NCBI RefSeq assembly: GCF_000280055.1
Contig: NZ_ALAB01000001.1
Span: 62,001-126,000 of the forward strand
Source: Alishewanella aestuarii B11
Lineage (GTDB): Bacteria > Pseudomonadota > Gammaproteobacteria > Enterobacterales > Alteromonadaceae
Length of the DNA: 64,000 nucleotides
Reading direction: 5' to 3'
In this document: positions 1 to 64,000 of the stretch, piece by piece
How positions within the stretch are numbered: position 1 is the stretch's first letter
Layout: every line of letters starts with the position of its first letter
Program-made: the position numbers and the translations under genes
Notes under the pieces: generated by a model
The model's input: only the letters and a program-made list of their open reading frames with translations
What the model was told of the DNA's origin: nothing
Database searches by the model: none

Positions 1-791
1 TTGCCGGCCAGATCAATGGCACAACCGGCTATGAAGAGGCTGGCGCGCAGGGCCTGCTAGCCGGTGTTAATGCGGCCCTCTATGCCAAAGAACAGGAGGG
101 CTGGTCACCCAGCCGCGATCAGGCGTATCTCGGCGTACTAGTTGACGATCTGACCACCTTGGGTACCAAAGAACCATACCGGATGTTTACCAGCCGTGCT
201 GAGTACCGGCTGATGTTACGTGAAGATAATGCCGATGCCCGCTTAACTGCCAAGGGCCGCGAACTGGGCTTGGTTGATGATATCCGCTGGGCAGCCTTTA
301 ACCAGAAAATGGAACAGATCGAACTGGAGCGGCAGCGCTTACGGCAAAGTTGGATCCATCCGCAACATCCAGCCTTAGCAGAGGTTAATACGTTACTGAA
401 AACACCTCTGACCCGAGAAGCCAGCCTGGAAGAATTGATCCGTCGCCCGGAAGTCACTTATCAGCAGCTACTGGCCATTGATAGCTTAGGCCCGGTACTG
501 GCGGATCCGGTAGCGGCAGAGCAGGTTGAGATCCAGATCAAATACGAAGGCTATATCAACCGGCAACAGGATGAGATCGCCAAACAACAGCGTAATGAAG
601 AAACGCGGCTACCGGCTAAGTTTGATTACAGCCAGGTAAAAGGGTTATCAAACGAAGTGGTCACCAAATTAAATCAAACCCAGCCGGAGACGGTAGGGCA
701 AGCATCACGGATCTCCGGTATTACCCCGGCGGCGATTTCGTTATTACTAGTTTATCTGAAAAAGCAGGGTTTACTGCGTAAAACCGCTTAA
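1..791 (+). CDS. mnmG: MnmG (GidA), tRNA uridine-5-carboxymethylaminomethyl modification enzyme, C-terminal part
   Basis: The gene enters from before the window and is read from base 3. The visible 262 residues are about 40% of the usual ~630. They include the family motif [12 protein letters not shown] near the start and the [16 protein letters not shown] segment, and they end with the helical C-terminal domain that binds MnmE. With MnmE the enzyme installs the cmnm5/mnm5 group at the wobble uridine of certain tRNAs, using FAD and a folate donor. The FAD-binding N-terminus lies outside the window. rsmG follows after 16 bases, the classical gidA-gidB arrangement. No damage is visible. Confidence 0.97.
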
Positions 792-807
792 GCGGAATTA
801 AGGATCT

Positions 808-1434
808 ATGGCTGAGTTGTTATCTAGGTTGCGCACTCTGGTCGCGCAAAGTGATTTAACCTTATCAGAGACACAGTTAGCGCAATGTATTCAGTATGTT
901 ACGCTATTAGATAAGTGGAATAGCGCCTATAACCTGACATCAGTCCGGGATCCGGAAGAGATGCTGATCAAACATGTGTTGGATAGTCTGGTAGTAGCCC
1001 CTTTTCTGATTGGCCAGCATTTTATCGATGTCGGTACCGGACCGGGGTTACCCGGGGTGTTGTTGGCAATCTATTACCCGGAAAAGCAATTTACCTTGCT
1101 GGATAGTCTGGGTAAGCGGATCCGATTTTTAAATCAGGTGAAAATGCAGTTGCAGCTGCAGAATATCCACCCGCTGCAAAGCCGGGTTGAAGATCATCAA
1201 CCGCTGCAGGGTTATGACGGTGTGATCAGCCGGGCATTTGCCTCTTTGAATGATATGCTGAATTGGTGCCGGCATTTACCGACACCAGACGGCCGCTTTT
1301 TCGCCATGAAAGGGGCAGCGGTGCAAGAAGAAATTGCAGCTTTGCCGGATTTTGTTAAAGTAGACGCCATCCATCCGTTGCAGGTACCGCAACTGGATGC
1401 GCAGCGGCATCTTGTGGTGCTGAGCAAAGCCTAG
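808..1434 (+). CDS. rsmG: RsmG (GidB), 16S rRNA (guanine-527-N7)-methyltransferase
   Basis: This is a 208-residue protein, the same length as other RsmG proteins. The SAM-binding motif [12 protein letters not shown] sits at about residues 72-83, followed by the acidic-loop segment [12 protein letters not shown]. In this family it methylates N7 of G527 in 16S rRNA, and loss gives low-level streptomycin resistance. It follows mnmG by 16 bases and precedes parA by 31 bases, so the three are probably co-transcribed. The ATG has an upstream AAGGAT-like ribosome site. Confidence 0.96.
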
Positions 1435-1465
1435 CAAGCAAAGTCTGAACAGCAAGAGGGAAGCC

Positions 1466-2263
1466 GTGGGCAAAGTCATCGCAATCGCAAACCAAAAAGG
1501 TGGAGTGGGTAAAACAACCACTGCGGTGAATCTGGCTGCCTCAATGGCGGCCACCAAGCGCCGGGTGTTGTTGATCGATCTGGATCCGCAGGGTAACGCC
1601 ACCATGGGCAGTGGTGTTGATAAATACGAACTGGCTGCCACCGCCTATGAATTACTGATTGATGAAAAACCGCTGGCGGAAGTCGTGGTAAAAGACACCA
1701 GCGGCGGCTATCACCTGGTTGGCGCTAACTCCGATGTCACTGCGGCTGAAGTCCGGCTAATGGATGTGTTTGCCCGCGAATTACGTTTGCGTAACGCCCT
1801 GAAAGCTTACAAAAACAGTTACGACTATATTTTTATCGACTGTCCGCCCTCGCTGAATATGTTAACCGTGAATGCAATGTCAGCCGCTGACAGTGTGTTA
1901 GTACCGATGCAATGCGAATACTTTGCACTGGAAGGCTTAACGGCGCTGGTCGATACCATCAACAAACTGGCCTCAGTGGTTAATCCGGAACTGAAAATCG
2001 AAGGCATACTGCGCACCATGTACGATCCGCGCAACCGGCTCGCCAACGATGTTTCCGAGCAGTTAAAGCAGCATTTTGGTGACAAAGTCTACCGCGCGGT
2101 GATCCCGCGTAATGTGCGTCTGGCTGAGGCGCCCAGTTTTGGCGCGCCGGTGATGTATTACGATAAAAGCTCTACCGGTGCCAAAGCATATCTGGCGCTG
2201 GCCGGTGAAATTCTGCGTCGTTCCGAAAAGAAAAAGCCTGTTGCCGGTGCGGTCGCTCAGTAA
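1466..2263 (+). CDS. parA: ParA (Soj-like) chromosome-partitioning ATPase
   Basis: This is a 265-residue ATPase of the MinD/ParA class. The deviant Walker A box KGGVGKTT is at residues 11-18, and the Walker B region [16 protein letters not shown] follows at about residue 124. I use the GTG start because an AGAGGGAA ribosome site lies just upstream and the product then begins [13 protein letters not shown] as in relatives. It acts with ParB and parS to place replicated origins. Its position after rsmG is the standard chromosomal (not plasmid) context. Confidence 0.96.
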
Positions 2264-2288
2264 CAGCATATAAGGATTATTTAATCGC

Positions 2289-3164
2289 ATGTCTTTGAAA
2301 AAACGTGGTTTAGGTCGTGGACTTGATGCGCTGCTGACTGCCAGTAAACCTGCCGCTGCCGCCCCTGCCCGCGAACATTCGGAGCTTCAAAAGATCCCGG
2401 TTGAGTTTTTACAGCCCGGTAAATATCAGCCTCGCAAAGATATGTCGCAGGATGCGCTGGAAGATCTGGCCAATTCAATTAAAGCCCAAGGTGTGATCCA
2501 ACCGATAGTGGTGCGGCCCCTGGCTGAAAACCGCTATGAAATTATTGCCGGTGAACGGCGCTGGCGGGCATCGCAGCTGGCGCAACTGGCCGAGGTGCCT
2601 TGTTTGATCAAGGATGTGCCGGATGAAGCCGCAGTCGCCATAGCGCTGATTGAAAATATCCAGCGTGAAGATCTGAACGCCATGGAAGAAGCCGTGGCGC
2701 TGCAGCGCTTACTGACCGAATTTGAATTAACCCACCAACAAGTTGCTGATGCGGTCGGTAAATCCCGGGCCGCAGTAAGTAATCTGCTACGGCTAAATCA
2801 ATTAAACGACGATGTGAAACTACTGCTCGAGCACGGCGATATCGAGATGGGGCATGCCCGTGCGCTGTTAGCACTGGACGGTGATGCCCAGTCTGACGCC
2901 GCCAGACTGGTGGCAGCAAAGCAGCTGACAGTGCGCGATACCGAAAATCTGGTGCGCCGTATTCTGGAGCCGGCACCGGCGAAAACGCCGCGTGAAAAGG
3001 ATCCGGATGTTGCCGCACTGGAGCTGAAACTGAGTGAGCATTTTGCGGCACCGGTACAAATTGATTACAACAAGAAAGGTAAAGGCAGTTTACTGATCAG
3101 CTATAACAGTCTGGATGAACTGGACGGCATTTTGCAGAAACTGAAAGCCCAGCAAAACGACTAG
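2289..3164 (+). CDS. parB: ParB (Spo0J-like) chromosome-partitioning CTPase and parS-binding protein
   Basis: This is a 291-residue ParB. It opens with the basic tail MSLKKRGLGRGLDALL. The CTP-binding motif GERRWRAS is at about residues 85-92, ENIQREDLN follows, and a helix-turn-helix (THQQVADAVGKSRAAVSNLL) lies at about 150-170. The C-terminal dimerisation domain is present. It starts 25 bases after parA. Its likely binding site, a near-consensus parS, lies about 28 kb downstream at 30653. No other matching site was seen in the window. Confidence 0.96.
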   Translation: MSLKKRGLGRGLDALLTASKPAAAAPAREHSELQKIPVEFLQPGKYQPRKDMSQDALEDLANSIKAQGVIQPIVVRPLAENRYEIIAGERRWRASQLAQLAEVPCLIKDVPDEAAVAIALIENIQREDLNAMEEAVALQRLLTEFELTHQQVADAVGKSRAAVSNLLRLNQLNDDVKLLLEHGDIEMGHARALLALDGDAQSDAARLVAAKQLTVRDTENLVRRILEPAPAKTPREKDPDVAALELKLSEHFAAPVQIDYNKKGKGSLLISYNSLDELDGILQKLKAQQND

Positions 3165-3296
3165 TGGCGTTCTGTTTACAAATCAGCGACAGGACTACAG
3201 TTGTAGCCGCTTTTTGTTGCAAAACAAGGCCAGTTCAGTATACTTGCCGCAGTTTTTTGCCCTGATTAAATGGCAAATTGTGAAACTGGAGTTGTA
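3165..3296 (+). promoter_or_regulatory. Gap between parB and atpI with a candidate promoter for the ATP synthase operon
   Basis: TTGCAA (3217-3222) and TATACT (3239-3244) are separated by 16 bases, a good sigma-70 spacing, and sit about 55 bases before the atpI start. Just upstream an imperfect stem (CTAC-AGTT-GTAG, about 3195-3206) followed by TTTTT could be a weak parB terminator. Both are read by eye only. Confidence 0.5.
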
Positions 3297-3671
3297 ATGC
3301 AACCAGAACCGCAACAAGTTAGACTTGCTGCTTACAAGCTAGTCCTTTTTCAATTTGTTGTAGCGGCTTTTGCGGCTCTGCTTTTTGCGTTATACAGTGA
3401 TGCTCTCGCTGCTTTATCTGCCTTGAAAGGTGGTATTATTGCAGCAGTAACAAATTTAGTTTTTGCGTTGATTGCCTTTAGCAAATTTGCACTGAGCAAC
3501 GCACAACAAGCGAAAATGGCTCTGGTAAAAGGGCATTCGTTTAAACTTATTTTAACCATTGTCTTGTTTGTCATTGTATTAAAACAAGAGGTTGCAGCCA
3601 GTGCTTTTATCATTGGCTTTAGCTTAGCAACCGTGGCGCAATGGTCCGCAGCAGTTTTTTTTAAACATTAA
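3297..3671 (+). CDS. atpI: AtpI, ATP synthase accessory membrane protein
   Basis: This is a small four-helix membrane protein of about 124 residues that leads the atp operon. AtpI family members help assemble the c-ring and may bind Mg2+. I choose the ATG at 3297 because a TGGAG ribosome site lies about 7 bases upstream and homologues start close to MQPEPQ. An in-frame ATG at 3270 would add nine residues without a better ribosome site. Sequence conservation in this family is low, so the name rests on length, hydrophobicity and place directly before atpB. Confidence 0.85.
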   Translation: MQPEPQQVRLAAYKLVLFQFVVAAFAALLFALYSDALAALSALKGGIIAAVTNLVFALIAFSKFALSNAQQAKMALVKGHSFKLILTIVLFVIVLKQEVAASAFIIGFSLATVAQWSAAVFFKH

Positions 3672-3682
3672 AGTTAGGATGA

Positions 3683-4528
<846 letters not shown>

Positions 4529-4556
4529 TAATTTTTGTTTTAACCTTTAACATTAA

Positions 4557-4814
<258 letters not shown>

Positions 4815-4853
4815 TTTGAGTCCCCAATAACGTAATTTTTAAGGAGGCTCGTT

Positions 4854-5324
4854 GTGGATATTAACGCAACCCTATTAGGTCAGTCGATTGCAATGGCCGT
4901 ATTTGTGTGGTTTACACTGAAATTTGTGTGGCCACCAATCAATGCAGCGATTGAAGAGCGCCAGAAAAAAATAGCAGATGGTTTAGCCGCGACTGATCGT
5001 GCAGAAAAAGATCTGCACTTAGCGCAAGATAAAGCTAAAGAATATCTGCGTGAGGCAAAAGAACAGGCTTCAGCCATTATCGAACAAGCGCGTAAGCGTG
5101 AAAGCAAGATGATTGATGAAGCGGTTGCCAAAGCCAGTGCTGAGCGTGAGCAAATTCTTGAACAAGCTCGTGCTGAAGTTGAAGCGGACCGTAGCCGTTT
5201 ACGCGAAGAATTGCGTAAACAAGTTGCCTCTCTGGCGGTAGCAGGTGCTGAACGCATTCTGCAACGCGAAATTGATGACGCTGCTCACAGCGACATTTTG
5301 GAAAAATTGGTTCAGGAATTGTAA
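4854..5324 (+). CDS. atpF: ATP synthase Fo subunit b
   Basis: This is a 156-residue peripheral-stalk subunit: one N-terminal membrane helix (about residues 5-27, with the FVWPPI end) and then a long charged helix that dimerises and reaches delta. It starts at GTG 4854, set by a near-perfect AAGGAGG eight bases upstream. The length equals that of the E. coli protein. Confidence 0.97.
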
Positions 5325-5336
5325 TAGGAGCGGGCT

Positions 5337-5870
5337 ATGTCTGATATGACGAATATTGCTCGTCCTTATGCAAAGGCGGCTTTTGAGTATGCTGTTGAAC
5401 AGAATACTCTAGCCGCTTGGCAACAGATGTTAGCCTTTGCAGCAGAAGTTGCAAGCGACGCTAATATGGTTGCCTTCTTGCGTAGCAACACTACCGCAAC
5501 TGCTCAAGCTGAGCTTATGAAGGAAATTTGTGGTGAGTACTTAGACAGTGCTGCCCATAATTTAATTCATGTAATGGCTGAAAATCAGAGATTGCTCGCT
5601 TTACCAGCAGTGTTTGCTAGATTCACTGAACTTAAAAGTGAATATGAGCGTGAAGCAGTTGTAGAAGTCACGTCTGGCACTGAATTGAATGCAGCGCAAC
5701 AAGAAAAACTTGTTGCGGCGTTGTCTAAACGTCTTGATCGTAAAGTTAAATTACTTTGCAGTGTAGATGCTTCAGTCGTGAGCGGTATGATAATTAAAGC
5801 GGGTGACATGGTTATTGATGGTACGGTCCGAGGTAAATTGGATCGTCTTGTTACCGCGCTACAGTCCTAA
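5337..5870 (+). CDS. atpH: ATP synthase F1 subunit delta
   Basis: This 177-residue protein has the OSCP/delta pattern: N-terminal ARPYAKAAFEYA and C-terminal VDASVVSGMIIKAGDMVIDGTVRGKLDRL. It connects the top of the alpha3beta3 head to the b stalk. It lies 12 bases after atpF. Confidence 0.97.
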   Translation: MSDMTNIARPYAKAAFEYAVEQNTLAAWQQMLAFAAEVASDANMVAFLRSNTTATAQAELMKEICGEYLDSAAHNLIHVMAENQRLLALPAVFARFTELKSEYEREAVVEVTSGTELNAAQQEKLVAALSKRLDRKVKLLCSVDASVVSGMIIKAGDMVIDGTVRGKLDRLVTALQS

Positions 5871-5884
5871 TTGGGGAATAGAGT

Positions 5885-7426
5885 ATGCAACTGAATTCCA
5901 CTGAAATATCCGAACTGATCAAACAACGTATTGCTCAGTTTGATGTGGTCAGCGAAGCTCGTAATGAAGGTACTATCGTTCAGGTAACTGACGGTATTAT
6001 CCGTATCAATGGTCTTGCTGATTGTATGCAAGGCGAAATGATTGAGCTTCCTGGCAGCCGTTATGCAATCGCACTGAACTTAGAGCGTAACTCAGTGGGT
6101 GCGGTAGTAATGGGTCCGTATGCGGATCTGACGGAAGGCACTAAAGTTAAAAGTACTGGCCGTATCCTTGAAGTACCTGTAGGCCCAGGCCTGTTAGGTC
6201 GTGTAGTTAACACCTTGGGTGCACCTATTGATGGTAAAGGTCCGATAGAAGCAGCAGGTTATGAACCTGTTGAAAAAATTGCCCCAGGTGTAATCGACCG
6301 TCAATCGGTAGATCAGCCAATGCAAACCGGTTACAAATCTGTTGATGCAATGATTCCAATCGGCCGTGGCCAACGTGAATTATTAATCGGTGACCGTCAG
6401 ACCGGTAAAACGGCGCTGGCTATCGATGCCATCATCAACCAAAAAGGTACTGGCGTTAAGTGCGTATACGTAGCGGTTGGCCAAAAGGCTTCAACTATCG
6501 CTAACGTGGTACGTAAGCTGGAAGAACACGGCGCTCTGGCTCACACTATCGTAGTTGTGGCCTCGGCTTCAGAAGCTGCTGCATTACAGTTCTTAGCCCC
6601 GTACTCTGGTTGTACTATGGGTGAATACTTCCGTGACAACGGTGAAGATGCACTGATCGTATACGATGATTTGTCTAAGCAAGCTGTTGCTTACCGCCAG
6701 ATCTCGTTATTGTTACGTCGTCCACCAGGCCGTGAAGCTTATCCAGGTGACGTATTCTATTTACACTCTCGCTTACTGGAGCGTGCATCTCGTGTTAATG
6801 CTGACTATGTTGAGCGTTACACCAAAGGTGCGGTAACAGGTAAAACCGGTTCATTAACGGCCTTACCAATTATCGAAACGCAAGCGGGTGACGTTTCAGC
6901 ATTCGTACCAACCAACGTAATTTCGATTACTGATGGTCAGATCTTCTTAGAAACTGACTTATTTAACGCCGGTATCCGTCCTGCGGTAAATGCTGGTATT
7001 TCGGTATCGCGGGTTGGTGGTGCAGCACAAACGAAAATCATCAAAAAGCTGGGTGGTGGTATCCGTTTAGCTTTAGCACAGTACTCAGAATTAGCCGCGT
7101 TCGCGCAGTTTGCTTCTGACTTAGACGATGCGACCCGCGCTCAGTTAGAGCACGGTCAAAAAGTTACTGAGCTGATGAAGCAGTTACAATACAGCCCAAT
7201 GTCAGTAGCCGAGATGGGTATCTCTATTTTTGCTATTGAAAAAGGTTTTATGAAAGATGTAGACGTAGCCAAAATCCAAGATTTTGAAGCCGGCTTAATT
7301 TCTTACATGAAAGCTGAACATGCTGAGCTGATGGCTGAGATCGACAAAACCGGTAATTACAACGATCAAATCGAGTCTACGTTTAAAGCCGCCATTGAAA
7401 AATTCAAGGCAACGCAGACCTGGTAA
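5885..7426 (+). CDS. atpA: ATP synthase F1 subunit alpha
   Basis: This 513-residue subunit has Walker A GDRQTGKT at about residues 170-177 and the regulatory-site features of alpha, including [21 protein letters not shown]. It begins [16 protein letters not shown] as in other gammaproteobacteria. It carries the non-catalytic nucleotide sites of F1. Confidence 0.98.
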
Positions 7427-7479
7427 GCAATGTGGGTGGCTTAGCCACCCCATTCGTTGAATAAATCGGAGATACAGTC

Positions 7480-8343
7480 ATGGCCGGTGGTAAAGAGATA
7501 AAAAGTAAGATTGGGAGTATTAATAATACTCGCAAGATCACCAGTGCTATGGAAAAAGTTGCGGTTAGTAAGATGCGCAAAGCGCAAGACCGCGTGGCTG
7601 CAACTCGCCCATACGCTGAAGGTATGCGCAAAGTGATCGGTAATGTTGCTAATGGTAACCTGGAATACCGCCATCCCTATTTAGTGGAGCGTGAGGTAAA
7701 ACGGGTTGGCTATATTGTCATCTCTACCGACCGTGGTCTTTGCGGTGGCCTGAATACCAATGAATTTAAGAAAGTTGCTACAGATCTAAAACGTTGGAAT
7801 GACCAAGGCGTAACAACTGAGTTTGCTGTAATCGGCAATAAAGCTACCGCTTTCTTTAAGCGTTATGGTGGTAAAGTTGTCGCAGCCCAAGCTGGTTCAG
7901 GTGATGTGCCTAGACTGGCTGACGTAATTGGTTCGGTTAAAGTGATGCTTAACGCCTTTGATGAAGGCCGTATTGATCGCTTATTTTTAGTGTATAACAA
8001 GTTTGTTAACACTATGAAACAAGAACCAGTGATCGAGCAATTGTTACCTTTACCTAAAACAGACCTCGCGAAGCGTAAGCATAACTGGGACTACATATAT
8101 GAACCCGATCCACAACCTATCTTAGATATGTTGATGAATCGCTATATGGAATCTCAAGTTTTCCAAGGTGTTGTCGAAAATTTAGCGAGCGAACAAGCAG
8201 CCCGTATGGTTGCAATGAAAGCCGCCACCGATAACGCAGGAAACCTGATGGATGAACTGAAGTTGGTTTACAACAAAGCGCGTCAGGCTGCTATTACCCA
8301 AGAACTGAGCGAAATTGTCGCGGGTGCCGCAGCGGTAGGCTAA
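7480..8343 (+). CDS. atpG: ATP synthase F1 subunit gamma
   Basis: This 287-residue central-shaft subunit has conserved ends: [20 protein letters not shown] at the start and [30 protein letters not shown] near the end. It turns inside the alpha3beta3 head and couples to the c-ring through epsilon. It is 53 bases from atpA; the gap contains a short inverted GGGTGGCTTAGCCACCC repeat (about 7433-7449) that could be an intercistronic stem. Confidence 0.97.
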
Positions 8344-8366
8344 GGTTTTAAGTTTTGCAAAATTGA

Positions 8367-9761
<1,395 letters not shown>

Positions 9762-9783
9762 GTTCAGGCTTTAGGAGAGCGAG

Positions 9784-10200
9784 ATGGCGATGACAGTGCA
9801 ACTGGATGTAGTAAGTGCCGAAGAAAAAATCTTCTCCGGCCTTGTCGAATCCGTGCAGGTCACAGGCAGTGAGGGCGAGTTGGGTGTGTTACCCTTTCAC
9901 GCCCCTTTACTGACCACCCTGAAACCTGGCATGGTCCGTATCGTGAAGCAGTTTGGCGAAGAGCATCTGATTTATGTTGCTGGTGGTGTATTAGAAGTAC
10001 AACCCGACAACATTACAGTGCTGGCCGATGTAGCGGTACGTGGCGAAGACTTAGATGAGCAGGCTGCTTTAGACGCACAAAAACGTGCTGAAGAAGCCAT
10101 GCAGCATGCCAGCGCTGACTTTAATTACGCTGAGGCTGCGGCACAACTGGCGGAAGCCATTGCCCAGCTGCGCGTTATTCAGAAAATGCGGAAGAAATAA
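9784..10200 (+). CDS. atpC: ATP synthase F1 subunit epsilon
   Basis: This is a 138-residue last gene of the operon. It has an N-terminal beta-sandwich ([34 protein letters not shown]) and a C-terminal helical hairpin that can inhibit ATP hydrolysis. A strong terminator begins 13 bases after the stop codon. Confidence 0.97.
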
Positions 10201-10213
10201 GTCTTGCGAGTTT

Positions 10214-10240
10214 AAAAAACCACCTGCGGGTGGTTTTTTT
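10214..10240 (+). terminator. Rho-independent terminator of the atp operon
   Basis: An A-rich start and CCACC pair with GGTGG and a T7 tract around a TGC loop, giving stem arms of 11 bases. It lies directly after atpC. The A/T symmetry means it could also stop transcription from the other side, but no minus-strand gene faces it. Confidence 0.9.
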
Positions 10241-10276
10241 ATATCAAAAAATTCTTTGTAACGGCCCTGTTACAAC

Positions 10277-10305
10277 TTGTACCAAGCAGTAAACCTCCTT
10301 ATAGT
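10277..10305 (+). promoter_or_regulatory. Candidate sigma-70 promoter for the S9 peptidase gene
   Basis: TTGTAC (10277-10282), a 17-base spacer and TATAGT (10300-10305) lie 45 bases before the start codon. Just upstream is a small inverted repeat, GTAAC-N6-GTTAC, which could be an operator. Confidence 0.55.
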
Positions 10306-10349
10306 AAAACGGCTACGCATTCGATAATAACAACACAGGAAAACTCACC

Positions 10350-12293
10350 ATGCGCCTGCTAATAGCGGCACTGTTTATGCTATGCCAGTTTGGTGTAGCG
10401 GCTCAAACCCTGACCCTGGAAGATTACGCCAGACAGGCTCAGTTTCTGGAGATAAAGATCTCGCCAACCGGTAAATATCTGGCTGCAACCACGCGCAGCG
10501 ATGAAGGCAATATTTACCTGCAGGTTATTGATATTAAAACTAATAAAATCCTTAGTGTTCGTCACTTTACCGGAAAGGATTCGATTGGCGCCATTAACTG
10601 GGCTAATGCTGAACGGATTTTGATTAATCTGGTACGGGACATCGGCTCGCTGGAAACCCCTGTGCCAACCGGTGAAATTTTTGCGGTTAATGCTGATGGC
10701 TCTAATCCGCGGATGTTAACCGGTTATCGGGCGGATAACGATAAAGATCCGGCGGTCGTTATTAACTATCTGCCGGCGGAAGATAACTTTGTGCTGATCG
10801 TCAGCGCTACGCCAAATAGGGTGGGCTCTTTTAGCTTAATTAAGCGGCTAAATATCGATAACGGACGTACCCGGCAGATTGCGCGGGCGCCGATGCGTTC
10901 GTCGGATATGATCACTGATGGCAACGGTGTAGCACGTATTGCGGTTGGTGTTGATCAGAATAACGACAATGAAATGGTGATGATGTATCGCAAAGACGAG
11001 CGTAGCGAGTGGCAAACCTTACGTCGCTATGGTCAACGTGATGGCAGTTTTATACCGCTACGTTTTATGGCTGATAATGTCCGCATCCTGGGTTTAAGTG
11101 ACACTCAGACTGATACTCAGGCAATCAGCATTTTCAATCCTGAAACGGGTCAGGAAGAAATCATTGCTCACCATCCTAAAGTCGATGTTGCGCCAATTTA
11201 TAGTGTCCGAAATGGCCTGGTTAATGAAGTCATAGGTGCTGCCTATGATTATGATATTTATGATGAAGTATTTTTTGCCGATGTACAAAGTCAGGAGTTC
11301 AGTGCGCATTTGCAAGGATTGCGTGCAGTCTTTCCCGGCCGTCGCATAGGCATAACGTCAGGCACCCGTGACAATAGTCTGGCAATACTTTCGGTGCGCT
11401 CTGCCAACCACCCAGTGGAATTTTATATCTATGATCTGAAAAATAAGCAATTAAGTTATTTGCTCAATGCCAGCCCCTGGCTTAAAGCTGAGCAGCTGGC
11501 GCAAACCCAGGCGATTTTTTATAAGAGTCGTGACGGCCTGGATATTCACGCCATCCTAACCTTACCCAACAACAAAGAAGCTAAAAATCTACCGCTGATT
11601 ATGTTACCGCATGGTGGCCCGCATGGTCCTCGCGACTACCTGGATTACGACAGTGATGCTAAGGTTTTAGCGCAACACGGTTATGCTGTTTTACAGCCTA
11701 ACTTCCGTGGTTCGGGTGGTTTTGGCCGCAGCTTTTTACAGGCCGGCTATCTGAATTGGGGCACGACAATGATCGATGATATGACGGATGGCGTGTTACA
11801 TCTGGTCAAAGAGGGTATCGTCGACCAAAGTCGGGTATGTGCCTATGGTGGCTCTTACGGTGGCTATGCAGCGTTAATGAGTGCGGTGCGGGAGCCGGAC
11901 TTATATAAATGTACTGTCGGTTTTGTTGGGGTCTTTGATTTGAATCTGATGTACACCGATGGTGATATTCCACAACGCAAAAGCGGGATTAACTATCTGG
12001 AAATGGCGATTGGTCGTGATAAAGAGCGGCTTGATGCCCAGTCACCGATCAAGCACTTAGACAAGCTTAAAGCACCGGTATTTATTATCCATGGTAAGGA
12101 AGATCAGCGGGTGCCTATTATTCATGCCGAGCGTTTACGGGCCGAGCTGGAAAAGCGCAATCACCCGTTTGAGTGGTTGGTTAAAGAAAAAGAAGGCCAT
12201 GGCTTTTACAAGCCGGAAAATAACGTCGAACGCTGGCAAAAGATGTTAGCCTTCTTCGATAAGTATATTGGTGACGGCCGCGCCGCCGATTAA
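10350..12293 (+). CDS. Exported S9 family peptidase (prolyl oligopeptidase / dipeptidyl peptidase type)
   Basis: This 647-residue protein has a signal peptide (MRLLIAALFMLCQFGVAAQ, cleavage near residue 19), a central region likely to fold as a beta-propeller, and a C-terminal alpha/beta-hydrolase. The predicted triad is Ser502 in GGSYGGY, Asp585 in HGKEDQRVP and His617 in EGHGFY. Such enzymes trim short peptides, often after proline or alanine, in the periplasm. It stands alone between two terminators with its own promoter. The exact substrate cannot be told. Confidence 0.92.
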   Translation: MRLLIAALFMLCQFGVAAQTLTLEDYARQAQFLEIKISPTGKYLAATTRSDEGNIYLQVIDIKTNKILSVRHFTGKDSIGAINWANAERILINLVRDIGSLETPVPTGEIFAVNADGSNPRMLTGYRADNDKDPAVVINYLPAEDNFVLIVSATPNRVGSFSLIKRLNIDNGRTRQIARAPMRSSDMITDGNGVARIAVGVDQNNDNEMVMMYRKDERSEWQTLRRYGQRDGSFIPLRFMADNVRILGLSDTQTDTQAISIFNPETGQEEIIAHHPKVDVAPIYSVRNGLVNEVIGAAYDYDIYDEVFFADVQSQEFSAHLQGLRAVFPGRRIGITSGTRDNSLAILSVRSANHPVEFYIYDLKNKQLSYLLNASPWLKAEQLAQTQAIFYKSRDGLDIHAILTLPNNKEAKNLPLIMLPHGGPHGPRDYLDYDSDAKVLAQHGYAVLQPNFRGSGGFGRSFLQAGYLNWGTTMIDDMTDGVLHLVKEGIVDQSRVCAYGGSYGGYAALMSAVREPDLYKCTVGFVGVFDLNLMYTDGDIPQRKSGINYLEMAIGRDKERLDAQSPIKHLDKLKAPVFIIHGKEDQRVPIIHAERLRAELEKRNHPFEWLVKEKEGHGFYKPENNVERWQKMLAFFDKYIGDGRAAD

Positions 12294-12315
12294 CCAAGGA
12301 TCGCTGCTATGCAAA

Positions 12316-12339
12316 GGGAGCCGGCAGGCTCCCTTTTTT
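12316..12339 (+). terminator. Rho-independent terminator after the S9 peptidase gene
   Basis: GGGAGCC and GGCTCCC form a 7-base stem around GGCA, followed by T6. Confidence 0.9.
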
Positions 12340-12351
12340 CTAAGGGTTGGC

Positions 12352-12379
12352 TTACATCGCAGCCTATCCTTGTTAAAAT
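12352..12379 (+). promoter_or_regulatory. Candidate promoter of glmU
   Basis: TTACAT (12352-12357) and TAAAAT (12374-12379) are 16 bases apart and 31 bases before the glmU start. The match is moderate. Confidence 0.4.
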
Positions 12380-12409
12380 ACCGGCATCTTACACAACAGG
12401 ATCGTTATT

Positions 12410-13774
12410 ATGGGTTTAAATGTCGTCATTTTAGCCGCCGGTAAAGGCACACGGATGAAATCGGACTTACCTAAGGTATTGCACAAGGTGGCCGAGCGGC
12501 CGATGGTGCAGCATGTGATTGATACTGCCCGCGCACTGGGCGCCGACAAGCCACAACTGGTTTATGGATATGGTGCCGAGGCATTAAAAACCGCTATGGG
12601 CGAGCAGCCACTGCATTGGGTGCTACAGGCCGAGCAGCTGGGTACCGGCCATGCAGTGGCGCAAGCCATCCCGAATATCGCTGACGAAGATACCGTATTA
12701 GTGCTGTATGGTGATGTGCCGTTAACCCGGCTGGAAACACTGCAGCAACTTCTAGCTGTTAAGCCAGCCAATGGTTTAGCTATTCTCACTGTTAACTTAC
12801 CTAACCCGACCGGCTATGGCCGTATTGTGCGCGAAAACGGCAAGGTAGTAGGTATTGTCGAGCAAAAAGATGCTTCGCCAGAGCAACTGAAAATTCAGGA
12901 AGTAAACAGCGGCATTATGGCGCTGCCGGGTAAACAGCTAAAAGGCTGGCTGAGCCGGTTATCGAATAGTAATGCTCAGGGCGAATATTATCTGACCGAT
13001 GTAATTGCGATGGCTCACGCCGAAGGCGTGGACATTGCCACTGCCCAACCGCAAAACCCGATGGAAGTCGAGGGCGCCAATAATCGGGTGCAGTTAGCCG
13101 CCTTAGAGCGTGCCTATCAGCAGCGAAAAGCCGAAGAGTTAATGTTAGCTGGCGCTAACCTGCGCGATCCGGCGCGCATTGATGTGCGTGGTACGGTTGA
13201 AGTGGGCAATGACGTGATGATCGATATCAACGTTATTTTTGAAGGCAAAGTGTTGCTGGGGAAAGGCGTGACCATTGGTGCCAACTGTATTCTGAAAGAC
13301 TGCACTATTGGCGATAACACCGAAGTTAAACCCAACTCGATGATTGAACAAGCCACTGTCGGCAGCGATTGCTCGGTTGGCCCTTATGCCCGGCTGCGGC
13401 CTGATTCAGTAATGCAGGATGACAGCCATGTCGGTAATTTTGTCGAGATGAAGAAAACCACCCTGGGTAAAGGCTCTAAAGCTAACCACTTAACTTACTT
13501 GGGTGATGCGGTAATTGGTAGCAAGGTTAATGTTGGTGCCGGTACCATTACCTGTAACTATGATGGCGCGAATAAATTTGTTACCACCATTAAAGACGGT
13601 GCCTTTATTGGTTCGAACAGTTCGTTAGTAGCACCCGTGACAGTTGGTGTGAATGCCACTGTCGGTGCCGGCTCAGTACTTACCCGCGATGCCGCAGACG
13701 GCGAGCTTGTGGTTGCTCGTGCTAAGCAGCGGCATATTGCAGACTGGCAACGGCCGGTGAAGTTAACGAAATAG
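12410..13774 (+). CDS. glmU: GlmU, N-acetylglucosamine-1-phosphate uridyltransferase / glucosamine-1-phosphate acetyltransferase
   Basis: This is a 454-residue bifunctional enzyme of UDP-GlcNAc synthesis. The N-terminal pyrophosphorylase domain has [17 protein letters not shown] at residues 8-24. The C-terminal left-handed beta-helix has hexapeptide repeats and the acetyltransferase residues near [25 protein letters not shown]. In many gammaproteobacteria glmU follows atpC and precedes glmS; here a peptidase gene separates it from atpC and about 36 kb separates it from glmS. Confidence 0.97.
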
Positions 13775-13787
13775 TCCTTTCAACATC

Positions 13788-13816
13788 GAATGTCAGGTGC
13801 ATCGCACTTGGCATTC
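13788..13816 (+). terminator. Stem-loop after glmU, possible weak terminator
   Basis: GAATGTCAGGTGC (13788-13800) pairs with GCACTTGGCATTC (13804-13816) with two G-U pairs around ATC. No T tract follows, so it may be a stability stem or a Rho-assisted end rather than an intrinsic terminator. Downstream the composition turns clearly AT-rich. Confidence 0.45.
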
Positions 13817-13934
13817 ACCGTTTCAAAATGAAATGTTTCATAAAACGATCATCTCTTTTACCTTCTTTCCTTTAAAGTTATAGCTCCCTGTATTATCTGA
13901 CAGGTTTTAATTTCTATCTCTTCGGTTAATCTTT

Positions 13935-13957
13935 AATTGCATCTTATGGCTGCAATT
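13935..13957. promoter_or_regulatory. Inverted repeat in the leader of the first peptide precursor
   Basis: AATTGCA (13935-13941) and TGCAATT (13951-13957) are perfect 7-base arms with a 9-base spacer, about 30 bases before the precursor start. The spacing suits a dimeric regulator such as the CadC-like or LuxR-type protein of this locus, but that link is a guess. Confidence 0.35.
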
Positions 13958-13985
13958 CTAAATTAACTTACATTTGAGGTGATAT

Positions 13986-14174
13986 ATGAGAGAAGATAAA
14001 AAAATATCTTTAGATGAATATGGTGACATTAAAATTAATGACGAAGTTCTGAATGAGATTGCTGGCGGTGTCAACCCTGAAGATTTAGATGATGATGAGG
14101 CTAGCAATAGGGGATGTGTCGAAGTAAATAAAGGGTGTGTCATTATAAAAAAAGAAGCTTCAGAAGTTCAATAG
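13986..14174 (+). CDS. Double-glycine leader peptide, likely RiPP precursor with two Cys repeats
   Basis: This is a 62-residue peptide with a strong ribosome site (GAGGTGAT) seven bases before the ATG. The leader ends in LNEIAGG (Gly27-Gly28), the type cut by C39 peptidases. The predicted core begins VNPEDL, is very acidic, then contains two heptads, NRGCVEV and NKGCVII, placing Cys44 and Cys51 in equal surroundings. A radical SAM enzyme gene follows after 84 bases. Together these suggest Cys-directed modification (for example thioether links), leader removal and export. This is inferred from pattern; I do not recognise the peptide family. Confidence 0.8.
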   Translation: MREDKKISLDEYGDIKINDEVLNEIAGGVNPEDLDDDEASNRGCVEVNKGCVIIKKEASEVQ

Positions 14175-14201
14175 CTCACTTTGTATATTGTGGACTGAAT
14201 T

Positions 14202-14234
14202 TTATCAGGCCTATATTTTTGTTTGGCCTGATAA
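14202..14234 (+). promoter_or_regulatory. Stem-loop between precursor and radical SAM gene (possible attenuator)
   Basis: TTATCAGGCC (14202-14211) and GGCCTGATAA (14225-14234) form a perfect 10-base stem with a 13-base loop, followed only by CTTTTG. A partial terminator or processing stem here would make more precursor than maturase message, as is common in RiPP operons. Confidence 0.6.
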
Positions 14235-14258
14235 CTTTTGTTGTTGCGGAGGTTTTGT

Positions 14259-15284
14259 GTGGAATTGATCAGTGGCTTTGATAGGAAAAAACTAGCTTCT
14301 TCATTAAGAAATGATAGATTTCATTTGATATTGTTTCCAACAGAAGAGTGTAATTTCCGATGTGTGTATTGTTATGAAGACTTTGAAATTGGTAACATGC
14401 CTCAGTGGTTAGTTGATGCTGTTAAAATTTTATTGTCCAGTAAGGTTAAAAATCTCAAAAGTCTAAACTTGTCTTGGTTTGGTGGTGAGCCTCTGGTTGC
14501 TAAGAAAATATTATTTGATATAGCAGAATATGCTTATGATTTATGTGAGAAGTATAGTTGTAAATTGCAGGGAGATTTGACTACTAACGGCTCTTTGTTG
14601 GATATAAAAACCTTAACAAGGTTAGTGGCACTTCGACAAAATAAATTCCAAATTTCTATTGATGGTGATGAAGAAGCGCATAATAAGACACGCATTACAA
14701 AGAACCAGCGAGGAAGCTTTGAAAAAATATGGCAGCGATTAATTGACGCATCAAAAACTGAACTCGATTTTATTATTACGCTGCGAGTTCATGTAACAGA
14801 TCTGAATCAAGATGGAGTTGAACGTTTTCTTAAGTTGTATGATAAACATCTTGCCGCAGATACAAGGTTTTCATTGTTTTTTAAAGCGATCGAGAACCTT
14901 GGCGGAAATCAGGATAGGGTTCAAAAACTTATTGCTAAAAAAAGCTCGAAAAATTTTGTTGCCGAATTAAATGCTCGTTATTATGGTAGTGATAGTGAGC
15001 AGTCAAACTATATTTGCTACGCATCCAAGCCTAACTCCCTTGCGATACGAGCTGATGGGAATCTTAATAAATGCACTGTTGCATTGAAAGATGACATCAA
15101 TCAGATAGGACGTATCAATGAAGATGGTACTTTAACGATTCAACATCAAAAAATAGGTAGCTGGATAAGTGGCTTTGACACACTGGATAAATGGCGCTTA
15201 GGTTGCCCATTAAGTTATTTCAATGCGCATCCTGAAAAAAAGAACGTGACAGTCGGGGATATCAATGTCATTCAGGTGGCGTAG
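14259..15284 (+). CDS. Radical SAM peptide maturase with C-terminal SPASM/Twitch-like cysteines
   Basis: This 341-residue protein has the radical SAM cluster motif at Cys31, Cys35 and Cys38 (CNFRCVYC) and the SAM-binding WFGGEPL. C-terminal cysteines occur in YICYASKPN, GNLNKCTVAL and RLGCPLSY and could hold an auxiliary cluster. Such enzymes modify ribosomal peptides by radical chemistry at Cys or carbon centres. I choose the GTG at 14259, six bases after CGGAGG; upstream in-frame TTG codons overlap that site. The gene is visibly AT-rich, unlike its neighbours, suggesting transfer. Its end overlaps the next gene by 20 bases. The substrate is probably the adjacent double-glycine peptide. Confidence 0.88.
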   Translation: MELISGFDRKKLASSLRNDRFHLILFPTEECNFRCVYCYEDFEIGNMPQWLVDAVKILLSSKVKNLKSLNLSWFGGEPLVAKKILFDIAEYAYDLCEKYSCKLQGDLTTNGSLLDIKTLTRLVALRQNKFQISIDGDEEAHNKTRITKNQRGSFEKIWQRLIDASKTELDFIITLRVHVTDLNQDGVERFLKLYDKHLAADTRFSLFFKAIENLGGNQDRVQKLIAKKSSKNFVAELNARYYGSDSEQSNYICYASKPNSLAIRADGNLNKCTVALKDDINQIGRINEDGTLTIQHQKIGSWISGFDTLDKWRLGCPLSYFNAHPEKKNVTVGDINVIQVA

Positions 15285-17673
15285 CTGGTTGTGCTTTGCC
15301 TGCCTGCAAACTTTTTTTGCTTTTAGCCTGGCTAGAGCAGAGGTAGCATCCTATCAAACTGATAGCTTGGCTCAGTTTGATTATCACCGATTGATGACGG
15401 ATGTTGGCCCAAGCTGGATGCGGTTATCGCCGGATCAGCAATGGGTAATGATGGCATCGGGTGCTGCATACCCATCCATTTACAGCGAAAGCAACGAAGG
15501 GCGGATCGAGCTGCTGGGTCGTGAGTTTTACGTTGATCGCCCCTTAGAGTCCGGCAGTTTTGTAACAGACAAGGTAAAACTGATCCATATCAGCACCGGG
15601 CAAAGCAAAGAGCTGAGGATACCTGAGCGGAATATCCGCGATGCGCGTTGGTCGCCAGACTCCAAAAATGTTGCTTTTGTTGGCGTTGCTGCGAATGCTT
15701 TGGATATCTGGCACTTTCAACTGTCTCAACAACAGCCTGAGCTCTGGTCGGATATAGCCGTATCCGGTCAATTAGAGGCACCATCAATTGTTTGGTTGCC
15801 TGATAGTCAAAACGTCATTCTGCGGCACAGCAGAATGCAACCTGTTGATACCTTAACGCCAGCAGCTACCCTGCAAATTGCGGATACTCAGTCGGTTCAG
15901 ACGCGAGTGTATCGTAATACCCTTGATACCGATTTTAACCGGCAAAAGTTTTCTGCTTTACTGCGACAGCAAGCTGTTTTGCTTAGCAAAAACGGCGAAG
16001 TACGATCCTTGACAGCAGAGCTGTTGCTTGAGTCGATCAGTATTTCACCGGACGGTCGCTATTTACTGGTGCAACATATTTCCGATGAAGTGCAACCAGG
16101 GATCCGTTTTAATCGTCTGGCGCGGGAGTATCAAGTTGTTGACATCGCAACGGGAAACATTAGTGCAGTGTTACCCAAGCTGCAGACAGATCTGGTGCGC
16201 GCCAGGGAGCCGGATGCCGCCGCCGAGGGGGCGCGCCTAGTGCAGTGGCGGCCTGATCAACCAGCTACTTTAATTTGGGCCGAAGGCATAGAGCTGCGCG
16301 GGCATGCTGTTGATGCAAGCTATCGAGACGCTGTGTTTACCTTAGCGGCACCCTTTACTGCATCGCCAGAAGAGTTGTTTAAAACCAGCTGGCGCTTGCA
16401 TCAATTGCATCTTACAGAGGGTGGACGCCTACTTTACAGTGATTTTCATTCTGGCCTCAAGCAGCTTAGATATTGGGATCTGCTATTAGGTGCCGCAGAC
16501 AAACCTCAACGCTTATTGCTGCACTATGATTATACCAATAGTGCTGAATTTCCCGGTGAACTTGTCAGCCAGTTGTTACCAGATGGAAGAACGCAGTTGG
16601 TAACTAATAAGGCGCAAGCAATTTATTTTCAGGCCGATGGCCAAAACCGTTGGGGAGATGGAGCTTATCTGGTGAGGCTGGATGCTGAGTCAATGGAGCA
16701 GCAGATTGTTTTTGCAAGCAGTGACCAACAGCAACGCAGAGCACCGCTTTACCTTAGAATGCAAGATGATAAAGAATGGCTTCTACTAACTAAGGAGTCT
16801 GCACAGCGGGCACCTTCACTCTGGTTAAGCCATGGCAGTGCAGCAGAGCAACTGATTTATGACTGGCACTCTGATGCGCTTATAGCAACGCCTGAACCTC
16901 TGTTATTGGAGTTTCAGCGTGCTGACGGTGTGCAGTTATACAGCCAGCTATTTTTGCCAGAAAAGGCGGTCGATCAATTATTACCCGCGGTAATTTGGCT
17001 CTACCCCCGTGAATACCACACCCATCAGCAACAGCCAAAACCATCCCGGCAATCACTTTTTCAGCCTGTAGATCCCATGGGGCCCTTAGTTGCACTGTTG
17101 GATGGTTATGCTGTTGTTGATGCCAGTCAGGCTCCGATCATTCGGCAAGATGGGCAAGAGCCGAATGATACCTTTAGGCAGCAACAGCAACTAAATATAG
17201 ATGCCTTGATAGCAGCTTTAGAGAGTACGGGCCGTATTGATAGGAACCGTTTGGTGTTGATGGGGCACTCCTATGGTGCCTTCAGCGCAGTCAGTCTGCT
17301 AACTGAGCGTAGCGATTTTCGTTGCGCCATAGCCCGCAGTGGTGCTTATAATCGCTCATTAACTCCCCTAGGATTTCAGGGTGAAAAAAGAACCTTGTGG
17401 CAGGCTCCCGATTTGTACCAGCAGCTGTCACCCTTTTTCCATGCAGATAAAGTAACAACCCCTGTATTGCTGATCCACGGTTCGGCCGACGAAAACCCAG
17501 GTACTGCGGCATTGCAATCTGAGATGATGTTTCAAGCCCTGCAAGCACAGCAAGTGCAAGCGAAGCTATTATTGCTTAATAAAGAGCGGCACGCTTACCG
17601 CTATCGTGAAACCATTGAACAGATGCTTATTGCTCAATCGGCTTGGTTAAGACAATGCGCCCAGCTTGATTGA
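15265..17673 (+). CDS. Exported S9-type peptidase/hydrolase in the peptide locus
   Basis: This 802-residue protein has a signal peptide (MSFRWRSWLCFACLQTFFAFSLARA), a long N-terminal region with beta-propeller-like WSPDSKNVAFVG and ISPDGRYLLVQ repeats, and a C-terminal alpha/beta-hydrolase. The predicted triad is Ser669 in GHSYGAF, Asp742 in HGSADENPG and His776 in KERHAY. The start overlaps the radical SAM gene by 20 bases, so the two are probably translationally coupled. That ties it to the peptide: it may finish processing, degrade the product for self-protection, or process uptake. None of these can be chosen from sequence. Confidence 0.85.
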   Translation: MSFRWRSWLCFACLQTFFAFSLARAEVASYQTDSLAQFDYHRLMTDVGPSWMRLSPDQQWVMMASGAAYPSIYSESNEGRIELLGREFYVDRPLESGSFVTDKVKLIHISTGQSKELRIPERNIRDARWSPDSKNVAFVGVAANALDIWHFQLSQQQPELWSDIAVSGQLEAPSIVWLPDSQNVILRHSRMQPVDTLTPAATLQIADTQSVQTRVYRNTLDTDFNRQKFSALLRQQAVLLSKNGEVRSLTAELLLESISISPDGRYLLVQHISDEVQPGIRFNRLAREYQVVDIATGNISAVLPKLQTDLVRAREPDAAAEGARLVQWRPDQPATLIWAEGIELRGHAVDASYRDAVFTLAAPFTASPEELFKTSWRLHQLHLTEGGRLLYSDFHSGLKQLRYWDLLLGAADKPQRLLLHYDYTNSAEFPGELVSQLLPDGRTQLVTNKAQAIYFQADGQNRWGDGAYLVRLDAESMEQQIVFASSDQQQRRAPLYLRMQDDKEWLLLTKESAQRAPSLWLSHGSAAEQLIYDWHSDALIATPEPLLLEFQRADGVQLYSQLFLPEKAVDQLLPAVIWLYPREYHTHQQQPKPSRQSLFQPVDPMGPLVALLDGYAVVDASQAPIIRQDGQEPNDTFRQQQQLNIDALIAALESTGRIDRNRLVLMGHSYGAFSAVSLLTERSDFRCAIARSGAYNRSLTPLGFQGEKRTLWQAPDLYQQLSPFFHADKVTTPVLLIHGSADENPGTAALQSEMMFQALQAQQVQAKLLLLNKERHAYRYRETIEQMLIAQSAWLRQCAQLD

Positions 17674-17735
17674 AAAGCAGGCACTAATATCAAATCCAGA
17701 TAATTCACTTGCCCTGTAAGTTTTAGCAGGTAATA

Positions 17736-19904
17736 ATGCTGTTAAATGTATGTGTTTATTTGGATTTTATGTCTAAGGTTATCCTTGGTGAGTTTATTTT
17801 CGATAGCAGCAGTAATTTGCTGTATTCGGGCGAAACAGAGTTGGAAGCTGAGCCTAAGGTTCTGGAGCTCTTAGCGTTCCTGCTGATTCACCAGGACCGT
17901 TATGTCAGCCTACAAGAATTACACGAGCATGTTTGGGCTGGGCGTGTGGTAAGCGATACGGCAGTCCGGGGTACCATTAAAAAGCTGCGAAACCTGCTTG
18001 GCGATAGCAGTATTGATGAACCTAAATACATCAAATCACTATCAAAGCGCGGTTACAAACTGGTTTGTTATATTGCTGATGTTGTCAGTACGGCACCGAC
18101 GGAATCTGCCACACCTACAGGAGTTGAAGTCGAGCTTGATCTGTTACAAGCGTCAGGTGGTTATGCTGACGTACTTCAACAGTCAGCTAGTATCCCTATC
18201 CGCTCAGGTAGAGTGCCCTCTCTGGCATTTCTGCTTTTGGTTGGTGCGGCTCTCCTGTGGTTTATATTGCAGGGGCAGCAAGATACCCCATTATTTGACG
18301 AGCCGCCGTTATCAAGTCAGCTTATCCCAACCATCGCTGGAGAAAAACGTGGTTTGGCAGTGTCCCCAGATGGCGCCTACTTGGCATTTATTGGTCGGCC
18401 AAATCAGAGTGAGCCGTGGCAAGTTTACCTGATGGATCGCCAAAACCGCGATATTCGCCTTTTATCAATAACTACCCAACAGCCTAGCTTCCTAGTATTT
18501 GAGGATAACCATTCACTGCTGCTTGTTGATCTGGTAGTAGGAAACTCCTCTATCTACCGTTTGCAGTTGGATAATAATATGCAGCTTGTGGGTGAAGACA
18601 TGGTGATAGATTTTCCCCTTATATCCCACTTGGGTTTAGGGAGGGAGAAAGGCGACTGGTTAATTAATGCCACTGATGATATATACAGCACTCTGAAGCT
18701 ATATCGTTGGGATGCTGGCGCTGAACAGCTACAGCTGTTGCGGGCTCGAAGTAGTGTTACCGAGCATATTTATCGGTCAACTTATTCACCCTCAGGTCGC
18801 AGGTTGGCTAGCGCTGTACTTATCAATGGTGTGGAATTTCGGCTGGAGGTGCAGGATCTTCAATCAAAACAGATTTTGTACTCAGAACAAACCACTAACT
18901 CTATTAACCGCTTGGAATGGCAGGATGATGAGTCGCTTATTTTTCTTGATGATACGCAGGGGTTAGTTTTAGTTGAACTGACATCGAATAGGCAGCGGGT
19001 TATCATGGAACATGCTGAGGAAAAAATCGAAGATTTTACACTTGCTGGATCAGGGCAAAAGTTACTCATACTACGAAACCAATCCTTGTCAGAGCCCGTG
19101 TTTTACGAGTTAGCGCTTGAGTCTGAGTTTTCTACGGAGAGGATTGTCAACGTGCCCCATGCTTTGCGGATGCTCCATTATGCCGGTATCAATCAGGGCT
19201 ATTTTGGTGTTATACGACAGCAAGACCAGCGGATGTTGGTTAACTATGCTCCATTAAACAGCAATAAAGAAGTTCTTTTTGTAACAGATAAACATATAGA
19301 GATTTTAGAGCATCATCCCGCACAGAATGCATTGCTGTTGCAAGCAGGGCAGCAACTCATAGTGCTGGATCTGAATATGAGCGGGGTTGATCTAGTATCG
19401 ACTTCACAAAGCTTTCTTGATAGCCATGCCGCTTTTTCGCTGGATGGCTCTCATGTCTATTACGGCCAGTTAATTGCCGGGGAATGGGAGCTGTACCAGT
19501 TTGATCGCGCTAGTCAGCGCAGTCACCTGCTTGTTAAAGGGTATCGCTCAATACGTGAAACGCCAAAGGGATTTATTGCTGCGACCGGCAAGGGAGACTT
19601 GTATCTGCTGGATCAGGAGTTGCGTCAGCTAAAATCCCTTGGTCACAGTATTAACACCGAATTTATCAGCCGCTGGTATGTTAAGCAGCAAAAACTGATT
19701 TGGAGTGATTTCGATTTAGTCTCCACATGGTTAAATCAACTGGATTTGGACAATGGAGAGTTTCAGCAACGCCGTTTTACTTATGAAAAAATGCGGCCTC
19801 GTTTTGCCATCAACCAAAATGGTAGTCATGTGCTGGGTTATAGTTTAAGATCTCGTAATTCTAATCTCTATCACGTTGATTTTCCAAGCCTTTCTAAAAA
19901 GTAA
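17736..19904 (+). CDS. CadC/ToxR-like transmembrane transcriptional regulator with periplasmic propeller domain
   Basis: This is a 722-residue one-component sensor. The N-terminal winged helix of OmpR type (about residues 15-110; EPKVLELLAFLLIHQ, VSDTAVRGTIKKLRNLLGD, YIKSLSKRGYKLV) is followed by a linker, one membrane helix (VPSLAFLLLVGAALLWFIL, about 155-173), and about 540 residues with TolB-like blades (RGLAVSPDGAYLAFIG). The DNA-binding part is cytoplasmic and the propeller periplasmic. It may sense the peptide or its processing. An alternative start is ATG 17769, which trims eleven residues; the first start has AGCAGG upstream. Confidence 0.88.
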   Translation: MLLNVCVYLDFMSKVILGEFIFDSSSNLLYSGETELEAEPKVLELLAFLLIHQDRYVSLQELHEHVWAGRVVSDTAVRGTIKKLRNLLGDSSIDEPKYIKSLSKRGYKLVCYIADVVSTAPTESATPTGVEVELDLLQASGGYADVLQQSASIPIRSGRVPSLAFLLLVGAALLWFILQGQQDTPLFDEPPLSSQLIPTIAGEKRGLAVSPDGAYLAFIGRPNQSEPWQVYLMDRQNRDIRLLSITTQQPSFLVFEDNHSLLLVDLVVGNSSIYRLQLDNNMQLVGEDMVIDFPLISHLGLGREKGDWLINATDDIYSTLKLYRWDAGAEQLQLLRARSSVTEHIYRSTYSPSGRRLASAVLINGVEFRLEVQDLQSKQILYSEQTTNSINRLEWQDDESLIFLDDTQGLVLVELTSNRQRVIMEHAEEKIEDFTLAGSGQKLLILRNQSLSEPVFYELALESEFSTERIVNVPHALRMLHYAGINQGYFGVIRQQDQRMLVNYAPLNSNKEVLFVTDKHIEILEHHPAQNALLLQAGQQLIVLDLNMSGVDLVSTSQSFLDSHAAFSLDGSHVYYGQLIAGEWELYQFDRASQRSHLLVKGYRSIRETPKGFIAATGKGDLYLLDQELRQLKSLGHSINTEFISRWYVKQQKLIWSDFDLVSTWLNQLDLDNGEFQQRRFTYEKMRPRFAINQNGSHVLGYSLRSRNSNLYHVDFPSLSKK

Positions 19905-19993
19905 TAATTTCACCACAGTAAAGCTGGTTTTTCGTTATCCCCTCGGTTCCTTTTCTTATTTATCGTGTGCTCATTACAAAAAGGAGCCTCGCT

Positions 19994-20128
19994 ATGAAAG
20001 AAATGATATTCGCATTTTTATTGATATTGCCTTCAGTATTGTTGGTTGAAAATACTCCAAACGATGATGATAAAGCCGTTTCGCCTCTATCTTGGTGTTG
20101 GATCAATAATACTTGCAAAAACGAATAA
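19994..20128 (+). CDS. 44-residue secreted or membrane peptide with Cys/Trp tail
   Basis: This short gene has an excellent ribosome site (AAGGAG, eight bases before ATG). The product begins MKEMIFAFLLILPSVLLV, a hydrophobic export-like segment, then an acidic NDDDK linker, then a tail containing WCWINNTC, with two Cys five residues apart and two Trp. It ends 15 bases before the LuxR-type regulator, so the two are likely one transcript. It could be a signal peptide, an immunity or a second modified product. I recognise no family. It is easily missed because of its length. Confidence 0.65.
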   Translation: MKEMIFAFLLILPSVLLVENTPNDDDKAVSPLSWCWINNTCKNE

Positions 20129-20143
20129 TACATCGGGGGGCAT

Positions 20144-20773
20144 ATGAGCTTCTTAGAGAAAATTCTGGTTGAATTGGAGCAGATTAAAACTCTGCGGCAG
20201 TTGGAGCGCTATTTAATTCAGTTTAGTGAATTATCCCATATCGACTGGTGCTGTTTAATGGTTCATAGTTGCAACACTGTCTATATGGGGGATGCGCCTG
20301 AAGAGGTAAAACAACAACTTACCCTGGCGGTATTAAAGCAGGTAAATCAGTGTTGTAAACCTTCCTGGTCTGGCGCAGATGAATTCAGTAAAGCGATTTT
20401 TCCGCAGACCAGCCTGCTGGTTCCTATTATGGCAACGCGCCCCGATCATGCCTGCTTAATGCTTGGCTTTGCCAAGCAAAGCATCGAGCCCAAGCTTGCA
20501 CAAAAGCTAGCTTGGTTCTGGCAGGTCATTGCCTCTTATATCTACAACACTTATCGCCGTATTACGGACGATGGCGTTGTAGTTGATTTTCAATTAACCC
20601 CGCGTGAAGTTGAATGTGTCCACTGGGCAGCCCAAGGCAAAACCTCGTGGGAAATCAGCAAGATCCTTGGTATTACCGAACGGACAGTCAACTTCCATCT
20701 AAGCAATAGCATGCAAAAAACGGGTAGCTGCAACCGACAACAGCTTGTTCGTAATTGCATGAATATATTGTGA
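20144..20773 (+). CDS. LuxR-family transcriptional regulator
   Basis: This 209-residue protein has a C-terminal LuxR helix-turn-helix (about residues 148-205: LTPREVECVHWAAQGKTSWEISKILGI, then TERTVNFHLSNSMQKTG). The N-terminal ~140 residues resemble in length an autoinducer-binding domain but are Cys-rich (CC at about 36-37 and 67-68), so the ligand is uncertain. The ribosome site is CGGGGGG. It follows the 44-residue peptide and precedes the second precursor by 111 bases. It probably controls the exporter operon. Confidence 0.88.
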   Translation: MSFLEKILVELEQIKTLRQLERYLIQFSELSHIDWCCLMVHSCNTVYMGDAPEEVKQQLTLAVLKQVNQCCKPSWSGADEFSKAIFPQTSLLVPIMATRPDHACLMLGFAKQSIEPKLAQKLAWFWQVIASYIYNTYRRITDDGVVVDFQLTPREVECVHWAAQGKTSWEISKILGITERTVNFHLSNSMQKTGSCNRQQLVRNCMNIL

Positions 20774-20867
20774 TTTATCCAAAGTTATTTTTTAGCAACA
20801 AAAAAAACATGGCCTGCTGCTGGCGATAACGGATGCTTGTGGGCAGAGTTTATTGCAACTAACAAGG

Positions 20868-20878
20868 TTATATAGAGG
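20868..20878 (+). repeat. TTATATAGAGG leader repeat, copy 1
   Basis: An 11-base direct repeat containing the AGAGG ribosome site, found before the second precursor. Copy 2 is at 21133-21143 before the adaptor gene. It may reflect duplication of a gene start or shared translation control. Confidence 0.5.
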
Positions 20879-20884
20879 TACACA

Positions 20885-21064
20885 ATGAACGATTTATTAA
20901 AACCGGTAACACCGGCACAGCCAGTAATGGCCACTACAACCCTGGAAGGCTTTATTGAAGTTACTGCCTTAGATGAACTGGACAAAATTGTTGGCGGCTT
21001 TCTTAACCCGGACGAGATTTACATTGAGTTGGAAGAGAGTCCTGTAAGTAGCTCAATGTATTAA
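20885..21064 (+). CDS. Second double-glycine leader peptide precursor
   Basis: This is a 59-residue peptide with an AGAGG ribosome site. The leader ends in the classical LDELDKIVGG (Gly37-Gly38), the recognition sequence for C39 exporter peptidases. The 21-residue core starts FLNPDEIYIELEE, is acidic, has two Tyr and no Cys. After the GG it shares the Asn-Pro-acidic-acidic pattern with the 13986 precursor. The C39 ABC exporter is encoded just downstream, so cleavage and export by it are likely. The lack of Cys argues against thioether formation; a signalling peptide is possible. Confidence 0.8.
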   Translation: MNDLLKPVTPAQPVMATTTLEGFIEVTALDELDKIVGGFLNPDEIYIELEESPVSSSMY

Positions 21065-21132
21065 CAACTAGGTGCTGAAACATTTGACAGGTGACAACCA
21101 GAGAAGCATGACTGATGATTGAAAGTACTAGT

Positions 21133-21143
21133 TTATATAGAGG
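21133..21143 (+). repeat. TTATATAGAGG leader repeat, copy 2
   Basis: Identical to 20868-20878 and also serves as ribosome site region, here nine bases before the ATG at 21153. Confidence 0.5.
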
Positions 21144-21152
21144 ATAAGCTTG

Positions 21153-21863
21153 ATGTCTTATCAGAAACTCTTTCGCAAAGAGGCGCTTCGGCACCAGTAT
21201 AAATCACAGGAATTTGGTGAGTCTGTTATCCAGCAGCCATTGCTACTTGATAAAGCCTTGCTGATTATGGTGATTGCCGTGTGTCTGTTGATGAGTTTGG
21301 CGGTTGTTTACCCCTTTGTAAGCACTGAGCGTCTAAGCCTTGAAGCGCATGAATCCAACTACTTTCCTGTTGTGTCGCCAACCCCAGTTGTGGTTGAGCG
21401 GCATTTGCATCCGGATGGAAGCCGTGTTAACCGTGAGCAGGTCATTACTCAGGTCCGGACCTTTGATGGTGTTAGCCGCCGTGAGCAAGTGGATCTGATG
21501 AGTGCCAGTGAAACCGGGGTTTACTTTTCGGTAATCAATGCTGGAACGTCCGCGCAGCCATTTCAGCCCATTGCCAAAATTTTGCGCACGAATGAAGATC
21601 ATCTTTTTTTCTTTACATTAACTGGCGCAAAAGCCAAACAATTGAAGCCGGGGCAATGGGTGAAATTAACATCTGGGCATCACCAGGCCAGTGGCAAGGT
21701 CCACTCAGTCATTGGACCTTTTCAGCAAGGCAGAATCAATATCGGCATTCAGTTGCAGTCTGCCTACGATGTAGGGGTTTTGCATCCGTCAGCGGCCGTT
21801 CGGTTGGAGCTTAGTGTGAAACGGAACAATTTTTTTGCTTTGCTGCGTAAGGAAGGAGCATGA
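21153..21863 (+). CDS. Short HlyD-family adaptor for bacteriocin/peptide export
   Basis: This 236-residue protein starts LFRKEALRHQYKSQEFGE, typical of CvaA-type adaptors, followed by one membrane helix (LLIMVIAVCLLMSLAVVYPFV, about residues 35-55). The C-terminal part looks like the beta-barrel domain (KPGQWVKLTSG). It is little more than half the usual ~400 residues: the lipoyl and long coiled-coil segments appear to be missing. The end overlaps the exporter gene by four bases. I take ATG 21153; a TTG one codon earlier is less likely. Confidence 0.8.
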   Translation: MSYQKLFRKEALRHQYKSQEFGESVIQQPLLLDKALLIMVIAVCLLMSLAVVYPFVSTERLSLEAHESNYFPVVSPTPVVVERHLHPDGSRVNREQVITQVRTFDGVSRREQVDLMSASETGVYFSVINAGTSAQPFQPIAKILRTNEDHLFFFTLTGAKAKQLKPGQWVKLTSGHHQASGKVHSVIGPFQQGRINIGIQLQSAYDVGVLHPSAAVRLELSVKRNNFFALLRKEGA

Positions 21864-23974
21864 ACCTCTCCGACTATATACAGTTTAGAAACCAGCAGCT
21901 ACCGGTTTATTTGCAAAGTGAGGTTGCCGAATGCGGTATCACATGTATTGCGATGGTCGCTTATTATCATGGTTTTAAAACCAATATGCTGGCAATGCGG
22001 CAGAAGTACCCGGCTGGTTTGCATGGTGTGACCGTAAAGCAAATCGTGCAAATTGCCGATGAGCTAGGTTTATCTGCTCGGGTACTGAAGCTGGATTTAG
22101 GCCAACTGGCGAAAGTAAAAAAACCGGCCATTTTACACTGGAACTTCAACCACTTTGTGACTTTGGCCAAGGTTAGTGGTAAGGGCATCACCATTCATGA
22201 TCCGGCGAAAGGACGGCTGACACTGGACTGGAATCAGGTATCCGAAAGCTTTACCGGCATTGTTATTGAGCTGGTTCCTTCCGCCGGCTTTGAGCGTAAA
22301 GATGAACGAGTTCGGGTACCGTTGCGTCACTTTATCGGCAAAGTGGATGGGCTCTGGTCTTCACTAGGGAAAATTTTTGTCATTGCCTTGCTGTTGCAGG
22401 GGCTATTTCTGGTGTCGCCCTATTACATACGGGTGGTGATTGACCAGGGCATAAACTCCGGCCAGGCCAGCTTGCTGTGGTCTGTTTTTATTGGCTTTTC
22501 TTTGGTACTGGTATTGTCGGTTTTAGCGCAAATTATTCGCTCTGCCGCCATTATGTACCTGGATAAAAACCTGAGTTTTCAAATCAAAGCCAACATTCAG
22601 CGCCATTTGTTGCACTTACCGCTTAGCTTTTTTGAAAGCCGCCATGTTGGGGATATTAAGTCACGGTTTGAAGCCTTTAATGAAGTGCAACGTCTGATTA
22701 GTCGTGGCTTTATTACGGCTGTGGTGGATGGTTTGCTCAGTATCACCACCCTACTGATAATGTTCCACTACAACAAGGCTCTGGCACTGGTCTCTGTTGG
22801 CTTTTTAGTGGCCCTATATTTGATACGTTTTTTCCTGACCAGTAAGGAAAACGAACATCTGGAGCAGCAACTTAGTAAGCATGCCCGGGAAAACAGCCAT
22901 TTTATTGAAACCATTCGGGCCATTATGCCGATCAAAAGCTTTGCTAAGGAAAATAGCCGGTTATCCAGTTGGATGAACTTTTATGCCGATACGCTAAATG
23001 CCAGCATTCAACGTGAAAAGATCACCATAGCCAGCGATATAACACAAAATGCGCTTGGACGGGTTGAGTATCTGGTTATCGTGTTAATTGGTGCGCACTT
23101 TATCATTGATGGGGCTCTTAGCCTTGGCATGTTTCTGGCTTACCTGGCTTATCGCCAGCAGTTTGCCGACAGCGCACAGTCTCTGGTAGATAATATTTTC
23201 CGCTTTCGGATTGCAGGCACTTATTTGCGCCGGATGTCAGATATCGTATTGCAGCAACCGGAGCAGGATCAAGCCAACATTGCGTTGCAACCCTCTCAAG
23301 TCGCAGGCGCTTTGGAAGTCAAAAATTTGCACTTTCGTTACAGTGACAGTACGCCCTGGTTGTATCAGGGGCTGAGCTTTAAAGTTGATGCGGGAGAGTC
23401 GGTCGCTATTGTTGGCCGCTCCGGGCTCGGAAAATCGACGCTACTAAAAATTATGACGGGTTTAATACAGCCGCAGCAAGGGGACTTGTTGCTGGATGGC
23501 ATGCCATTAAAGTCTTTGGGCTTCAGGCAATTTCGCAGTTACAGCGCTACAGTGATGCAAAATGATCAATTATTAAATGGTTCTTTGCTGGAAAATATTA
23601 CCTTTTTTGAGCCATCGCCAATTCTTGAATTGGTCAAAGAGGCCCTACAAGGGGCTGCCATTTGGGACGAAGTCCAGGCAATGCCGATGGGATTACACAC
23701 TCAGGTTGGCGATCTTGGCAGTGCTTTATCCGGTGGGCAAAAACAACGTATTTTGTTGGCAAGAGCATTTTACGCTCAACCTAAGATTCTGTTTCTGGAC
23801 GAAGCAACCAGTCACCTGGATAGCTTAAGCGAACAACGCGTTAATGAGTATCTGAAACAAAAGAAGATGACTCGGATCAGCGTCGCCCATCGCAAGGAAA
23901 CTATAGAGGCGGCAGATAGAGTGATTGACCTGACTGAGTTAATCAGCAATACCCCTAATGCACAAAGCGCATAA
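21860..23974 (+). CDS. Peptidase-containing ABC transporter (C39 peptidase, CvaB/LctT-like)
   Basis: This 704-residue protein has three domains. The C39 peptidase (about 12-135) carries Gln19, catalytic Cys25 in AECGITC, His98 in NHFVTL and Asp114 in HDPAKG. A six-helix ABC domain (about 165-450) follows, then an ATPase with Walker A GRSGLGKST, signature LSGGQKQR and ILFLDEAT. It removes double-glycine leaders and exports the core. The catalytic residues are all present, so it should be active on the 20885 peptide and perhaps the 13986 peptide. Confidence 0.95.
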   Translation: MNLSDYIQFRNQQLPVYLQSEVAECGITCIAMVAYYHGFKTNMLAMRQKYPAGLHGVTVKQIVQIADELGLSARVLKLDLGQLAKVKKPAILHWNFNHFVTLAKVSGKGITIHDPAKGRLTLDWNQVSESFTGIVIELVPSAGFERKDERVRVPLRHFIGKVDGLWSSLGKIFVIALLLQGLFLVSPYYIRVVIDQGINSGQASLLWSVFIGFSLVLVLSVLAQIIRSAAIMYLDKNLSFQIKANIQRHLLHLPLSFFESRHVGDIKSRFEAFNEVQRLISRGFITAVVDGLLSITTLLIMFHYNKALALVSVGFLVALYLIRFFLTSKENEHLEQQLSKHARENSHFIETIRAIMPIKSFAKENSRLSSWMNFYADTLNASIQREKITIASDITQNALGRVEYLVIVLIGAHFIIDGALSLGMFLAYLAYRQQFADSAQSLVDNIFRFRIAGTYLRRMSDIVLQQPEQDQANIALQPSQVAGALEVKNLHFRYSDSTPWLYQGLSFKVDAGESVAIVGRSGLGKSTLLKIMTGLIQPQQGDLLLDGMPLKSLGFRQFRSYSATVMQNDQLLNGSLLENITFFEPSPILELVKEALQGAAIWDEVQAMPMGLHTQVGDLGSALSGGQKQRILLARAFYAQPKILFLDEATSHLDSLSEQRVNEYLKQKKMTRISVAHRKETIEAADRVIDLTELISNTPNAQSA

Positions 23975-23988
23975 AGGCAGGATAAAGA

Positions 23989-25218
23989 ATGAAGAAAAAC
24001 ATAAGTAAACTGGTCTACAGTGGGATTGGCCTGCTATCGGTTTTGCTGCTAATTAGCGGCTGGAGCATCGGTTTTGCCGGTGGGCTGCACTATCTCAGTG
24101 CATCCAGTGTCAGCGTGGCGACGGTGCAAAGTGGCGACTTTACCCAGCGGGTGACCGGCTATGGTAGCTTGCAATCGCAAAATCAGCGTTTGTTGACTGC
24201 CAGCAGCATGGCGACGGTGGATGAAATCAAGCTGCGCCCGGGTGCCGTGGTCGAGCCGGATACGGTGATCCTGACGTTAAAAAACCCTGCCCTGGAAATT
24301 GCCGCCCAACAGGCGCTGGCAAATTTGCACAACAAGCGCAGCAACAGCCGACGGCTGGCGCTGGAGCAGCAGCGCGAAATTCTGGAGCAAAGCTCGCGTC
24401 TGGCTGAGCTGAAATCCGACGCGGAGCTGGCCGCTTTGCAAGTTGAAGCCGAAGCGCCGCTGGCCGCAGCTGGCATTATCTCTGGCATGGATGCCAGACG
24501 TAGCCGGGCCCGGGCCGAGCAATTGGCCGAGCGTTATCAGTTGGAGCAGCAAAAGCTCACCACCCTGCAGGAAGTGCATCAGCAGTATTTATTGATCCAG
24601 CAGGAAGATATTCAGCAGGCAGAGGCCGAGCTGGCCAATGCGACCTATCAGCTACAGCAACTGGTGGTGCGGGCTGGTTTGGCCGGTGTGCTGCAGCGCT
24701 TGCCGGTCAGTTTGGGCCAGAGCGTCAATGTTGGCGACCAACTGGCGCTGGTCGGCAGCTTGTCGCCTTTGGTGGCGGAGGTGAAAGTGCCGCAAATGCA
24801 GGTAAGGTTGTTGCAGGCAGGTGCCAGCGCTGAAGTCGATACCCGCCATGGCATTATTACCGGCCAGGTGGTGCGGATAGATCCTGTAGTAGCCGATGGC
24901 GCTGTGCAGGTGGATATTTTATTGCCCGAGCAATTATCCGCTGATATCCGGCCGATGCAGATGGTGGATGCGCGCATTCATGGCCAAAGCCGTGGTCAGG
25001 TCAGCTTTGTCGATCGTCCGGTTGGGGTGGCGGAAGATGCGCAGGTCGAGCTGTTTAAGCTGGATGCTAAACAAGTGGCCAGCAGGGTGCCGGTGCAATT
25101 TGGTAAGGCTTCTGGCCAGCAAATAGAAGTGGTGTCGGGCTTAAACCCGGGCGACCGTATTATTATCAGCGATCTGCAGCTTGATAGCAGTGTGCGGCAA
25201 CTGAAACTGACTCAGTAA
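23989..25218 (+). CDS. Periplasmic adaptor (HlyD/MacA-like membrane-fusion protein)
   Basis: This 409-residue protein has an N-terminal membrane anchor (about 10-32), a lipoyl-type half-motif (TVDEIKLRPGAVVEPDTVILTLKNP), a Gln/Glu-rich alpha-hairpin (about 105-205) and beta-barrel domains. It pairs with the following ATPase and permease as a MacAB-like pump. It is separate from and longer than the short adaptor before the C39 exporter. The composition is GC-richer than the first half of the locus. Confidence 0.9.
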   Translation: MKKNISKLVYSGIGLLSVLLLISGWSIGFAGGLHYLSASSVSVATVQSGDFTQRVTGYGSLQSQNQRLLTASSMATVDEIKLRPGAVVEPDTVILTLKNPALEIAAQQALANLHNKRSNSRRLALEQQREILEQSSRLAELKSDAELAALQVEAEAPLAAAGIISGMDARRSRARAEQLAERYQLEQQKLTTLQEVHQQYLLIQQEDIQQAEAELANATYQLQQLVVRAGLAGVLQRLPVSLGQSVNVGDQLALVGSLSPLVAEVKVPQMQVRLLQAGASAEVDTRHGIITGQVVRIDPVVADGAVQVDILLPEQLSADIRPMQMVDARIHGQSRGQVSFVDRPVGVAEDAQVELFKLDAKQVASRVPVQFGKASGQQIEVVSGLNPGDRIIISDLQLDSSVRQLKLTQ

Positions 25219-25228
25219 GGATTGAACA

Positions 25229-25942
25229 ATGAAAACCGACGTACTTAATGTAAAACAACTTAAAAAAATCTTTCAATCCGGCCAGCAACAGCAAGCGGTG
25301 TTAAATGGCGTCAGTTTTAGCGTGCAGGAAGGTGACTATGTGGCCATTTGCGGCCCCTCTGGCTGCGGTAAATCTACCTTACTTAATATTCTGGGCCTGC
25401 TCGATACCGCCGATGGCGGTGAATACTGCATCGATGGACTCTTGGTATCGGATATGAACGCCGAGCAGCGCGCGCAAATGCGCAGCCGCCGTATTGGCTT
25501 TGTGTTTCAGGCGTTTAACCTGATTGATGAATACACCGTACTGGATAATGTTGCTTTGCCACTAAAATACCGCGGCGATAGTGTTAAACAGCGCCAGGCA
25601 CGGGCACTGCAGTGTCTGGAAAAAGTTGGCTTGGCCGATAAAGCCGCGCTTTTCCCCAACCAGTTATCCGGTGGTCAGCAGCAGCGGGTGTCGATTGCCC
25701 GGGCATTGGCGGCCGACTCCGGCATTATGCTGGTGGATGAGCCTACCGGTAACCTAGACTCCAAAAATGGCGATGCGGTGATGGCCTTACTGGCCGATTT
25801 ACACCAGCAGGGTACTACCATCGTACTGGTCACCCACGACCCGCGCTACGCCACTATGGCGCACCGGCAGATCCATTTGCTGGATGGTCAGGTGGTCGCC
25901 GACGAGGCGCTGCAGACTGATGCAGAGGAGCAAGTGGCATGA
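25229..25942 (+). CDS. ABC transporter ATPase, MacB/LolD type
   Basis: This 237-residue ATPase has Walker A GPSGCGKST, the LolD/MacB-type Q-loop segment RIGFVFQAFNLIDEYTVLDNVALPL, signature LSGGQQQRVSIARALA and Walker B MLVDEPTGNLDS. It starts 10 bases after the adaptor and overlaps the permease by four bases. In this family ATP drives a mechanical permease that acts on periplasmic substrates. Confidence 0.95.
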   Translation: MKTDVLNVKQLKKIFQSGQQQQAVLNGVSFSVQEGDYVAICGPSGCGKSTLLNILGLLDTADGGEYCIDGLLVSDMNAEQRAQMRSRRIGFVFQAFNLIDEYTVLDNVALPLKYRGDSVKQRQARALQCLEKVGLADKAALFPNQLSGGQQQRVSIARALAADSGIMLVDEPTGNLDSKNGDAVMALLADLHQQGTTIVLVTHDPRYATMAHRQIHLLDGQVVADEALQTDAEEQVA

Positions 25943-28359
25943 ATGGGCGCCTAATCTGGTCGATGCTGTGGCGCAACTTTCTGCAAGCCAGGCAATACTA
26001 CCTGACTGTCGTGGTCAGCCTGGTGTTTACCCTGACCTTGCTGTTTAGTGTGCTGAGTTTGGTCAATATTACCTACTTCGCGCCCCTGCCTTATCAGAAT
26101 GACCGCGAGCTTTACTATGTTGGCGGTGAGCTAAATTACCAGGGGGCGTTGGAGCATTCCAGCAATGTACAGACCTTGTTTGACTTGAAAGAAAAAAGTC
26201 AGTTGCTGCAGCAGATGGCGGTGTATTTTAGCTTTCAAACTGAGTACAAGCTGCTGGATCAGCCAACACGGCCAAGAGTTCCGGTACTGTTTGGCGCGCA
26301 CGATATTTTCGAGGTGATGGGGGTAGAGCCTTTATTAGGCCGGCTTTTTAACGAGCAAGAACAAATGGGCAATAAGCAGCCCTCGGTGGTGCTCAGTCAG
26401 GCCGTCTGGCAACAGCATTATGGCGCTCGGCCGGATATTGTCGGCCAAAGCATTCAGCTGAATCAGCGCCAGTTTACTGTGATAGGGGTGGTGAAGCAGG
26501 CGCTGGAGTTGCCGGGCTTTACCGATGCGCATGAGGCCATTTGGCTACCGCTGGATATGGATGAGCGAATCGATATACGCGGCTTTGGGGGTTACTCTAG
26601 TGGTTTTGCGGCGCTGGGCCGGTTAAAGCCGGGGGTAAGCCAGCAGCAGGCTAATGCCGAGGCATATCAGCTGTTAAAGCAAGCGTCAATCGAGCGCGAT
26701 CCGGATTTTCAGCATATGTTCGATTACTACGGCAAAGTGGTGCCACTGCGACAGCAAATTCAGGGTGACTCAGGCCGTTTGGTACTGATGCTGTTGGCCG
26801 GTGTCTCACTGCTGACGTTAATTGCCCTGGTCAATTTATCCAGCATGCAGCTGGCACGGGCGGTTAAACGCTTGCAGCCGCTGGCGGTCTGTTACGCCTT
26901 CGGTGCCAGCAAAAAACAAATGTTTCTGCAGGTATTTCGCCACAATGCCGCTTTGTTGGCTGGCTCGGGGTTGCTGGCACTATTGTTAACCTGGCTGGGT
27001 TTTGGCGTGATAGCACAAGTTGCTGCCGACCAGCTGCCAAGGATCAGCGTACTGCGCATCGACGGCCTGATGCTGCTGCTCACTACTCTGGTGCTGTTGG
27101 TCATAGCCTTGCTCTTTAGCTGGATTGAGCTTAGCGGCGTCCGTGAACAGCAATTAATGGCCAGTTTGCAAAGCAGTGGCAAAGGAGCTGGTAAGCAGCT
27201 TAAACAAGGGGTGGCGCATACTTTAATCGGGGTGCAGCTAATGTTGTCCTTACTGGTGTTGCTGGCGACTGCCCATGTTTTTGTTGCCGCCTGGACGGAA
27301 GCCAACCGACCTACCGGTATCGACAGCACCGATCTTTGGGCTCTGACAGTCAACTACAGCGACTTGGACAACCGCGAGCAACGGCAAAACCAACATCGGG
27401 CTGTGCTGCAAAGTCTGACTGCTTTGCCTCAGGTGCAGCAAGTTACTGCGGTATCTGAGCCACGCGCACCCCGGGTGCGTAATCAGGATGCGGTAAGCAA
27501 TTCGCAAGGGGAAGTCATCACCTCGGCCCGGCAAATTGCCGTACTGCCAGGTTACTTCCAATTTTACGGTCTTGAGCTTAGTGGTCAGGATTTTACTGCT
27601 GAGCATGTTGGGCTGGAGCACTACCCACTGATGATCAATCAACGGCTGGCTGATCGTATTGCCCGTTTATCGGGTAAAACTGCTGTGGGCCAAACCCTGA
27701 CGCATAATGATGACGGCATCCAACGGTCGATTATTGGCGTGGTGGCCAATACCAACTTTCCCGGCGATCAGGGTTATGAGGTGGATGAAGTCTATTACCC
27801 GGCAGAAAACTCCGGCTGGCGTGATTACAGCTATCTGCTAAAGCTAATGCCTGGTGCAACCCTTACCGATACTGCTTTGCTTGAGCTGCTACGCCAGCAG
27901 GATCCACGGCTTGATTTAATTGAACTCACAACGGTAGCAGCCGCTTTTGATCGCTTTTCGCTATCGCACCGGCTGGCGGCGGCCTTGGCGGCCACCCTGG
28001 CACTGATGAGTTTACTGACGGTGCTGGCCGGTATTGCCGGTATTGTCAGCTATCTGGTGCAGGCGCGGCGGTATCAGCTGGGAGTAGAAATGGCGATGGG
28101 AGCCAGCTTAAAGCAATTGCTAAAAGACAACCTGGTTAAGCTGGCGCAGCCAATAGCGGCGGCGCTGCTGCTGGGCTTTTCCTGCTTCTTTTTCTTAGCC
28201 GGTATCAGCCGCACCCAACCCGAGCTGATGTTTCAAGCCAACTGGACGCTGGTAGCGGCCTTGCTGGCGCTATTGGCATTAGCCGCCCTGCTCTGCAGCT
28301 TGGTGCCGCTGCGCCGGGTGTTGCTGACTGATCCGGTGAAGGCGCTGCGCAATGAGTGA
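25939..28359 (+). CDS. FtsX/MacB-type ABC permease
   Basis: This 806-residue protein has an N-terminal membrane helix (about 20-44), a periplasmic MacB_PCD-like domain, three helices near 280-400, a second periplasmic domain and three C-terminal helices. This doubled layout is like the separate-permease relatives of MacB. It ends in PLRRVLLTDPVKALRNE, the usual family end. With the previous two genes it makes a tripartite pump that may expel the mature peptide or protect the producer. Confidence 0.9.
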   Translation: MNGRLIWSMLWRNFLQARQYYLTVVVSLVFTLTLLFSVLSLVNITYFAPLPYQNDRELYYVGGELNYQGALEHSSNVQTLFDLKEKSQLLQQMAVYFSFQTEYKLLDQPTRPRVPVLFGAHDIFEVMGVEPLLGRLFNEQEQMGNKQPSVVLSQAVWQQHYGARPDIVGQSIQLNQRQFTVIGVVKQALELPGFTDAHEAIWLPLDMDERIDIRGFGGYSSGFAALGRLKPGVSQQQANAEAYQLLKQASIERDPDFQHMFDYYGKVVPLRQQIQGDSGRLVLMLLAGVSLLTLIALVNLSSMQLARAVKRLQPLAVCYAFGASKKQMFLQVFRHNAALLAGSGLLALLLTWLGFGVIAQVAADQLPRISVLRIDGLMLLLTTLVLLVIALLFSWIELSGVREQQLMASLQSSGKGAGKQLKQGVAHTLIGVQLMLSLLVLLATAHVFVAAWTEANRPTGIDSTDLWALTVNYSDLDNREQRQNQHRAVLQSLTALPQVQQVTAVSEPRAPRVRNQDAVSNSQGEVITSARQIAVLPGYFQFYGLELSGQDFTAEHVGLEHYPLMINQRLADRIARLSGKTAVGQTLTHNDDGIQRSIIGVVANTNFPGDQGYEVDEVYYPAENSGWRDYSYLLKLMPGATLTDTALLELLRQQDPRLDLIELTTVAAAFDRFSLSHRLAAALAATLALMSLLTVLAGIAGIVSYLVQARRYQLGVEMAMGASLKQLLKDNLVKLAQPIAAALLLGFSCFFFLAGISRTQPELMFQANWTLVAALLALLALAALLCSLVPLRRVLLTDPVKALRNE

Positions 28360-28861
28360 TTTAAAGATGAGTGAACCTATAAAAAGAACCGTCAATTGGG
28401 AAAAATATACCGCACTAAGCTCGATGCTGGTGGCAGTATTAGCCTTGGCCATTTCCATCTGGCAAAGTTATAACATACAGCAGCATAATAAATTGTCGCT
28501 TAGACCTTATTTGGAAGCAGAATTTAACACTACTTTAGAGGACGGCTGGGAACTCTATATTAATAATCAGGGGTTGGGGCCGGCTCAGGTGACGGATGTA
28601 AAATACATAGTTGATGGCACTATATATCGGGATAGGGATGCGTTTCTAATTGCACTGGGTGAGGATCCAGATTGTTATGTTATGGGAAATGTAGGTCGCT
28701 TTTATAAAGTGTCAGATAGGCAGATAGTTTTTAGTACTTTGAATAACACTTGTCGCAAAACTGAAGCTGAGTTGATGGCATTGCTAAGCCGGATGCAAAT
28801 GATCCTCGATTATCAATCTTTATACGGCGAGACATATCAATTGGTAATTGGACAACACTGA
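28352..28861 (+). CDS. Small membrane-anchored protein of unknown function, end of the peptide-export operon
   Basis: This 169-residue protein overlaps the permease gene by eight bases. One helix (LSSMLVAVLALAISIWQSY, about residues 23-41) is followed by a domain with ELYINNQGLGPAQVTDVKYIVDG. Similar helix-plus-sandwich proteins are common as uncharacterised cargo. Its place as last gene of a peptide locus suggests an immunity role, but no motif supports this. An alternative start is ATG 28367. Confidence 0.7.
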   Translation: MSDLKMSEPIKRTVNWEKYTALSSMLVAVLALAISIWQSYNIQQHNKLSLRPYLEAEFNTTLEDGWELYINNQGLGPAQVTDVKYIVDGTIYRDRDAFLIALGEDPDCYVMGNVGRFYKVSDRQIVFSTLNNTCRKTEAELMALLSRMQMILDYQSLYGETYQLVIGQH

Positions 28862-28916
28862 GTAATAAGCGGAGACAATGGTTTGTATCTAAAACCGCTG
28901 TATTCGCCGTTTTTAC

Positions 28917-29159
28917 TCACTGGCGCCGAGCTTGCTTGGCCGCCTGCCATTCAGCTTGGGTGATTGGGCTGGTGGTAAGTTGTGATAAATCGTGCTGCTG
29001 ATACTGCGCTTTACGGGCCGCCACCTGCTGCATAATAGCCGCCAGCTCAGCCTCTGAACGACGGTTCCAGTCGACAATTTCACTGATATGCCGATAGCAG
29101 CCAATGCAGATTTTGGCACTATCTAACTTACAGCAGGCGACGCAGGGCGATTCGATCAT
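28917..29159 (-). CDS. DUF1289 family small Cys-rich protein
   Basis: This protein of about 80 residues starts MIESPCVACCKLD and continues with ICIGCYRHISEIVDW, the full DUF1289 pattern of four or five cysteines that may bind Fe-S or zinc. Its function is unknown. I choose the ATG at 29159; an upstream in-frame TTG (29180) would add seven residues but relatives start just before SPC. It is convergent with the export operon. Confidence 0.85.
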   Translation of the reverse strand: MIESPCVACCKLDSAKICIGCYRHISEIVDWNRRSEAELAAIMQQVAARKAQYQQHDLSQLTTSPITQAEWQAAKQARRQ

Positions 29160-29216
29160 CTTAAGCTTTTCTTTAGCCAAATAAGCTGACCGGGTGAGCC
29201 CCGGCCAGCAGCGACT

Positions 29217-30353
29217 TTAACTCTTATCTACCAGCACTGCGATGGCACCATCACCGGTGACATTACAGGCCGTACCGAAGCTATCCTGCGCCATATAAAG
29301 CGCTATCATCAGCGCGATAGCGCCTTCGCCAAAGCCCAGCATAGAGCCGAGTAACCCGACTGCCGACATGACCGCGCCGCCAGGCACGCCGGGCGCTGCT
29401 AACATCACCACGCCCAAAGTCAGGATAAACGGAATCATCGTCAGCAAAGAGGGAATTTCCAGATTGCTCTTCATCATAATGACGGCAACAGCACAGCTGA
29501 CGATAGTAATGGTGGAGCCCGACAGATGAATAGTGGCGCACAAGGGCACTGAGAAGTTTGCTACTTCGTCCTTAACACCATTATTTTTGGTGGCTTGCAG
29601 CGAAACCGGGATGGTTGCCGCACTGGACATGGTTCCGAGCGCCGTAAAGTAGGCCGGCAGCATATTGCGAATTAACGTAAAAGGCGACTTGCCTGCTTTG
29701 ATACCGGCAATAACAAACAAAGTAATAATCCAGGCCCAGTGCAATAATATAGCCAGAATCAGCACTATGCCGAAAGTTTTCAGGGTGACGAAAACCGTAC
29801 CGGCTGCGGCCATCTGTGCGAATACACCGGCAATATACAGCGGTAGCAGTGGGATAATCACTTTGCTCAGTAATAGCTGAATGATATCGCGACCCTGATC
29901 CGATAATTGTTGCAAAGCGACGGCCCGGGTACTGGCAATGCCAAGACCAAATACAAAAGCCAGCGCCAGCGCGGTCATCACACTAAACACCGGCGGGATA
30001 TTCATTTCGATGTAAGGCACCAGATTGACGCCTTCGGTACCCGCCAGATCGGCCGCTGCGGGTGCCAACATCGGAATGACCAGGGCGGCAATCAAAAATG
30101 CCAGTACACCGGCAGCAATAGTCGAAACATAGGCCAGACCAAGAGTGCGGCCCAATAGTTTTCCCGAATTGCGCGGCAGGGCGGCGATACCACTGGTAAT
30201 AAAGAATAAGATCAGTAATGGAATGGTGAAAAATAACAACTGACCAAATAGCGCTTTAAAGGTGATCAGAATTTGTGTTAGCCAATGTGGTGCATACAGC
30301 CCCAGTAACATCCCCAGCACGATGCCGGCGACTAATTTTAGGATCAGTAACAT
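29217..30353 (-). CDS. Dicarboxylate/amino acid:cation symporter (DAACS/SDF family)
   Basis: This 378-residue membrane transporter has about eight helices and two re-entrant loops. The family signature lies near TALGTMSSAATIPVSLQA, with SVPLCATIHLSGSTI after it and APGVPGGAVMSAVGLL later. It co-transports glutamate, aspartate, serine or C4-dicarboxylates with Na+ or H+; the substrate is not clear from sequence. It is a single gene. Confidence 0.92.
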   Translation of the reverse strand: MLLILKLVAGIVLGMLLGLYAPHWLTQILITFKALFGQLLFFTIPLLILFFITSGIAALPRNSGKLLGRTLGLAYVSTIAAGVLAFLIAALVIPMLAPAAADLAGTEGVNLVPYIEMNIPPVFSVMTALALAFVFGLGIASTRAVALQQLSDQGRDIIQLLLSKVIIPLLPLYIAGVFAQMAAAGTVFVTLKTFGIVLILAILLHWAWIITLFVIAGIKAGKSPFTLIRNMLPAYFTALGTMSSAATIPVSLQATKNNGVKDEVANFSVPLCATIHLSGSTITIVSCAVAVIMMKSNLEIPSLLTMIPFILTLGVVMLAAPGVPGGAVMSAVGLLGSMLGFGEGAIALMIALYMAQDSFGTACNVTGDGAIAVLVDKS

Positions 30354-30379
30354 AGATGGTTCTCGTTATTATGGTTTAC

Positions 30380-30398
30380 CAGAGCGATAGTCGCTCTG
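30380..30398 (-). other. Stem-loop in the leader of the symporter gene
   Basis: CAGAGCGA and TCGCTCTG form a perfect 8-base stem around a 3-base loop, 27 bases before the symporter start on the minus strand. No T tract follows, so it is more likely a leader structure or operator than a terminator. Confidence 0.35.
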
Positions 30399-30468
30399 CC
30401 TGGTTGTTCCCCACCGCAGAGCATATCACACTCCGGTCAGCGTTAGCTGCTCTGGCTGGTTTAGCCAG

Positions 30469-30918
30469 TTAGTCGATTATCTCTGCCTGCGGTAATTCTG
30501 CCGCTAACCAGGTTTTTAGCGCAGGAAGTTGCTTGGCTGGAAAGCGCATTGCGGCAGCGCGATAAAGATTAAACGGAAAATCCAGTAGTGCCTGTTGCTC
30601 GTCCAGCTTGCTCAGCGCCACCTTTTTAATCTGCTGCACCTGAAGTTGACGTTGTTTCACGTGAAGCACATCTTGCTCACGCTTTAGCTGGGTAAACACA
30701 TCCGCCACCCATTCGGGCTCGCTTGATGGCTTGGGCTGCAAGCCTAATATCAGGCTTTGGATCACGCCATTAAATGCTGCCAGTGTTAAGACAACCTCTT
30801 GCTGCAGGGCATAATGTACTGTTGCAATCGAAAAAATGGTCGCAAGCAACACACGTAATGGGTGGCGTTGGCAAAAGTTACGGATTTTCAGCAGTGGTGA
30901 GAGGTGTTTAAGCATCAT
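30469..30918 (-). CDS. Protein of unknown function with one membrane helix, last gene of the YtrA-like ABC operon
   Basis: This 149-residue protein overlaps the GntR gene by 11 bases. It has a hydrophobic segment (RVLLATIFSIATVHYALQ, about 22-39), a second weaker one, then a Gln/Lys-rich helical region. I do not recognise the family. A near-consensus parS sequence lies within its reading frame. Its place suggests a role linked to the ABC transporter. Confidence 0.7.
   Translation of the reverse strand: MMLKHLSPLLKIRNFCQRHPLRVLLATIFSIATVHYALQQEVVLTLAAFNGVIQSLILGLQPKPSSEPEWVADVFTQLKREQDVLHVKQRQLQVQQIKKVALSKLDEQQALLDFPFNLYRAAAMRFPAKQLPALKTWLAAELPQAEIID
30653..30668. promoter_or_regulatory. parS site (ParB binding), one mismatch from consensus
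   Basis: The sequence TGTTTCACGTGAAGCA differs at one base from the widespread parS consensus TGTTTCACGTGAAACA. It lies inside a minus-strand gene about 27 kb from parAB, within the distance at which origin-proximal parS sites are usually found. Confidence 0.75.
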
Positions 30919-31294
30919 CTGACATCCTGTCGAGTAGGTTTGATAACGTGGATATTACAATTTCTTTTGAAAGTTGCAACTGATCTGCGGCCAGCGCCAG
31001 CTGTTGCAATTGCGGCAACAGTTGCTGCAGGCGGCTGGCTTCAGTTTGGCTCGGCGCGCTGGCTGCGGCTATCGTCATCGGCTTGCCGCGCTGGCGCTCT
31101 AACAGGCCTTCAGCCTCCAGTAGGCTATAGGCTTTGGAGATGGTCATCGGGTTAATTGCATATTGCGCGGCTAATTCCCGGACTGAGGGAAGCTCGGCGC
31201 CAGGCAGCAACTGACCTCCGGCCACCATGCGTTTAACCTGCTCGGTAAGCTGCCGGTATATGGGTTCGCCACTATTGGGGTTAATACTAAACAT
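30908..31294 (-). CDS. GntR-family regulator, YtrA subfamily
   Basis: This 128-residue protein has an N-terminal winged helix (PIYRQLTEQVKRMVAGGQLLPGAELPSVRELA, ...INPMTISKAYSLLEAEGLL) and a short helical tail, the YtrA layout without a large effector domain. These regulators repress their own ABC-transporter operons. It overlaps the preceding permease gene by eight bases and so sits fourth in the operon; its probable operator is at 34714-34737. Confidence 0.92.
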   Translation of the reverse strand: MFSINPNSGEPIYRQLTEQVKRMVAGGQLLPGAELPSVRELAAQYAINPMTISKAYSLLEAEGLLERQRGKPMTIAAASAPSQTEASRLQQLLPQLQQLALAADQLQLSKEIVISTLSNLLDRMSDDA

Positions 31295-32561
31295 CCTGCT
31301 GCCTCACTGCTTTGGCGGCCTGGGTAAAATCCAATTGTTGCCAGCTTTTAATTGCCCAGCTACGTAATAGCAGTGCCATTAGTAATAGGCCTGTTAACAG
31401 CCAACTTTGGGTGCTGGCCTGGGTAGATACAGGCCAGATTTCGATGGCGAAAGCAAAGATAAGCCCATAGCCGAAATAGAAGCCTAATTTCGTCTGGGCA
31501 CCTAATAACAGGTAAGTGCTAATTAACAACAAAGTTAGGCTAAGTAGTAAAGCAACCAGCAGTTCAGTCTGGTTCAAGCCAAGACTGAGCATTAAGCTGC
31601 ATAGTGGTAGTAGCAGTAGCAACTGCTGCTGCAGATAGTAGCGTTCTATATAGTAAAATAGTTGCTGGCGGCTAAAAGGATAAAATAACCAGGCTTTACT
31701 AAGATTGCTTTGTTGTTGCCGAATCTGCAGCAGCCAACATAGCAGCGGGCTAACTAGCAGCATATTTTTAAAGATCGACCAATTATCTGCCGGCTGCCAC
31801 TGCCACTGACCAGAGATAAACAGGTGGATGGTGCTGCCGATAACAGGTAATGCAAAGCAATAACAACAGTAGAAAAAGAGCCGATAGATCCAGTGCCCAT
31901 TTTGTTGTAGGTGCAGGCTAAGCGCTAAGGATGGCTGGAAAATCCTCTGCGGCCAGTAAAATTTAAAGTCGGGTTGAGATAGCTTACCTGATGCTAACAA
32001 GGTTTTGCTAACAACGGTGGCGACACTCAGACTCGCTATCGCCAAAGCGATACCAAACCATTGTTTCTGGCCAAAAAACAGCAGAAAAAATCCGTTTGGC
32101 AGTAAATATAGAGTTACAACCAGCATCGCCAGACCTGCTTCGGCTTTTTGCTTGGTTAACCATAACGCCAGAATATGCATTAGTGCATGGATGCCGGCCA
32201 ATATTAGTATCAGTTGCCATAGCGGAACTGCGCTTAACTGCTCGCCAGTGACGTGAAGTAGACCCGGAATAGGTAACAGAACAACCACTGACGCCAGCAG
32301 TGTCAGACCTACCAGACGTTCAGTCTGACTTAGCAATAACCGGCCATAACTACTGCGCATAAAATATAAGGCTTTTGGTAACAGGTTGCCGTAGTAATAG
32401 GGCAGCAACAGTAAGTTTGCCAGCACAAAACTAAAGGGAGCGGCAAAGCCCAGTAACCAAAAAAAACCGATCACACCCCAGACGAAGCTTCCCAGGGGGG
32501 TAAGGGTGAGTAGCCGGCCACAATTGCTCACAGCGACAGGTAGCGCAGCTTTATTACTCAT
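31287..32561 (-). CDS. ABC transporter membrane subunit (second permease of YtrA-like operon)
   Basis: This 424-residue protein has about ten hydrophobic segments and no clear signature. It overlaps its upstream partner by four bases and has an AGGAG ribosome site. It is probably the partner permease for the ATPase at 33820-34695. Substrate unknown; related operons in firmicutes respond to cell-wall stress, but that cannot be assumed here. Confidence 0.75.
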   Translation of the reverse strand: MSNKAALPVAVSNCGRLLTLTPLGSFVWGVIGFFWLLGFAAPFSFVLANLLLLPYYYGNLLPKALYFMRSSYGRLLLSQTERLVGLTLLASVVVLLPIPGLLHVTGEQLSAVPLWQLILILAGIHALMHILALWLTKQKAEAGLAMLVVTLYLLPNGFFLLFFGQKQWFGIALAIASLSVATVVSKTLLASGKLSQPDFKFYWPQRIFQPSLALSLHLQQNGHWIYRLFFYCCYCFALPVIGSTIHLFISGQWQWQPADNWSIFKNMLLVSPLLCWLLQIRQQQSNLSKAWLFYPFSRQQLFYYIERYYLQQQLLLLLPLCSLMLSLGLNQTELLVALLLSLTLLLISTYLLLGAQTKLGFYFGYGLIFAFAIEIWPVSTQASTQSWLLTGLLLMALLLRSWAIKSWQQLDFTQAAKAVRQQDV

Positions 32562-33823
32562 AACCCACTCCTGATAGCTTGTGGGTTGATTAACTTAAGT
32601 TGTCCCCAGTCCAATTGCTGCAGCTGGGCTTTAACATGGCGGCGCAATGCAGCTGCCAGCAACCATAGCCCTGCGGTGCTCAACAGTAACAGCCAGGAAC
32701 TGGACCAGTGCGTCAGCAATAGTATGACACCGGCAAATTGCAAGCTTACCAACACCAGGCCACTTTGCCACAATGGCTGATTGATCAAACGCCAGTTTAG
32801 TAATACCGAACACGCCAGCAGGCTTGGCCATAGCAGCAAAGTGCAGGCGGCAGCGACCAAATCCGGTGCCAACAGCAGCACCAGCGGCGCTAAAATCAGG
32901 GTACAAAGCAGGATATGGTGCGCTGCCTGTTGTTCCAGCAGTGGATAAAGTTGCTCCCGGCTGACCGGCAGTTGTAACCAGGCACGTCTGACGCGTTTTA
33001 GCATCAGGGTCAGTTGCTCCAGCAGCAACACTGCGGGTAAGAAAATATATAAGGCTCGAAGCAGCAGATCTTCGGGCAAGCCGTTATTGCCAAATAAGGC
33101 ACCCCAAAGCCACATTGCCGCCGGCAGATACCAGCAATAAGCCAGATAGCGTAAGCTGCGCGAAAGCCAGCTATCGCCCTGTCCCAGTAATAAGGTACCG
33201 GAAAGTGAACCTGCGCGGCGGGTCAGGCGCTGCATTGCAAGCCAGGGAGTACGGGCACCAGTGCTGCTCTGATAGCGCTTGTCCGGGGTTAACCAATTCA
33301 GGGCAAACCAGGCGAGTAGCAACATATTAAGCAGGCCAAGCAGCGTTAATAGCAATGGCAGGCTAAACAGGGGCAATTGTTGCGGTAGCTCAGCGGCCAA
33401 TATCAGGATCAGTAAGCTGCTGCCAAACCAAAGTGGCCGCAAATGGCCCAGCACCAGACATGGCAGGATCAAGCTGGCAAAGGCCAGTACGCCTAATTGC
33501 AACCCCAGCATAAAGCTTTGCTCTGCCAACCCCAGCAGGGTGCCGGCTAAACAACCGAATAGTACCGCGCTCAGTAACAACTGCTGCCGGCTATGGCGGC
33601 GGAAATTGGGCAGTAAGCGCCAGCTGCCACGTCGGCAGAGCGTCATAACCTGCAACGGAATACAAAACAGCAATAACATCAGGCAAGCCAGAGGTACTAC
33701 CATGGCTTTAGGGTAAGGGCTGAGCAAAGTAGCAATTAGCAGCAGTACTAGCAGGCCCCAAACAACTTTGATCACGATACTTGGCCATAACAGGCGGCCA
33801 AGCAGGGCGAACCAGGCGCTCAT
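32558..33823 (-). CDS. ABC transporter membrane subunit (first permease of YtrA-like operon)
   Basis: This 421-residue hydrophobic protein has about ten helices, rich in Leu and Gln. It overlaps the ATPase gene by four bases (GGAG before the ATG). Similar size and layout to the next gene suggest a permease heterodimer. No family motif visible. Confidence 0.75.
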   Translation of the reverse strand: MSAWFALLGRLLWPSIVIKVVWGLLVLLLIATLLSPYPKAMVVPLACLMLLLFCIPLQVMTLCRRGSWRLLPNFRRHSRQQLLLSAVLFGCLAGTLLGLAEQSFMLGLQLGVLAFASLILPCLVLGHLRPLWFGSSLLILILAAELPQQLPLFSLPLLLTLLGLLNMLLLAWFALNWLTPDKRYQSSTGARTPWLAMQRLTRRAGSLSGTLLLGQGDSWLSRSLRYLAYCWYLPAAMWLWGALFGNNGLPEDLLLRALYIFLPAVLLLEQLTLMLKRVRRAWLQLPVSREQLYPLLEQQAAHHILLCTLILAPLVLLLAPDLVAAACTLLLWPSLLACSVLLNWRLINQPLWQSGLVLVSLQFAGVILLLTHWSSSWLLLLSTAGLWLLAAALRRHVKAQLQQLDWGQLKLINPQAIRSGL

Positions 33824-34695
33824 CGGTGCAGCTCCAGAAAAATTTCTTCCAGATTCAGGTGTTCAACCCGGATACTGGCGGCCAGCTGCTGTTCTAAGCG
33901 GGCCTGCCATTCTGGTTGCCAGTTGGTTACGGTAACAGTGTATTGAGATGCCTGTTGTTGCTGATGTAATATCTGCAGTGGTGGCAGCGATGCCGGCAAG
34001 CTTTGTTCGGTGCTCAGATGCAACCGTACCACGGACTCTTTTAGTTCATCCAGTTCACCCTGCCATAAAAACTGCTGATCTTTTAATAGCCAGACTTTAT
34101 TCGCCACCCGCTCCATATCGGTAACGATATGGGAGGAAAAGATAATCGTTGTTTGCTGATCGGCGGCAATATTTACCAGCTCGGTCAGGAACTGCCGCCG
34201 TGCCAGCGGATCCAGACTGGCAACGGGTTCATCCAGAATCAGTAACCGGGGTTTGTGACACAGCGCCAGCATGATAGACAGTTTTTGTCGCTGCCCGAGT
34301 GACAGCTTGCTAATACGGGTCGTCAGAGGGATTTCCCAGCTGCTACTCAGGCGATCTGCCAGCCGTGGGTCCCAGTTCGGTTGAAAGCGGGCGAATAACT
34401 CAAGTTGCTCGTACGGGGTCAGTTGCTCCAGCAGTTCGTCTTGCTGGGGTACAAAGCCAATCAGTTGCTTTTCTCTGGCACCGATTTCGGTGCTTGGCGT
34501 GCCAAATAACCTTACCTCACCCTGCTGCGGCACTGCAAAACCAAGTACCGTTTCCAGTAAGGTCGTTTTACCGGCCCCGTTTTTGCCTAATAGCGCGACC
34601 ACATCGCCTTCGTTGGCATTGGCCTGCAGTTGGTGCAGGACGGTACGGCCGCTAAAGTTGCGGCTTAAGGCGTTAATTTCGATCACTGCTGGCAT
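33820..34695 (-). CDS. ABC transporter ATPase of YtrA-like operon
   Basis: This 291-residue ATPase has Walker A GKNGAGKTT, signature LSLGQRQKLS and Walker B LLILDEPVASLDP. The C-terminal ~80 residues are an extra domain seen in export ATPases of the CcmA/YtrB kind. First gene of a five-gene minus-strand operon, with an operator just upstream and AAGGAT as ribosome site. Confidence 0.93.
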   Translation of the reverse strand: MPAVIEINALSRNFSGRTVLHQLQANANEGDVVALLGKNGAGKTTLLETVLGFAVPQQGEVRLFGTPSTEIGAREKQLIGFVPQQDELLEQLTPYEQLELFARFQPNWDPRLADRLSSSWEIPLTTRISKLSLGQRQKLSIMLALCHKPRLLILDEPVASLDPLARRQFLTELVNIAADQQTTIIFSSHIVTDMERVANKVWLLKDQQFLWQGELDELKESVVRLHLSTEQSLPASLPPLQILHQQQQASQYTVTVTNWQPEWQARLEQQLAASIRVEHLNLEEIFLELHR

Positions 34696-34713
34696 ATCCT
34701 TGTCTCCATCATA

Positions 34714-34737
34714 ACTGTATTAATACACTAATACAGT
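34714..34737. promoter_or_regulatory. Operator for the YtrA-type regulator (nested palindromes)
   Basis: ACTGTATTA (34714-34722) and TAATACAGT (34729-34737) are perfect 9-base arms with a 6-base gap. Inside, TGTATTAATACA (34716-34727) is itself a perfect 12-base palindrome. It lies 19 bases before the ATPase start, where a repressor would block transcription. TGTATTA/TAATACA half-sites fit known YtrA-type operators. Confidence 0.75.
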
Positions 34738-34779
34738 GGTGGCGATTCTGCAAGCAGTTAACGAGAAAAATTTACATTT

Positions 34780-35871
34780 CTATAAAATTAATTCGCGGTG
34801 CCGATACAATTGCTGCCAATGGCTACCGGCTTTGTTACTGACTTCGCTATCAAAATAGTGCAGTAAACGGCGTCGATCTTCGGGGTTATCTTTTAAGGCC
34901 GAACCCAGTAAGAAATGCAGCAACTGGCCATATTCCAGCTGGCCTTGCTGATAATAGTAACTATGTACGCAAAGCGTATGACCTACCACCACGGCTTCGG
35001 CGGTCGACATTGCCGCCGCAGCCAGCCGGTCGGTGCTGCGTCCGTCCAGTGTTTGGCCATTGCGCAGTTCATGGAAAATGGTCGCCAGCATTTCGAACAA
35101 CAATGGGTCGAGCGTGATGTCGATACCGGCTGCAGCATTCAGCTTGGCGGTTTCCCACATCACGACACTGATTTCATCGTCAATATGGCTGATCGGTTTA
35201 ATATGTTCAAAGTTCATCCGGCGTTTCAGGGCGGCGCTCATTTTATGTAAGCCTTCATCGACACTGTTGGCGGTGGCGATAATATTGAAGCCTTTTTTCG
35301 CATACAGCACGCCCTGCTCGCCGCTGAGTTCAGGAATGGTAATTACCCGGTCGGATAGCAGCGACAATACGGCATCTTGCAATGGTTGTGGGCAACGCGA
35401 CATCTCCTCAAAGCGCACAAATTTGCCGTCACGCATCGCCCGGTACAGCGGGCTTGGGACTAAAGCGGCCAGACTGGGTCCTTCACGCTGCAAAATGGCC
35501 TGGTTCCAGCTGTAGAGCAACTGATCGACGCTATTTACCGCCCCGCCCTGCACGATCAGTGAAGAGTCGCCGGATATAGCGGCACACAGTAATTCTGATA
35601 ACCAGGATTTGGCAGTACCGGGTTCACCAATTAACAAGCAGCCGCGTTGGGTACATAGCGAGATTATGACCCGGGTCACGACATTGGGGGCGGCAATAAA
35701 TTTTTTATGGATCCCGAGTGCCGGATCGCCGAGGATAAATTTTTCAGCGGCGATCGGCGATAGCTGCCAACCCGGCGGCACGGGTGCCGGATCCCAGTGC
35801 TGTAAACGCTGTAATTCTTCGGCAAAGCTCTGCTCAGCCGGCAGGCGTTGTTTATCTGCGGTAGTATGCAT
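34780..35871 (-). CDS. MoxR-like AAA+ ATPase
   Basis: This 363-residue ATPase has Walker A GEPGTAKS at about residues 77-84, a Walker B-type segment FVRFEEMSRCPQP at about 150, and sensor segment NIIATANSVDEG. MoxR-like ATPases usually act as chaperones, often with a von Willebrand-type partner, but no such partner follows here. The start codon overlaps the stop of the GspE-fusion gene (TGATG), so translation is coupled. Confidence 0.85.
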   Translation of the reverse strand: MHTTADKQRLPAEQSFAEELQRLQHWDPAPVPPGWQLSPIAAEKFILGDPALGIHKKFIAAPNVVTRVIISLCTQRGCLLIGEPGTAKSWLSELLCAAISGDSSLIVQGGAVNSVDQLLYSWNQAILQREGPSLAALVPSPLYRAMRDGKFVRFEEMSRCPQPLQDAVLSLLSDRVITIPELSGEQGVLYAKKGFNIIATANSVDEGLHKMSAALKRRMNFEHIKPISHIDDEISVVMWETAKLNAAAGIDITLDPLLFEMLATIFHELRNGQTLDGRSTDRLAAAAMSTAEAVVVGHTLCVHSYYYQQGQLEYGQLLHFLLGSALKDNPEDRRRLLHYFDSEVSNKAGSHWQQLYRHRELIL

Positions 35872-38120
35872 CAGCTTCTCCGGGTGCCGCCGCGGGCTTC
35901 AGGTGCCATCCGATCTTGCGGCAGAATTTTGGGTAGTTCAGATAGCGGAATAATGCCGTTAATCACCAGATCCAGTGCACTATCCCGCATGGTGATCAAG
36001 CCGGCATCGAGGGCTTGCCAGCGAATTTCGGTGATCGGGGGTTGGCGCGAAATGGCGTTGCGAATATCGGTATTAACCTGCATAAACTCCACCACAGCGG
36101 TACGCCCTTTGGTCCCGCGGTCATGACAATGGCTGCAGCCTTTACCCTCGTAGCAGCGGAAACTGGCTGGTACACCTTGCGGAAAGACTTCACGTAAAAT
36201 GGCCGGGTCCGGGCTGGCTTCGGTTTTACAGTGCGGGCAGATGCGTTTGGCCAGACGCTGGGCAATCACCGCCAGTAATTCGCTGGCCAGCGAATTGGGA
36301 TGAATATTCAAATCATACAGCCGTTGCAGCGCATCCACCGCATCATTACAGTGCAGTGTAGATAGTACCAAATGGCCGGTTTGCGATGCACGGATCGCTT
36401 CTAAGGCGGTTGGATGGTCGCGAATTTCGCCAACCAGAATCACATCGGGATCTTCCCGTACAAAGGCCCGTAATGCCTCCGGAAAATCAAAGCCAATATC
36501 GCTGCGGATACGGGTTTGTTGAATATTATCAATCGAATATTCGATAGGGTCTTCCACCGTGATCACTTTACGGGTGCCGTCATCAGCCAGCTCCTGTAGA
36601 CCGGCATAGAGTGTGGTTGACTTACCGGAACCGGTTGGCCCTACGACCAGCACTAAACCGGCCGGGTTGTTCAGTAAGCGATGATAATAGCTGGCGACCT
36701 TGGGCGACATGCCCAGCTCCTGCATGGTCAGGGCGCGGCCGGTGTGTTTTAACAGCCGGATCACCACATGTTCGGCATGTAATGCTGGCTGAGTCTGGAT
36801 CCGCAGGTCGTAGGTGTTATTGCCATGTTTCAACTGTGAGCGTCCGCCCTGGGGTAAGCGGCGTTCGGCAATATTGAGTTCGGCCCGGATTTTGATGATA
36901 TTGACCAGGCCCGCCATCTCCGCCAGGCTAAACTGAAAATGTGGTACGTTATGTAAATCGCCGTCTACCCTGAGCCGGACTCTGGCGGCATTATTATAAA
37001 ACTCCAGATGGATATCGCTGGCATTTTCGCTAACTGCCTCCAGCAGAATGGCTTCATACAAGGCAACCAGATAAGGATTTACCGTATCGGCATTGGCTTC
37101 GCGGTTCTCGGCCGGTTCAGGGTTGGTGGCCGGTCGGGCAAAATTGCTGCGCTGAGCGACATCCAGATGTGACCAAAGACGTTTGAAGTCGGTTGGCGTG
37201 ACCAATACACAGCGGATGCCACCGCTGCCATTCATTCCCGACAGCTCGTCCAGTTGAATATCAGGATTATCAGTGGCCAGTAACAGCTGCTGCTGTTGAT
37301 AGGCAACAGGTAACACATGCTGACTGTCGAGGTATGTATGGGAGAACTGGTTGAACAACTGGCAGTCGAGCAGCTTTACCAGCTCGTCAAAATCCTGCAA
37401 CGCCAACTGACGCTCTGCCGCCAGCGACGCATAGAGTTTGCGTTCATCCAAATTAAGTTTCTTGGTTAGCACCTGCAGCAGCGGTTTATGCTGTTTTTTG
37501 GCTTCCAGGCTGGCTTCACGCAGTAATTGCTCGTCGGCCAGTCCTAAATCGATAATGCTCTGCTGCAAACGGCGGCTAAAATCAATCCAGCCCAGATTTT
37601 GCCGTCGTTCCAGTTTGCCGGCGACCTTTTGATACAGTACCAGATTGGAAAATGCGGCCTGTTCTTGCTCCAGCAGCACCAAATAACCGTGTTCTGTTAA
37701 CCAGGGCTCCAGATACTGCAGTTCCGTTAGCTGGCAGGTACAGAGTATCAGCTGGCAGGGTTCACGCACACTAAAAGCACTATTGGCATCGGCATGGATC
37801 AGTTCAATATTTTCCTGGCCATCAGCAGCCAGTCGTTGTGCCGCCTGATCAAGCCGCTGTTGGTCGCGTTCGACCACATAAACCCGGCGCACCAGCTTTG
37901 CCAGCACGGCTGCGACATAGCCACTGCCCCCACCGACGTGCAAAATGGCGCTGCCGGGATTGAGTGGTGGCAGTAAATTTAGCAAGCGTTGTAAAGCTGC
38001 CTGGGTTGGCAGGCTGTGTCCGGAGATCAGGGCTTCACGACTCCGGTCGGCAACATAGTGTTGCCGCGGTGTAGCGGCTATCGCCGGGTGCAGCATGCTC
38101 TCTTCAGTCTGATAAGTCAT
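35871..38120 (-). CDS. Fusion: isoaspartate-methyltransferase-like domain + GspE/PilB-type secretion ATPase
   Basis: This 749-residue protein has an N-terminal PCMT-like Rossmann domain (about 5-190; HVGGGSGYVAAVLAKLVRRV is the SAM site), then a MshEN-like region (about 195-330), then a complete GspE/PulE ATPase: Walker A GPTGSGKST, GEIRDHPTALEA, GHLVLSTLHCNDA and two CxxC pairs (CPHC, CSHC) of the zinc-binding part. GspE-type ATPases power type II secretion or type IV pili. No other secretion gene is nearby. The methyltransferase fusion is unusual; the combination suggests a regulated or altered ATPase. The gene overlaps both neighbours. Confidence 0.88.
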   Translation of the reverse strand: MTYQTEESMLHPAIAATPRQHYVADRSREALISGHSLPTQAALQRLLNLLPPLNPGSAILHVGGGSGYVAAVLAKLVRRVYVVERDQQRLDQAAQRLAADGQENIELIHADANSAFSVREPCQLILCTCQLTELQYLEPWLTEHGYLVLLEQEQAAFSNLVLYQKVAGKLERRQNLGWIDFSRRLQQSIIDLGLADEQLLREASLEAKKQHKPLLQVLTKKLNLDERKLYASLAAERQLALQDFDELVKLLDCQLFNQFSHTYLDSQHVLPVAYQQQQLLLATDNPDIQLDELSGMNGSGGIRCVLVTPTDFKRLWSHLDVAQRSNFARPATNPEPAENREANADTVNPYLVALYEAILLEAVSENASDIHLEFYNNAARVRLRVDGDLHNVPHFQFSLAEMAGLVNIIKIRAELNIAERRLPQGGRSQLKHGNNTYDLRIQTQPALHAEHVVIRLLKHTGRALTMQELGMSPKVASYYHRLLNNPAGLVLVVGPTGSGKSTTLYAGLQELADDGTRKVITVEDPIEYSIDNIQQTRIRSDIGFDFPEALRAFVREDPDVILVGEIRDHPTALEAIRASQTGHLVLSTLHCNDAVDALQRLYDLNIHPNSLASELLAVIAQRLAKRICPHCKTEASPDPAILREVFPQGVPASFRCYEGKGCSHCHDRGTKGRTAVVEFMQVNTDIRNAISRQPPITEIRWQALDAGLITMRDSALDLVINGIIPLSELPKILPQDRMAPEARGGTRRS

Positions 38121-41018
38121 ATCGGATGATCTGCTATGGGTAAGGTTAACAACTGCTCAACAGGCTGTGGCAGGCAGAATTCGGGCGCGGGTTTACCGAA
38201 CAGAAACCCTTGAAACAGGTCGCATTTTAGCCAGGAGAGCATCTTAAATTGTTCCGTGGTTTCCACGCCTTCTGCCACTACGGTTAGCTTTAGCGTTTTA
38301 GCCATACTGATAATGGTATCGACGATAGCGTAGTCGGTCTGGTCGCTCAGAAAATCACGGACAAAGGAGCGATCTATTTTCAGCACCTGGATCGGAACAT
38401 TTTTTAAGAAAGCCAAAGACGAATAGCCGGTACCAAAGTCATCCAGTGCAAAGCGGATCCCCTGTTGATGCAGTTGCTGTAGTTTTTGCCGTGTTTGTTC
38501 GACATCCGTCATTAGCATACTTTCGGTAATTTCAAACTCCAGGCGTGAAGCCTTGATGCCGGCAGTCCTAATTTGTAGTAGCGTTTTTTCGACAAAATCA
38601 GGTGTTTGTAATTGTCGTTTGCTGACATTAATGGCTATGGTCAGCTGAGGGTCGGTAAGGTGTTTAAGTGCGTTACAGGCTTCTGCCAGTATCCACTGGC
38701 CCAGTACGGTAATAAAGCCGGAAGTTTCAGCCACCGGTATAAAAAGCTCCGGACTGATCATACCGCGCTCAGGATGTTGCCAGCGCAACAGGGCTTCATA
38801 ACCGGTCAGCTTGCCTTTGTTATTGACCTTAGGCTGAAAGAACAATTTGAACTGCTGTTGGCTTAATGCCAGATGCATTTCCGATTCCAACTGTTGTCGC
38901 AACAAGCTGCGCTGCTGCATACCAGGTTCGAAGAAATACAGCTGGTTTCGTCCTTGCTCTTTCGAGTGGTACATTGCCAGATCAGCAGATGACATCAGTT
39001 CATCTATGGTTTTGTTACTGCTATTAAATAATACAATGCCGATACTGGCGGTAATCTGATATTGGCGGTTTTTCAGTAAAAAAGGTTCGCGGATCTGGGT
39101 CAGTAACTTAGCGGCCAGCTGCTGGGCGTCGACTGCAGCTTCATCTAAAGTCGCTTTATAGGTTGGTGCCAGCAGGATAAATTCGTCACCACCTGGCCGT
39201 GCCAGAGTATCGGTTTGGCGCAAACTATGTTGTAAACGTGTGGAAAGCTGTTGCAGTAACTCATCACCATAGGAATGTCCCAGCGTATCATTCAGGCGTT
39301 TAAAGTGATCGAGGTCGATTAAAGAGTAGCGCGGCATAAAAGCCGCTACGATCCGCTTCATGCTGGATGTCGGTGATCCGTTCCAGCAACAGACGACGAT
39401 TGGGTAACTGGGTAAGAGGGTCATAATAAGCCAGTTTGTAGATCCGCTGCTGGTCAGATTTACTGGCGCTGATATCATTAAAACAGGCAATATAATGGCT
39501 GATTTCACCGTCGCTGCCCGTAATGGCATTGATGATTATCTGTTCCGGATAGATTTCGCCATTTTTGCGTTTATTGTACAGCTCACCACTCCAAACACCT
39601 TGCTGATAAAGCTGTTGCCACATTTGCTGGTAAAACTGCTCATCATGAAGCCCTGAGCGTAATATCGCTGGCGTTTTACCGCAAACATCTTGCTCGCTGT
39701 AGCCGGTGATCTCGGTAAAGGCCGGATTAACTCGTACTATCCGCCGCTGGGCATCGGTAATCATAATGGCTTCGCGGGTATGAAATGCCAAGGCGTTAAG
39801 CTGTTCGGTTGCCTGGGTCAGCTTTTGTTCGGTGATATTGCGGGCGGCCAGCACAAAACGTGGTAATACCGAATCGCGGCTGGCGGGTTTTAATGAAGCT
39901 ATCACCTGAAACCATTGGATTTCACCGTTTAAATCTAGAGTGTACTGTTTGGGGCTGGATAGCCCCTTGTTGTTCCAGGCTTCCCGAATCGCCTGCTGGC
40001 CGGCAATGGCGGCGGATTCCGGCAAGACTTCAGCCATGGTCTTGCCGAGGAAGTGTTCAGGCTGGAACAGCAGCTGTTGGTTTTGCCCGGTATGAGCCTG
40101 ATAAAAACGACCGTTCAGGTCGACATCAAACAGTAAGTCCGGCACGGCATTCAGGGTGGCGGTCAGTTCTGCTGAGGAAAGACTGAGTTTGCGGAACGGC
40201 TCGGCCAGATTCTCATAAACCAGCGCGCGATACAAAAACAAGTAAGACAGTACCTTAAGCAAATGGCCGCTTAAGTTATATAGATCATTGGTATTCTGAT
40301 ATAGCGTAAAGAAAAACTCTGACAGTATAGTGGTGATCAGGGCGGCGATAAGCGCTGGCGCATGATAGGGGCGCGGTTGGTGCCGGAAATGCCAGATAAA
40401 ACCGAGACAAAGCAGACAAATGGCAATAACCAGATACTCGACCAAGATTTTAAAGGGCGTCAGGCCGGCACCGGGCTGATAGGTAGCTGGCACCGACTCC
40501 GGATAACCAATAAACCACAGGTGGCAAGCCAGCACCAGTAACGCGCTGCCACTAATTGCCAGCCAGAGCTGAAATCGCCGCGCAGCTTTATCCGCCTGGG
40601 GTAATAATACGTACAACAGGGCGCAGGCCACAACCAGGCGGGCGGCTAACCAAAAATTAATCGCTTTTGCCGGCGAATTCGCTGTGAAGTAGGCTGGCAT
40701 ACCTTCAAATGATAACAGATGCGCCAGGTCGAGCCAAAATACGGCAAAGAATGCGGCGGCCAGGACGACACTGCGCCGGCTTAGTTGGTAACGAGCCTGC
40801 TCACGTACCACAGTAAAAATCAGTGCGCTGATGGTGACAGCAATAATTTCCAGTGTCGTGTGCAGCGGCAAATAGTAATGGCTGGCAATACTGGGCAGGG
40901 TTGGTTGTAGCCACAGAGGTCCAAACGTCAAAGCGGTTAATGCCAGTAAAAACAACCCGAGTAATATTACGGAGCGCATGGGAAATGGCGACGAAGCGGT
41001 ATGATTACTGGCTGGCAT
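38117..41018 (-). pseudogene. Membrane MASE3-PAS-PAS-GGDEF-EAL protein, interrupted by a one-base frameshift
   Basis: Two overlapping frames (41018 to 39300 and 39529 to 38117) join into one 967-residue protein if one base is removed near 39319-39323. The N-terminal half has a MASE3-like membrane domain (about 15-270), two PAS domains and the start of GGDEF (LTQLPNRRLLLERI); the second continues IDLDHFKRLNDTLGHSYGDE, PGGDEF, and an EAL domain with EALLRW, ITESML and LDDFGTG intact. It would make and break cyclic di-GMP. The expected join reads ALLF-IDLDHF; the sequence has ALLFNRPRSL-stop. It could be a true mutation or an assembly error at a T3A2 run. First gene of the operon with the GspE fusion. 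Confidence 0.85.
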
Positions 41019-41048
41019 CAATAAGCTTAATTTGATTAATCTAATTTA

Positions 41049-41076
41049 AGAATACGCGCTTTTTGCTAAAACTCAA
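41049..41076 (-). promoter_or_regulatory. Candidate promoter for the GGDEF-EAL / GspE-fusion / MoxR operon
   Basis: On the minus strand, TTGAGT (41076-41071), 16 bases, and TATTCT (41054-41049) lie about 31 bases before the start codon. Downstream the leader is AT-rich with a GATTAATC palindrome. Confidence 0.45.
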
Positions 41077-41205
41077 TTGGCTTTGCATGACAGTTGATCC
41101 AGCACAAGCTTGCAGCTTGTTCAGGTTCTGCTAAGGTCAGAGCGGTACCTTATGCAAACTTTAGCAGCAGCCTCACCTGTCGGTGAGCAGAATCCGGAAA
41201 CTCAG

Positions 41206-41766
41206 ATGCGTAATGTCTTGCTTTTAATCCTCTCGCTGGTATTGGTTGCCTGTAGTCAACTGAATCAGGTCGCGGTGTACTCGGTCTCAGAAGCGCAGCT
41301 GGAGCAGGCGCTCCGGCAGCAAATTCCGCAATTAACCCGACAGGCTAATGTGGCCGGTATCCCGTTGAAAATGGCGGTAGAGCGGATGGCGGTGCAGATT
41401 GGCCCCGATAACTCTGATGTGGTGCGGATCGATACGGCGGCCAATGCCAGTTTAAATCTGTTTGGTTTAACCTATCCGGCCAGTCTGCAATTACAGGTAG
41501 AGGGGGTTCCTTACTATGATGCTGAGCAAAAGGCCGTGTTTGTGCGCTCAGTTAAGCTATTAAACTCAACGGTCGATGCGGCCGGCTACCGCGGCAACTT
41601 AACCCCGGTCAGCAATGAGTTATTGCAGCTGGTAAACCAGATGTTGGCGACGCAACCGGTATACCGGCTGGATACCGCTGATCCGGCTATCCGGATGTTA
41701 ACGGCACTGCCTTTTGATATGGCAGTACAGCGTGGCAAAATCGCCTTTATTCCCAAAAGCCGCTAA
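41206..41766 (+). CDS. YceB-like lipoprotein (DUF1439)
   Basis: This is a 186-residue outer-membrane-type lipoprotein: signal MRNVLLLILSLVLVAC with lipobox LVAC (Cys16) and a mature domain with the DUF1439 pattern (VSEAQLEQALRQQIPQL, VRIDTAANASLNLFG). The length equals E. coli YceB. I start at ATG 41206, since upstream TTG/ATG options would place charged residues before the signal. Function unknown. Confidence 0.82.
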   Translation: MRNVLLLILSLVLVACSQLNQVAVYSVSEAQLEQALRQQIPQLTRQANVAGIPLKMAVERMAVQIGPDNSDVVRIDTAANASLNLFGLTYPASLQLQVEGVPYYDAEQKAVFVRSVKLLNSTVDAAGYRGNLTPVSNELLQLVNQMLATQPVYRLDTADPAIRMLTALPFDMAVQRGKIAFIPKSR

Positions 41767-41772
41767 ATAAAG

Positions 41773-41813
41773 TGAGCGCTCAGCTTGCACAAAGGGGCGC
41801 TTTACACTAATAC
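41773..41813 (+). promoter_or_regulatory. Candidate promoter with upstream palindrome for the first propeller kinase
   Basis: TTGCAC (41785-41790), 17 bases, TAATAC (41808-41813). A 10-base perfect palindrome, TGAGCGCTCA (41773-41782), sits two bases before the -35 element and may bind a regulator. Confidence 0.5.
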
Positions 41814-41846
41814 TTTCGGATAGTTTTTCTTTAACAGATCCGAGTC

Positions 41847-44800
41847 GTGCAGTTATCGGTTGCTATCCGTTTAGGTCTTATACTTTGTCTGGCTGTGTAT
41901 AGTGCTGTGGCGCCAGCCAGCGCTGCAGAATCTGCTGAGCAGGATCCTGGTCGGGTATTCAGCCGCTTTATCCAATTGAGCGTGCCGGGGCGTACCCTGC
42001 CTGTCCCCACCACCATGACACAAGACCAGCAGGGATTTTTGTGGTTAGGCACCCAACATGGCCTGTACCGTTATGACGGTACCGATGTACTGGAGTTTAA
42101 AGCTAATCCGGCCCAAAGCGGTAGTTTGTCAGTCAGTTGGATTTCGGCGCTTGCCGCCGATCCGCAAGGTTGGCTCTGGGTGGGCACCCGCTACGGCGGA
42201 CTTAACCGTTTTGATCCTGCAACCGAATCCTTTAGCCGGGTAGATTTACCGGCGACAGTAGACTCCTCGTCTGCTGAAATAACTTCCCTGGTGTTTGATC
42301 ACTCGCAGCAGCTATGGCTGACGACTTACGGCGCCGGTTTGTTTAAGTGGCAGCAAGACCAGCTCCAGGCTGAACCCCTTCCGGCGGCTACCAGCGAGCT
42401 GGCTGTTAACTTTATTAATCATCTTTTTATTGATGCCAAGGGTGGGCAATGGCTGGCCATCGGCGAGGCGCCTATCCGCACCTATGGTCAACAGCAGGGT
42501 GGCGTCCTGTACCGCCCGGATCTGCAAAGTGCCTGGCGGGAAGTGACTTTTATTAATCAGAGTACGGCTAAAGTATCGGTCAGCCGGGTTAATCAGGGGA
42601 ATGATGGTCAACTTTGGGCCGCAACCTATGGTCAGGGACTTTATCAGTTTGACCCTGTCAGTGCGACCTTCCGACTGGCAGAACAACCCGTACAGCTGCA
42701 GCAGGCGCTGTTGTCTGATCTGCATTTGGAGCCAGACGGCGGCCTCTGGCTCAGTAGCTATAATGCAGACTCCCGCGGTGGGCTCTGGTATCGCGACCCG
42801 GCGGGCAACTGGTTACATTACCCCTTTCATGCTGAGTTTAGTGAGGGGCTGGCGCGGGCTGATTTGCTGGGCCTGTTTCAGGATCAGCAGGGCATTTTAT
42901 GGACCATCAGCCAGGGTGGTTTTCGCGGCTTAAGCCGTTTTGCCCGCACCATCCGGACCTTACCCAATGGCCAACTTAGCAGCGGTCTGTTGGCTGCGCC
43001 CAATGTTCTGAGCATTGACGCTGCGGCGGATGACAGTATCTGGCTGGCCAATCGCGAAGGTGGTGTGGCGCATTTTAATCCGGTTACTGCAACCTTACGT
43101 CACTGGTTGCTGCCGCAAGGACCCGAGCAACCGACCGTTGTGCAGGCGGTGCATCAGGACAGCGATGGTACTCTCTATGTCGGTACAGATCGTGGGCTTT
43201 ACCAATTACAGCCTGCAACTGCGGAGTGGCGTAAAATCGGTCTTCAGACCAGTGAAGATCCCTTTGTCAGATTACTATATCGTGATAGCCGGCAGAATCT
43301 GTGGATCGGCACCCGTGGTCAGGGGGTATTCCGGCTGAGTCCGTCACGGCAGCAGGTAGAGCATTACCGCCAGGGTGGTCAGCATAGCGCTCAAATCCGG
43401 TTCGAAGATGTAAACAACCTGGCTGAAGATTATCTGGGAGCGATCTGGATCGGTTCAACGGATCAGGGAGTTGCCCGTTATCAACCCGACACCGGCCAGG
43501 TAGACTATTGGCTGCAACACCCCGGTAGCCAGCACGGTTTGCAGCTCAATGGCATTCAACTGATTTTCGAAGAGCAGCAGCAATTATGGGTTCGTGCAGG
43601 CAATATTAATCATCTGGTATTGCGTGACAGCGATGATCCGGGCCGCATTCTTGGTTTCAAACCCTATTTAACAGCCGCGGATGACGATGATGCGTTACGC
43701 CAGGCCGCCAGGTTCCGTTTGCTCTACCGCTTACACTGGCTGGACGAACAGCAAACCTATCTTGAACTGAACGAAATGCATGGTATGCAAAGTACCACCT
43801 GGATTGGCGCCTGGGAAATTGTCGGGAATACTATTTACCGGGGCGGAGCACGGGGATTTGACTACTTTGATATCAGTAAGCTACCGAAGAAAGTAGCCTT
43901 AAATAAAGTTCAACTGACCGCACTTTCCTTATTCAATCAACCCGTGCGTGCCGGCTCCGCCGTGTTACCGCAGGCACTGGCCAGTCTGGATCTGCTGACC
44001 CTGACTTACGACCAGGATATGTTTGGGATCCGCTTTGCCTCGCCGGAATATAAACAGCAGCAGCAAATCCAGTATCGTTACCAGCTAAAGAACTTCGACC
44101 GGGACTGGATCCAAACCTCAGCGCAAAGCCCGATAGCGACCTATACCCGCCTGCCACCGGGCGATTATCTGTTTCAGGTGGCGGCACGCCTGCCCGGTGG
44201 CCAATGGACCGCGGCCACTGAACTGCCGGTGCGGGTATTGCCGCCCTGGTGGTTAACCTGGTGGTTTAAGCTGGGCATGTTATTGCTGTTAGTGCTGACG
44301 GTGATGATTGTATTGCGCTGGCGTTTGCAGCGTGAATATCAACTACGCCGGAAATTAGAGTTGCTGGTTGAGAAAAGAACGGCGCAGCTGGCAGAGCAGA
44401 ATCAGGCGCTGGAGTTGTCGTATCAGCGCTTGCAACAAACACAGCAGCAATTGATTACCCAGGAAAAAATGGCCTCGCTGGGTGGCCTGGTCGCCGGTGT
44501 CGCGCATGAAATCAATACCCCTTTAGGGATCTGTGTAACAGCCACCAGTCATCTGCAAACGGAGCAGGCCGAGATCGCGGCCGCCTTTGCTAACCGGACT
44601 ATGCTGCAAAGCCAGTTTAATCGCTTTATGCAACACCTGACCGAAGGCTTGAAAATTTTACAGGTCAATACTCAGCGTGCCGCCGATCTGGTTAACAGTT
44701 TTAAGCAGGTCTCTGTCGACCAGAGTCATGACAGTTATCGCGAGTTTGAGCTTTGTCAGTATCTTAGCGATGTTTTGCTGTCAGTGCGTTCCCGCCTGAA

Positions 44801-45218
44801 GCAACAACATTGCCAGCTATATTTTGATTGCCCGCAGCCGACTATCATGTTCTCAGATCCCGGCGCCATCGCTCAGGTGCTGACCAATCTGGTACTCAAT
44901 GCCCTGATCCACGGTCTGGATGGTCATCCGGCACCGCAGATCCGCTTACAGGTTGAGGATACCCCAAGTGAGGTGATGCTTCATTTTAGCGATAATGGCA
45001 AAGGGATGGCAGAAGAGGAGCTGAAACAGCTATTTGACCCATTCTTTACCACTAAGCGCCATCAGGGCGGTAGCGGCTTAGGTGCCCATATTGTCTATAA
45101 TCTGGTTACCGTGCGCTTGCAGGGGACTATTTCGGTGACTAGCCAGCCTGGTCGGGGGGTACATTATTTGTTGCGTCTTCCGAAGCGGGTCACAGCTGAA
45201 AAAAATCGGGGAGCCTGA
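41847..45218 (+). CDS. Two-component-regulator-propeller sensor histidine kinase
   Basis: This 1123-residue protein starts at GTG 41847 (signal peptide MQLSVAIRLGLILCLAVYSAVAPASA). About 700 residues of WLGTQHGLYRYDG-type Reg_prop repeats make two propellers, followed by a Y_Y_Y domain, one membrane helix (WWFKLGMLLLLVLTVMIVL, about 808-826), a coiled coil, HisKA-type H-box with His887 in [11 protein letters not shown], and a HATPase (NLVLNALIHG, DNGKGM, GGSGLGAHIV). No receiver or response regulator is adjacent. Such sensors often detect oligosaccharides, but the ligand here is unknown. The next gene is a paralogue. Confidence 0.92.
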   Translation: MQLSVAIRLGLILCLAVYSAVAPASAAESAEQDPGRVFSRFIQLSVPGRTLPVPTTMTQDQQGFLWLGTQHGLYRYDGTDVLEFKANPAQSGSLSVSWISALAADPQGWLWVGTRYGGLNRFDPATESFSRVDLPATVDSSSAEITSLVFDHSQQLWLTTYGAGLFKWQQDQLQAEPLPAATSELAVNFINHLFIDAKGGQWLAIGEAPIRTYGQQQGGVLYRPDLQSAWREVTFINQSTAKVSVSRVNQGNDGQLWAATYGQGLYQFDPVSATFRLAEQPVQLQQALLSDLHLEPDGGLWLSSYNADSRGGLWYRDPAGNWLHYPFHAEFSEGLARADLLGLFQDQQGILWTISQGGFRGLSRFARTIRTLPNGQLSSGLLAAPNVLSIDAAADDSIWLANREGGVAHFNPVTATLRHWLLPQGPEQPTVVQAVHQDSDGTLYVGTDRGLYQLQPATAEWRKIGLQTSEDPFVRLLYRDSRQNLWIGTRGQGVFRLSPSRQQVEHYRQGGQHSAQIRFEDVNNLAEDYLGAIWIGSTDQGVARYQPDTGQVDYWLQHPGSQHGLQLNGIQLIFEEQQQLWVRAGNINHLVLRDSDDPGRILGFKPYLTAADDDDALRQAARFRLLYRLHWLDEQQTYLELNEMHGMQSTTWIGAWEIVGNTIYRGGARGFDYFDISKLPKKVALNKVQLTALSLFNQPVRAGSAVLPQALASLDLLTLTYDQDMFGIRFASPEYKQQQQIQYRYQLKNFDRDWIQTSAQSPIATYTRLPPGDYLFQVAARLPGGQWTAATELPVRVLPPWWLTWWFKLGMLLLLVLTVMIVLRWRLQREYQLRRKLELLVEKRTAQLAEQNQALELSYQRLQQTQQQLITQEKMASLGGLVAGVAHEINTPLGICVTATSHLQTEQAEIAAAFANRTMLQSQFNRFMQHLTEGLKILQVNTQRAADLVNSFKQVSVDQSHDSYREFELCQYLSDVLLSVRSRLKQQHCQLYFDCPQPTIMFSDPGAIAQVLTNLVLNALIHGLDGHPAPQIRLQVEDTPSEVMLHFSDNGKGMAEEELKQLFDPFFTTKRHQGGSGLGAHIVYNLVTVRLQGTISVTSQPGRGVHYLLRLPKRVTAEKNRGA

Positions 45219-45226
45219 GCTCCCCG
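45207..45226 (-). terminator. Hairpin over the stop codon of the first propeller kinase
   Basis: CGGGGAGC (45207-45214) and GCTCCCCG (45219-45226) pair around CTGA, which includes the stop codon. On the plus strand there is no T tract; on the minus strand the stem is followed by T7, so it is a better terminator for antisense transcription. Confidence 0.5.
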
Positions 45227-45270
45227 TCAATGCAGGACAAATTTCACAACGACCAGAAAAATCCCTCTCT

Positions 45271-45325
45271 GGGTCTAGACCCTAAGTCAAAATCCGTTGA
45301 CCCACTCACTATAGCCGAATATTTT
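45271..45325 (+). promoter_or_regulatory. Intergenic palindrome and candidate promoter before the second propeller kinase
   Basis: GGGTCTAGACCC (45271-45282) is a perfect 12-base palindrome. It is followed by TTGACC (45297-45302), 17 bases, TATTTT (45320-45325). The rest of the 196-base gap is AT-rich; TGCAAA and TTTGCA (45331-45357) form another loose inverted repeat. Confidence 0.45.
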
Positions 45326-45414
45326 TTAAATGCAAACAATTATCATTAGTTTTTGCAAATTGTCTTTTTTGGATTAGCTGTAATACTAAATAATATCCAT
45401 TCGGGGAAGTCGCT

Positions 45415-47730
45415 ATGCCGTGCTGGTCGCCCGTTAAAGTCCTGCTGCTTTGGCTATTTTGTTTACAGGTAATGTTGCCGCTGGCTGCTAGTCCGCAGGC
45501 AGAACCTCATTTTGCCCGGATGCAACATCTGGCTGACACCCTTGCGCTGTCGCATCATGCGACGACAGTGGTGCAGGACCTGGATGGCTTTTTCTGGCTC
45601 GGCACCCAGCATGGCCTGTACCGGTTTGACGGCGCCGAGTTACGACAGTTTCGCGCCGATGCGCTGGATCCCGGGTCATTATCTGCAGATTGGATCACCG
45701 AATTGTTAGTCGATCGAGCCGGGAACCTGTGGATTGGCACCCGCTACGCCGGGTTAAATCGCTTTGATCCGCAAACTGAGCGGTTTGAACGGGTATCGGT
45801 GGCGGGTGAAACAGCCGCCAGCCGGTTAAATATCGCCCGGCTTTATTTAGATGGCACTGGTGAGCTTTGGGTCGCAGCCTACGGCGAAGGGTTGTTTCGC
45901 TGGTCTGATAGCCAGCAGCAGCTATTAGCTGTTGCGCTACCGGCAACGATTGACGGTGTTAGCACGGTCTATATCAACGATATTTTGCAGCAGGACGACA
46001 GTCTGTGGCTGGCGATAGGCAACGCTCCGTTACGCAGCAAAGCGCAGGCGACAGGCGGTTTGATCCGCTGGTCGCTAAGCCAGCAGCAGGGGGAAGCCTG
46101 GCAGCGCCAGAATAGCCCGTTAGATGTGGATTCTGTGACTTCCTTACTGCCGACAGCACAAGGCTTGCTAGTTGGCAGCTATGGTAGTGGTCTGTGGCAG
46201 ATAACGGCCGCAGGTCCGTTGGCATTGCAGCAGCCAGCAGAGCTGCAGGATGCTCAGATAACGGCGTTAAAACGCGATCAACAGGGGCTTTACTGGATCA
46301 GTTCTTATGATCAGGGGCTCTGGAGTTGGCAGCCGGAAACAGCGACCTGGCGGCACTACCGGGCGTACCCCGAGGTACCGGTGAGCTTGCGCAGTAATGC
46401 GATCCAAAGCCTGTATCTGGACCCACAGCAAAGCCTGTGGCTGATTACGCCCTCAGGTTTTGTCTTATTCAATCAGATCGCCCGCGAAGTCAGGATCCTG
46501 CCTGCGGGTTCTGATCCACAACTGTTGCCGGCGGCTAATGTGCTGGGGATCAGTGTGGTGGCTGACAATGTCTGGTTAGCTAACCGCGAAGCCGGCGTCG
46601 TGCGTTTTCATCCTGCCAGTGGCGAGTTGCAGCATTTTCCGTTACCCGAGCTGGAGAACGGTCCGACTCTGGCGCGGGCGATCTTAGCTGACAATGGTTG
46701 GGTTTGGGTGGGTACAGATCGAGGGTTGTTTAAACTAAATCCGGAGTCTGGCTACTGGCAACGTTATGAACTTGGGCCCGAACTGGCGGCCGATCTCAGT
46801 GTTGGCGTGATAATCAGCGACCGCCAGCAGCGGCTCTGGTTGGGTACCCGTGGTCAGGGCGTATTGCTGCTAAGCCCTGAGCGGCAATTACTGCGTCAAT
46901 TTGCCCAGGACACCGAGCCAGCCTTGCCGTTTAGCAGTGTCTCAACCCTGTTGTTTGACCAGCAAGACCGCCTCTGGGTTGGCTCGCCCGACAGTGGTTT
47001 ATGGCGCTGGGATGAACGCAGCGGGCGCACCTCTTACTGGCTGCAGCGTGGGGATAGTCAGCACGGGCTGCTGTTTAACAATATCCAGCTGTTATTTGAA
47101 GAGCAGCAGCGTATCTGGATCCGCGCCGGCAATCTGAATCACCGCTGGTTGGATAATGCTGAGCCAGGCAGCGCCGAATTTTTTTCCTATCAGCCGATGC
47201 AGGCTGACGATGCGCTGATTGCCGCGCCCTGGTTTCGTCTGATGTACCGCCAGCAGTGGTTGGCTGAGATGCAGAGTATGCTGGAACTGGGCGCCGGCCA
47301 TGGGATGCAGGAGGCGACCTGGATCGGGGCCTGGACGGTCGCTGACGGTTGGTTGTTTCGGGGCGGCAGTCAGGGGCTGGATATGTTCCGGCCACAGCAA
47401 TTGCCAGCCAGCCTGGCGCTCCCGCAAGTTCGTTTAACGTCTTTTACGTTGTTTAATCAACAGGTGCCAGTGGGTTCCGCCTTGTTGCCGCAGGCTATTC
47501 ATCGTCTGTCGTCTCTGACTCTGAAATATAAAGAAGATGTATTTAGCCTGCGTTTTGCCAGCCCGACCTTTTTATTGCCCTCACAACTGGAGTATCGCTA
47601 TCGCTTGCTGGGGTTTGATCGCGACTGGTTAATAGTCAGTAATCAGGAGCGCCTGGCGACCTATACCCGGTTGCCGCCTGGTGGCTATCAGTTTGAACTG
47701 GAGGTAAGGTTGCGTCAGGGCGAATGGTAA
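45415..47730 (+). CDS. Second propeller sensor, N-terminal (periplasmic) part, cut by in-frame TAA
   Basis: This 771-residue protein is a paralogue of the preceding kinase: signal peptide MPCWSPVKVLLLWLFCLQVMLPLAAS, Reg_prop repeats (WLGTQHGLYRFDG, LWIGTRYAGLNRFDP) and most of the Y_Y_Y domain. It ends at TAA 47728-47730 just after RLRQGEW, where the paralogue reads RLPGGQWTAATELPVRVLPPWW and continues. The same frame stays open beyond ([18 protein letters not shown]). Without the rest it would be a secreted sensor with no membrane anchor or kinase. Most likely a nonsense mutation. Confidence 0.88.
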   Translation: MPCWSPVKVLLLWLFCLQVMLPLAASPQAEPHFARMQHLADTLALSHHATTVVQDLDGFFWLGTQHGLYRFDGAELRQFRADALDPGSLSADWITELLVDRAGNLWIGTRYAGLNRFDPQTERFERVSVAGETAASRLNIARLYLDGTGELWVAAYGEGLFRWSDSQQQLLAVALPATIDGVSTVYINDILQQDDSLWLAIGNAPLRSKAQATGGLIRWSLSQQQGEAWQRQNSPLDVDSVTSLLPTAQGLLVGSYGSGLWQITAAGPLALQQPAELQDAQITALKRDQQGLYWISSYDQGLWSWQPETATWRHYRAYPEVPVSLRSNAIQSLYLDPQQSLWLITPSGFVLFNQIAREVRILPAGSDPQLLPAANVLGISVVADNVWLANREAGVVRFHPASGELQHFPLPELENGPTLARAILADNGWVWVGTDRGLFKLNPESGYWQRYELGPELAADLSVGVIISDRQQRLWLGTRGQGVLLLSPERQLLRQFAQDTEPALPFSSVSTLLFDQQDRLWVGSPDSGLWRWDERSGRTSYWLQRGDSQHGLLFNNIQLLFEEQQRIWIRAGNLNHRWLDNAEPGSAEFFSYQPMQADDALIAAPWFRLMYRQQWLAEMQSMLELGAGHGMQEATWIGAWTVADGWLFRGGSQGLDMFRPQQLPASLALPQVRLTSFTLFNQQVPVGSALLPQAIHRLSSLTLKYKEDVFSLRFASPTFLLPSQLEYRYRLLGFDRDWLIVSNQERLATYTRLPPGGYQFELEVRLRQGEW

Positions 47731-47772
47731 CCGGGTCCACGACTGGCGATCCGTATTCTGCCGCCCTGGTGG

Positions 47773-49209
47773 ATGACCTGGTGGTTCAGAAGCTTAGTGA
47801 TGCTGAGCCTGGGGTTTGCAATCTGGCTCTGGTTGCACCTGAAAGTAAAAGCGGAGCGACAGATGCGGCTGAAACTGCAGCAACAGGTGGCAGAGCGCAC
47901 GCAGGAGTTAAAGGAAAAGCACGATGCTCTGCAGGCCTCGAATCAGGATCTGTTACTGCTGCAACAAATTGGCCGGGAAATTACCGGTTCCCTGCAGTTG
48001 GGGCAGGTGTTGTCGCGTTGCCATCAGATGCTGAGCCAACTGATTGATGTGCATGCGATGGTGATTGGCCTGCACCGGCCTCTTACCAATGAAATCGAGT
48101 TTGTGTTCTGGCTGGAAGATAGCCAGACTGCCAGCAGCTTTGCCATCGCAGCCAATGATGGTAAGGCGCCGGCGTCATTGTGTTTTTGTCGTGCCGAGGA
48201 AATTATTGTTAATCAGCATAGTGATTTTGCAACCTATTTTGATGAGTTACCCCAACCTCTGTGCGGTGAGGCTATGGAGTCGGTGGTTTATCTGCCGCTA
48301 ATGTTGAATCAAAAGGTTGTGGGCGTATTCTCGGTGCAAAGCCCCAGAGCCTTCGCTTATAGCCTGTCGCAGCTAAATCTGCTGCGTACCCTGTCGAGCT
48401 ATATTGCGATAGCTGTGGTCAATGCTGATACCTATACCCGCTTGCAGCAAACCCAGCAGCAATTGATGATCCAGGAAAAGATGGCGTCGCTCGGAGCCCT
48501 GGTTGCTGGTGTGGCGCATGAAATTAATACCCCACTTGGCATCTGTGCTACCGCTACCAGCCATTTGCAGGCCGAGTATGACGTGATCCAGCAGGCCTTT
48601 ACCGACAAGAGTTTGCAGCAATCGCAGTTTCAGCGCTTTTTAAGTCATCTCGGTGATGGTTTAAAAATTCTGGCGGTAAATACGGAGCGCTCAGCGGCAC
48701 TGATCCAAAGCTTTAAAAAAGTCTCGGTCGATCAATCGGCTGATGCACCAAGGCAAATTGAGCTGGCCTCATACCTGCAGGACGTGATGCTATCGCTGCA
48801 GCCGCAACTGCGGCCGCTGAACTGTCAGTTTCAGCTTGTTTGTCCGGCTGATATCCACTGGTACACCGATGCGGGTGCTCTGGCACAAATTCTTACCAAT
48901 CTGGTAATGAACAGTGTGAAACATGCCTTTGCTGAGCAGAGCGCGCCAGCCATCAGCTTGCAGGTGCAACAGCAAGGGCGGCAGCTGTTGTTTGATTATG
49001 CGGATAACGGCTGCGGTATGGACGAACAAAATCTGGCGCTGATTTTCGAGCCCTTTTTTACCACTAAAAGAGCTGCCGGCGGCACCGGTTTGGGAGCACA
49101 TATCGTGTTTAATCTGGTTACGGCGCGCTTTAAGGGGCAAATCCAGGTGCAGAGCACGCCGGGTCAGGGTTTACATTACCGTATTAGTTTACCGCTGGAC
49201 GCTTGCTAA
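47773..49209 (+). CDS. Second propeller kinase, C-terminal part (membrane helix, GAF, histidine kinase)
   Basis: This 478-residue segment is in the same frame as 45415-47730 and separated from it by one stop codon; joined, the protein would be 1264 residues. It begins [14 protein letters not shown] (membrane helix), then a coiled coil, a GAF-type domain (about 55-205) absent in the first kinase, His249 in [11 protein letters not shown], and a HATPase with [21 protein letters not shown] and [10 protein letters not shown]. The ATG 47773 could in principle allow reinitiation 42 bases after the stop, but no ribosome site is evident. Confidence 0.85.
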
Positions 49210-49232
49210 AATTCTGGCTTCGTTTAAAATAT

Positions 49233-49257
49233 GTTTCGTTTCGAAACTTAAGCGAAA
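49233..49257. promoter_or_regulatory. TTTCG/CGAAA repeat operator before the DeoR-type gene
   Basis: Four half-sites occur in 25 bases: TTTCG at 49234 and 49239, CGAAA at 49242 and 49253; the centre GTTTCGAAAC is a perfect palindrome (49238-49247). TTCG-type repeats are typical for DeoR-family repressors. The block ends three bases before the start codon and follows a possible TTGCTA-N15-TAAAAT promoter, so autorepression is likely. Confidence 0.55.
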
Positions 49258-49260
49258 GAA

Positions 49261-50028
49261 ATGAATAAGCGTAATACCCAGCAACGCCGCCATCTGATCG
49301 TCGCCCGCCTGCAACAGCAGGGCGAAGTGACTGTTGAGCAGTTAGCCGAGCAATTTCAAACCTCCGAAGTGACGATTCGTAAAGACTTAACGGCATTAGA
49401 GGCCGCGGGATTGTTATTGCGCCGCTATGGCGGTGCGGTGCCGGTGCCACAGGATTTTGTCTCAGACAGCAGCCTGGAAAAAGTTTCAGAGCGAAAGTTA
49501 GCGATTGCCAAAGCGGCGGCGGCGCTGATTAAAGATCATTACCGGATTATTATCGACAGTGGCCGCACCACGGCAGCTTTGTTACCTGAGCTGGCGCAAA
49601 AACGCGGTTTGGTGGTGATGACCAACTCGCTCGCCATTGCCAATGCACTGCGCGAGCTGGAAAACGAACCGACGCTGCTGATGACTGGCGGTACCTGGGA
49701 TCCGCAATCGGAAGCTTTTCAAGGCCAACTGGCAGAGCAGATGTTACGCAACTATGATTTTGATCAGTTATTTATTGGTGCCGATGGTATCGATCTGGCG
49801 CGCGGCACCACTACCTATAACGAGCTGTATAGTTTAAGCCGGGTGATGGCGGAAGTATCACGCGAAGTGATAGTGATGCTGGAGTCCGACAAGTTGGGAC
49901 GCAAAATCCATAATCTGGAGCTGCCCTGGTCGCTGGTTAAGGTGTTAGTGACCGATACCGGTCTACCCGAAGCCGCCGCCGCAGAAATTACACAACACGG
50001 GGTACGGGTGATCCGGGTTCAGGCCTGA
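49261..50028 (+). CDS. DeoR/GlpR-family transcriptional regulator, probable glmS regulator
   Basis: This 255-residue protein has the DeoR winged helix (QRRHLIVARLQQQGEVTVEQLAEQFQTSEVTIRKDL at about 6-41, then LLRRYGGAV) and the DeoRC sugar-phosphate sensing domain (IDSGRTTAALLPEL, MTNSLAIANAL, LLMTGGTWD). It lies 54 bases before glmS in the same direction. Sensing a hexosamine phosphate and controlling glmS is the simple inference from context; no direct motif proves it. Confidence 0.9.
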   Translation: MNKRNTQQRRHLIVARLQQQGEVTVEQLAEQFQTSEVTIRKDLTALEAAGLLLRRYGGAVPVPQDFVSDSSLEKVSERKLAIAKAAAALIKDHYRIIIDSGRTTAALLPELAQKRGLVVMTNSLAIANALRELENEPTLLMTGGTWDPQSEAFQGQLAEQMLRNYDFDQLFIGADGIDLARGTTTYNELYSLSRVMAEVSREVIVMLESDKLGRKIHNLELPWSLVKVLVTDTGLPEAAAAEITQHGVRVIRVQA

Positions 50029-50082
50029 TTAACCTGACCTCGATAACTTAGAATTTATTTAGTAACTTATTGGAGTATAGCT

Positions 50083-51912
50083 ATGTGTGGTATTGTCGGC
50101 GCGGTCGCGCAACGGGATGTGGTAGATATTCTGGTCGAAGGTTTACGCCGGCTGGAGTACCGCGGCTATGACTCAGCCGGTGTGGCAGTGGTGAGCGAAA
50201 GCGGTGAGTTACAGCGTTTACGCCGCCTGGGTAAGGTGAAAGAGCTGGCGGATGCGGTTGCCGCGCAGCCGGTTCCCGGCGGTACCGGTATCGCTCATAC
50301 CCGCTGGGCTACCCATGGTGAACCAAGCGAGCGCAATGCCCACCCGCATGTTTCCAGCAATATTACGGTGGTGCATAACGGTATTATCGAGAACCACGCC
50401 GTATTACGCGACGCCTTAAAAGCCAAAGGCTATATCTTCACTTCTGATACTGACACCGAGGTGATTGCCCACCTGGTTGAAGAAGAGCTGAAAAGCCACA
50501 GTTCATTACTGACTGCGGTGCAGGCCGCGGTAAAACAATTACACGGTGCTTATGGTACTGTGCTGCTGGATAAAACCGATGCCAGCCGCTTGGTAGTAGC
50601 CCGCTCGGGCAGCCCGCTGGTGATTGGTCTGGGTATCGGTGAAAACTTTATCGCCTCGGATCAGCTGGCGCTGTTACCTGTTACCCGCCGCTTTATCTTT
50701 TTAGAAGAAGGCGATGTGGCGGAAATCACCCGCCACAGCGTTAGCATTTTTGATAAAAACGGCCAGGCGGTCGAGCGCGAAGTGCATGAGTCTAACGTTA
50801 GCTATGACGCCGGCGACAAAGGCCAGTACCGCCACTTTATGCTAAAAGAAATCTACGAACAGCCAAGTGCGATCAATAACACACTGGAAGGCCGGCTGAG
50901 CAGCGACAGTGTGCTGGATGAAACCTTTGGCAATGGCGCGGCTGAGCTGTTTAAAAAAGTAAAACATATTCAAATCGTCGCTTGCGGCACCAGCTACCAC
51001 TCGGGTATGGTTGCCCGCTACTGGCTGGAAGCCCTGGCTGGCGTGTCCTGTAATGTCGAAATTGCTTCTGAGTTCCGCTACCGTAAATCCTTTGTGCAGC
51101 CAAACAGCCTGCTGGTCAGCATTTCTCAATCCGGTGAAACCGCTGATACGCTGGCGGCTCTGCGGCTGGCGAAAGAAGCCGGTTATCTGGGTAGCCTGAC
51201 CATTTGTAACGTCGCCGGCTCGTCGCTGGTGCGTGAATCGGATCTGGCCTTTATGACCCGTGCCGGCGCCGAAATCGGGGTTGCCTCTACCAAAGCCTTT
51301 ACTACCCAGTTAGTGGGCCTGGCGATGTTAACATTGGCGGTGGGTAAATATAACGGTTTAACGCCGGAGCAACAGCGAGAGCTAACAGCCGCCCTGCGCA
51401 GCCTGCCAGCCAAGCTGGAAGAAACACTGACGCTGGCGCCGCAAATTGAAGCTTTGGCAGAAGAGTTTGCTGACAAGCACCATGCGTTATTTCTCGGTCG
51501 TGGCGATCAGTATCCTATCGCGATGGAAGGGGCGTTAAAGCTAAAAGAAATTTCCTATATCCACGCTGAAGCCTATGCCGCCGGTGAGTTAAAGCACGGC
51601 CCGCTGGCGCTGATCGATGCCGATATGCCAATTATCGTTGTTGCACCCAATAACGATCTGCTGGAGAAGCTGCAGTCGAACGTGGAAGAAGTGCGTGCCC
51701 GCGGCGGTATTCTGTATGTGTTCGCCGATGCCGACGCCCGCTTTAAATCAGATGCCACCATGCGTGTTATCAATGTGCCGCATGTGGCTGATATTCTGGC
51801 GCCCATCGTCTACACCCTGCCACTGCAGTTACTGAGCTACTATGTGGCCATTATCAAGGGTACCGACGTAGACCAGCCGCGTAATTTGGCGAAGTCAGTT
51901 ACGGTCGAATAA
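50083..51912 (+). CDS. glmS: GlmS, glutamine-fructose-6-phosphate aminotransferase (isomerising)
   Basis: This is a 609-residue enzyme. The N-terminal glutaminase starts [13 protein letters not shown] with catalytic Cys2; two SIS isomerase domains follow ([29 protein letters not shown]). It ends [13 protein letters not shown], the conserved end whose DNA is recognised by TnsD of Tn7. It makes glucosamine-6-phosphate, first step to UDP-GlcNAc. The upstream gap is too short for a glmS ribozyme; ribosome site TTGGAG. Confidence 0.98.
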
Positions 51913-51937
51913 GCGGGGCTAAAAATGCGAAGGCCAT

Positions 51938-52003
51938 TGTGGGGTGAAAATAAAGTTTCACCCCATAAAATAAAGTTTCATCATTAAAATATAGATTCAT
52001 CAT
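51938..52003. mobile_element. Tn7-like transposon end at attTn7 downstream of glmS
   Basis: The sequence TGTGGGGTGAAAATAAAGT starts at +26 from the glmS stop. The end of Tn7 reads TGTGGGCGGACAATAAAGT, four mismatches in 19. In Tn7 the 5-base target duplication covers +21 to +25, here GCCAT (51933-51937). Three TnsB-site-like repeats follow in tandem: AAAATAAAGTTTCA at 51947 and 51967 and AAAATATAGATTCA at 51986. No tns gene is in the window, so it is either one end of a larger element with cargo, or a remnant. The comparison to Tn7 is from memory. Confidence 0.75.
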
Positions 52004-52019
52004 AAAGGCCACTCATTTG
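52004..52019 (+). repeat. Left copy of 16-base direct repeat flanking the IS element
   Basis: AAAGGCCACTCATTTG here is identical to 53633-53648 beyond the IS. In the right copy it is the left arm of a terminator stem; here the right arm is missing, replaced by the IS. It fits target duplication or slippage at insertion. Confidence 0.7.
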
Positions 52020-52036
52020 GCGGTTTCAGATTAATG

Positions 52037-52072
52037 ACAAACCCCGGTTTTTTGGCCGGGGTTTGTGTTTTC
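52037..52072 (-). terminator. Stem-loop near the left end of the IS, possible bidirectional terminator
   Basis: ACAAACCCCGG (52037-52047) and CCGGGGTTTGT (52056-52066) form an 11-base stem; on the plus strand GTTTTCT follows, so it could also stop readthrough from glmS. It overlaps the left inverted repeat. Confidence 0.65.
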
Positions 52073-52115
52073 TGGATTCTGATCTTTTTTGATCTGTGTT
52101 TTCTGCTTTCTTTTA

Positions 52116-53555
52116 TTAAATCTGGCAGTATTGAATCTCGGATTTGTTATGCCGCAGAATGCGCTCTGCAAAGGTGTATAGTGCCGATTTCAGGCCATAA
52201 AAAAGCGATAAAAAGGCCAGCAAGGCCATTTTCTTGATGTTTTGCGCTACCGCCGCCAGTAAACACTGCATCTGCACTTTCGCCAGACCACGGAACCGTG
52301 CATAGCGATGGCCATGATGCTGTTTTGCGTCTGCGAAGCTGCGTTCAACCGTCTCTTTTCGTCGGTTGTAAATCTTCTTACCCCACGACAGCAGCCGCAA
52401 ACCACTCACATGCTCTTTATCCTCTTCCCAGACATGCCGGGTTATCGTTTTCTTATACTGCTTGTTCTTCGTGCAGTCCTGGCGTAGCGGGCAATCCTGG
52501 CACACTTTAGGGTTAGATTGATAATGCCGGTAGCCCTGACGGTCTGTCGTGCTGTAAGTCAGGATTTCACCTTGGGGGCAACGATAGGTATCGGTTGTTT
52601 TATCGTAGGTAAATTGCTTCTTCTTAATCGGATTAGCGGTGACATTGGGACGACGGTAGGCAATAACCGGTGCAATTTGTCGCTCTCGGATTAAATGGCA
52701 AAGCGGTGCAGTAAAGTAGCCCGCATCCAAACCAACGGCTATCGGACTAAACTTAAAGCGCTCAAGCTGACGGTCTAATCTGGCCAGATAGGGCTGGCTA
52801 TCATGCACATTCCCCGGCGTCACGAAGGTATCCGTGATGATGCCGTGGCGGCCATCCACGGTGCGATGGTCAAGGTAGAAGAAGCCCTGTGGTTTGCCTT
52901 CCCGCGTCATAAAGCCACTGTCAGGGTCGGTTGTGCTGACCTTTTGATTTTTGGTTTCGGGCTCCTTCGAGTCATCTTGCTTCAGTGGCGCTTTGCCATG
53001 GGCTAACCGGTCCTCTTCAACCGCCTTGTTGAGCTCAGCGATATACGCCGATGCACTGACCGCCACCTCTTTGTTCACCGCCTTGCGCTTATTGGCATTG
53101 GCTTTTAAATGTGTGCTGTCAGTGTAAAGCGTGTGACCACCAATCAGACGCTGCTCATACGCCTGTTCAACTATCCGGTCGAAGATACGCTGAAACACAT
53201 CCGTGCCGTTAAAACGACGAATACGATTCTGGCTCAGCGTCGAGGCATCAGGCACTTTCTCGGTTAATCCCATCCGCAAAAACCAGCGATAAGCCACATT
53301 AACCTGAATTTCCTGTACCAGACGACGCTCACTGGGAATGCCAAACAGATAGCCGAGGATCATCATCTTAAACAAACGGACAGGGTCAATCGGCGGACGG
53401 CCATTATCTTTGCAGTAGAGATGTTCGACTTCAGCACGAATGAACTCGAAATCAATGGCGGCATCGACCTTGCGAACCAAATGGTTCTTCGGTACCAGCT
53501 CTTCGAGCGTGACCATTTCTAACTGATATTGTTGAGGAGAGGGAGTTTTGAGCAT
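52116..53555 (-). CDS. IS1182-family DDE transposase
   Basis: This 479-residue transposase is intact. N-terminal [23 protein letters not shown] and [31 protein letters not shown] are typical for the family; the DDE core includes [28 protein letters not shown] and [24 protein letters not shown] Cys cluster ([10 protein letters not shown]) is also a family feature. Length and lack of stops suggest recent activity. It reads toward glmS. Confidence 0.95.
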
Positions 53556-53592
53556 GTTGGTTAGCCTTCAAATCAACTAACCCTATTAGATC

Positions 53593-53620
53593 AAAGTCCT
53601 GGATCGGCGTCCAGGACTTT
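53593..53620. other. Strong stem-loop inside the right end of the IS
   Basis: AAAGTCCTGGA (53593-53603) and TCCAGGACTTT (53610-53620) form an 11-base stem with loop TCGGCG, between the inverted repeat and the transposase start. It could hinder transcription or translation from outside, a known self-limiting device in IS elements. Confidence 0.6.
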
Positions 53621-53632
53621 GTCAGCAGTCTG

Positions 53633-53668
53633 AAAGGCCACTCATTTGAGTGGCCTTTTCTTTTTTTT
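53633..53668 (+). terminator. Rho-independent terminator, probable former glmS or element-edge terminator
   Basis: AAAGGCCACTCA (53633-53644) and TGAGTGGCCTTT (53647-53658) form a 12-base stem followed by TCT8. Its left half is repeated at 52004-52019. Since AAGGCCA also occurs directly after glmS (51930-51936), this may be the old glmS terminator moved by insertions. Confidence 0.85.
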
Positions 53669-53902
53669 ATAAGTGCATCAAATTGGCGCCCGCTTTACGA
53701 GATAAGAGGAAAATTATCTACCCAGTGGTTAACCCGGCACTCAATGGCTTCGTCAATTTCACCCGAGAACACCGGCAATGCTCCCACGTTAAATTATACC
53801 TACATTATTTTTTGCATCAAAAGCGATGAAACAACTTTAGCTTGACATTTAATCAGGATCAACAGATTATTTATGCATCATCGACTATGAACGGAAAAAG
53901 GC
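53669..53902 (+). other. Gap between terminator and type I system, with candidate promoter
   Basis: With the IS end and terminator this gene-free stretch covers 53556-53902. TTGACA (53842-53847), 17 bases, GATTAT (53865-53870) is a good promoter 32 bases before the first gene of the restriction operon. On the minus strand around 53790-53700 a short open stretch ending ECRVNHWVDNFPLIS-stop reads like the end of a lost gene; I cannot name it. Confidence 0.5.
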
Positions 53903-54496
53903 GTGAAGCTTAAACAGATCGCAACCATCAATGCAGGCTACCCATTTCGAGGAAAAATCCCTGAAGTTCCTGGCGCTGCTATGGTCGCGGTTCAAATGAA
54001 GGATGTTTCGCTAACCGAAGGGATTCGCTGGTCAGACTGTTTGGAAACAGAGTTAACCGGCAAACGTGAACCCGACTACCTCACCACAGGTGATATTTTA
54101 GTGGCCGCGCGAGGCAGCCATAACTACGCCGTACAGGTGGATCAGGCACTGGCTACCATAGGTAAGCAGGCTGTTGCTGCACCACATTTTTTTGTGATTA
54201 GCCTTAAAAAGAAAGACATCCTGCCTGAGTTTTTAGTGTGGTTACTGAATCAGACCCCAACTCAGCGCTATTTTGAGCAAAATGCCGAAGGCACCTTAAC
54301 AAAAAGCATTCGTCGCAGTGTGCTCGAAGATGTTCCTGTGGTTGTTCCACCGCTGGCAAAGCAGCGAGCAATTATTTCGATGGCGGCTACGCTACGTGAC
54401 GAACATAAACTGATACAAAAATTAGTGAGCAATGGCGAGCGAATGATGAGTGCTATCGCTAAAGACCTATTCGAAAACAAGGAGGTAATAAAATGA
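53903..54496 (+). CDS. Half-size HsdS-like protein (single target-recognition domain)
   Basis: This 197-residue protein starts at GTG 53903 after GGAAAAAGG. It has one TRD (LKQIATINAGYPFRGKIPE, YLTTGDILVAARGSHNYAVQ) and the closing helix seen in HsdS (VPPLAKQRAIISMAATLRDEHKL). HsdS subunits normally have two TRDs. Such halves may dimerise with HsdM as alternative specificity, or be control proteins. It overlaps dinD by four bases and so belongs to the same operon as hsdM and the full hsdS. Confidence 0.82.
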   Translation: MKLKQIATINAGYPFRGKIPEVPGAAMVAVQMKDVSLTEGIRWSDCLETELTGKREPDYLTTGDILVAARGSHNYAVQVDQALATIGKQAVAAPHFFVISLKKKDILPEFLVWLLNQTPTQRYFEQNAEGTLTKSIRRSVLEDVPVVVPPLAKQRAIISMAATLRDEHKLIQKLVSNGERMMSAIAKDLFENKEVIK

Positions 54497-55335
54497 CTCA
54501 ACAACATCATTCCTTTGAAGCCATAAAGCAGCAATCTGCTACTGGACTGGAGTTTTGGTCAGCGAGGGACCTGGCACCTTTACTAGAATATCGTGATTGG
54601 CGAAACTTTCAGAAGGTGATTGAAAAATCCAAGCACGCTTGCGAGTTTAGTGGTCAACCAGTGGATGACCATTTCGTTGAAGCCAACAAAATGGTTCAGT
54701 TGGGCTCTGGATCTCAACGTGAACTGGATGATATTCATCTTTCCCGCTATGCCTGCTATCTGGTTGTTCAAAATGGTGATCCAACAAAACCTGTGATCGC
54801 CGCAGGCCAAACCTACTTTGCCGTGCAGACTCGGCGACAAGAGTTGGCAGATGATCAGGCTTTCCAGCAACTTAAGGAAGAGCAGAAGCGACTCTTTCTG
54901 CGCAATGAGCTTAAAGAACATAACAAGCAGCTTGTAGAGGCTGCACAGCAAGCCGGAGTTGAGACAAATCTCGATTTCGCAATCTTCCAAAACCACGGTT
55001 ACAAAGGCTTATATGGTGGATTAGATCAAAAAGCTATCCATGCTCGAAAAGGACTAAAGAAAAGCCAGAAGATTCTCGACCACATGGGATCGACCGAGCT
55101 GGCAGCTAATCTTTTCCGAGCAACCCAGGCAGAAGAAAAACTCCGCCGCGATAATGTCCAAAACAAACAGCAGGCAAACCAAACCCACTATGAAGTCGGG
55201 CAGAAGGTTCGCCAAACCATTGCTGAACTGGGCGGCACTATGCCTGAAAACCTGCCCGCACCAGAGAAAAGCATCAAACAACTAGAGTCGGCAGCAAAGA
55301 AGTTGAGCGACAATAACGACCAGGACACGAAATAA
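54493..55335 (+). CDS. dinD: DinD-like DNA-damage-inducible protein D
   Basis: This 280-residue protein has the BRO-N-like DinD start (FEAIKQQSATGLEFWSARDLAPLLEYRDWRNF) and VQNGDPTKPVIAAGQTYFAVQTRRQEL, then a helical C-terminus. DinD family proteins inhibit RecA-mediated strand exchange and are often encoded within type I restriction operons, as here, between the half-HsdS and hsdM. Its stop overlaps the hsdM start by one base. Confidence 0.9.
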   Translation: MTQQHHSFEAIKQQSATGLEFWSARDLAPLLEYRDWRNFQKVIEKSKHACEFSGQPVDDHFVEANKMVQLGSGSQRELDDIHLSRYACYLVVQNGDPTKPVIAAGQTYFAVQTRRQELADDQAFQQLKEEQKRLFLRNELKEHNKQLVEAAQQAGVETNLDFAIFQNHGYKGLYGGLDQKAIHARKGLKKSQKILDHMGSTELAANLFRATQAEEKLRRDNVQNKQQANQTHYEVGQKVRQTIAELGGTMPENLPAPEKSIKQLESAAKKLSDNNDQDTK

Positions 55336-56879
55336 TGAACGACACAGCCATGAGCAGTAACGATAGAATCAATCAAGATAGCATCAACAAGGCGCTATGG
55401 AATGCCTGCGATACCTTCCGAGGCACAATCAGCGCCGATACCTATAAAGACTTCATTCTGACTATGTTGTTTCTGAAGTACATCTCCGATGTATGGCAGG
55501 ATCACTACGATGGTTACAAGGCCGATTACGGCGACGAGCCTGAACTCATCGAAGAGATGATGAAAAACGAGCGCTTTGTACTGCCCAAAGCAGCCAGTTT
55601 TTATGCCCTTTACGAACGTCGTCATGAACCCGGCAATGGTGAGCGTATCGACCAGGCGCTTCACGCCATTGAAGAAGCTAACGGCACCAAGCTAAAAGAC
55701 GCTGGCAAGAGTGTGTTCCAAGACATAAGCTTCAACACCGATAAACTGGGTGAAGAAAAGCAAAAAAACACCATTCTGCGTCACCTGCTGGAAGACTTTG
55801 CTAAGCCTGAGCTGAACCTTAAACCAAGCCGCGTCGGTACGCTGGATGTGATCGGTAACGCCTACGAATACTTAATCAAAAACTTTGCTGCCAGCGGTGG
55901 CCAGAAGGCCGGTGAATTTTATACCCCGCCAGAAGTCAGTGACCTGATAGCCGAACTGTTAGATCCTCAACCGGGCGACAGTATCTGCGACCCTGCTTGT
56001 GGTTCTGCCTCGCTGTTAATGAAATGCGGCAGCAAGGTGCGTAAAAACCATAACAGCAAAAACTACGCGCTGTATGGGCAAGAAGCCATAGGCTCGACCT
56101 GGTCGCTGGCCAAAATGAACATGTTCCTACACGGCGAAGACAACCATAAAATTGAATGGGGCGACACTATTCGTAACCCCAAGCTGCTCGATAAAAACGG
56201 CGACCTGATGCTGTTTGACATCGTGACCGCCAACCCACCGTTTTCCTTAGATAAATGGGGCCACGACGAAGCCGAGCACGACAAGTTCAGCCGCTTCCGC
56301 CGTGGCGTACCGCCAAAAACCAAAGGCGACTATGCCTTTATCCTGCACATGATCGAAACACTGAAGCCCAAAACAGGCCGAATGGGTGTAGTGGTTCCAC
56401 ATGGCGTACTGTTCCGAGGTTCAAGCGAAGGTAAAATTCGCCAGCAACTAATTGACGAAAACCTGCTTGATGCCGTGATTGGCCTGCCGGAGAAGTTGTT
56501 TTATGGTACGGGTATTCCGGCGGCAATCCTGCTCTTTAAGAAAAATAAGAACGACGATAACGTCATGTTTATTGACGCCAGCCGCGACTTTAAAGCCGGA
56601 AAAAACCAGAACCTGCTGACTGAGGAGAATATCGCCAAGATTGTCGCTACCTACCACGCTGGTAAAAACGTAGACAAATATGCCTATGTCGCAAGCCTCA
56701 ATGAGATAAAAGAGAACGACTACAACCTGAACATCCCGCGCTATGTTGATACTTTTGAAGAAGAGGAAGAAATCGACCTGATGGCGGTACGAGGTGAGCG
56801 TGAACAACTTAAAGCGCAACTGACTGAGCTGGAAACCGAGATGGCCAAGTATCTTGAGGAGCTGGGTTATGGCGCATAA
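55335..56879 (+). CDS. hsdM: HsdM, type I restriction-modification N6-adenine methyltransferase
   Basis: This 514-residue subunit has an N-terminal HsdM_N domain (INKALWNACDTFRGTISADTYKDFIL), SAM motif DPACGSASLLMKCG at about 217 and catalytic NPPF (VTANPPFSLDKWG) at about 300. FLKYISDVWQDHYDG is conserved. It methylates adenine in the target set by HsdS and protects the host. A second in-frame ATG at 55350 is possible. Confidence 0.96.
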   Translation: MNDTAMSSNDRINQDSINKALWNACDTFRGTISADTYKDFILTMLFLKYISDVWQDHYDGYKADYGDEPELIEEMMKNERFVLPKAASFYALYERRHEPGNGERIDQALHAIEEANGTKLKDAGKSVFQDISFNTDKLGEEKQKNTILRHLLEDFAKPELNLKPSRVGTLDVIGNAYEYLIKNFAASGGQKAGEFYTPPEVSDLIAELLDPQPGDSICDPACGSASLLMKCGSKVRKNHNSKNYALYGQEAIGSTWSLAKMNMFLHGEDNHKIEWGDTIRNPKLLDKNGDLMLFDIVTANPPFSLDKWGHDEAEHDKFSRFRRGVPPKTKGDYAFILHMIETLKPKTGRMGVVVPHGVLFRGSSEGKIRQQLIDENLLDAVIGLPEKLFYGTGIPAAILLFKKNKNDDNVMFIDASRDFKAGKNQNLLTEENIAKIVATYHAGKNVDKYAYVASLNEIKENDYNLNIPRYVDTFEEEEEIDLMAVRGEREQLKAQLTELETEMAKYLEELGYGA

Positions 56880-58098
56880 CCAGAAAACGACAGTTTTAGA
56901 CTCATTTGTTGATCCACGCGCCCCAATTTGCTATGGCATCCTGAAGCCGGGAGAGCACGTCTCTGAGGGAATTCCTGTAATTAAGGTTAAGAATATTATC
57001 GGCGGTAGGGTTTTGGAGGATGACCTTCTTAAGACATCCTTACAAATCCACAATCAATACAAACGCGCAGAAGTAAATCAAGGCGATTTGCTTTTAACAA
57101 TACGAGGGACAACCGGACGAGTTGCGATTGTTCCAGCGTCACTTGCTGGAGCTAATATCACTCAGGATACAGCAAGGATTAGAGTGTCTAGCGATGATGA
57201 TCCAATGTACGTTTTTTACGCCTTGCAATCGCCAAGTGTTCAACAACAAATTGACTTGAACACAGTTGGACAGGCCGTCAAAGGAATCAATATAGCTGAA
57301 GTAAGGAAGCTAAAAATCTTTCATCCAGATGCTTCCGAACAAAAGAAAATCGTCCAAATCCTATCCACTTGGGATAAGGCCATCACTACCACCGAACAAC
57401 TGCTCGCCAATAGCCTACAGCAGAAAAAAGCCCTGATGCAACAACTGCTCACCGGCAAAAAACGCCTCCTGGATAAGAATGGGGTTAGGTTTAGTGGGGA
57501 GTGGAAGGTATCTAAGCTTTCAAAGCTATTTGCACGTGTAACGACAAAAAATAATGGTCAAAGCACAAACGTAGTTACCATATCTGGGCAACATGGCTTG
57601 ATTCGGCAGGAAGACTTTTTCAAAAAAACTGTTGCCTCTGAAACTCTTGATGGCTACTTCCTGTTAAAGCAAGGACAGTTCGCCTACAACAAAAGCTATT
57701 CAAATGGCTATCCAATGGGTGCAATCAAACGACTGAATCGCTACCCAGATGGTGTTGTAACAACGCTCTACATTTGTTTTGAACTTTCAGATTCGGGTCG
57801 CGCCGATAGCGATTTTTGGGAACACTACTTTGAATCAGGTCTTCTGAACAAGGGTCTGTCTCAAATTGCACACGAAGGTGGTCGTGCTCATGGCTTGCTC
57901 AATGTAAAGCCTTCGGATTTCTTTTCGTTGAAGGTGTCCACGCCCAGTTTTGAAGAACAACAAAGAATCGCCGCCGTACTTTCCACTGCCGATCAGGAAA
58001 TCTCTGCTTTGCAACAAAAGCTCGATGCCTTAAAGCAAGAGAAAAAAGCCCTGATGCAGCAATTGTTGACGGGTAAGCTAAGAGTTTTGGTGAGCTAA
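56869..58098 (+). CDS. hsdS: HsdS, type I restriction-modification specificity subunit
   Basis: This 409-residue protein has two TRDs separated by a conserved helix; both halves end in the same repeat, KKALMQQLLTGKKRLL and KKALMQQLLTGKLRVL. I start at ATG 56869, seven bases after GAGGAG and overlapping hsdM by 11 bases. Each TRD reads one half of a bipartite target. Confidence 0.94.
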   Translation: MAHNQKTTVLDSFVDPRAPICYGILKPGEHVSEGIPVIKVKNIIGGRVLEDDLLKTSLQIHNQYKRAEVNQGDLLLTIRGTTGRVAIVPASLAGANITQDTARIRVSSDDDPMYVFYALQSPSVQQQIDLNTVGQAVKGINIAEVRKLKIFHPDASEQKKIVQILSTWDKAITTTEQLLANSLQQKKALMQQLLTGKKRLLDKNGVRFSGEWKVSKLSKLFARVTTKNNGQSTNVVTISGQHGLIRQEDFFKKTVASETLDGYFLLKQGQFAYNKSYSNGYPMGAIKRLNRYPDGVVTTLYICFELSDSGRADSDFWEHYFESGLLNKGLSQIAHEGGRAHGLLNVKPSDFFSLKVSTPSFEEQQRIAAVLSTADQEISALQQKLDALKQEKKALMQQLLTGKLRVLVS

Positions 58099-58103
58099 GG
58101 GGT

Positions 58104-58376
58104 ATGCGCGTGGAGCTAACAAAGGAAGTTGCATATCAAGCGATTGCTGAGTTTTTTACAGACAAACCGTTTGTATTATTTGGCACAGGAACTTCATGTG
58201 CACTTGATCTGAATTTTGGGATGCCAGCTCTTGAGCGCCACCTTCGAGCCGAGCTTGCTCATGGAATAACTGAAGCACAAGCACAGCAGTGGCATCAAGT
58301 GGTCTCTGCTCTTGATGCCGGTAGTCATGATTTTGAATCTGCAATGGACTTCATCAAAGATGCTTATGACGCCTAA
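58104..58376 (+). pseudogene. Truncated SIR2-family protein (N-terminal fragment)
   Basis: The 90 residues contain AIAEFFTDKPFVLFGTGTSCALDLNFGMPALERHL, split here as the nucleotide-binding start of SIR2-like defence proteins: PFVLFGTGTSCALDL then NFGMPALERHL. Family members normally have several hundred residues; here the frame stops after KDAYDA. A second frame (58366-58443) continues 25 codons to VANILRNWIAA, possibly the frameshifted remainder. SIR2 domains in phage defence consume NAD+. This copy lacks most of the fold and is probably dead. Confidence 0.65.
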
Positions 58377-58487
58377 AGACGGTAAGTTGGAGGCTTTTGC
58401 ACCTGTCGTTGCCAACATACTTCGCAATTGGATAGCTGCTTAAAAGTATCTGCACCTTGGGTATCAAGGGTTGAAGAGAGATAACGA

Positions 58488-58553
58488 ATGTCACAATACA
58501 CACCCAAATTTCAGGAAGAATACAACTCTAGTGCCCCTAGGGTACCTGATTAG
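58488..58553 (+). pseudogene. Relic of an hsdR 5' end
   Basis: This short frame codes MSQYTPKFQEEYNSSAP before leaving homology and stopping. The intact hsdR at 60491 begins MAKHYAPKFQEEYSAKLP. The DNA shares CCCAAATT and CAGGAAGAATA at matching places. It has a plausible ribosome site (GAAGAGAG). It marks where an older hsdR was cut away and replaced by the ATP-binding gene and present hsdR. Confidence 0.75.
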
Positions 58554-58569
58554 AACACTGGAGCCAGCG

Positions 58570-60498
58570 ATGCTAAATGAATATTCTGCCGAATCCTTAC
58601 TGGAGCAGTTGCGCCAGTTAGATGAATGCCCGCGCATTGAAGCCAAGCGCGGCAGTGACATTGGCAGCTCGATGATGCAAACGGTGTGTGCTTTTGCCAA
58701 TGAACCAGGCTTGGGTGGTGGCTATTTGTTATTGGGTGTTAGCGAGCCGGATATACAACACAATCAGTTTTATGTTTCGGGTGTTGGTAATACCGACAAA
58801 CTGCTTGGTGATTTGCAGGCCAACTGCAGAGAACAGTTTGAGCAAGCATTGCCAATAGAGGCACAAGCAGTGTTACTGGAAGGTAAAACAGTTATTGTGG
58901 TATTTGTCCCCGAACTGGACCCTGCAGCAAAGCCTTGTGCGTTTCAAGGTAAATTTGACAGTAAGAACAAACGAAAAACCGGCGTTTGGCGACGCGGCCT
59001 GAATGGTGATTACGAATGCACTCAGGCTGAAATTGAACCAATACTAATAGCCAAAACCGGCATGGGCTTTGAGCAAGTTGTGCTCGCGGATGCCGAGTGG
59101 GACGATCTGGATCCAACCGCTATTGAGCTATACCGGACTTTGCGCGCCAGAATACGCCCCAATGCTGAAGAATTAGATGCTAGCGATAACGATATGCTAC
59201 GCGCGCTGAATCTGGTTAAAAAGCGAGGTGAGCACTGGGCACCTAATGTGGCCGGTCTATTACTACTAGGTAAACCTTCATCATTACGCCGTTTGTTACC
59301 AGCTATTCGGGTAGATTATGTGCGTATTGCAGGCAGTCAATGGGTTGAAGATCCTGAGCAGCGTTTTGTTACCACGCTCGATCTGCGTGAACCATTACTC
59401 CGCCTTATTCCCAAGCTGGAAAATGCTATCGTAGACGACCTCCCTAAACACTTCCGCTTAAAAACTGGCGATTTACAGCGATCTGATGAACCCTTATTGC
59501 CTTACAAGGTGATTCGTGAAGCCGTGGTCAATGCAGTAATGCACCGAGATTATTCGGTGCATCAACCTACTATGGTTATTCGTTACAGCAACCGTATTGA
59601 AATCCGCAATGCGGGGTATTCATTAAAGCCTGAAGCAATGTTGGGAGAAATGGGTTCCAAATTGCGTAATCCGACTCTTGCAGCAGTTCTGTATGATCTG
59701 AACTTTGCCGAAACAAAAGGTTCAGGAATTCGTACCATGCGCCGTTTACTTGAGAATGCAGGACTGACCGCGCCGGTTTTTACCAGCAAGACTCTGGCTA
59801 ACGAATTTCAGTCAACGTATCTGCTCCATCAGTTGCTTGGTGAGGAGCGGTTACAATGGCTTAAGCAATTTGCTCATTTTCAGCTGTCAGATAACGAAGC
59901 TCGGGCTTTAATTTTGGCCAAGGAAACCGGGGCAGTCGATAACGCGGGTCTACGTGCTATTACAGCGTTGGATACACTGGCAGCTAGCCAAGTGCTCAAG
60001 CGGCTGCATCATCATTTTCGCTTATTGGAACAAGGAGGTGCCGGTTCAGCCACCTATTACCGTTTGGTCGGACAGAGAGCTATGGAAGGCGAGCTGCCGC
60101 TCTTTTCGTCAGCAGCCCCGAATACCGATGACCTGACTTCAATTACAGGTGACCTGATTTCAAATACAAGTGACCTGCATACAGATAAAGGGGAGTTACC
60201 TGTCGAATTACAGCAACGATTGGAAGTACTTACCCCAAAGGCTCGCAAAGATAAGGTATGGCCAGTGATTGTATGGCTGTGTGCGTTGCGCCCCTATAAA
60301 GCTGAAAAATTAGCCTCATTAATGGCTGGGCGGCAGGTTACCGCCTTAAAAAGCTCACACCTTAATCCGCTTAGAGAACAAGAAGGGCTGATTGGTTATA
60401 CCCACCCAGAAGTGGTTAACCACCCTGATCAGGCTTATCAGGCCACAAAGGCTGGTCTGCTTTGGCTAAAAAAACAAGGAATTCATATTAATGGCTAA
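58570..60498 (+). CDS. AlbA_2/divergent-AAA ATP-binding protein (Schlafen-like) in type I locus
   Basis: This 642-residue protein has an N-terminal AlbA_2 domain (IEAKRGSDIGSSMMQTVCAFAN, GGGYLLLGVSE), a GHKL-like ATP-binding part (VIREAVVNAVMHRDYSV, NRIEIRNAGYSLKPEAM, LAAVLYDLNFAETKGSGI) and winged-helix C-terminal segments. Such proteins are frequent inside type I operons and may be regulators or defence parts. I start at ATG 58570 after TGGAG; an upstream frame from 58471 would read through the hsdR relic. The end overlaps hsdR by eight bases. Confidence 0.88.
   Translation: MLNEYSAESLLEQLRQLDECPRIEAKRGSDIGSSMMQTVCAFANEPGLGGGYLLLGVSEPDIQHNQFYVSGVGNTDKLLGDLQANCREQFEQALPIEAQAVLLEGKTVIVVFVPELDPAAKPCAFQGKFDSKNKRKTGVWRRGLNGDYECTQAEIEPILIAKTGMGFEQVVLADAEWDDLDPTAIELYRTLRARIRPNAEELDASDNDMLRALNLVKKRGEHWAPNVAGLLLLGKPSSLRRLLPAIRVDYVRIAGSQWVEDPEQRFVTTLDLREPLLRLIPKLENAIVDDLPKHFRLKTGDLQRSDEPLLPYKVIREAVVNAVMHRDYSVHQPTMVIRYSNRIEIRNAGYSLKPEAMLGEMGSKLRNPTLAAVLYDLNFAETKGSGIRTMRRLLENAGLTAPVFTSKTLANEFQSTYLLHQLLGEERLQWLKQFAHFQLSDNEARALILAKETGAVDNAGLRAITALDTLAASQVLKRLHHHFRLLEQGGAGSATYYRLVGQRAMEGELPLFSSAAPNTDDLTSITGDLISNTSDLHTDKGELPVELQQRLEVLTPKARKDKVWPVIVWLCALRPYKAEKLASLMAGRQVTALKSSHLNPLREQEGLIGYTHPEVVNHPDQAYQATKAGLLWLKKQGIHING
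60127..60189 (+). repeat. In-frame 21-base tandem repeat, three copies
   Basis: Copies at 60127, 60148 and 60169 encode DDLTSIT, GDLISNT and SDLHTDK in the linker of the ATP-binding protein. Copies 1 and 2 are close to identical; the third is worn. It may vary in number between strains. Confidence 0.7.
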
Positions 60499-63400
60499 GC
60501 ACTATGCCCCCAAATTCCAGGAAGAATATAGCGCCAAGTTACCAGCACTAACATTATTAACTAACCTCGGGTGGCTGTTTCTCTCGCCTGAACTCGCGTT
60601 AGCCGCCCGTGGTAGTAAAGCCGATGAAGTGGTTTTGCGCCAGGTGCTGCGTGGTGAGCTTCAAAAGCGCACTTTCACCTTTGCCGGTAAAAGCTACCCG
60701 CTGTCTGAAAAGGCAATCGACAACCTGATTGCTGAGGTGTGTAGCCCTCCACTTAACGAAGGCCTGTTAACTGCCAATGAGCGCCTCTACAACCACCTGC
60801 TGTATGGCATCTCCGTCACTGAGTTTGTGGATGGTAAAAAGGCCAGCCCTACGGTTGCACTAATTGATTGGCAAAACCCAACCAATAACAGCTTTGTATT
60901 TACCGAAGAGTTTACCGTTTCCCGCTCTGGCGGCGTTGAAAGTCGCAGGCCGGATATCGTGTGCTTTGTAAACGGTATTCCTCTGGTAGTGATTGAGGCG
61001 AAACGGCCAGATGGCAATACCAAAAAAGGCCCTACCATTGACGAAGGCATTTCGCAAAGCTTACGTAACCAGCGCCATGATGAAATTCCGTTACTGTTCG
61101 CTTACAGCCAGTTGCTGCTTGCCATAAATGGCAACGAGGGCCGTTATGCTACTTGCGGCACACCCGCTAAGTTCTGGGCCGCCTGGCGTGAAGAAGACAT
61201 CTCCGATGCTGAGATGTACGCCATCAAAAACAAAACGCTTAAAGATAAACAGCTGGCTGGCTTATTCAGCCACCGCCCGGCAAAAGACCTGGATTGGTAT
61301 CAGAACCTGACCGCTGCTGGGGAGCTTGCTGTGACGGGTCAAGACCAATTACTGATCAGCTTATTAAGCCCTGCCCGGTTGTTGGAGATGACTCGCTACT
61401 TCACCTTGTTCGATAAGAAGGCTGGCAAAATCGTCGCCCGTTATCAGCAGGTATTTGGTATTAAGCGCCTGATTGAACGCATCAATACCCGAAGTCGCAC
61501 CGGAGGTCGTGAAGGTGGTGTGATCTGGCATACCACGGGGTCGGGTAAGTCATTCACTATGGTGTTTTTAAGTAAGGCGCTGATCCTGCACGAAAGCCTG
61601 AAGCAATGCCGTATTGTAGTGGTGACTGACCGGGTAGACCTGGAAACCCAGCTCAGTAAAACCTTCGCTTCTGGCAGCGAGCTGGCCGGAAAAAAAGATA
61701 AAGAAGCAGCCATGGCTACCTCTGGTAAACGCCTGGCTGAACAGCTTGGCAACGGCACTGAGCGGATTATCTTCTCGCTCATCCAGAAGTTTAATACCGC
61801 TACCAAAATGCCAGAGTGTGTAAACAACAGCTCTGACATTATTGTGCTGATTGATGAAGGCCATCGCAGCCAGGGTGGTGAAAACCACATTCGTATGAAG
61901 CAGGCGCTGCCTAACGCTGCCTTTGTCGCCTTCACCGGTACACCACTGTTAAAAGACGACAAGACCACCAATAAGTTTGGCCCCATTGTGCATGCTTACA
62001 CCATGCAACGCGCGGTGGAAGACCAGACTGTTACACCTCTGCTGTATGAAGAGCGCATTCCCGACCTGGATGTGAATGAACGCGCCATCGACAGTTGGTT
62101 TGAGCGTATTACCGAAGGGCTTTCAGAGGAGCAAAAGGCCGACCTAAAGCGCAAGTTTGCCAAAAAAGGCCAAGTATACGGTGCAGATGATCGCATTCGT
62201 TTGATTGCCTTGGATATTGCCAACCATTTCGTAAAGAACATCGACGAAGGTTTGAAAGGTCAGTTAGCCTGCGACAGTAAGGCGTCTGCGATCAAGTACA
62301 AAAAGTATCTGGACGAAGCTGGCTTGTTTGAATCTGCCGTGGTGATGAGCCCGCCCGATAGCCGTGAAGGTAATACGGCTGTCGATGAGGCCACCACACC
62401 GGAAGTGACCCAGTGGTGGAAGGACAATATTGGCAGCCAGGATGAACAGGGTTACACCAAACACCTGATTGAACGCTTCGACAAAGATGATTCACTGAAG
62501 ATACTCATCGTGGTTGATAAGCTGCTCACCGGCTTTGATGAGCCGAAAAACGCTGTGCTCTATATCGACAAGCCCCTGAAAGAGCACAACCTGATCCAGG
62601 CGATTGCACGGGTAAACCGGCTACACCCGAAGAAGAAATTTGGTCTGCTCATCGACTATCGCGGCATTCTTGCGGAACTGGATACCACTATTCAGAAATA
62701 CCAGGATCTTGCTTCCCGCACTCAGGGAGGTTACGACATCAATGATATTGCCGGCCTCTACAACCAGATGAGTACCGAGTACAAGCGCCTGCCACAGCTC
62801 TATAAGCAGCTATGGGCCATATTCGATGGCGTTAAAAACAAGAACGACATTGAGCAATTGCGTCAGGTGCTGGTTCCAAAGATTGAAGAGCGTGGCGGCG
62901 AGCTGGTTGACGTGCATCTAAAGGTGCGTGAAGACTTCTACGAAGCCCTAACAGCCTTCGCCAGTTGCTTGAAGGTAGCGTTACAATCCGCCACCTTCTT
63001 TGAAGACAAGAGCTTTAGCGACCAGGATCGTCGACACTACAAAGAAACCGTGAAGCAATTCTCCAGCCTGCGCCAACTTGTGCAGCAAGATGCGGGCGAG
63101 AGAATTGATTACGACGAATACGCCGAACAAGTGAAAAAGCTGCTGGATAAGCATGTGGTGGGTGTCGAGGTTAAAGAGCCTGGTGGCGTGTATGAAGTGG
63201 GTAAGATGGGGCAAAAGCAACAGCCGGAAGACTGGAGCGAAGATAAAACCCGTAACGAAACCGACATCATCAAAACCCGCGTAACCCGCATGATTGAGCA
63301 AGAGCTGCGAGATGATCCCTATGCTCAAGAAGCGTTTTCCAAGCTGCTGCGCCAAGCCATTGAAGAGGCCGAAAAGCTATTCGACCACCCACTGAAACAG

Positions 63401-63775
63401 TACATGCTGTTCCGTGAATTTGAAGAGCAAGTTCAAGACAGGCGCTTAAACGACATACCTGATGCCTTTGCTGGGAATCGCCATGCTCAGGCTTACTTTG
63501 GCGTCTTCAAGAAAGTTCTTCCTGAAGCTTTGGCTGTGTTGGACCAGCAAGTTCAGGATAAGTGGGTCAAAGTTGCCTTTGAAATTGACCAGGCGGTAGA
63601 AACCTCAGTTGCAGAGAACTCCATCAACCCACAAAACATTGAAGCCGATATTCGTAAAAAGCTACTGCCGCGCATGTTCCAGGAATGCAAAGCCATTGGT
63701 GGCGGAATGGATCAGGCCAAGAAGATTGTTGAGATGATTATTCAGATCACTCGGGTCGGGTTGAACGGTGCTTGA
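60491..63775 (+). CDS. hsdR: HsdR, type I restriction endonuclease/translocase subunit
   Basis: This 1094-residue subunit has an N-terminal nuclease (RPDIVCFVNGIPLVVIEAK, the PD-ExK motif at about 155-173), Walker A HTTGSGKSFT at about 350, DEGH helicase box in VLIDEGHRSQGG at about 453, motif III AFTGTPLL and motif VI QAIARVNR. The C-terminal HsdM-binding part is present. It needs HsdM and HsdS to cut unmodified DNA far from the site. It overlaps the preceding gene by eight bases. Confidence 0.96.
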   Translation: MAKHYAPKFQEEYSAKLPALTLLTNLGWLFLSPELALAARGSKADEVVLRQVLRGELQKRTFTFAGKSYPLSEKAIDNLIAEVCSPPLNEGLLTANERLYNHLLYGISVTEFVDGKKASPTVALIDWQNPTNNSFVFTEEFTVSRSGGVESRRPDIVCFVNGIPLVVIEAKRPDGNTKKGPTIDEGISQSLRNQRHDEIPLLFAYSQLLLAINGNEGRYATCGTPAKFWAAWREEDISDAEMYAIKNKTLKDKQLAGLFSHRPAKDLDWYQNLTAAGELAVTGQDQLLISLLSPARLLEMTRYFTLFDKKAGKIVARYQQVFGIKRLIERINTRSRTGGREGGVIWHTTGSGKSFTMVFLSKALILHESLKQCRIVVVTDRVDLETQLSKTFASGSELAGKKDKEAAMATSGKRLAEQLGNGTERIIFSLIQKFNTATKMPECVNNSSDIIVLIDEGHRSQGGENHIRMKQALPNAAFVAFTGTPLLKDDKTTNKFGPIVHAYTMQRAVEDQTVTPLLYEERIPDLDVNERAIDSWFERITEGLSEEQKADLKRKFAKKGQVYGADDRIRLIALDIANHFVKNIDEGLKGQLACDSKASAIKYKKYLDEAGLFESAVVMSPPDSREGNTAVDEATTPEVTQWWKDNIGSQDEQGYTKHLIERFDKDDSLKILIVVDKLLTGFDEPKNAVLYIDKPLKEHNLIQAIARVNRLHPKKKFGLLIDYRGILAELDTTIQKYQDLASRTQGGYDINDIAGLYNQMSTEYKRLPQLYKQLWAIFDGVKNKNDIEQLRQVLVPKIEERGGELVDVHLKVREDFYEALTAFASCLKVALQSATFFEDKSFSDQDRRHYKETVKQFSSLRQLVQQDAGERIDYDEYAEQVKKLLDKHVVGVEVKEPGGVYEVGKMGQKQQPEDWSEDKTRNETDIIKTRVTRMIEQELRDDPYAQEAFSKLLRQAIEEAEKLFDHPLKQYMLFREFEEQVQDRRLNDIPDAFAGNRHAQAYFGVFKKVLPEALAVLDQQVQDKWVKVAFEIDQAVETSVAENSINPQNIEADIRKKLLPRMFQECKAIGGGMDQAKKIVEMIIQITRVGLNGA

Positions 63776-63789
63776 ACGGATATAACCAG

Positions 63790-64000
63790 ATGAATGTGCC
63801 GATTAAACCTCAAAGTCAGACCATGATCTTCCGCTACGGTGACGAGCAGATTACGTTTGAGCGAGTTAAGCGCCCGCAAGCCACTGGCAAGGTATTAATT
63901 AAGGTTCATCCCGATTGTCGGGTAATAGTATCGGCTCCTGAGGGGGCTGAAAGCGAAGCCGTGTTATCAGCTGTTAAAAAGCGTGGCCGCTGGATCTACG
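63790..64000 (+). CDS. YgjP-like metal-dependent hydrolase (DUF45), N-terminal part
   Basis: The frame from ATG 63790 runs off the window after 70 codons. VLIKVHPDCRVIVSAPEGAESEAVLSAVKKRGRWIY matches the start of YgjP/DUF45 proteins, before their HExxH zinc site, which lies outside. These genes very often follow hsdR. It begins 14 bases after hsdR. Confidence 0.8.
   Translation, partial: MNVPIKPQSQTMIFRYGDEQITFERVKRPQATGKVLIKVHPDCRVIVSAPEGAESEAVLSAVKKRGRWIY

Follow-up and report, generated by a model that had tools for sequence, protein, structure and literature searches.

In agr, ComQXPA, and other Gram-positive pherotype systems, a small secreted peptide is encoded next to its receptor, and the two covary within a conserved locus; to our knowledge, hardly any peptide pheromone with allotypes is known in Gram-negatives. 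E. coli CadC represents a one-component sensor with a Trans_reg_C DNA-binding domain, a single transmembrane (TM) helix, and a periplasmic sensor domain. In the streptococcal RaS-RiPP NxxcA, a beta-thioether joins Cys23 to Asn20, and in the NxxcA/NxxcB systems one radical SAM (rSAM) maturase adjoins a small precursor in a locus regulated by peptides through Rgg/SHP (PMC8326336; PMC13361665). Regarding export, MacAB-TolC carries out a small disulfide-bonded peptide, STII, that Sec brings to the periplasm, and pyoverdine export by PvdRT-OpmQ also combines periplasmic maturation with a subsequent MacAB-type pump (PMC8277102). The periplasmic adaptor BesA has no alpha-hairpin and is nevertheless part of a tripartite pump (PMC3807786).

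We analyzed a window of 64,000 nucleotides from Alishewanella aestuarii B11, in which 13 genes, all on the + strand, constitute one inserted island of 15 kb. Comparison by blastn with G004 (L067), the closest congener examined, showed that homology runs up to 13761 and begins again at 28930, and that the island is missing from G004, where glmU and the sodium:dicarboxylate symporter gene adjoin with 375 bp between them. The island (13762-28929) is thus a clean insertion between these two genes. All genes listed in a first-pass annotation of this DNA were present on the + strand at their reported positions, and that list had overlooked one gene, for a short HlyD-type adaptor. Scans of the window for tRNAs and Rfam families gave no matches. 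The full gene set occupied a single locus in 11 genomes of Pseudoalteromonas, Shewanella, and Colwellia, confirming the recurrence for which the annotation had suggested a search; in all three genera, the half with rSAM and S9 and the half with C39 and MacAB lay together, contrary to the scattered placement by which the annotation would have been refuted. Because the same genes recur together in other genera, their grouping is not due to chance. Four features described here go beyond the first-pass annotation: the NxxC motif, the lack of a hairpin in the short adaptor, a regulatory cassette shared with other classes of RiPP, and a polymorphism resembling that of signals and receptors.

The precursor gene preA (13986-14174) encodes a leader ending in NEIAGG and a core of two Cys heptads, NRGCVEV-NKGCVII, in which both Cys residues have Asn at position -3, forming two NxxC units (NRGC and NKGC). 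In all relatives, a homologue of preA stood immediately upstream of the rSAM gene. Of 92 Cys residues in 28 related precursors, 50 had Asn at position -3 (12.1 expected; 0/2000 shuffles). The first seven preA sequences from full systems showed this arrangement at 10/13 Cys residues against 1.3 expected, and four further, held-out precursors showed it at 6/8 against 0.6 expected (0/20000). Because this core motif matches the NxxC of NxxcA with identical spacing, the preA product is predicted to be a ranthipeptide-type RiPP. The likeness to the streptococcal systems extends to an adjoining single maturase and to predicted control of the locus by a peptide; the window system differs in being Gram-negative, in having CadC/LuxR in place of Rgg/SHP, and in including C39 and MacAB-type export and an S9 hydrolase (PMC8326336; PMC13361665). 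A second GG-leader peptide, preB (20885-21064), has a preA-like leader and, in the window, a core without Cys. Among 395 genomes of the order, it turned up in only two, each with the rSAM system, and it may be a second exported peptide.

The rSAM maturase (14238-15284; likely start GTG at 14259) matched Radical_SAM with 45 bits (cut-off 29.5) and has three conserved C-terminal Cys residues (C260, C279, and C323). Its nearest solved relative was CteB, a SCIFF maturase, and its nearest NCBIfam models were varied Cys-peptide maturases, all with scores below their cut-offs. Assignment to PapB (NF047865; 106.9 bits, curated cut-off 340), TIGR04463 rSAM_vs_C_rich (128.4 bits, curated cut-off 525), Clo7bot, or CefB was rejected, with scores far under the curated cut-offs. 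The enzyme shares with PapB, TIGR04463 members, and CteB the radical SAM core, C-terminal auxiliary-cluster Cys residues, and Cys-containing substrates, but is shorter and has only three conserved auxiliary Cys residues (twitch-like). No RRE domain was detected in it. The enzyme would link each Cys of the preA core to the Asn three residues earlier, yielding two four-residue beta-thioether rings.

The gene for an S9-family hydrolase (15265-17673) overlaps the rSAM gene (15265 vs 15284). The protein has an N-terminal hydrophobic signal and invariant Ser669, Asp742, and His776, and would trim the peptide core in the periplasm after its own export; a sister version of the system encodes an exported S41 protease instead. 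A role as lasso peptide isopeptidase was ruled out, as the NF033523 score of 48 bits lies below the curated cut-off of 400.

Next to preB, the overlooked membrane-fusion adaptor (21153-21863) precedes a C39 peptidase/ABC exporter (21860-23974), a type that cuts GG leaders. The exporter scored over the cut-offs for Peptidase_C39 (105.8 bits), ABC_membrane, and ABC_tran, and under that for the NHLM/NHLP exporter (TIGR03796; 468.7 bits, curated cut-off 853). The structural model of the adaptor (pLDDT 78.6) showed no hairpin helices, and its top structural match was BesA (Foldseek E 2.1e-7; VIA-align Z 10.4, rmsd 3.8, 151 aligned). The modeled protein thus fits a BesA-like periplasmic adaptor, namely an MFP fold with no inserted alpha-hairpin. 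A MacAB-like pump follows (23989-28359), consisting of a full-length MacA/HlyD-type adaptor (23989-25218), an ABC ATPase (25229-25942), and an ADOP-like permease (25939-28359) with two stretches each of MacB_PCD (PF12704) and FtsX (PF02687); the permease matched ADOP (TIGR03434) over its full length with 419 bits, under the curated cut-off of 622. The last gene encodes a small membrane-anchored protein (28352-28861) with no counterpart in the loci of relatives. These components predict export of the peptide in two steps, with trimming in the periplasm. The C39 exporter would cleave behind the GG of the leader and, together with the hairpin-less adaptor, pass the core to the periplasm, from which the MacAB-type pump would carry the peptide out via a TolC encoded elsewhere. 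This route would resemble those of STII and PvdRT-OpmQ in periplasmic maturation followed by a MacAB-type pump, but its first step is a C39 exporter with a hairpin-less adaptor, its permease is a double ADOP-like protein, and its ATPase is separate (PMC8277102).

Between the S9 hydrolase gene and preB lies a regulatory cassette. The CadC-like one-component sensor (17736-19904) resembles E. coli CadC in its Trans_reg_C DNA-binding domain and one TM helix, but differs in its propeller-type periplasmic domain and in adjoining mini-peptide and luxR genes in RiPP loci. We call this ectodomain merely propeller-type because the model scores were low (pLDDT 71, pTM 0.49) and its many propeller matches had TM scores of at most 0.35. 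The mini-peptide (19994-20128, from ATG) has a Sec-type signal and a CWINNTC (C-x5-C) motif, making it a candidate signal peptide. Every full system had an equivalent ORF between its cadC and luxR genes, placing the candidate signal gene beside the candidate receptor gene in all of them. The LuxR-type regulator (20144-20773) has an N-terminal domain without an assigned family, and no Pfam match to an autoinducer-binding domain was found there in any of seven members. The cassette also accompanied a class III lanthipeptide enzyme (L117) and a YcaO/TfuA cluster (L100/L101). Upstream of preA, cadC, the mini-peptide gene, and preB, no common 14-mer (≤2 mismatches) was found except around ribosome sites. 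The periplasmic propeller of the CadC-like sensor may specifically recognize the exported two-Cys mini-peptide as its ligand, and CadC together with LuxR would switch the island on.

We compared close relatives in two pairs only, L022/L132 and L021/L134, neither of which includes the window's own locus. Between L022 and L132, identity was 33% in the mini-peptide and 69% in the CadC ectodomain, against 97% in LuxR, 96% in the CadC DNA-binding domain, 100% in C39, and 98% in S9. The second pair showed the same pattern, and flanking domains were 95-100% identical across both pairs. The mini-peptide and ectodomain formed one contiguous variable block, edged by the conserved luxR and CadC DNA-binding domain. 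The preA core (60-64% identity), the rSAM enzyme, and a 372-aa Pseudoalteromonas protein also varied in these pairs; Pfam and PDB sequence searches with the latter gave nothing significant, and "TPR-like" is our own label for it. Synonymous divergence (dS) was 1.1-2.1 in the mini-peptide, ectodomain, and TPR-like blocks vs values near 0.1 in the exporter and S9 genes, which shows allele replacement that could in part reflect hitchhiking. Thus, candidate signal and receptor ectodomain are polymorphic within a conserved locus in both pairs, and their co-divergence has the pattern of a pheromone-receptor pair. We found no report of this pattern in the literature searched.

Several alternative explanations bear on these results. 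The window's gene order differs from that of relatives, with S9-cadC-luxR splitting the precursor-exporter run, as might be expected of two separate systems adjacent by chance. Such an origin is exceedingly improbable, however, and was ruled out by the conserved loci and the empty site in G004: every full system found has all parts in one locus, and the window holds a single insertion. The occurrence of the set at a single locus in 11 genomes makes it one system. The maturase might form another bond, either a sactionine alpha-thioether or a link from Cys to another residue, given its kinship to CteB and the variety among its nearest NCBIfam models; this seems quite unlikely, as Asn at exactly -3 dominates the constraint on the family, held-out precursors included, and fits NxxcA. 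As to export, self-protection pumps are frequent in bacteriocin loci, and the MacAB-type pump may instead protect the producer while C39 and the short adaptor export straight through TolC. BesA functions as part of a pump although it has no hairpin, so the short adaptor is no proof of export to the periplasm only. Direct export is a possible though doubtful arrangement: the exported protease (S9 or S41) is constant and requires a periplasmic or extracellular substrate, and an Acetobacter plasmid locus with a homologous rSAM enzyme, no annotated C39, and a precursor bearing a Sec-type signal and NGNC retains an MFP-ABC-permease-TolC set.

A challenge to a mini-peptide ligand comes from the other varying genes. 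Because the preA core, TPR-like protein, and rSAM enzyme vary in the same pairs as the ectodomain, the CadC ligand could be the mature preA product acting as an autoinducer. The mini-peptide would then serve immunity, play an accessory role, or be another cargo of the MacAB-type pump, and one small disulfide-bonded Sec peptide is a known MacAB-TolC export (PMC8277102). We consider this unlikely, since the mini-peptide and ectodomain form one variable block between conserved sequences, and cadC, luxR, and the mini-peptide gene remain together even where the RiPP enzymes change. Our own proposal, which we advance tentatively as falling slightly short of an even chance, is a Gram-negative pheromone: a two-Cys Sec mini-peptide sensed by the CadC propeller, with divergent, exchanged allotypes, carried in a portable cassette that serves chemically different RiPP islands, alongside a second allotype block made up of the RiPP product and a partner protein. 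Like agr and ComQXPA, this system has a secreted small peptide adjoining a candidate receptor, with both covarying inside a conserved locus; unlike in them, the role of candidate receptor falls to a one-component propeller protein of the CadC type in a Gram-negative, and the mini-peptide has a Sec-type signal and two Cys residues.

The first-pass view of a complete system, for a RiPP or a peptide signal, with periplasmic sensing is supported and fits everything tested, its chemistry and sensing being predictions. Taken as a whole, the explanation that we favor, and regard as reasonably probable, is one island acquired horizontally as a unit that would make, export, trim, and regulate a modified peptide, with a ranthipeptide product, two-step export, periplasmic trimming, and mini-peptide/CadC control. 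If this is true, the NxxC beta-thioether class characterized in streptococci reaches Gram-negatives, where it comes with full machinery for export and control. RiPP loci overlooked by enzyme-based mining could be located by means of the cassette. The system points to a Gram-negative peptide signal that has a dedicated receptor in the membrane, and the co-variation of mini-peptide and receptor would allow this idea to be tested directly by allele swap.

The rSAM protein, a radical SAM maturase, was used as the query in a scan of 84,980 genomes, and loci were recovered from Pseudoalteromonas, Shewanella, and Colwellia. These loci held together two precursors with GG leaders (preB and preA), rSAM, a short adaptor, a peptidase/ABC exporter (C39), a MacA-like adaptor, an ABC ATPase, an ADOP-like permease, and an exported S9-family hydrolase (S9), and the set was adjoined by cadC, for a CadC-like sensor, and luxR. 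A further search, covering 108 genomes of the genus holding the Pseudoalteromonas systems, brought the distinct full systems to 11, including that of the window. The first-pass annotation had asked whether the gene order recurs in related genera; the whole gene set recurred in one locus, but the order was rearranged, with S9, cadC, and luxR of the window sitting between rSAM and preB. The island is one system, not two. Only two of 395 genomes of the order contained preB, and both carried the rSAM system. In a sister version from Ferrimonas, Thalassomonas, and further Pseudoalteromonas, a preA-like precursor and rSAM are joined by C39, a full-length HlyD, and, in place of S9, an S41 protease; therefore, an exported protease is a constant part.

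The island contains 13 same-strand genes flanked by glmU and a sodium:dicarboxylate symporter gene; the earlier gene list was correct in what it named but had overlooked the short HlyD-type adaptor at 21153–21863. GTG 14259 and ATG 19994, each with a good ribosome site upstream, are probably the starts of rSAM and of a mini-peptide gene, respectively. Because glmU and the symporter gene are 375 bp apart in congener G004, and DNA homology with this congener ends at 13761 and restarts at 28930, the block is an insertion. None of 30 congeners had a close rSAM homologue. Across the compared loci, glmU was adjoined or nearby in the window, L025, L117, L139, and L141, deoR-glmS was adjoined by L021–L023, and atpC by L118 and L140. 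Such islands have thus landed repeatedly in the atp-glmU-glmS region, with differing exact positions. Beside the symporter, GntR-regulator and transporter genes (30469–34695) differ among congeners, a further sign of plasticity around glmU-glmS. The window also encodes, at 41847–45218, a large sensor that combines Reg_prop propeller, Y_Y_Y, and histidine kinase domains, as well as type I restriction-modification domains (53903–63775; Methylase_S, 53903–54496; HSDR_N and SWI2_SNF2, 60491–63775).

The C39 exporter has peptidase, membrane, and ATPase domains and would therefore cut after GG, as in its family. No Pfam family matched the short adaptor significantly; its structural model (pLDDT 78.6) showed one transmembrane helix, a barrel-sandwich, and a beta-barrel, no hairpin, and BesA as the best structural match. 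BesA is likewise without a hairpin (PMC3807786), and MacAB-TolC takes up a periplasmic Sec-delivered peptide (PMC8277102). TolC-family genes are present elsewhere in the genome. On an Acetobacter plasmid (L085:7536–14978), where a two-component system adjoins the locus, a homologous rSAM gene lies beside a precursor with a Sec-type signal and NGNC, together with MFP, ABC ATPase, large permease, and TolC genes; no C39 gene is annotated there. We infer that export may proceed in two steps with trimming in the periplasm, although BesA, hairpin-less as it is, belongs to a pump.

The rSAM enzyme combines a radical SAM core with three conserved C-terminal Cys residues (C260-x13-G-x4-C279 ... C323), a twitch-like pattern and not a full SPASM one, and the domain search showed no RRE domain in this protein. 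Its best PDB sequence match was 5wgg (CteB, a SCIFF maturase). Both core cysteines of preA have Asn at −3. In 28 precursor cores beside homologous rSAM genes, picked by leader and position, Asn occupied −3 for 50 of 92 cysteines (12.1 expected), many of which came from one locus, L027; no other position was close, and none of 2000 shuffles matched this count. In the L027 region (9718–12784), from a gammaproteobacterial MAG, a single rSAM gene is accompanied by genes for at least six different Cys-rich precursors, of which an individual one reaches eight cysteines and seven NxxC units. The preA of seven full systems alone gave 10 of 13 (1.3 expected), and four later-fetched precursors gave 6 of 8 (0.6 expected). 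In the streptococcal ranthipeptide NxxcA, Cys23 is joined to the Asn20 beta carbon (PMC8326336, PMC13361665). The residue and its spacing to Cys are the same in preA. A beta-thioether in the preA product is thus predicted from the motif.

Every full system encodes a mini-peptide between cadC and luxR; its N-terminal signal is hydrophobic, and two Cys residues lie near its C-terminus, x5 or x6 apart (CWINNTC in the window; CILAPDLC, CPLTSNC, and CKILDTC in others). When eight cadC-luxR gaps were subjected to 1000 dinucleotide shuffles each, an ORF of this type appeared in at most 6 of 1000 per gap; a strict automatic rule recovered five of the eight real mini-peptides. The cadC/mini-peptide/luxR cassette also accompanies other RiPP enzymes. 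In congener G014 (L117, contig C23, 219–10147), it adjoins glmU on the other side and is accompanied by C39 and by a synthetase of class III lanthipeptides (RamC_N, kinase, LanC-like); the precursor there has two WSTMS-x-GC repeats. In G066, its neighbours are TfuA, ThiF, a nitroreductase, and two YcaO proteins, and three copies of the mini-peptide lie in tandem. The YcaO/TfuA/ThiF locus (L100:12780–13449 and L101) has these near-identical copies (VCILLPQLC) between cadC and luxR. L118 (G279, contig C27, approximately 7773–14993), which adjoins atpC, is a related cadC/short-adaptor/luxR locus that also encodes a GG-leader peptide and a hydroxylase of the cupin_8 type, and no mini-peptide was seen in it. 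A full-text literature search, with poor coverage of subscription journals, found no description of the gene set or the cassette.

Two close Pseudoalteromonas pairs, neither representing the window allele, were compared. Between L022 and L023/L132, LuxR, the CadC DNA-binding domain, preB, the short adaptor, exporters, and S9 were 95–100% identical, as against only 33% for the mini-peptide and 69% for the CadC ectodomain; a second variable block covered most of a protein that we label TPR-like (72% overall), the preA core (60%), and part of rSAM. The pattern repeats between L021 and L134, where the mini-peptide (74%), ectodomain (81%), preA core (64%), TPR-like protein (74%; frame split into two ORFs in L134), and rSAM (77%) varied, and LuxR (98%), the DNA-binding domain (100%), C39 (100%), and S9 (99%) were conserved. 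In the first pair, synonymous divergence was 1.1 to 2.1 across the blocks of the mini-peptide, ectodomain, and TPR-like protein, as against approximately 0.1 to 0.2 for S9 and the exporters, indicating that whole divergent alleles were exchanged. The TPR-like protein (360–376 aa; L022:8529–9659 and homologues), encoded between preB and preA in most Pseudoalteromonas systems, is allelic over its last three quarters between close pairs and is possibly an immunity or recognition protein. A rival reading holds that the CadC ectodomain senses the mature product of preA, the core of which also varies, in the second block; the mini-peptide is the best candidate for the CadC ligand because it is contiguous with the ectodomain in the variable block. 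Such co-variation looks like that of signal/receptor allotype loci.

Follow-up and report, generated by a model that had tools for sequence, protein, structure and literature searches.

A family of short two-cysteine peptides encoded beside CadC-type propeller regulators in Rheinheimera and related bacteria

A reading frame of only 44 residues, located between two regulator genes in a 64,000-nucleotide stretch of Alishewanella aestuarii B11 DNA (the window), is, as judged from sequence comparison, a real gene of an undescribed peptide family. The frame is conserved at homologous loci, and the encoded precursors have an export-signal-like N-terminus and two cysteines, in some cases with repeated loops, in the neighbourhood of a regulator gene. 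The explanation that we prefer, with a probability of roughly 50%, is that the exported and oxidised peptide serves as a self-made ligand of the adjacent propeller regulator, with a LuxR-type protein as an optional second tier. Genes such as this one belong to a class that annotation can miss by reason of length. To our knowledge, the ligands of the CadC-like regulators with propeller sensors that occur in many gammaproteobacteria are not known, and a matched peptide gene adjoining such a regulator provides a directly testable candidate.

The peptide gene, its neighbours and its relatives

The gene occupies positions 19994..20128 of the forward strand, on which its ribosome-binding site and the two flanking regulator genes also lie, and encodes 44 amino acids followed by a TAA stop codon (MKEMIFAFLLILPSVLLVENTPNDDDKAVSPLSWCWINNTCKNE). 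An AAGGAG ribosome-binding site (19981..19986) lies 7 nt 5' of the ATG. The hydrophobic N-terminus (residues 1-18, 19994..20047) resembles a signal peptide and would direct export, after which an acidic NDDD linker leads to the two-cysteine loop CWINNTC (residues 35-41, 20096..20116), the conserved core position of the peptide family. The initial annotation had proposed an overlooked gene with this layout, and the hydrophobic start, the linker, W34, C35, W36 and C41 can all be read from the DNA, as can the ribosome-binding site and the 15-base gap between the peptide stop and the ATG of a LuxR-type regulator gene (20144..20773). The LuxR protein has a GerE domain and an AHL-receptor-like fold. 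With TM-scores no higher than about 0.5, its model resembles RhlR/QscR/SdiA-type receptors, which suggests that its ligand, if it has one, may be a small molecule.

Before the locus come the atp operon, a gene for an S9-type peptidase and glmU. Its other genes include a radical SAM gene, another gene for an S9 peptidase and two ABC exporters, one of which is of the C39 type. A likely RiPP pair is found at 13986-15284, where a 62-residue precursor-like ORF that contains two cysteines and a GG motif (..IAGGVNPEDLDDDEASNRGCVEVNKGCVIIKK..) precedes the radical SAM gene; the latter is related to peptide maturases, yet scores far below every NCBIfam cut-off. A second precursor-like ORF of 59 residues with a GG motif (20885-21064; ..LDKIVGGFLNPDEIYIELEESPVSSSMY) lies between the LuxR and C39 exporter genes, and both ORFs have NP[DE] after the GG.

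The gene upstream of the peptide (17736..19904; 722 codons) encodes a CadC-type regulator, the presumed receptor, with a Trans_reg_C domain (E 5e-13); for alignments its second ATG at 17769 was used. NCBIfam CadC is its best match (E 1e-17), which is far below the cut-off of that model and covers the DNA-binding part only. An AlphaFold model based on 14 sequences (mean pLDDT 81.7, pTM 0.56) predicts a winged helix, a single membrane helix (residues 150-168, numbered from 17769; 18216..18272) and an all-beta region (residues 181-706; 18309..19886) that would form a periplasmic double beta-propeller. In structure comparisons the first propeller resembles TolB, including TolB in TolB-Pal complexes (Z 21-22, rmsd 2.7-2.8 over about 235 residues), and the whole beta region aligns with tandem propellers such as LRP6, with a large rmsd. 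In the majority of the best-scoring 30 regulators listed, the propeller region is free of cysteine; L078, L109, L162, L163, L179 and L255 have one there. A stable mixed disulfide between peptide and propeller is therefore unlikely, and this option was dropped.

Relatives of the LuxR gene were compared from the same genus (36-38% identity) and from other Rheinheimera (64-67%). Nearly all have an in-frame small ORF with the same layout in the gap between the CadC-type gene and LuxR. Examples are MLKKISVAATALITVFSLLVSAPLLADDNTGKDKIDIKPYCWFICPPDNASE and MKVIIIALVLIFPSALMAESKSESETVSPLSWCKLTSSCEID and, in Shewanella, MSKLNLSTILLSLLIAYSHPSFAIDDNDPLVDILCLGPLCKDPLKED... These share a signal-peptide-like start, a short and usually acidic linker, a C-x(3-6)-C loop and a short tail. 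A mechanical scan of 445,604 intergenic strand-bases from 81 loci for ORFs of 40-80 amino acids outside long ORFs, with a Shine-Dalgarno sequence, a hydrophobic N-terminus and C-x3-6-C near the end, gave 14 matches, of which 13 lie between a CadC-type gene and a LuxR gene; as the scan criteria were fixed after some members were known, this figure describes positional specificity and is no blind test. When about 20 homologous loci were inspected for frameshifts or loss of the frame, either of which would have refuted the initial annotation, the reading frame was found to be kept, and differences between close pairs of genes, although small in number, are mostly at third codon positions. The conservation extends over several families of bacteria, and searches of the peptides against Pfam and NCBIfam gave only chance-level scores and no family match.

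About 48 members have been gathered, from Rheinheimera and its relatives, Arsukibacterium, Colwellia, Shewanella and two further families of the order. Their precursors measure 42-99 amino acids, about 20-80 of which follow the signal. A strongly hydrophobic N-terminal segment is present in 42 of 43 members, and a permissive home-made test (not SignalP) finds residues suited to signal peptidase I in 38 of the 43. No clear cleavage site can be seen in the window member. Proline occurs within the loop in 34 of 48 members and tryptophan in 19 of 48, and only the loop of the window member contains WxN. Several precursors or loci carry the loop more than once. It is present twice in the L296 precursor (LACLWFPICKEPD and YACLWFPICKEPD) and in the L302 precursor (FVCTDSPTRCE and FICADSPTRCE), the gene for the latter lying after a separate CTDSPTRCERKI gene (L302, L307), and L204 has three tandem peptide genes that each end in CILLPQLCN. 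Processed peptide signals typically show such repetition of one loop in or beside a precursor. Loops are shared by the peptides of a locus and vary from one locus to another. In three of seven sets the loop is clearly better conserved than the linker, with values of 0.59 vs 0.33, 1.00 vs 0.56 and 0.93 vs 0.54. The sets in question are the R. pacifica group, genus g14 and the second locus described below, in no particular order; three sets have a slight excess, and in set g18a the loop is conserved no better than the linker.

Distribution and genomic partners

A profile search with the regulator gave strong matches in 58 of 395 genomes of the family. When 71 regulators of at least 600 amino acids were compared, with two peptides that the automatic start filter had missed added by hand, 33 had a peptide gene downstream and 38 had none. 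Peptide and LuxR occur together at 25 of the 71 loci, the peptide alone at 8, LuxR alone at 2 (L109, where LuxR is truncated to 81 amino acids, and L115 from Rheinheimera sp. D18) and neither at 36; three LuxR genes at a distance of about 1.4 kb were counted by hand, and as the rows are related, the p-value of the association is only indicative. Across the table the two genes tend to be present or absent together, and both are absent from L164 and L165, close relatives of the window regulator. On the regulator tree the peptide label changes about 12 times, with at least 10 changes required by branches that have good support, whereas shuffled labels need 24, which implies that the peptide was lost or gained many times.

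When a profile made from first-locus peptides only (A4) was run against 31 genomes of the genus, the three top matches outside the training set (E 2e-5, 3e-5 and 3e-3) were all found between two further CadC-type genes. This second locus has the order mrcB-CadC-peptide-CadC-hemL, with outer genes that we take to be mrcB and hemL from their sequences. It is present in L272, L273, L274, L305, L306 and L309-L315, where RiPP and exporter genes are absent. A widened profile (A5) gave 38 matches covering both cysteines in the 395 genomes, after setting aside matches restricted to the signal-peptide part of longer ORFs. All 38 adjoin a winged-helix regulator of the CadC-propeller type, including one at a contig start that directly precedes such a gene; the second-locus matches are orthologues, so that there are about 4 independent kinds of locus rather than 38. 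Twelve of the matches were new: ten from the second locus, one extra peptide in a genus g14 locus and one at G170, where the peptide gene lies next to a MacAB-like exporter in a third kind of locus. Extension to 335 genomes of the order yielded one more two-cysteine match outside the family (G400), again abutting a winged-helix-propeller gene. The G400 peptide gene (L326 3500-3720) is convergent with this neighbour, unlike those at all other loci. A search for the second-locus regulator in the genome to which the window belongs was empty, a result of little weight.

The near-constant partner of the peptide is thus the CadC-type gene upstream, with LuxR as a frequent but dispensable neighbour. 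The idea that LuxR is the constant partner was abandoned on account of Pseudoalteromonas relatives of the window LuxR that have no cystine-loop peptide. Small double-glycine ORFs (NGG/HGG) precede LuxR relatives in Pseudoalteromonas L082, L083, L084, L107 and L110. A search of the window LuxR against plasmids gave no match. Other genes at these sites vary. In L030, L031, L032 and L033 the regulator-peptide-LuxR module adjoins, near glmU, a gene for a protein like class III lanthionine synthetases, with RamC_N, kinase and LanC domains, and the cargo genes at this spot differ from species to species. Four regulators without a peptide (L178, L183, L186, L188) are directly followed by a gene of about 960-970 amino acids; the products of the two that were tested (L178, L186) are M16 (insulinase-like) peptidases.

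Self-made ligand, membrane-anchored partner or by-product

The fact that the peptide is almost always encoded beside a membrane regulator with a periplasmic sensor suggests sensing of a self-made peptide. The small precursor would be taken across the inner membrane by the Sec pathway, after which its two cysteines would be oxidised to a disulfide loop in the periplasm and the peptide would be trimmed. In the periplasm, or after leaving the cell, the looped peptide would bind to the beta-propeller of the regulator encoded upstream and alter DNA binding by its cytoplasmic domain, which would amount to autocrine or pheromone-like sensing. LuxR, where present, may relay or gate the output, with the neighbouring RiPP and exporter genes as probable targets in the window. 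The disulfide-bonded signal that the initial annotation had raised as a possibility agrees with the export signal, with the pair of conserved cysteines and with the link to a membrane regulator, while the disulfide itself and the signalling activity are putative, as are cleavage, release, propeller binding and the target genes.

In favour of this ligand model we count the adjacency to a regulator in 38 of 38 matches, the recovery of a second locus, the repeated loops, the clearly stronger conservation of loop than of linker in three of seven sets and the likeness of the first propeller to TolB. Regulators of the same subfamily that lack a peptide are to be expected if a receptor is able to act without a signal gene of its own. 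Against the model, their number (38 of 71) implies that the propeller must also work without the peptide, the window member could remain anchored in the membrane since it has no clear cleavage site, set g18a has no excess of loop conservation, and it could be LuxR that acts as the true effector.

The main rival of the ligand model is a minimal co-component of the TcpH/ToxS kind, in which the hydrophobic start would stay in the membrane as an anchor and the looped tail would stabilise or gate the propeller without being released. The window regulator has the cytoplasmic winged helix (Trans_reg_C match), single membrane helix and periplasmic domain (both predicted by the model) that are expected for such a system, and the next gene on the same strand, with G400 as the one convergent exception, encodes a small protein with an N-terminal Sec or transmembrane segment. 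TcpH itself has one N-terminal transmembrane segment that doubles as Sec signal and two periplasmic cysteines (PMC11323476), and the uncleaved appearance of the window member would suit an anchor. The precursors (44 amino acids in the window, 42-99 in the family) do not provide the lipocalin-like domain of VtrC or ToxS, and for most members the part that follows the signal is too small for such a fold. With a much smaller partner, at times in several copies, and another receptor fold, the system departs from the co-component family in the feature of the partner fold, yet the peptide may still work like a co-component. Signal peptidase I-compatible sites in most members, as far as the permissive test goes, the 38 regulators that do without a partner, and the two-loop precursors and tandem copies, which fit a processed ligand better than a subunit, make permanent anchoring rather unlikely, though it deserves serious attention.

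The remaining alternatives deny the peptide a role at the regulator. A RiPP-cluster product or small antimicrobial peptide that sits between the regulators by chance would account for the RiPP and C39-exporter genes that surround the locus in the window and in some Rheinheimera, but not for the second locus, where such genes are lacking, nor for the position of the peptide gene after the regulator instead of after modifying enzymes. The 44-residue peptide has no double-glycine leader for C39 export, GG-type ORFs being separate (13986-14174 and 20885-21064). The WIN motif had hinted at a radical SAM cyclophane substrate, a candidate that was discarded, since WxN and the tryptophans are not conserved and a common aromatic-x-Asn core is missing across the 48 loops. 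Homologous loci contain a LanKC-like enzyme or no RiPP enzyme and have no radical SAM gene, and that of the window has its own precursor-like ORF (13986-14174), which also speaks against the earlier suggestion of a third RiPP product. We regard an origin from RiPP or antimicrobial synthesis as improbable. Even less credit can be given to a leader ORF of which translation controls the downstream LuxR gene while the peptide itself has no function: the spacing of 15 nt to LuxR in the window would suit this, but 8 loci of the table, and the second locus wherever it occurs, have the peptide without LuxR, and conservation of the export signal and of the cysteines is seen in the protein sequence. Finally, the gene is short and is absent from some loci with a truncated LuxR or a broken regulator, as a chance or decayed ORF might be, but with in-frame conservation across families and other loci recovered by the peptide profile, a functionless ORF is hardly conceivable.

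Relation to known signalling systems

In the literature searched, no description was found of propeller CadC-type regulators with peptides, and the papers on transmembrane regulators that were searched for propellers do not mention them; such absence is no proof of novelty. The combination of a membrane-bound winged-helix regulator with an exported partner gene is of a known general kind, co-component signalling (PMC9214523). The locus resembles ToxR/ToxS, TcpP/TcpH and VtrA/VtrC in that a membrane-bound winged-helix regulator is followed by a smaller gene with a Sec or transmembrane segment (PMC9214523, PMC11323476, PMC13042144), but differs in its precursor of 42-99 amino acids with a tiny and sometimes repeated loop and in its double beta-propeller receptor domain of about 530 residues. 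With CadC of Escherichia coli the regulator shares an N-terminal winged helix, one membrane helix and a periplasmic sensor, whereas its sensor takes the form of a TolB-like double propeller and its gene is followed by that of a peptide. TolB and its partner Pal offer a further parallel, as a periplasmic beta-propeller that binds a partner and matches the first propeller in structure. However, TolB is a free periplasmic protein and no transcription regulator, and Pal and TolB are without sequence relation to the peptides.

Small exported precursors encoded beside their receptor, with a hypervariable signal and tandem or repeated copies, are characteristic of the Gram-positive agr and PlcR/PapR pheromone systems. 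The loci described here are similar, at the level of sequence, in having a small, putatively exported precursor, signal-like by its hydrophobicity and by the permissive cleavage test, beside a presumed receptor, as well as a variable loop and, in some cases, repeated copies. The pheromone-like proximity of signal gene and receptor gene applies to all 38 two-cysteine matches, with a receptor role that we infer for the regulator. The differences are that the hosts are Gram-negative, that the precursor combines a Sec signal with a two-cysteine loop, and that the presumed receptor is a membrane-bound propeller transcription factor instead of a kinase or a cytoplasmic receptor. We tentatively suggest, with less confidence than for the ligand model as such, that these peptides form a Gram-negative pheromone family of Sec-exported, disulfide-looped signals, sensed by one-protein propeller/DNA-binding receptors in locus-specific pairs of loop and receptor. 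If this is true, peptide signalling, which is best known from Gram-positive bacteria, would extend to a simple one-protein receptor in Gram-negatives.
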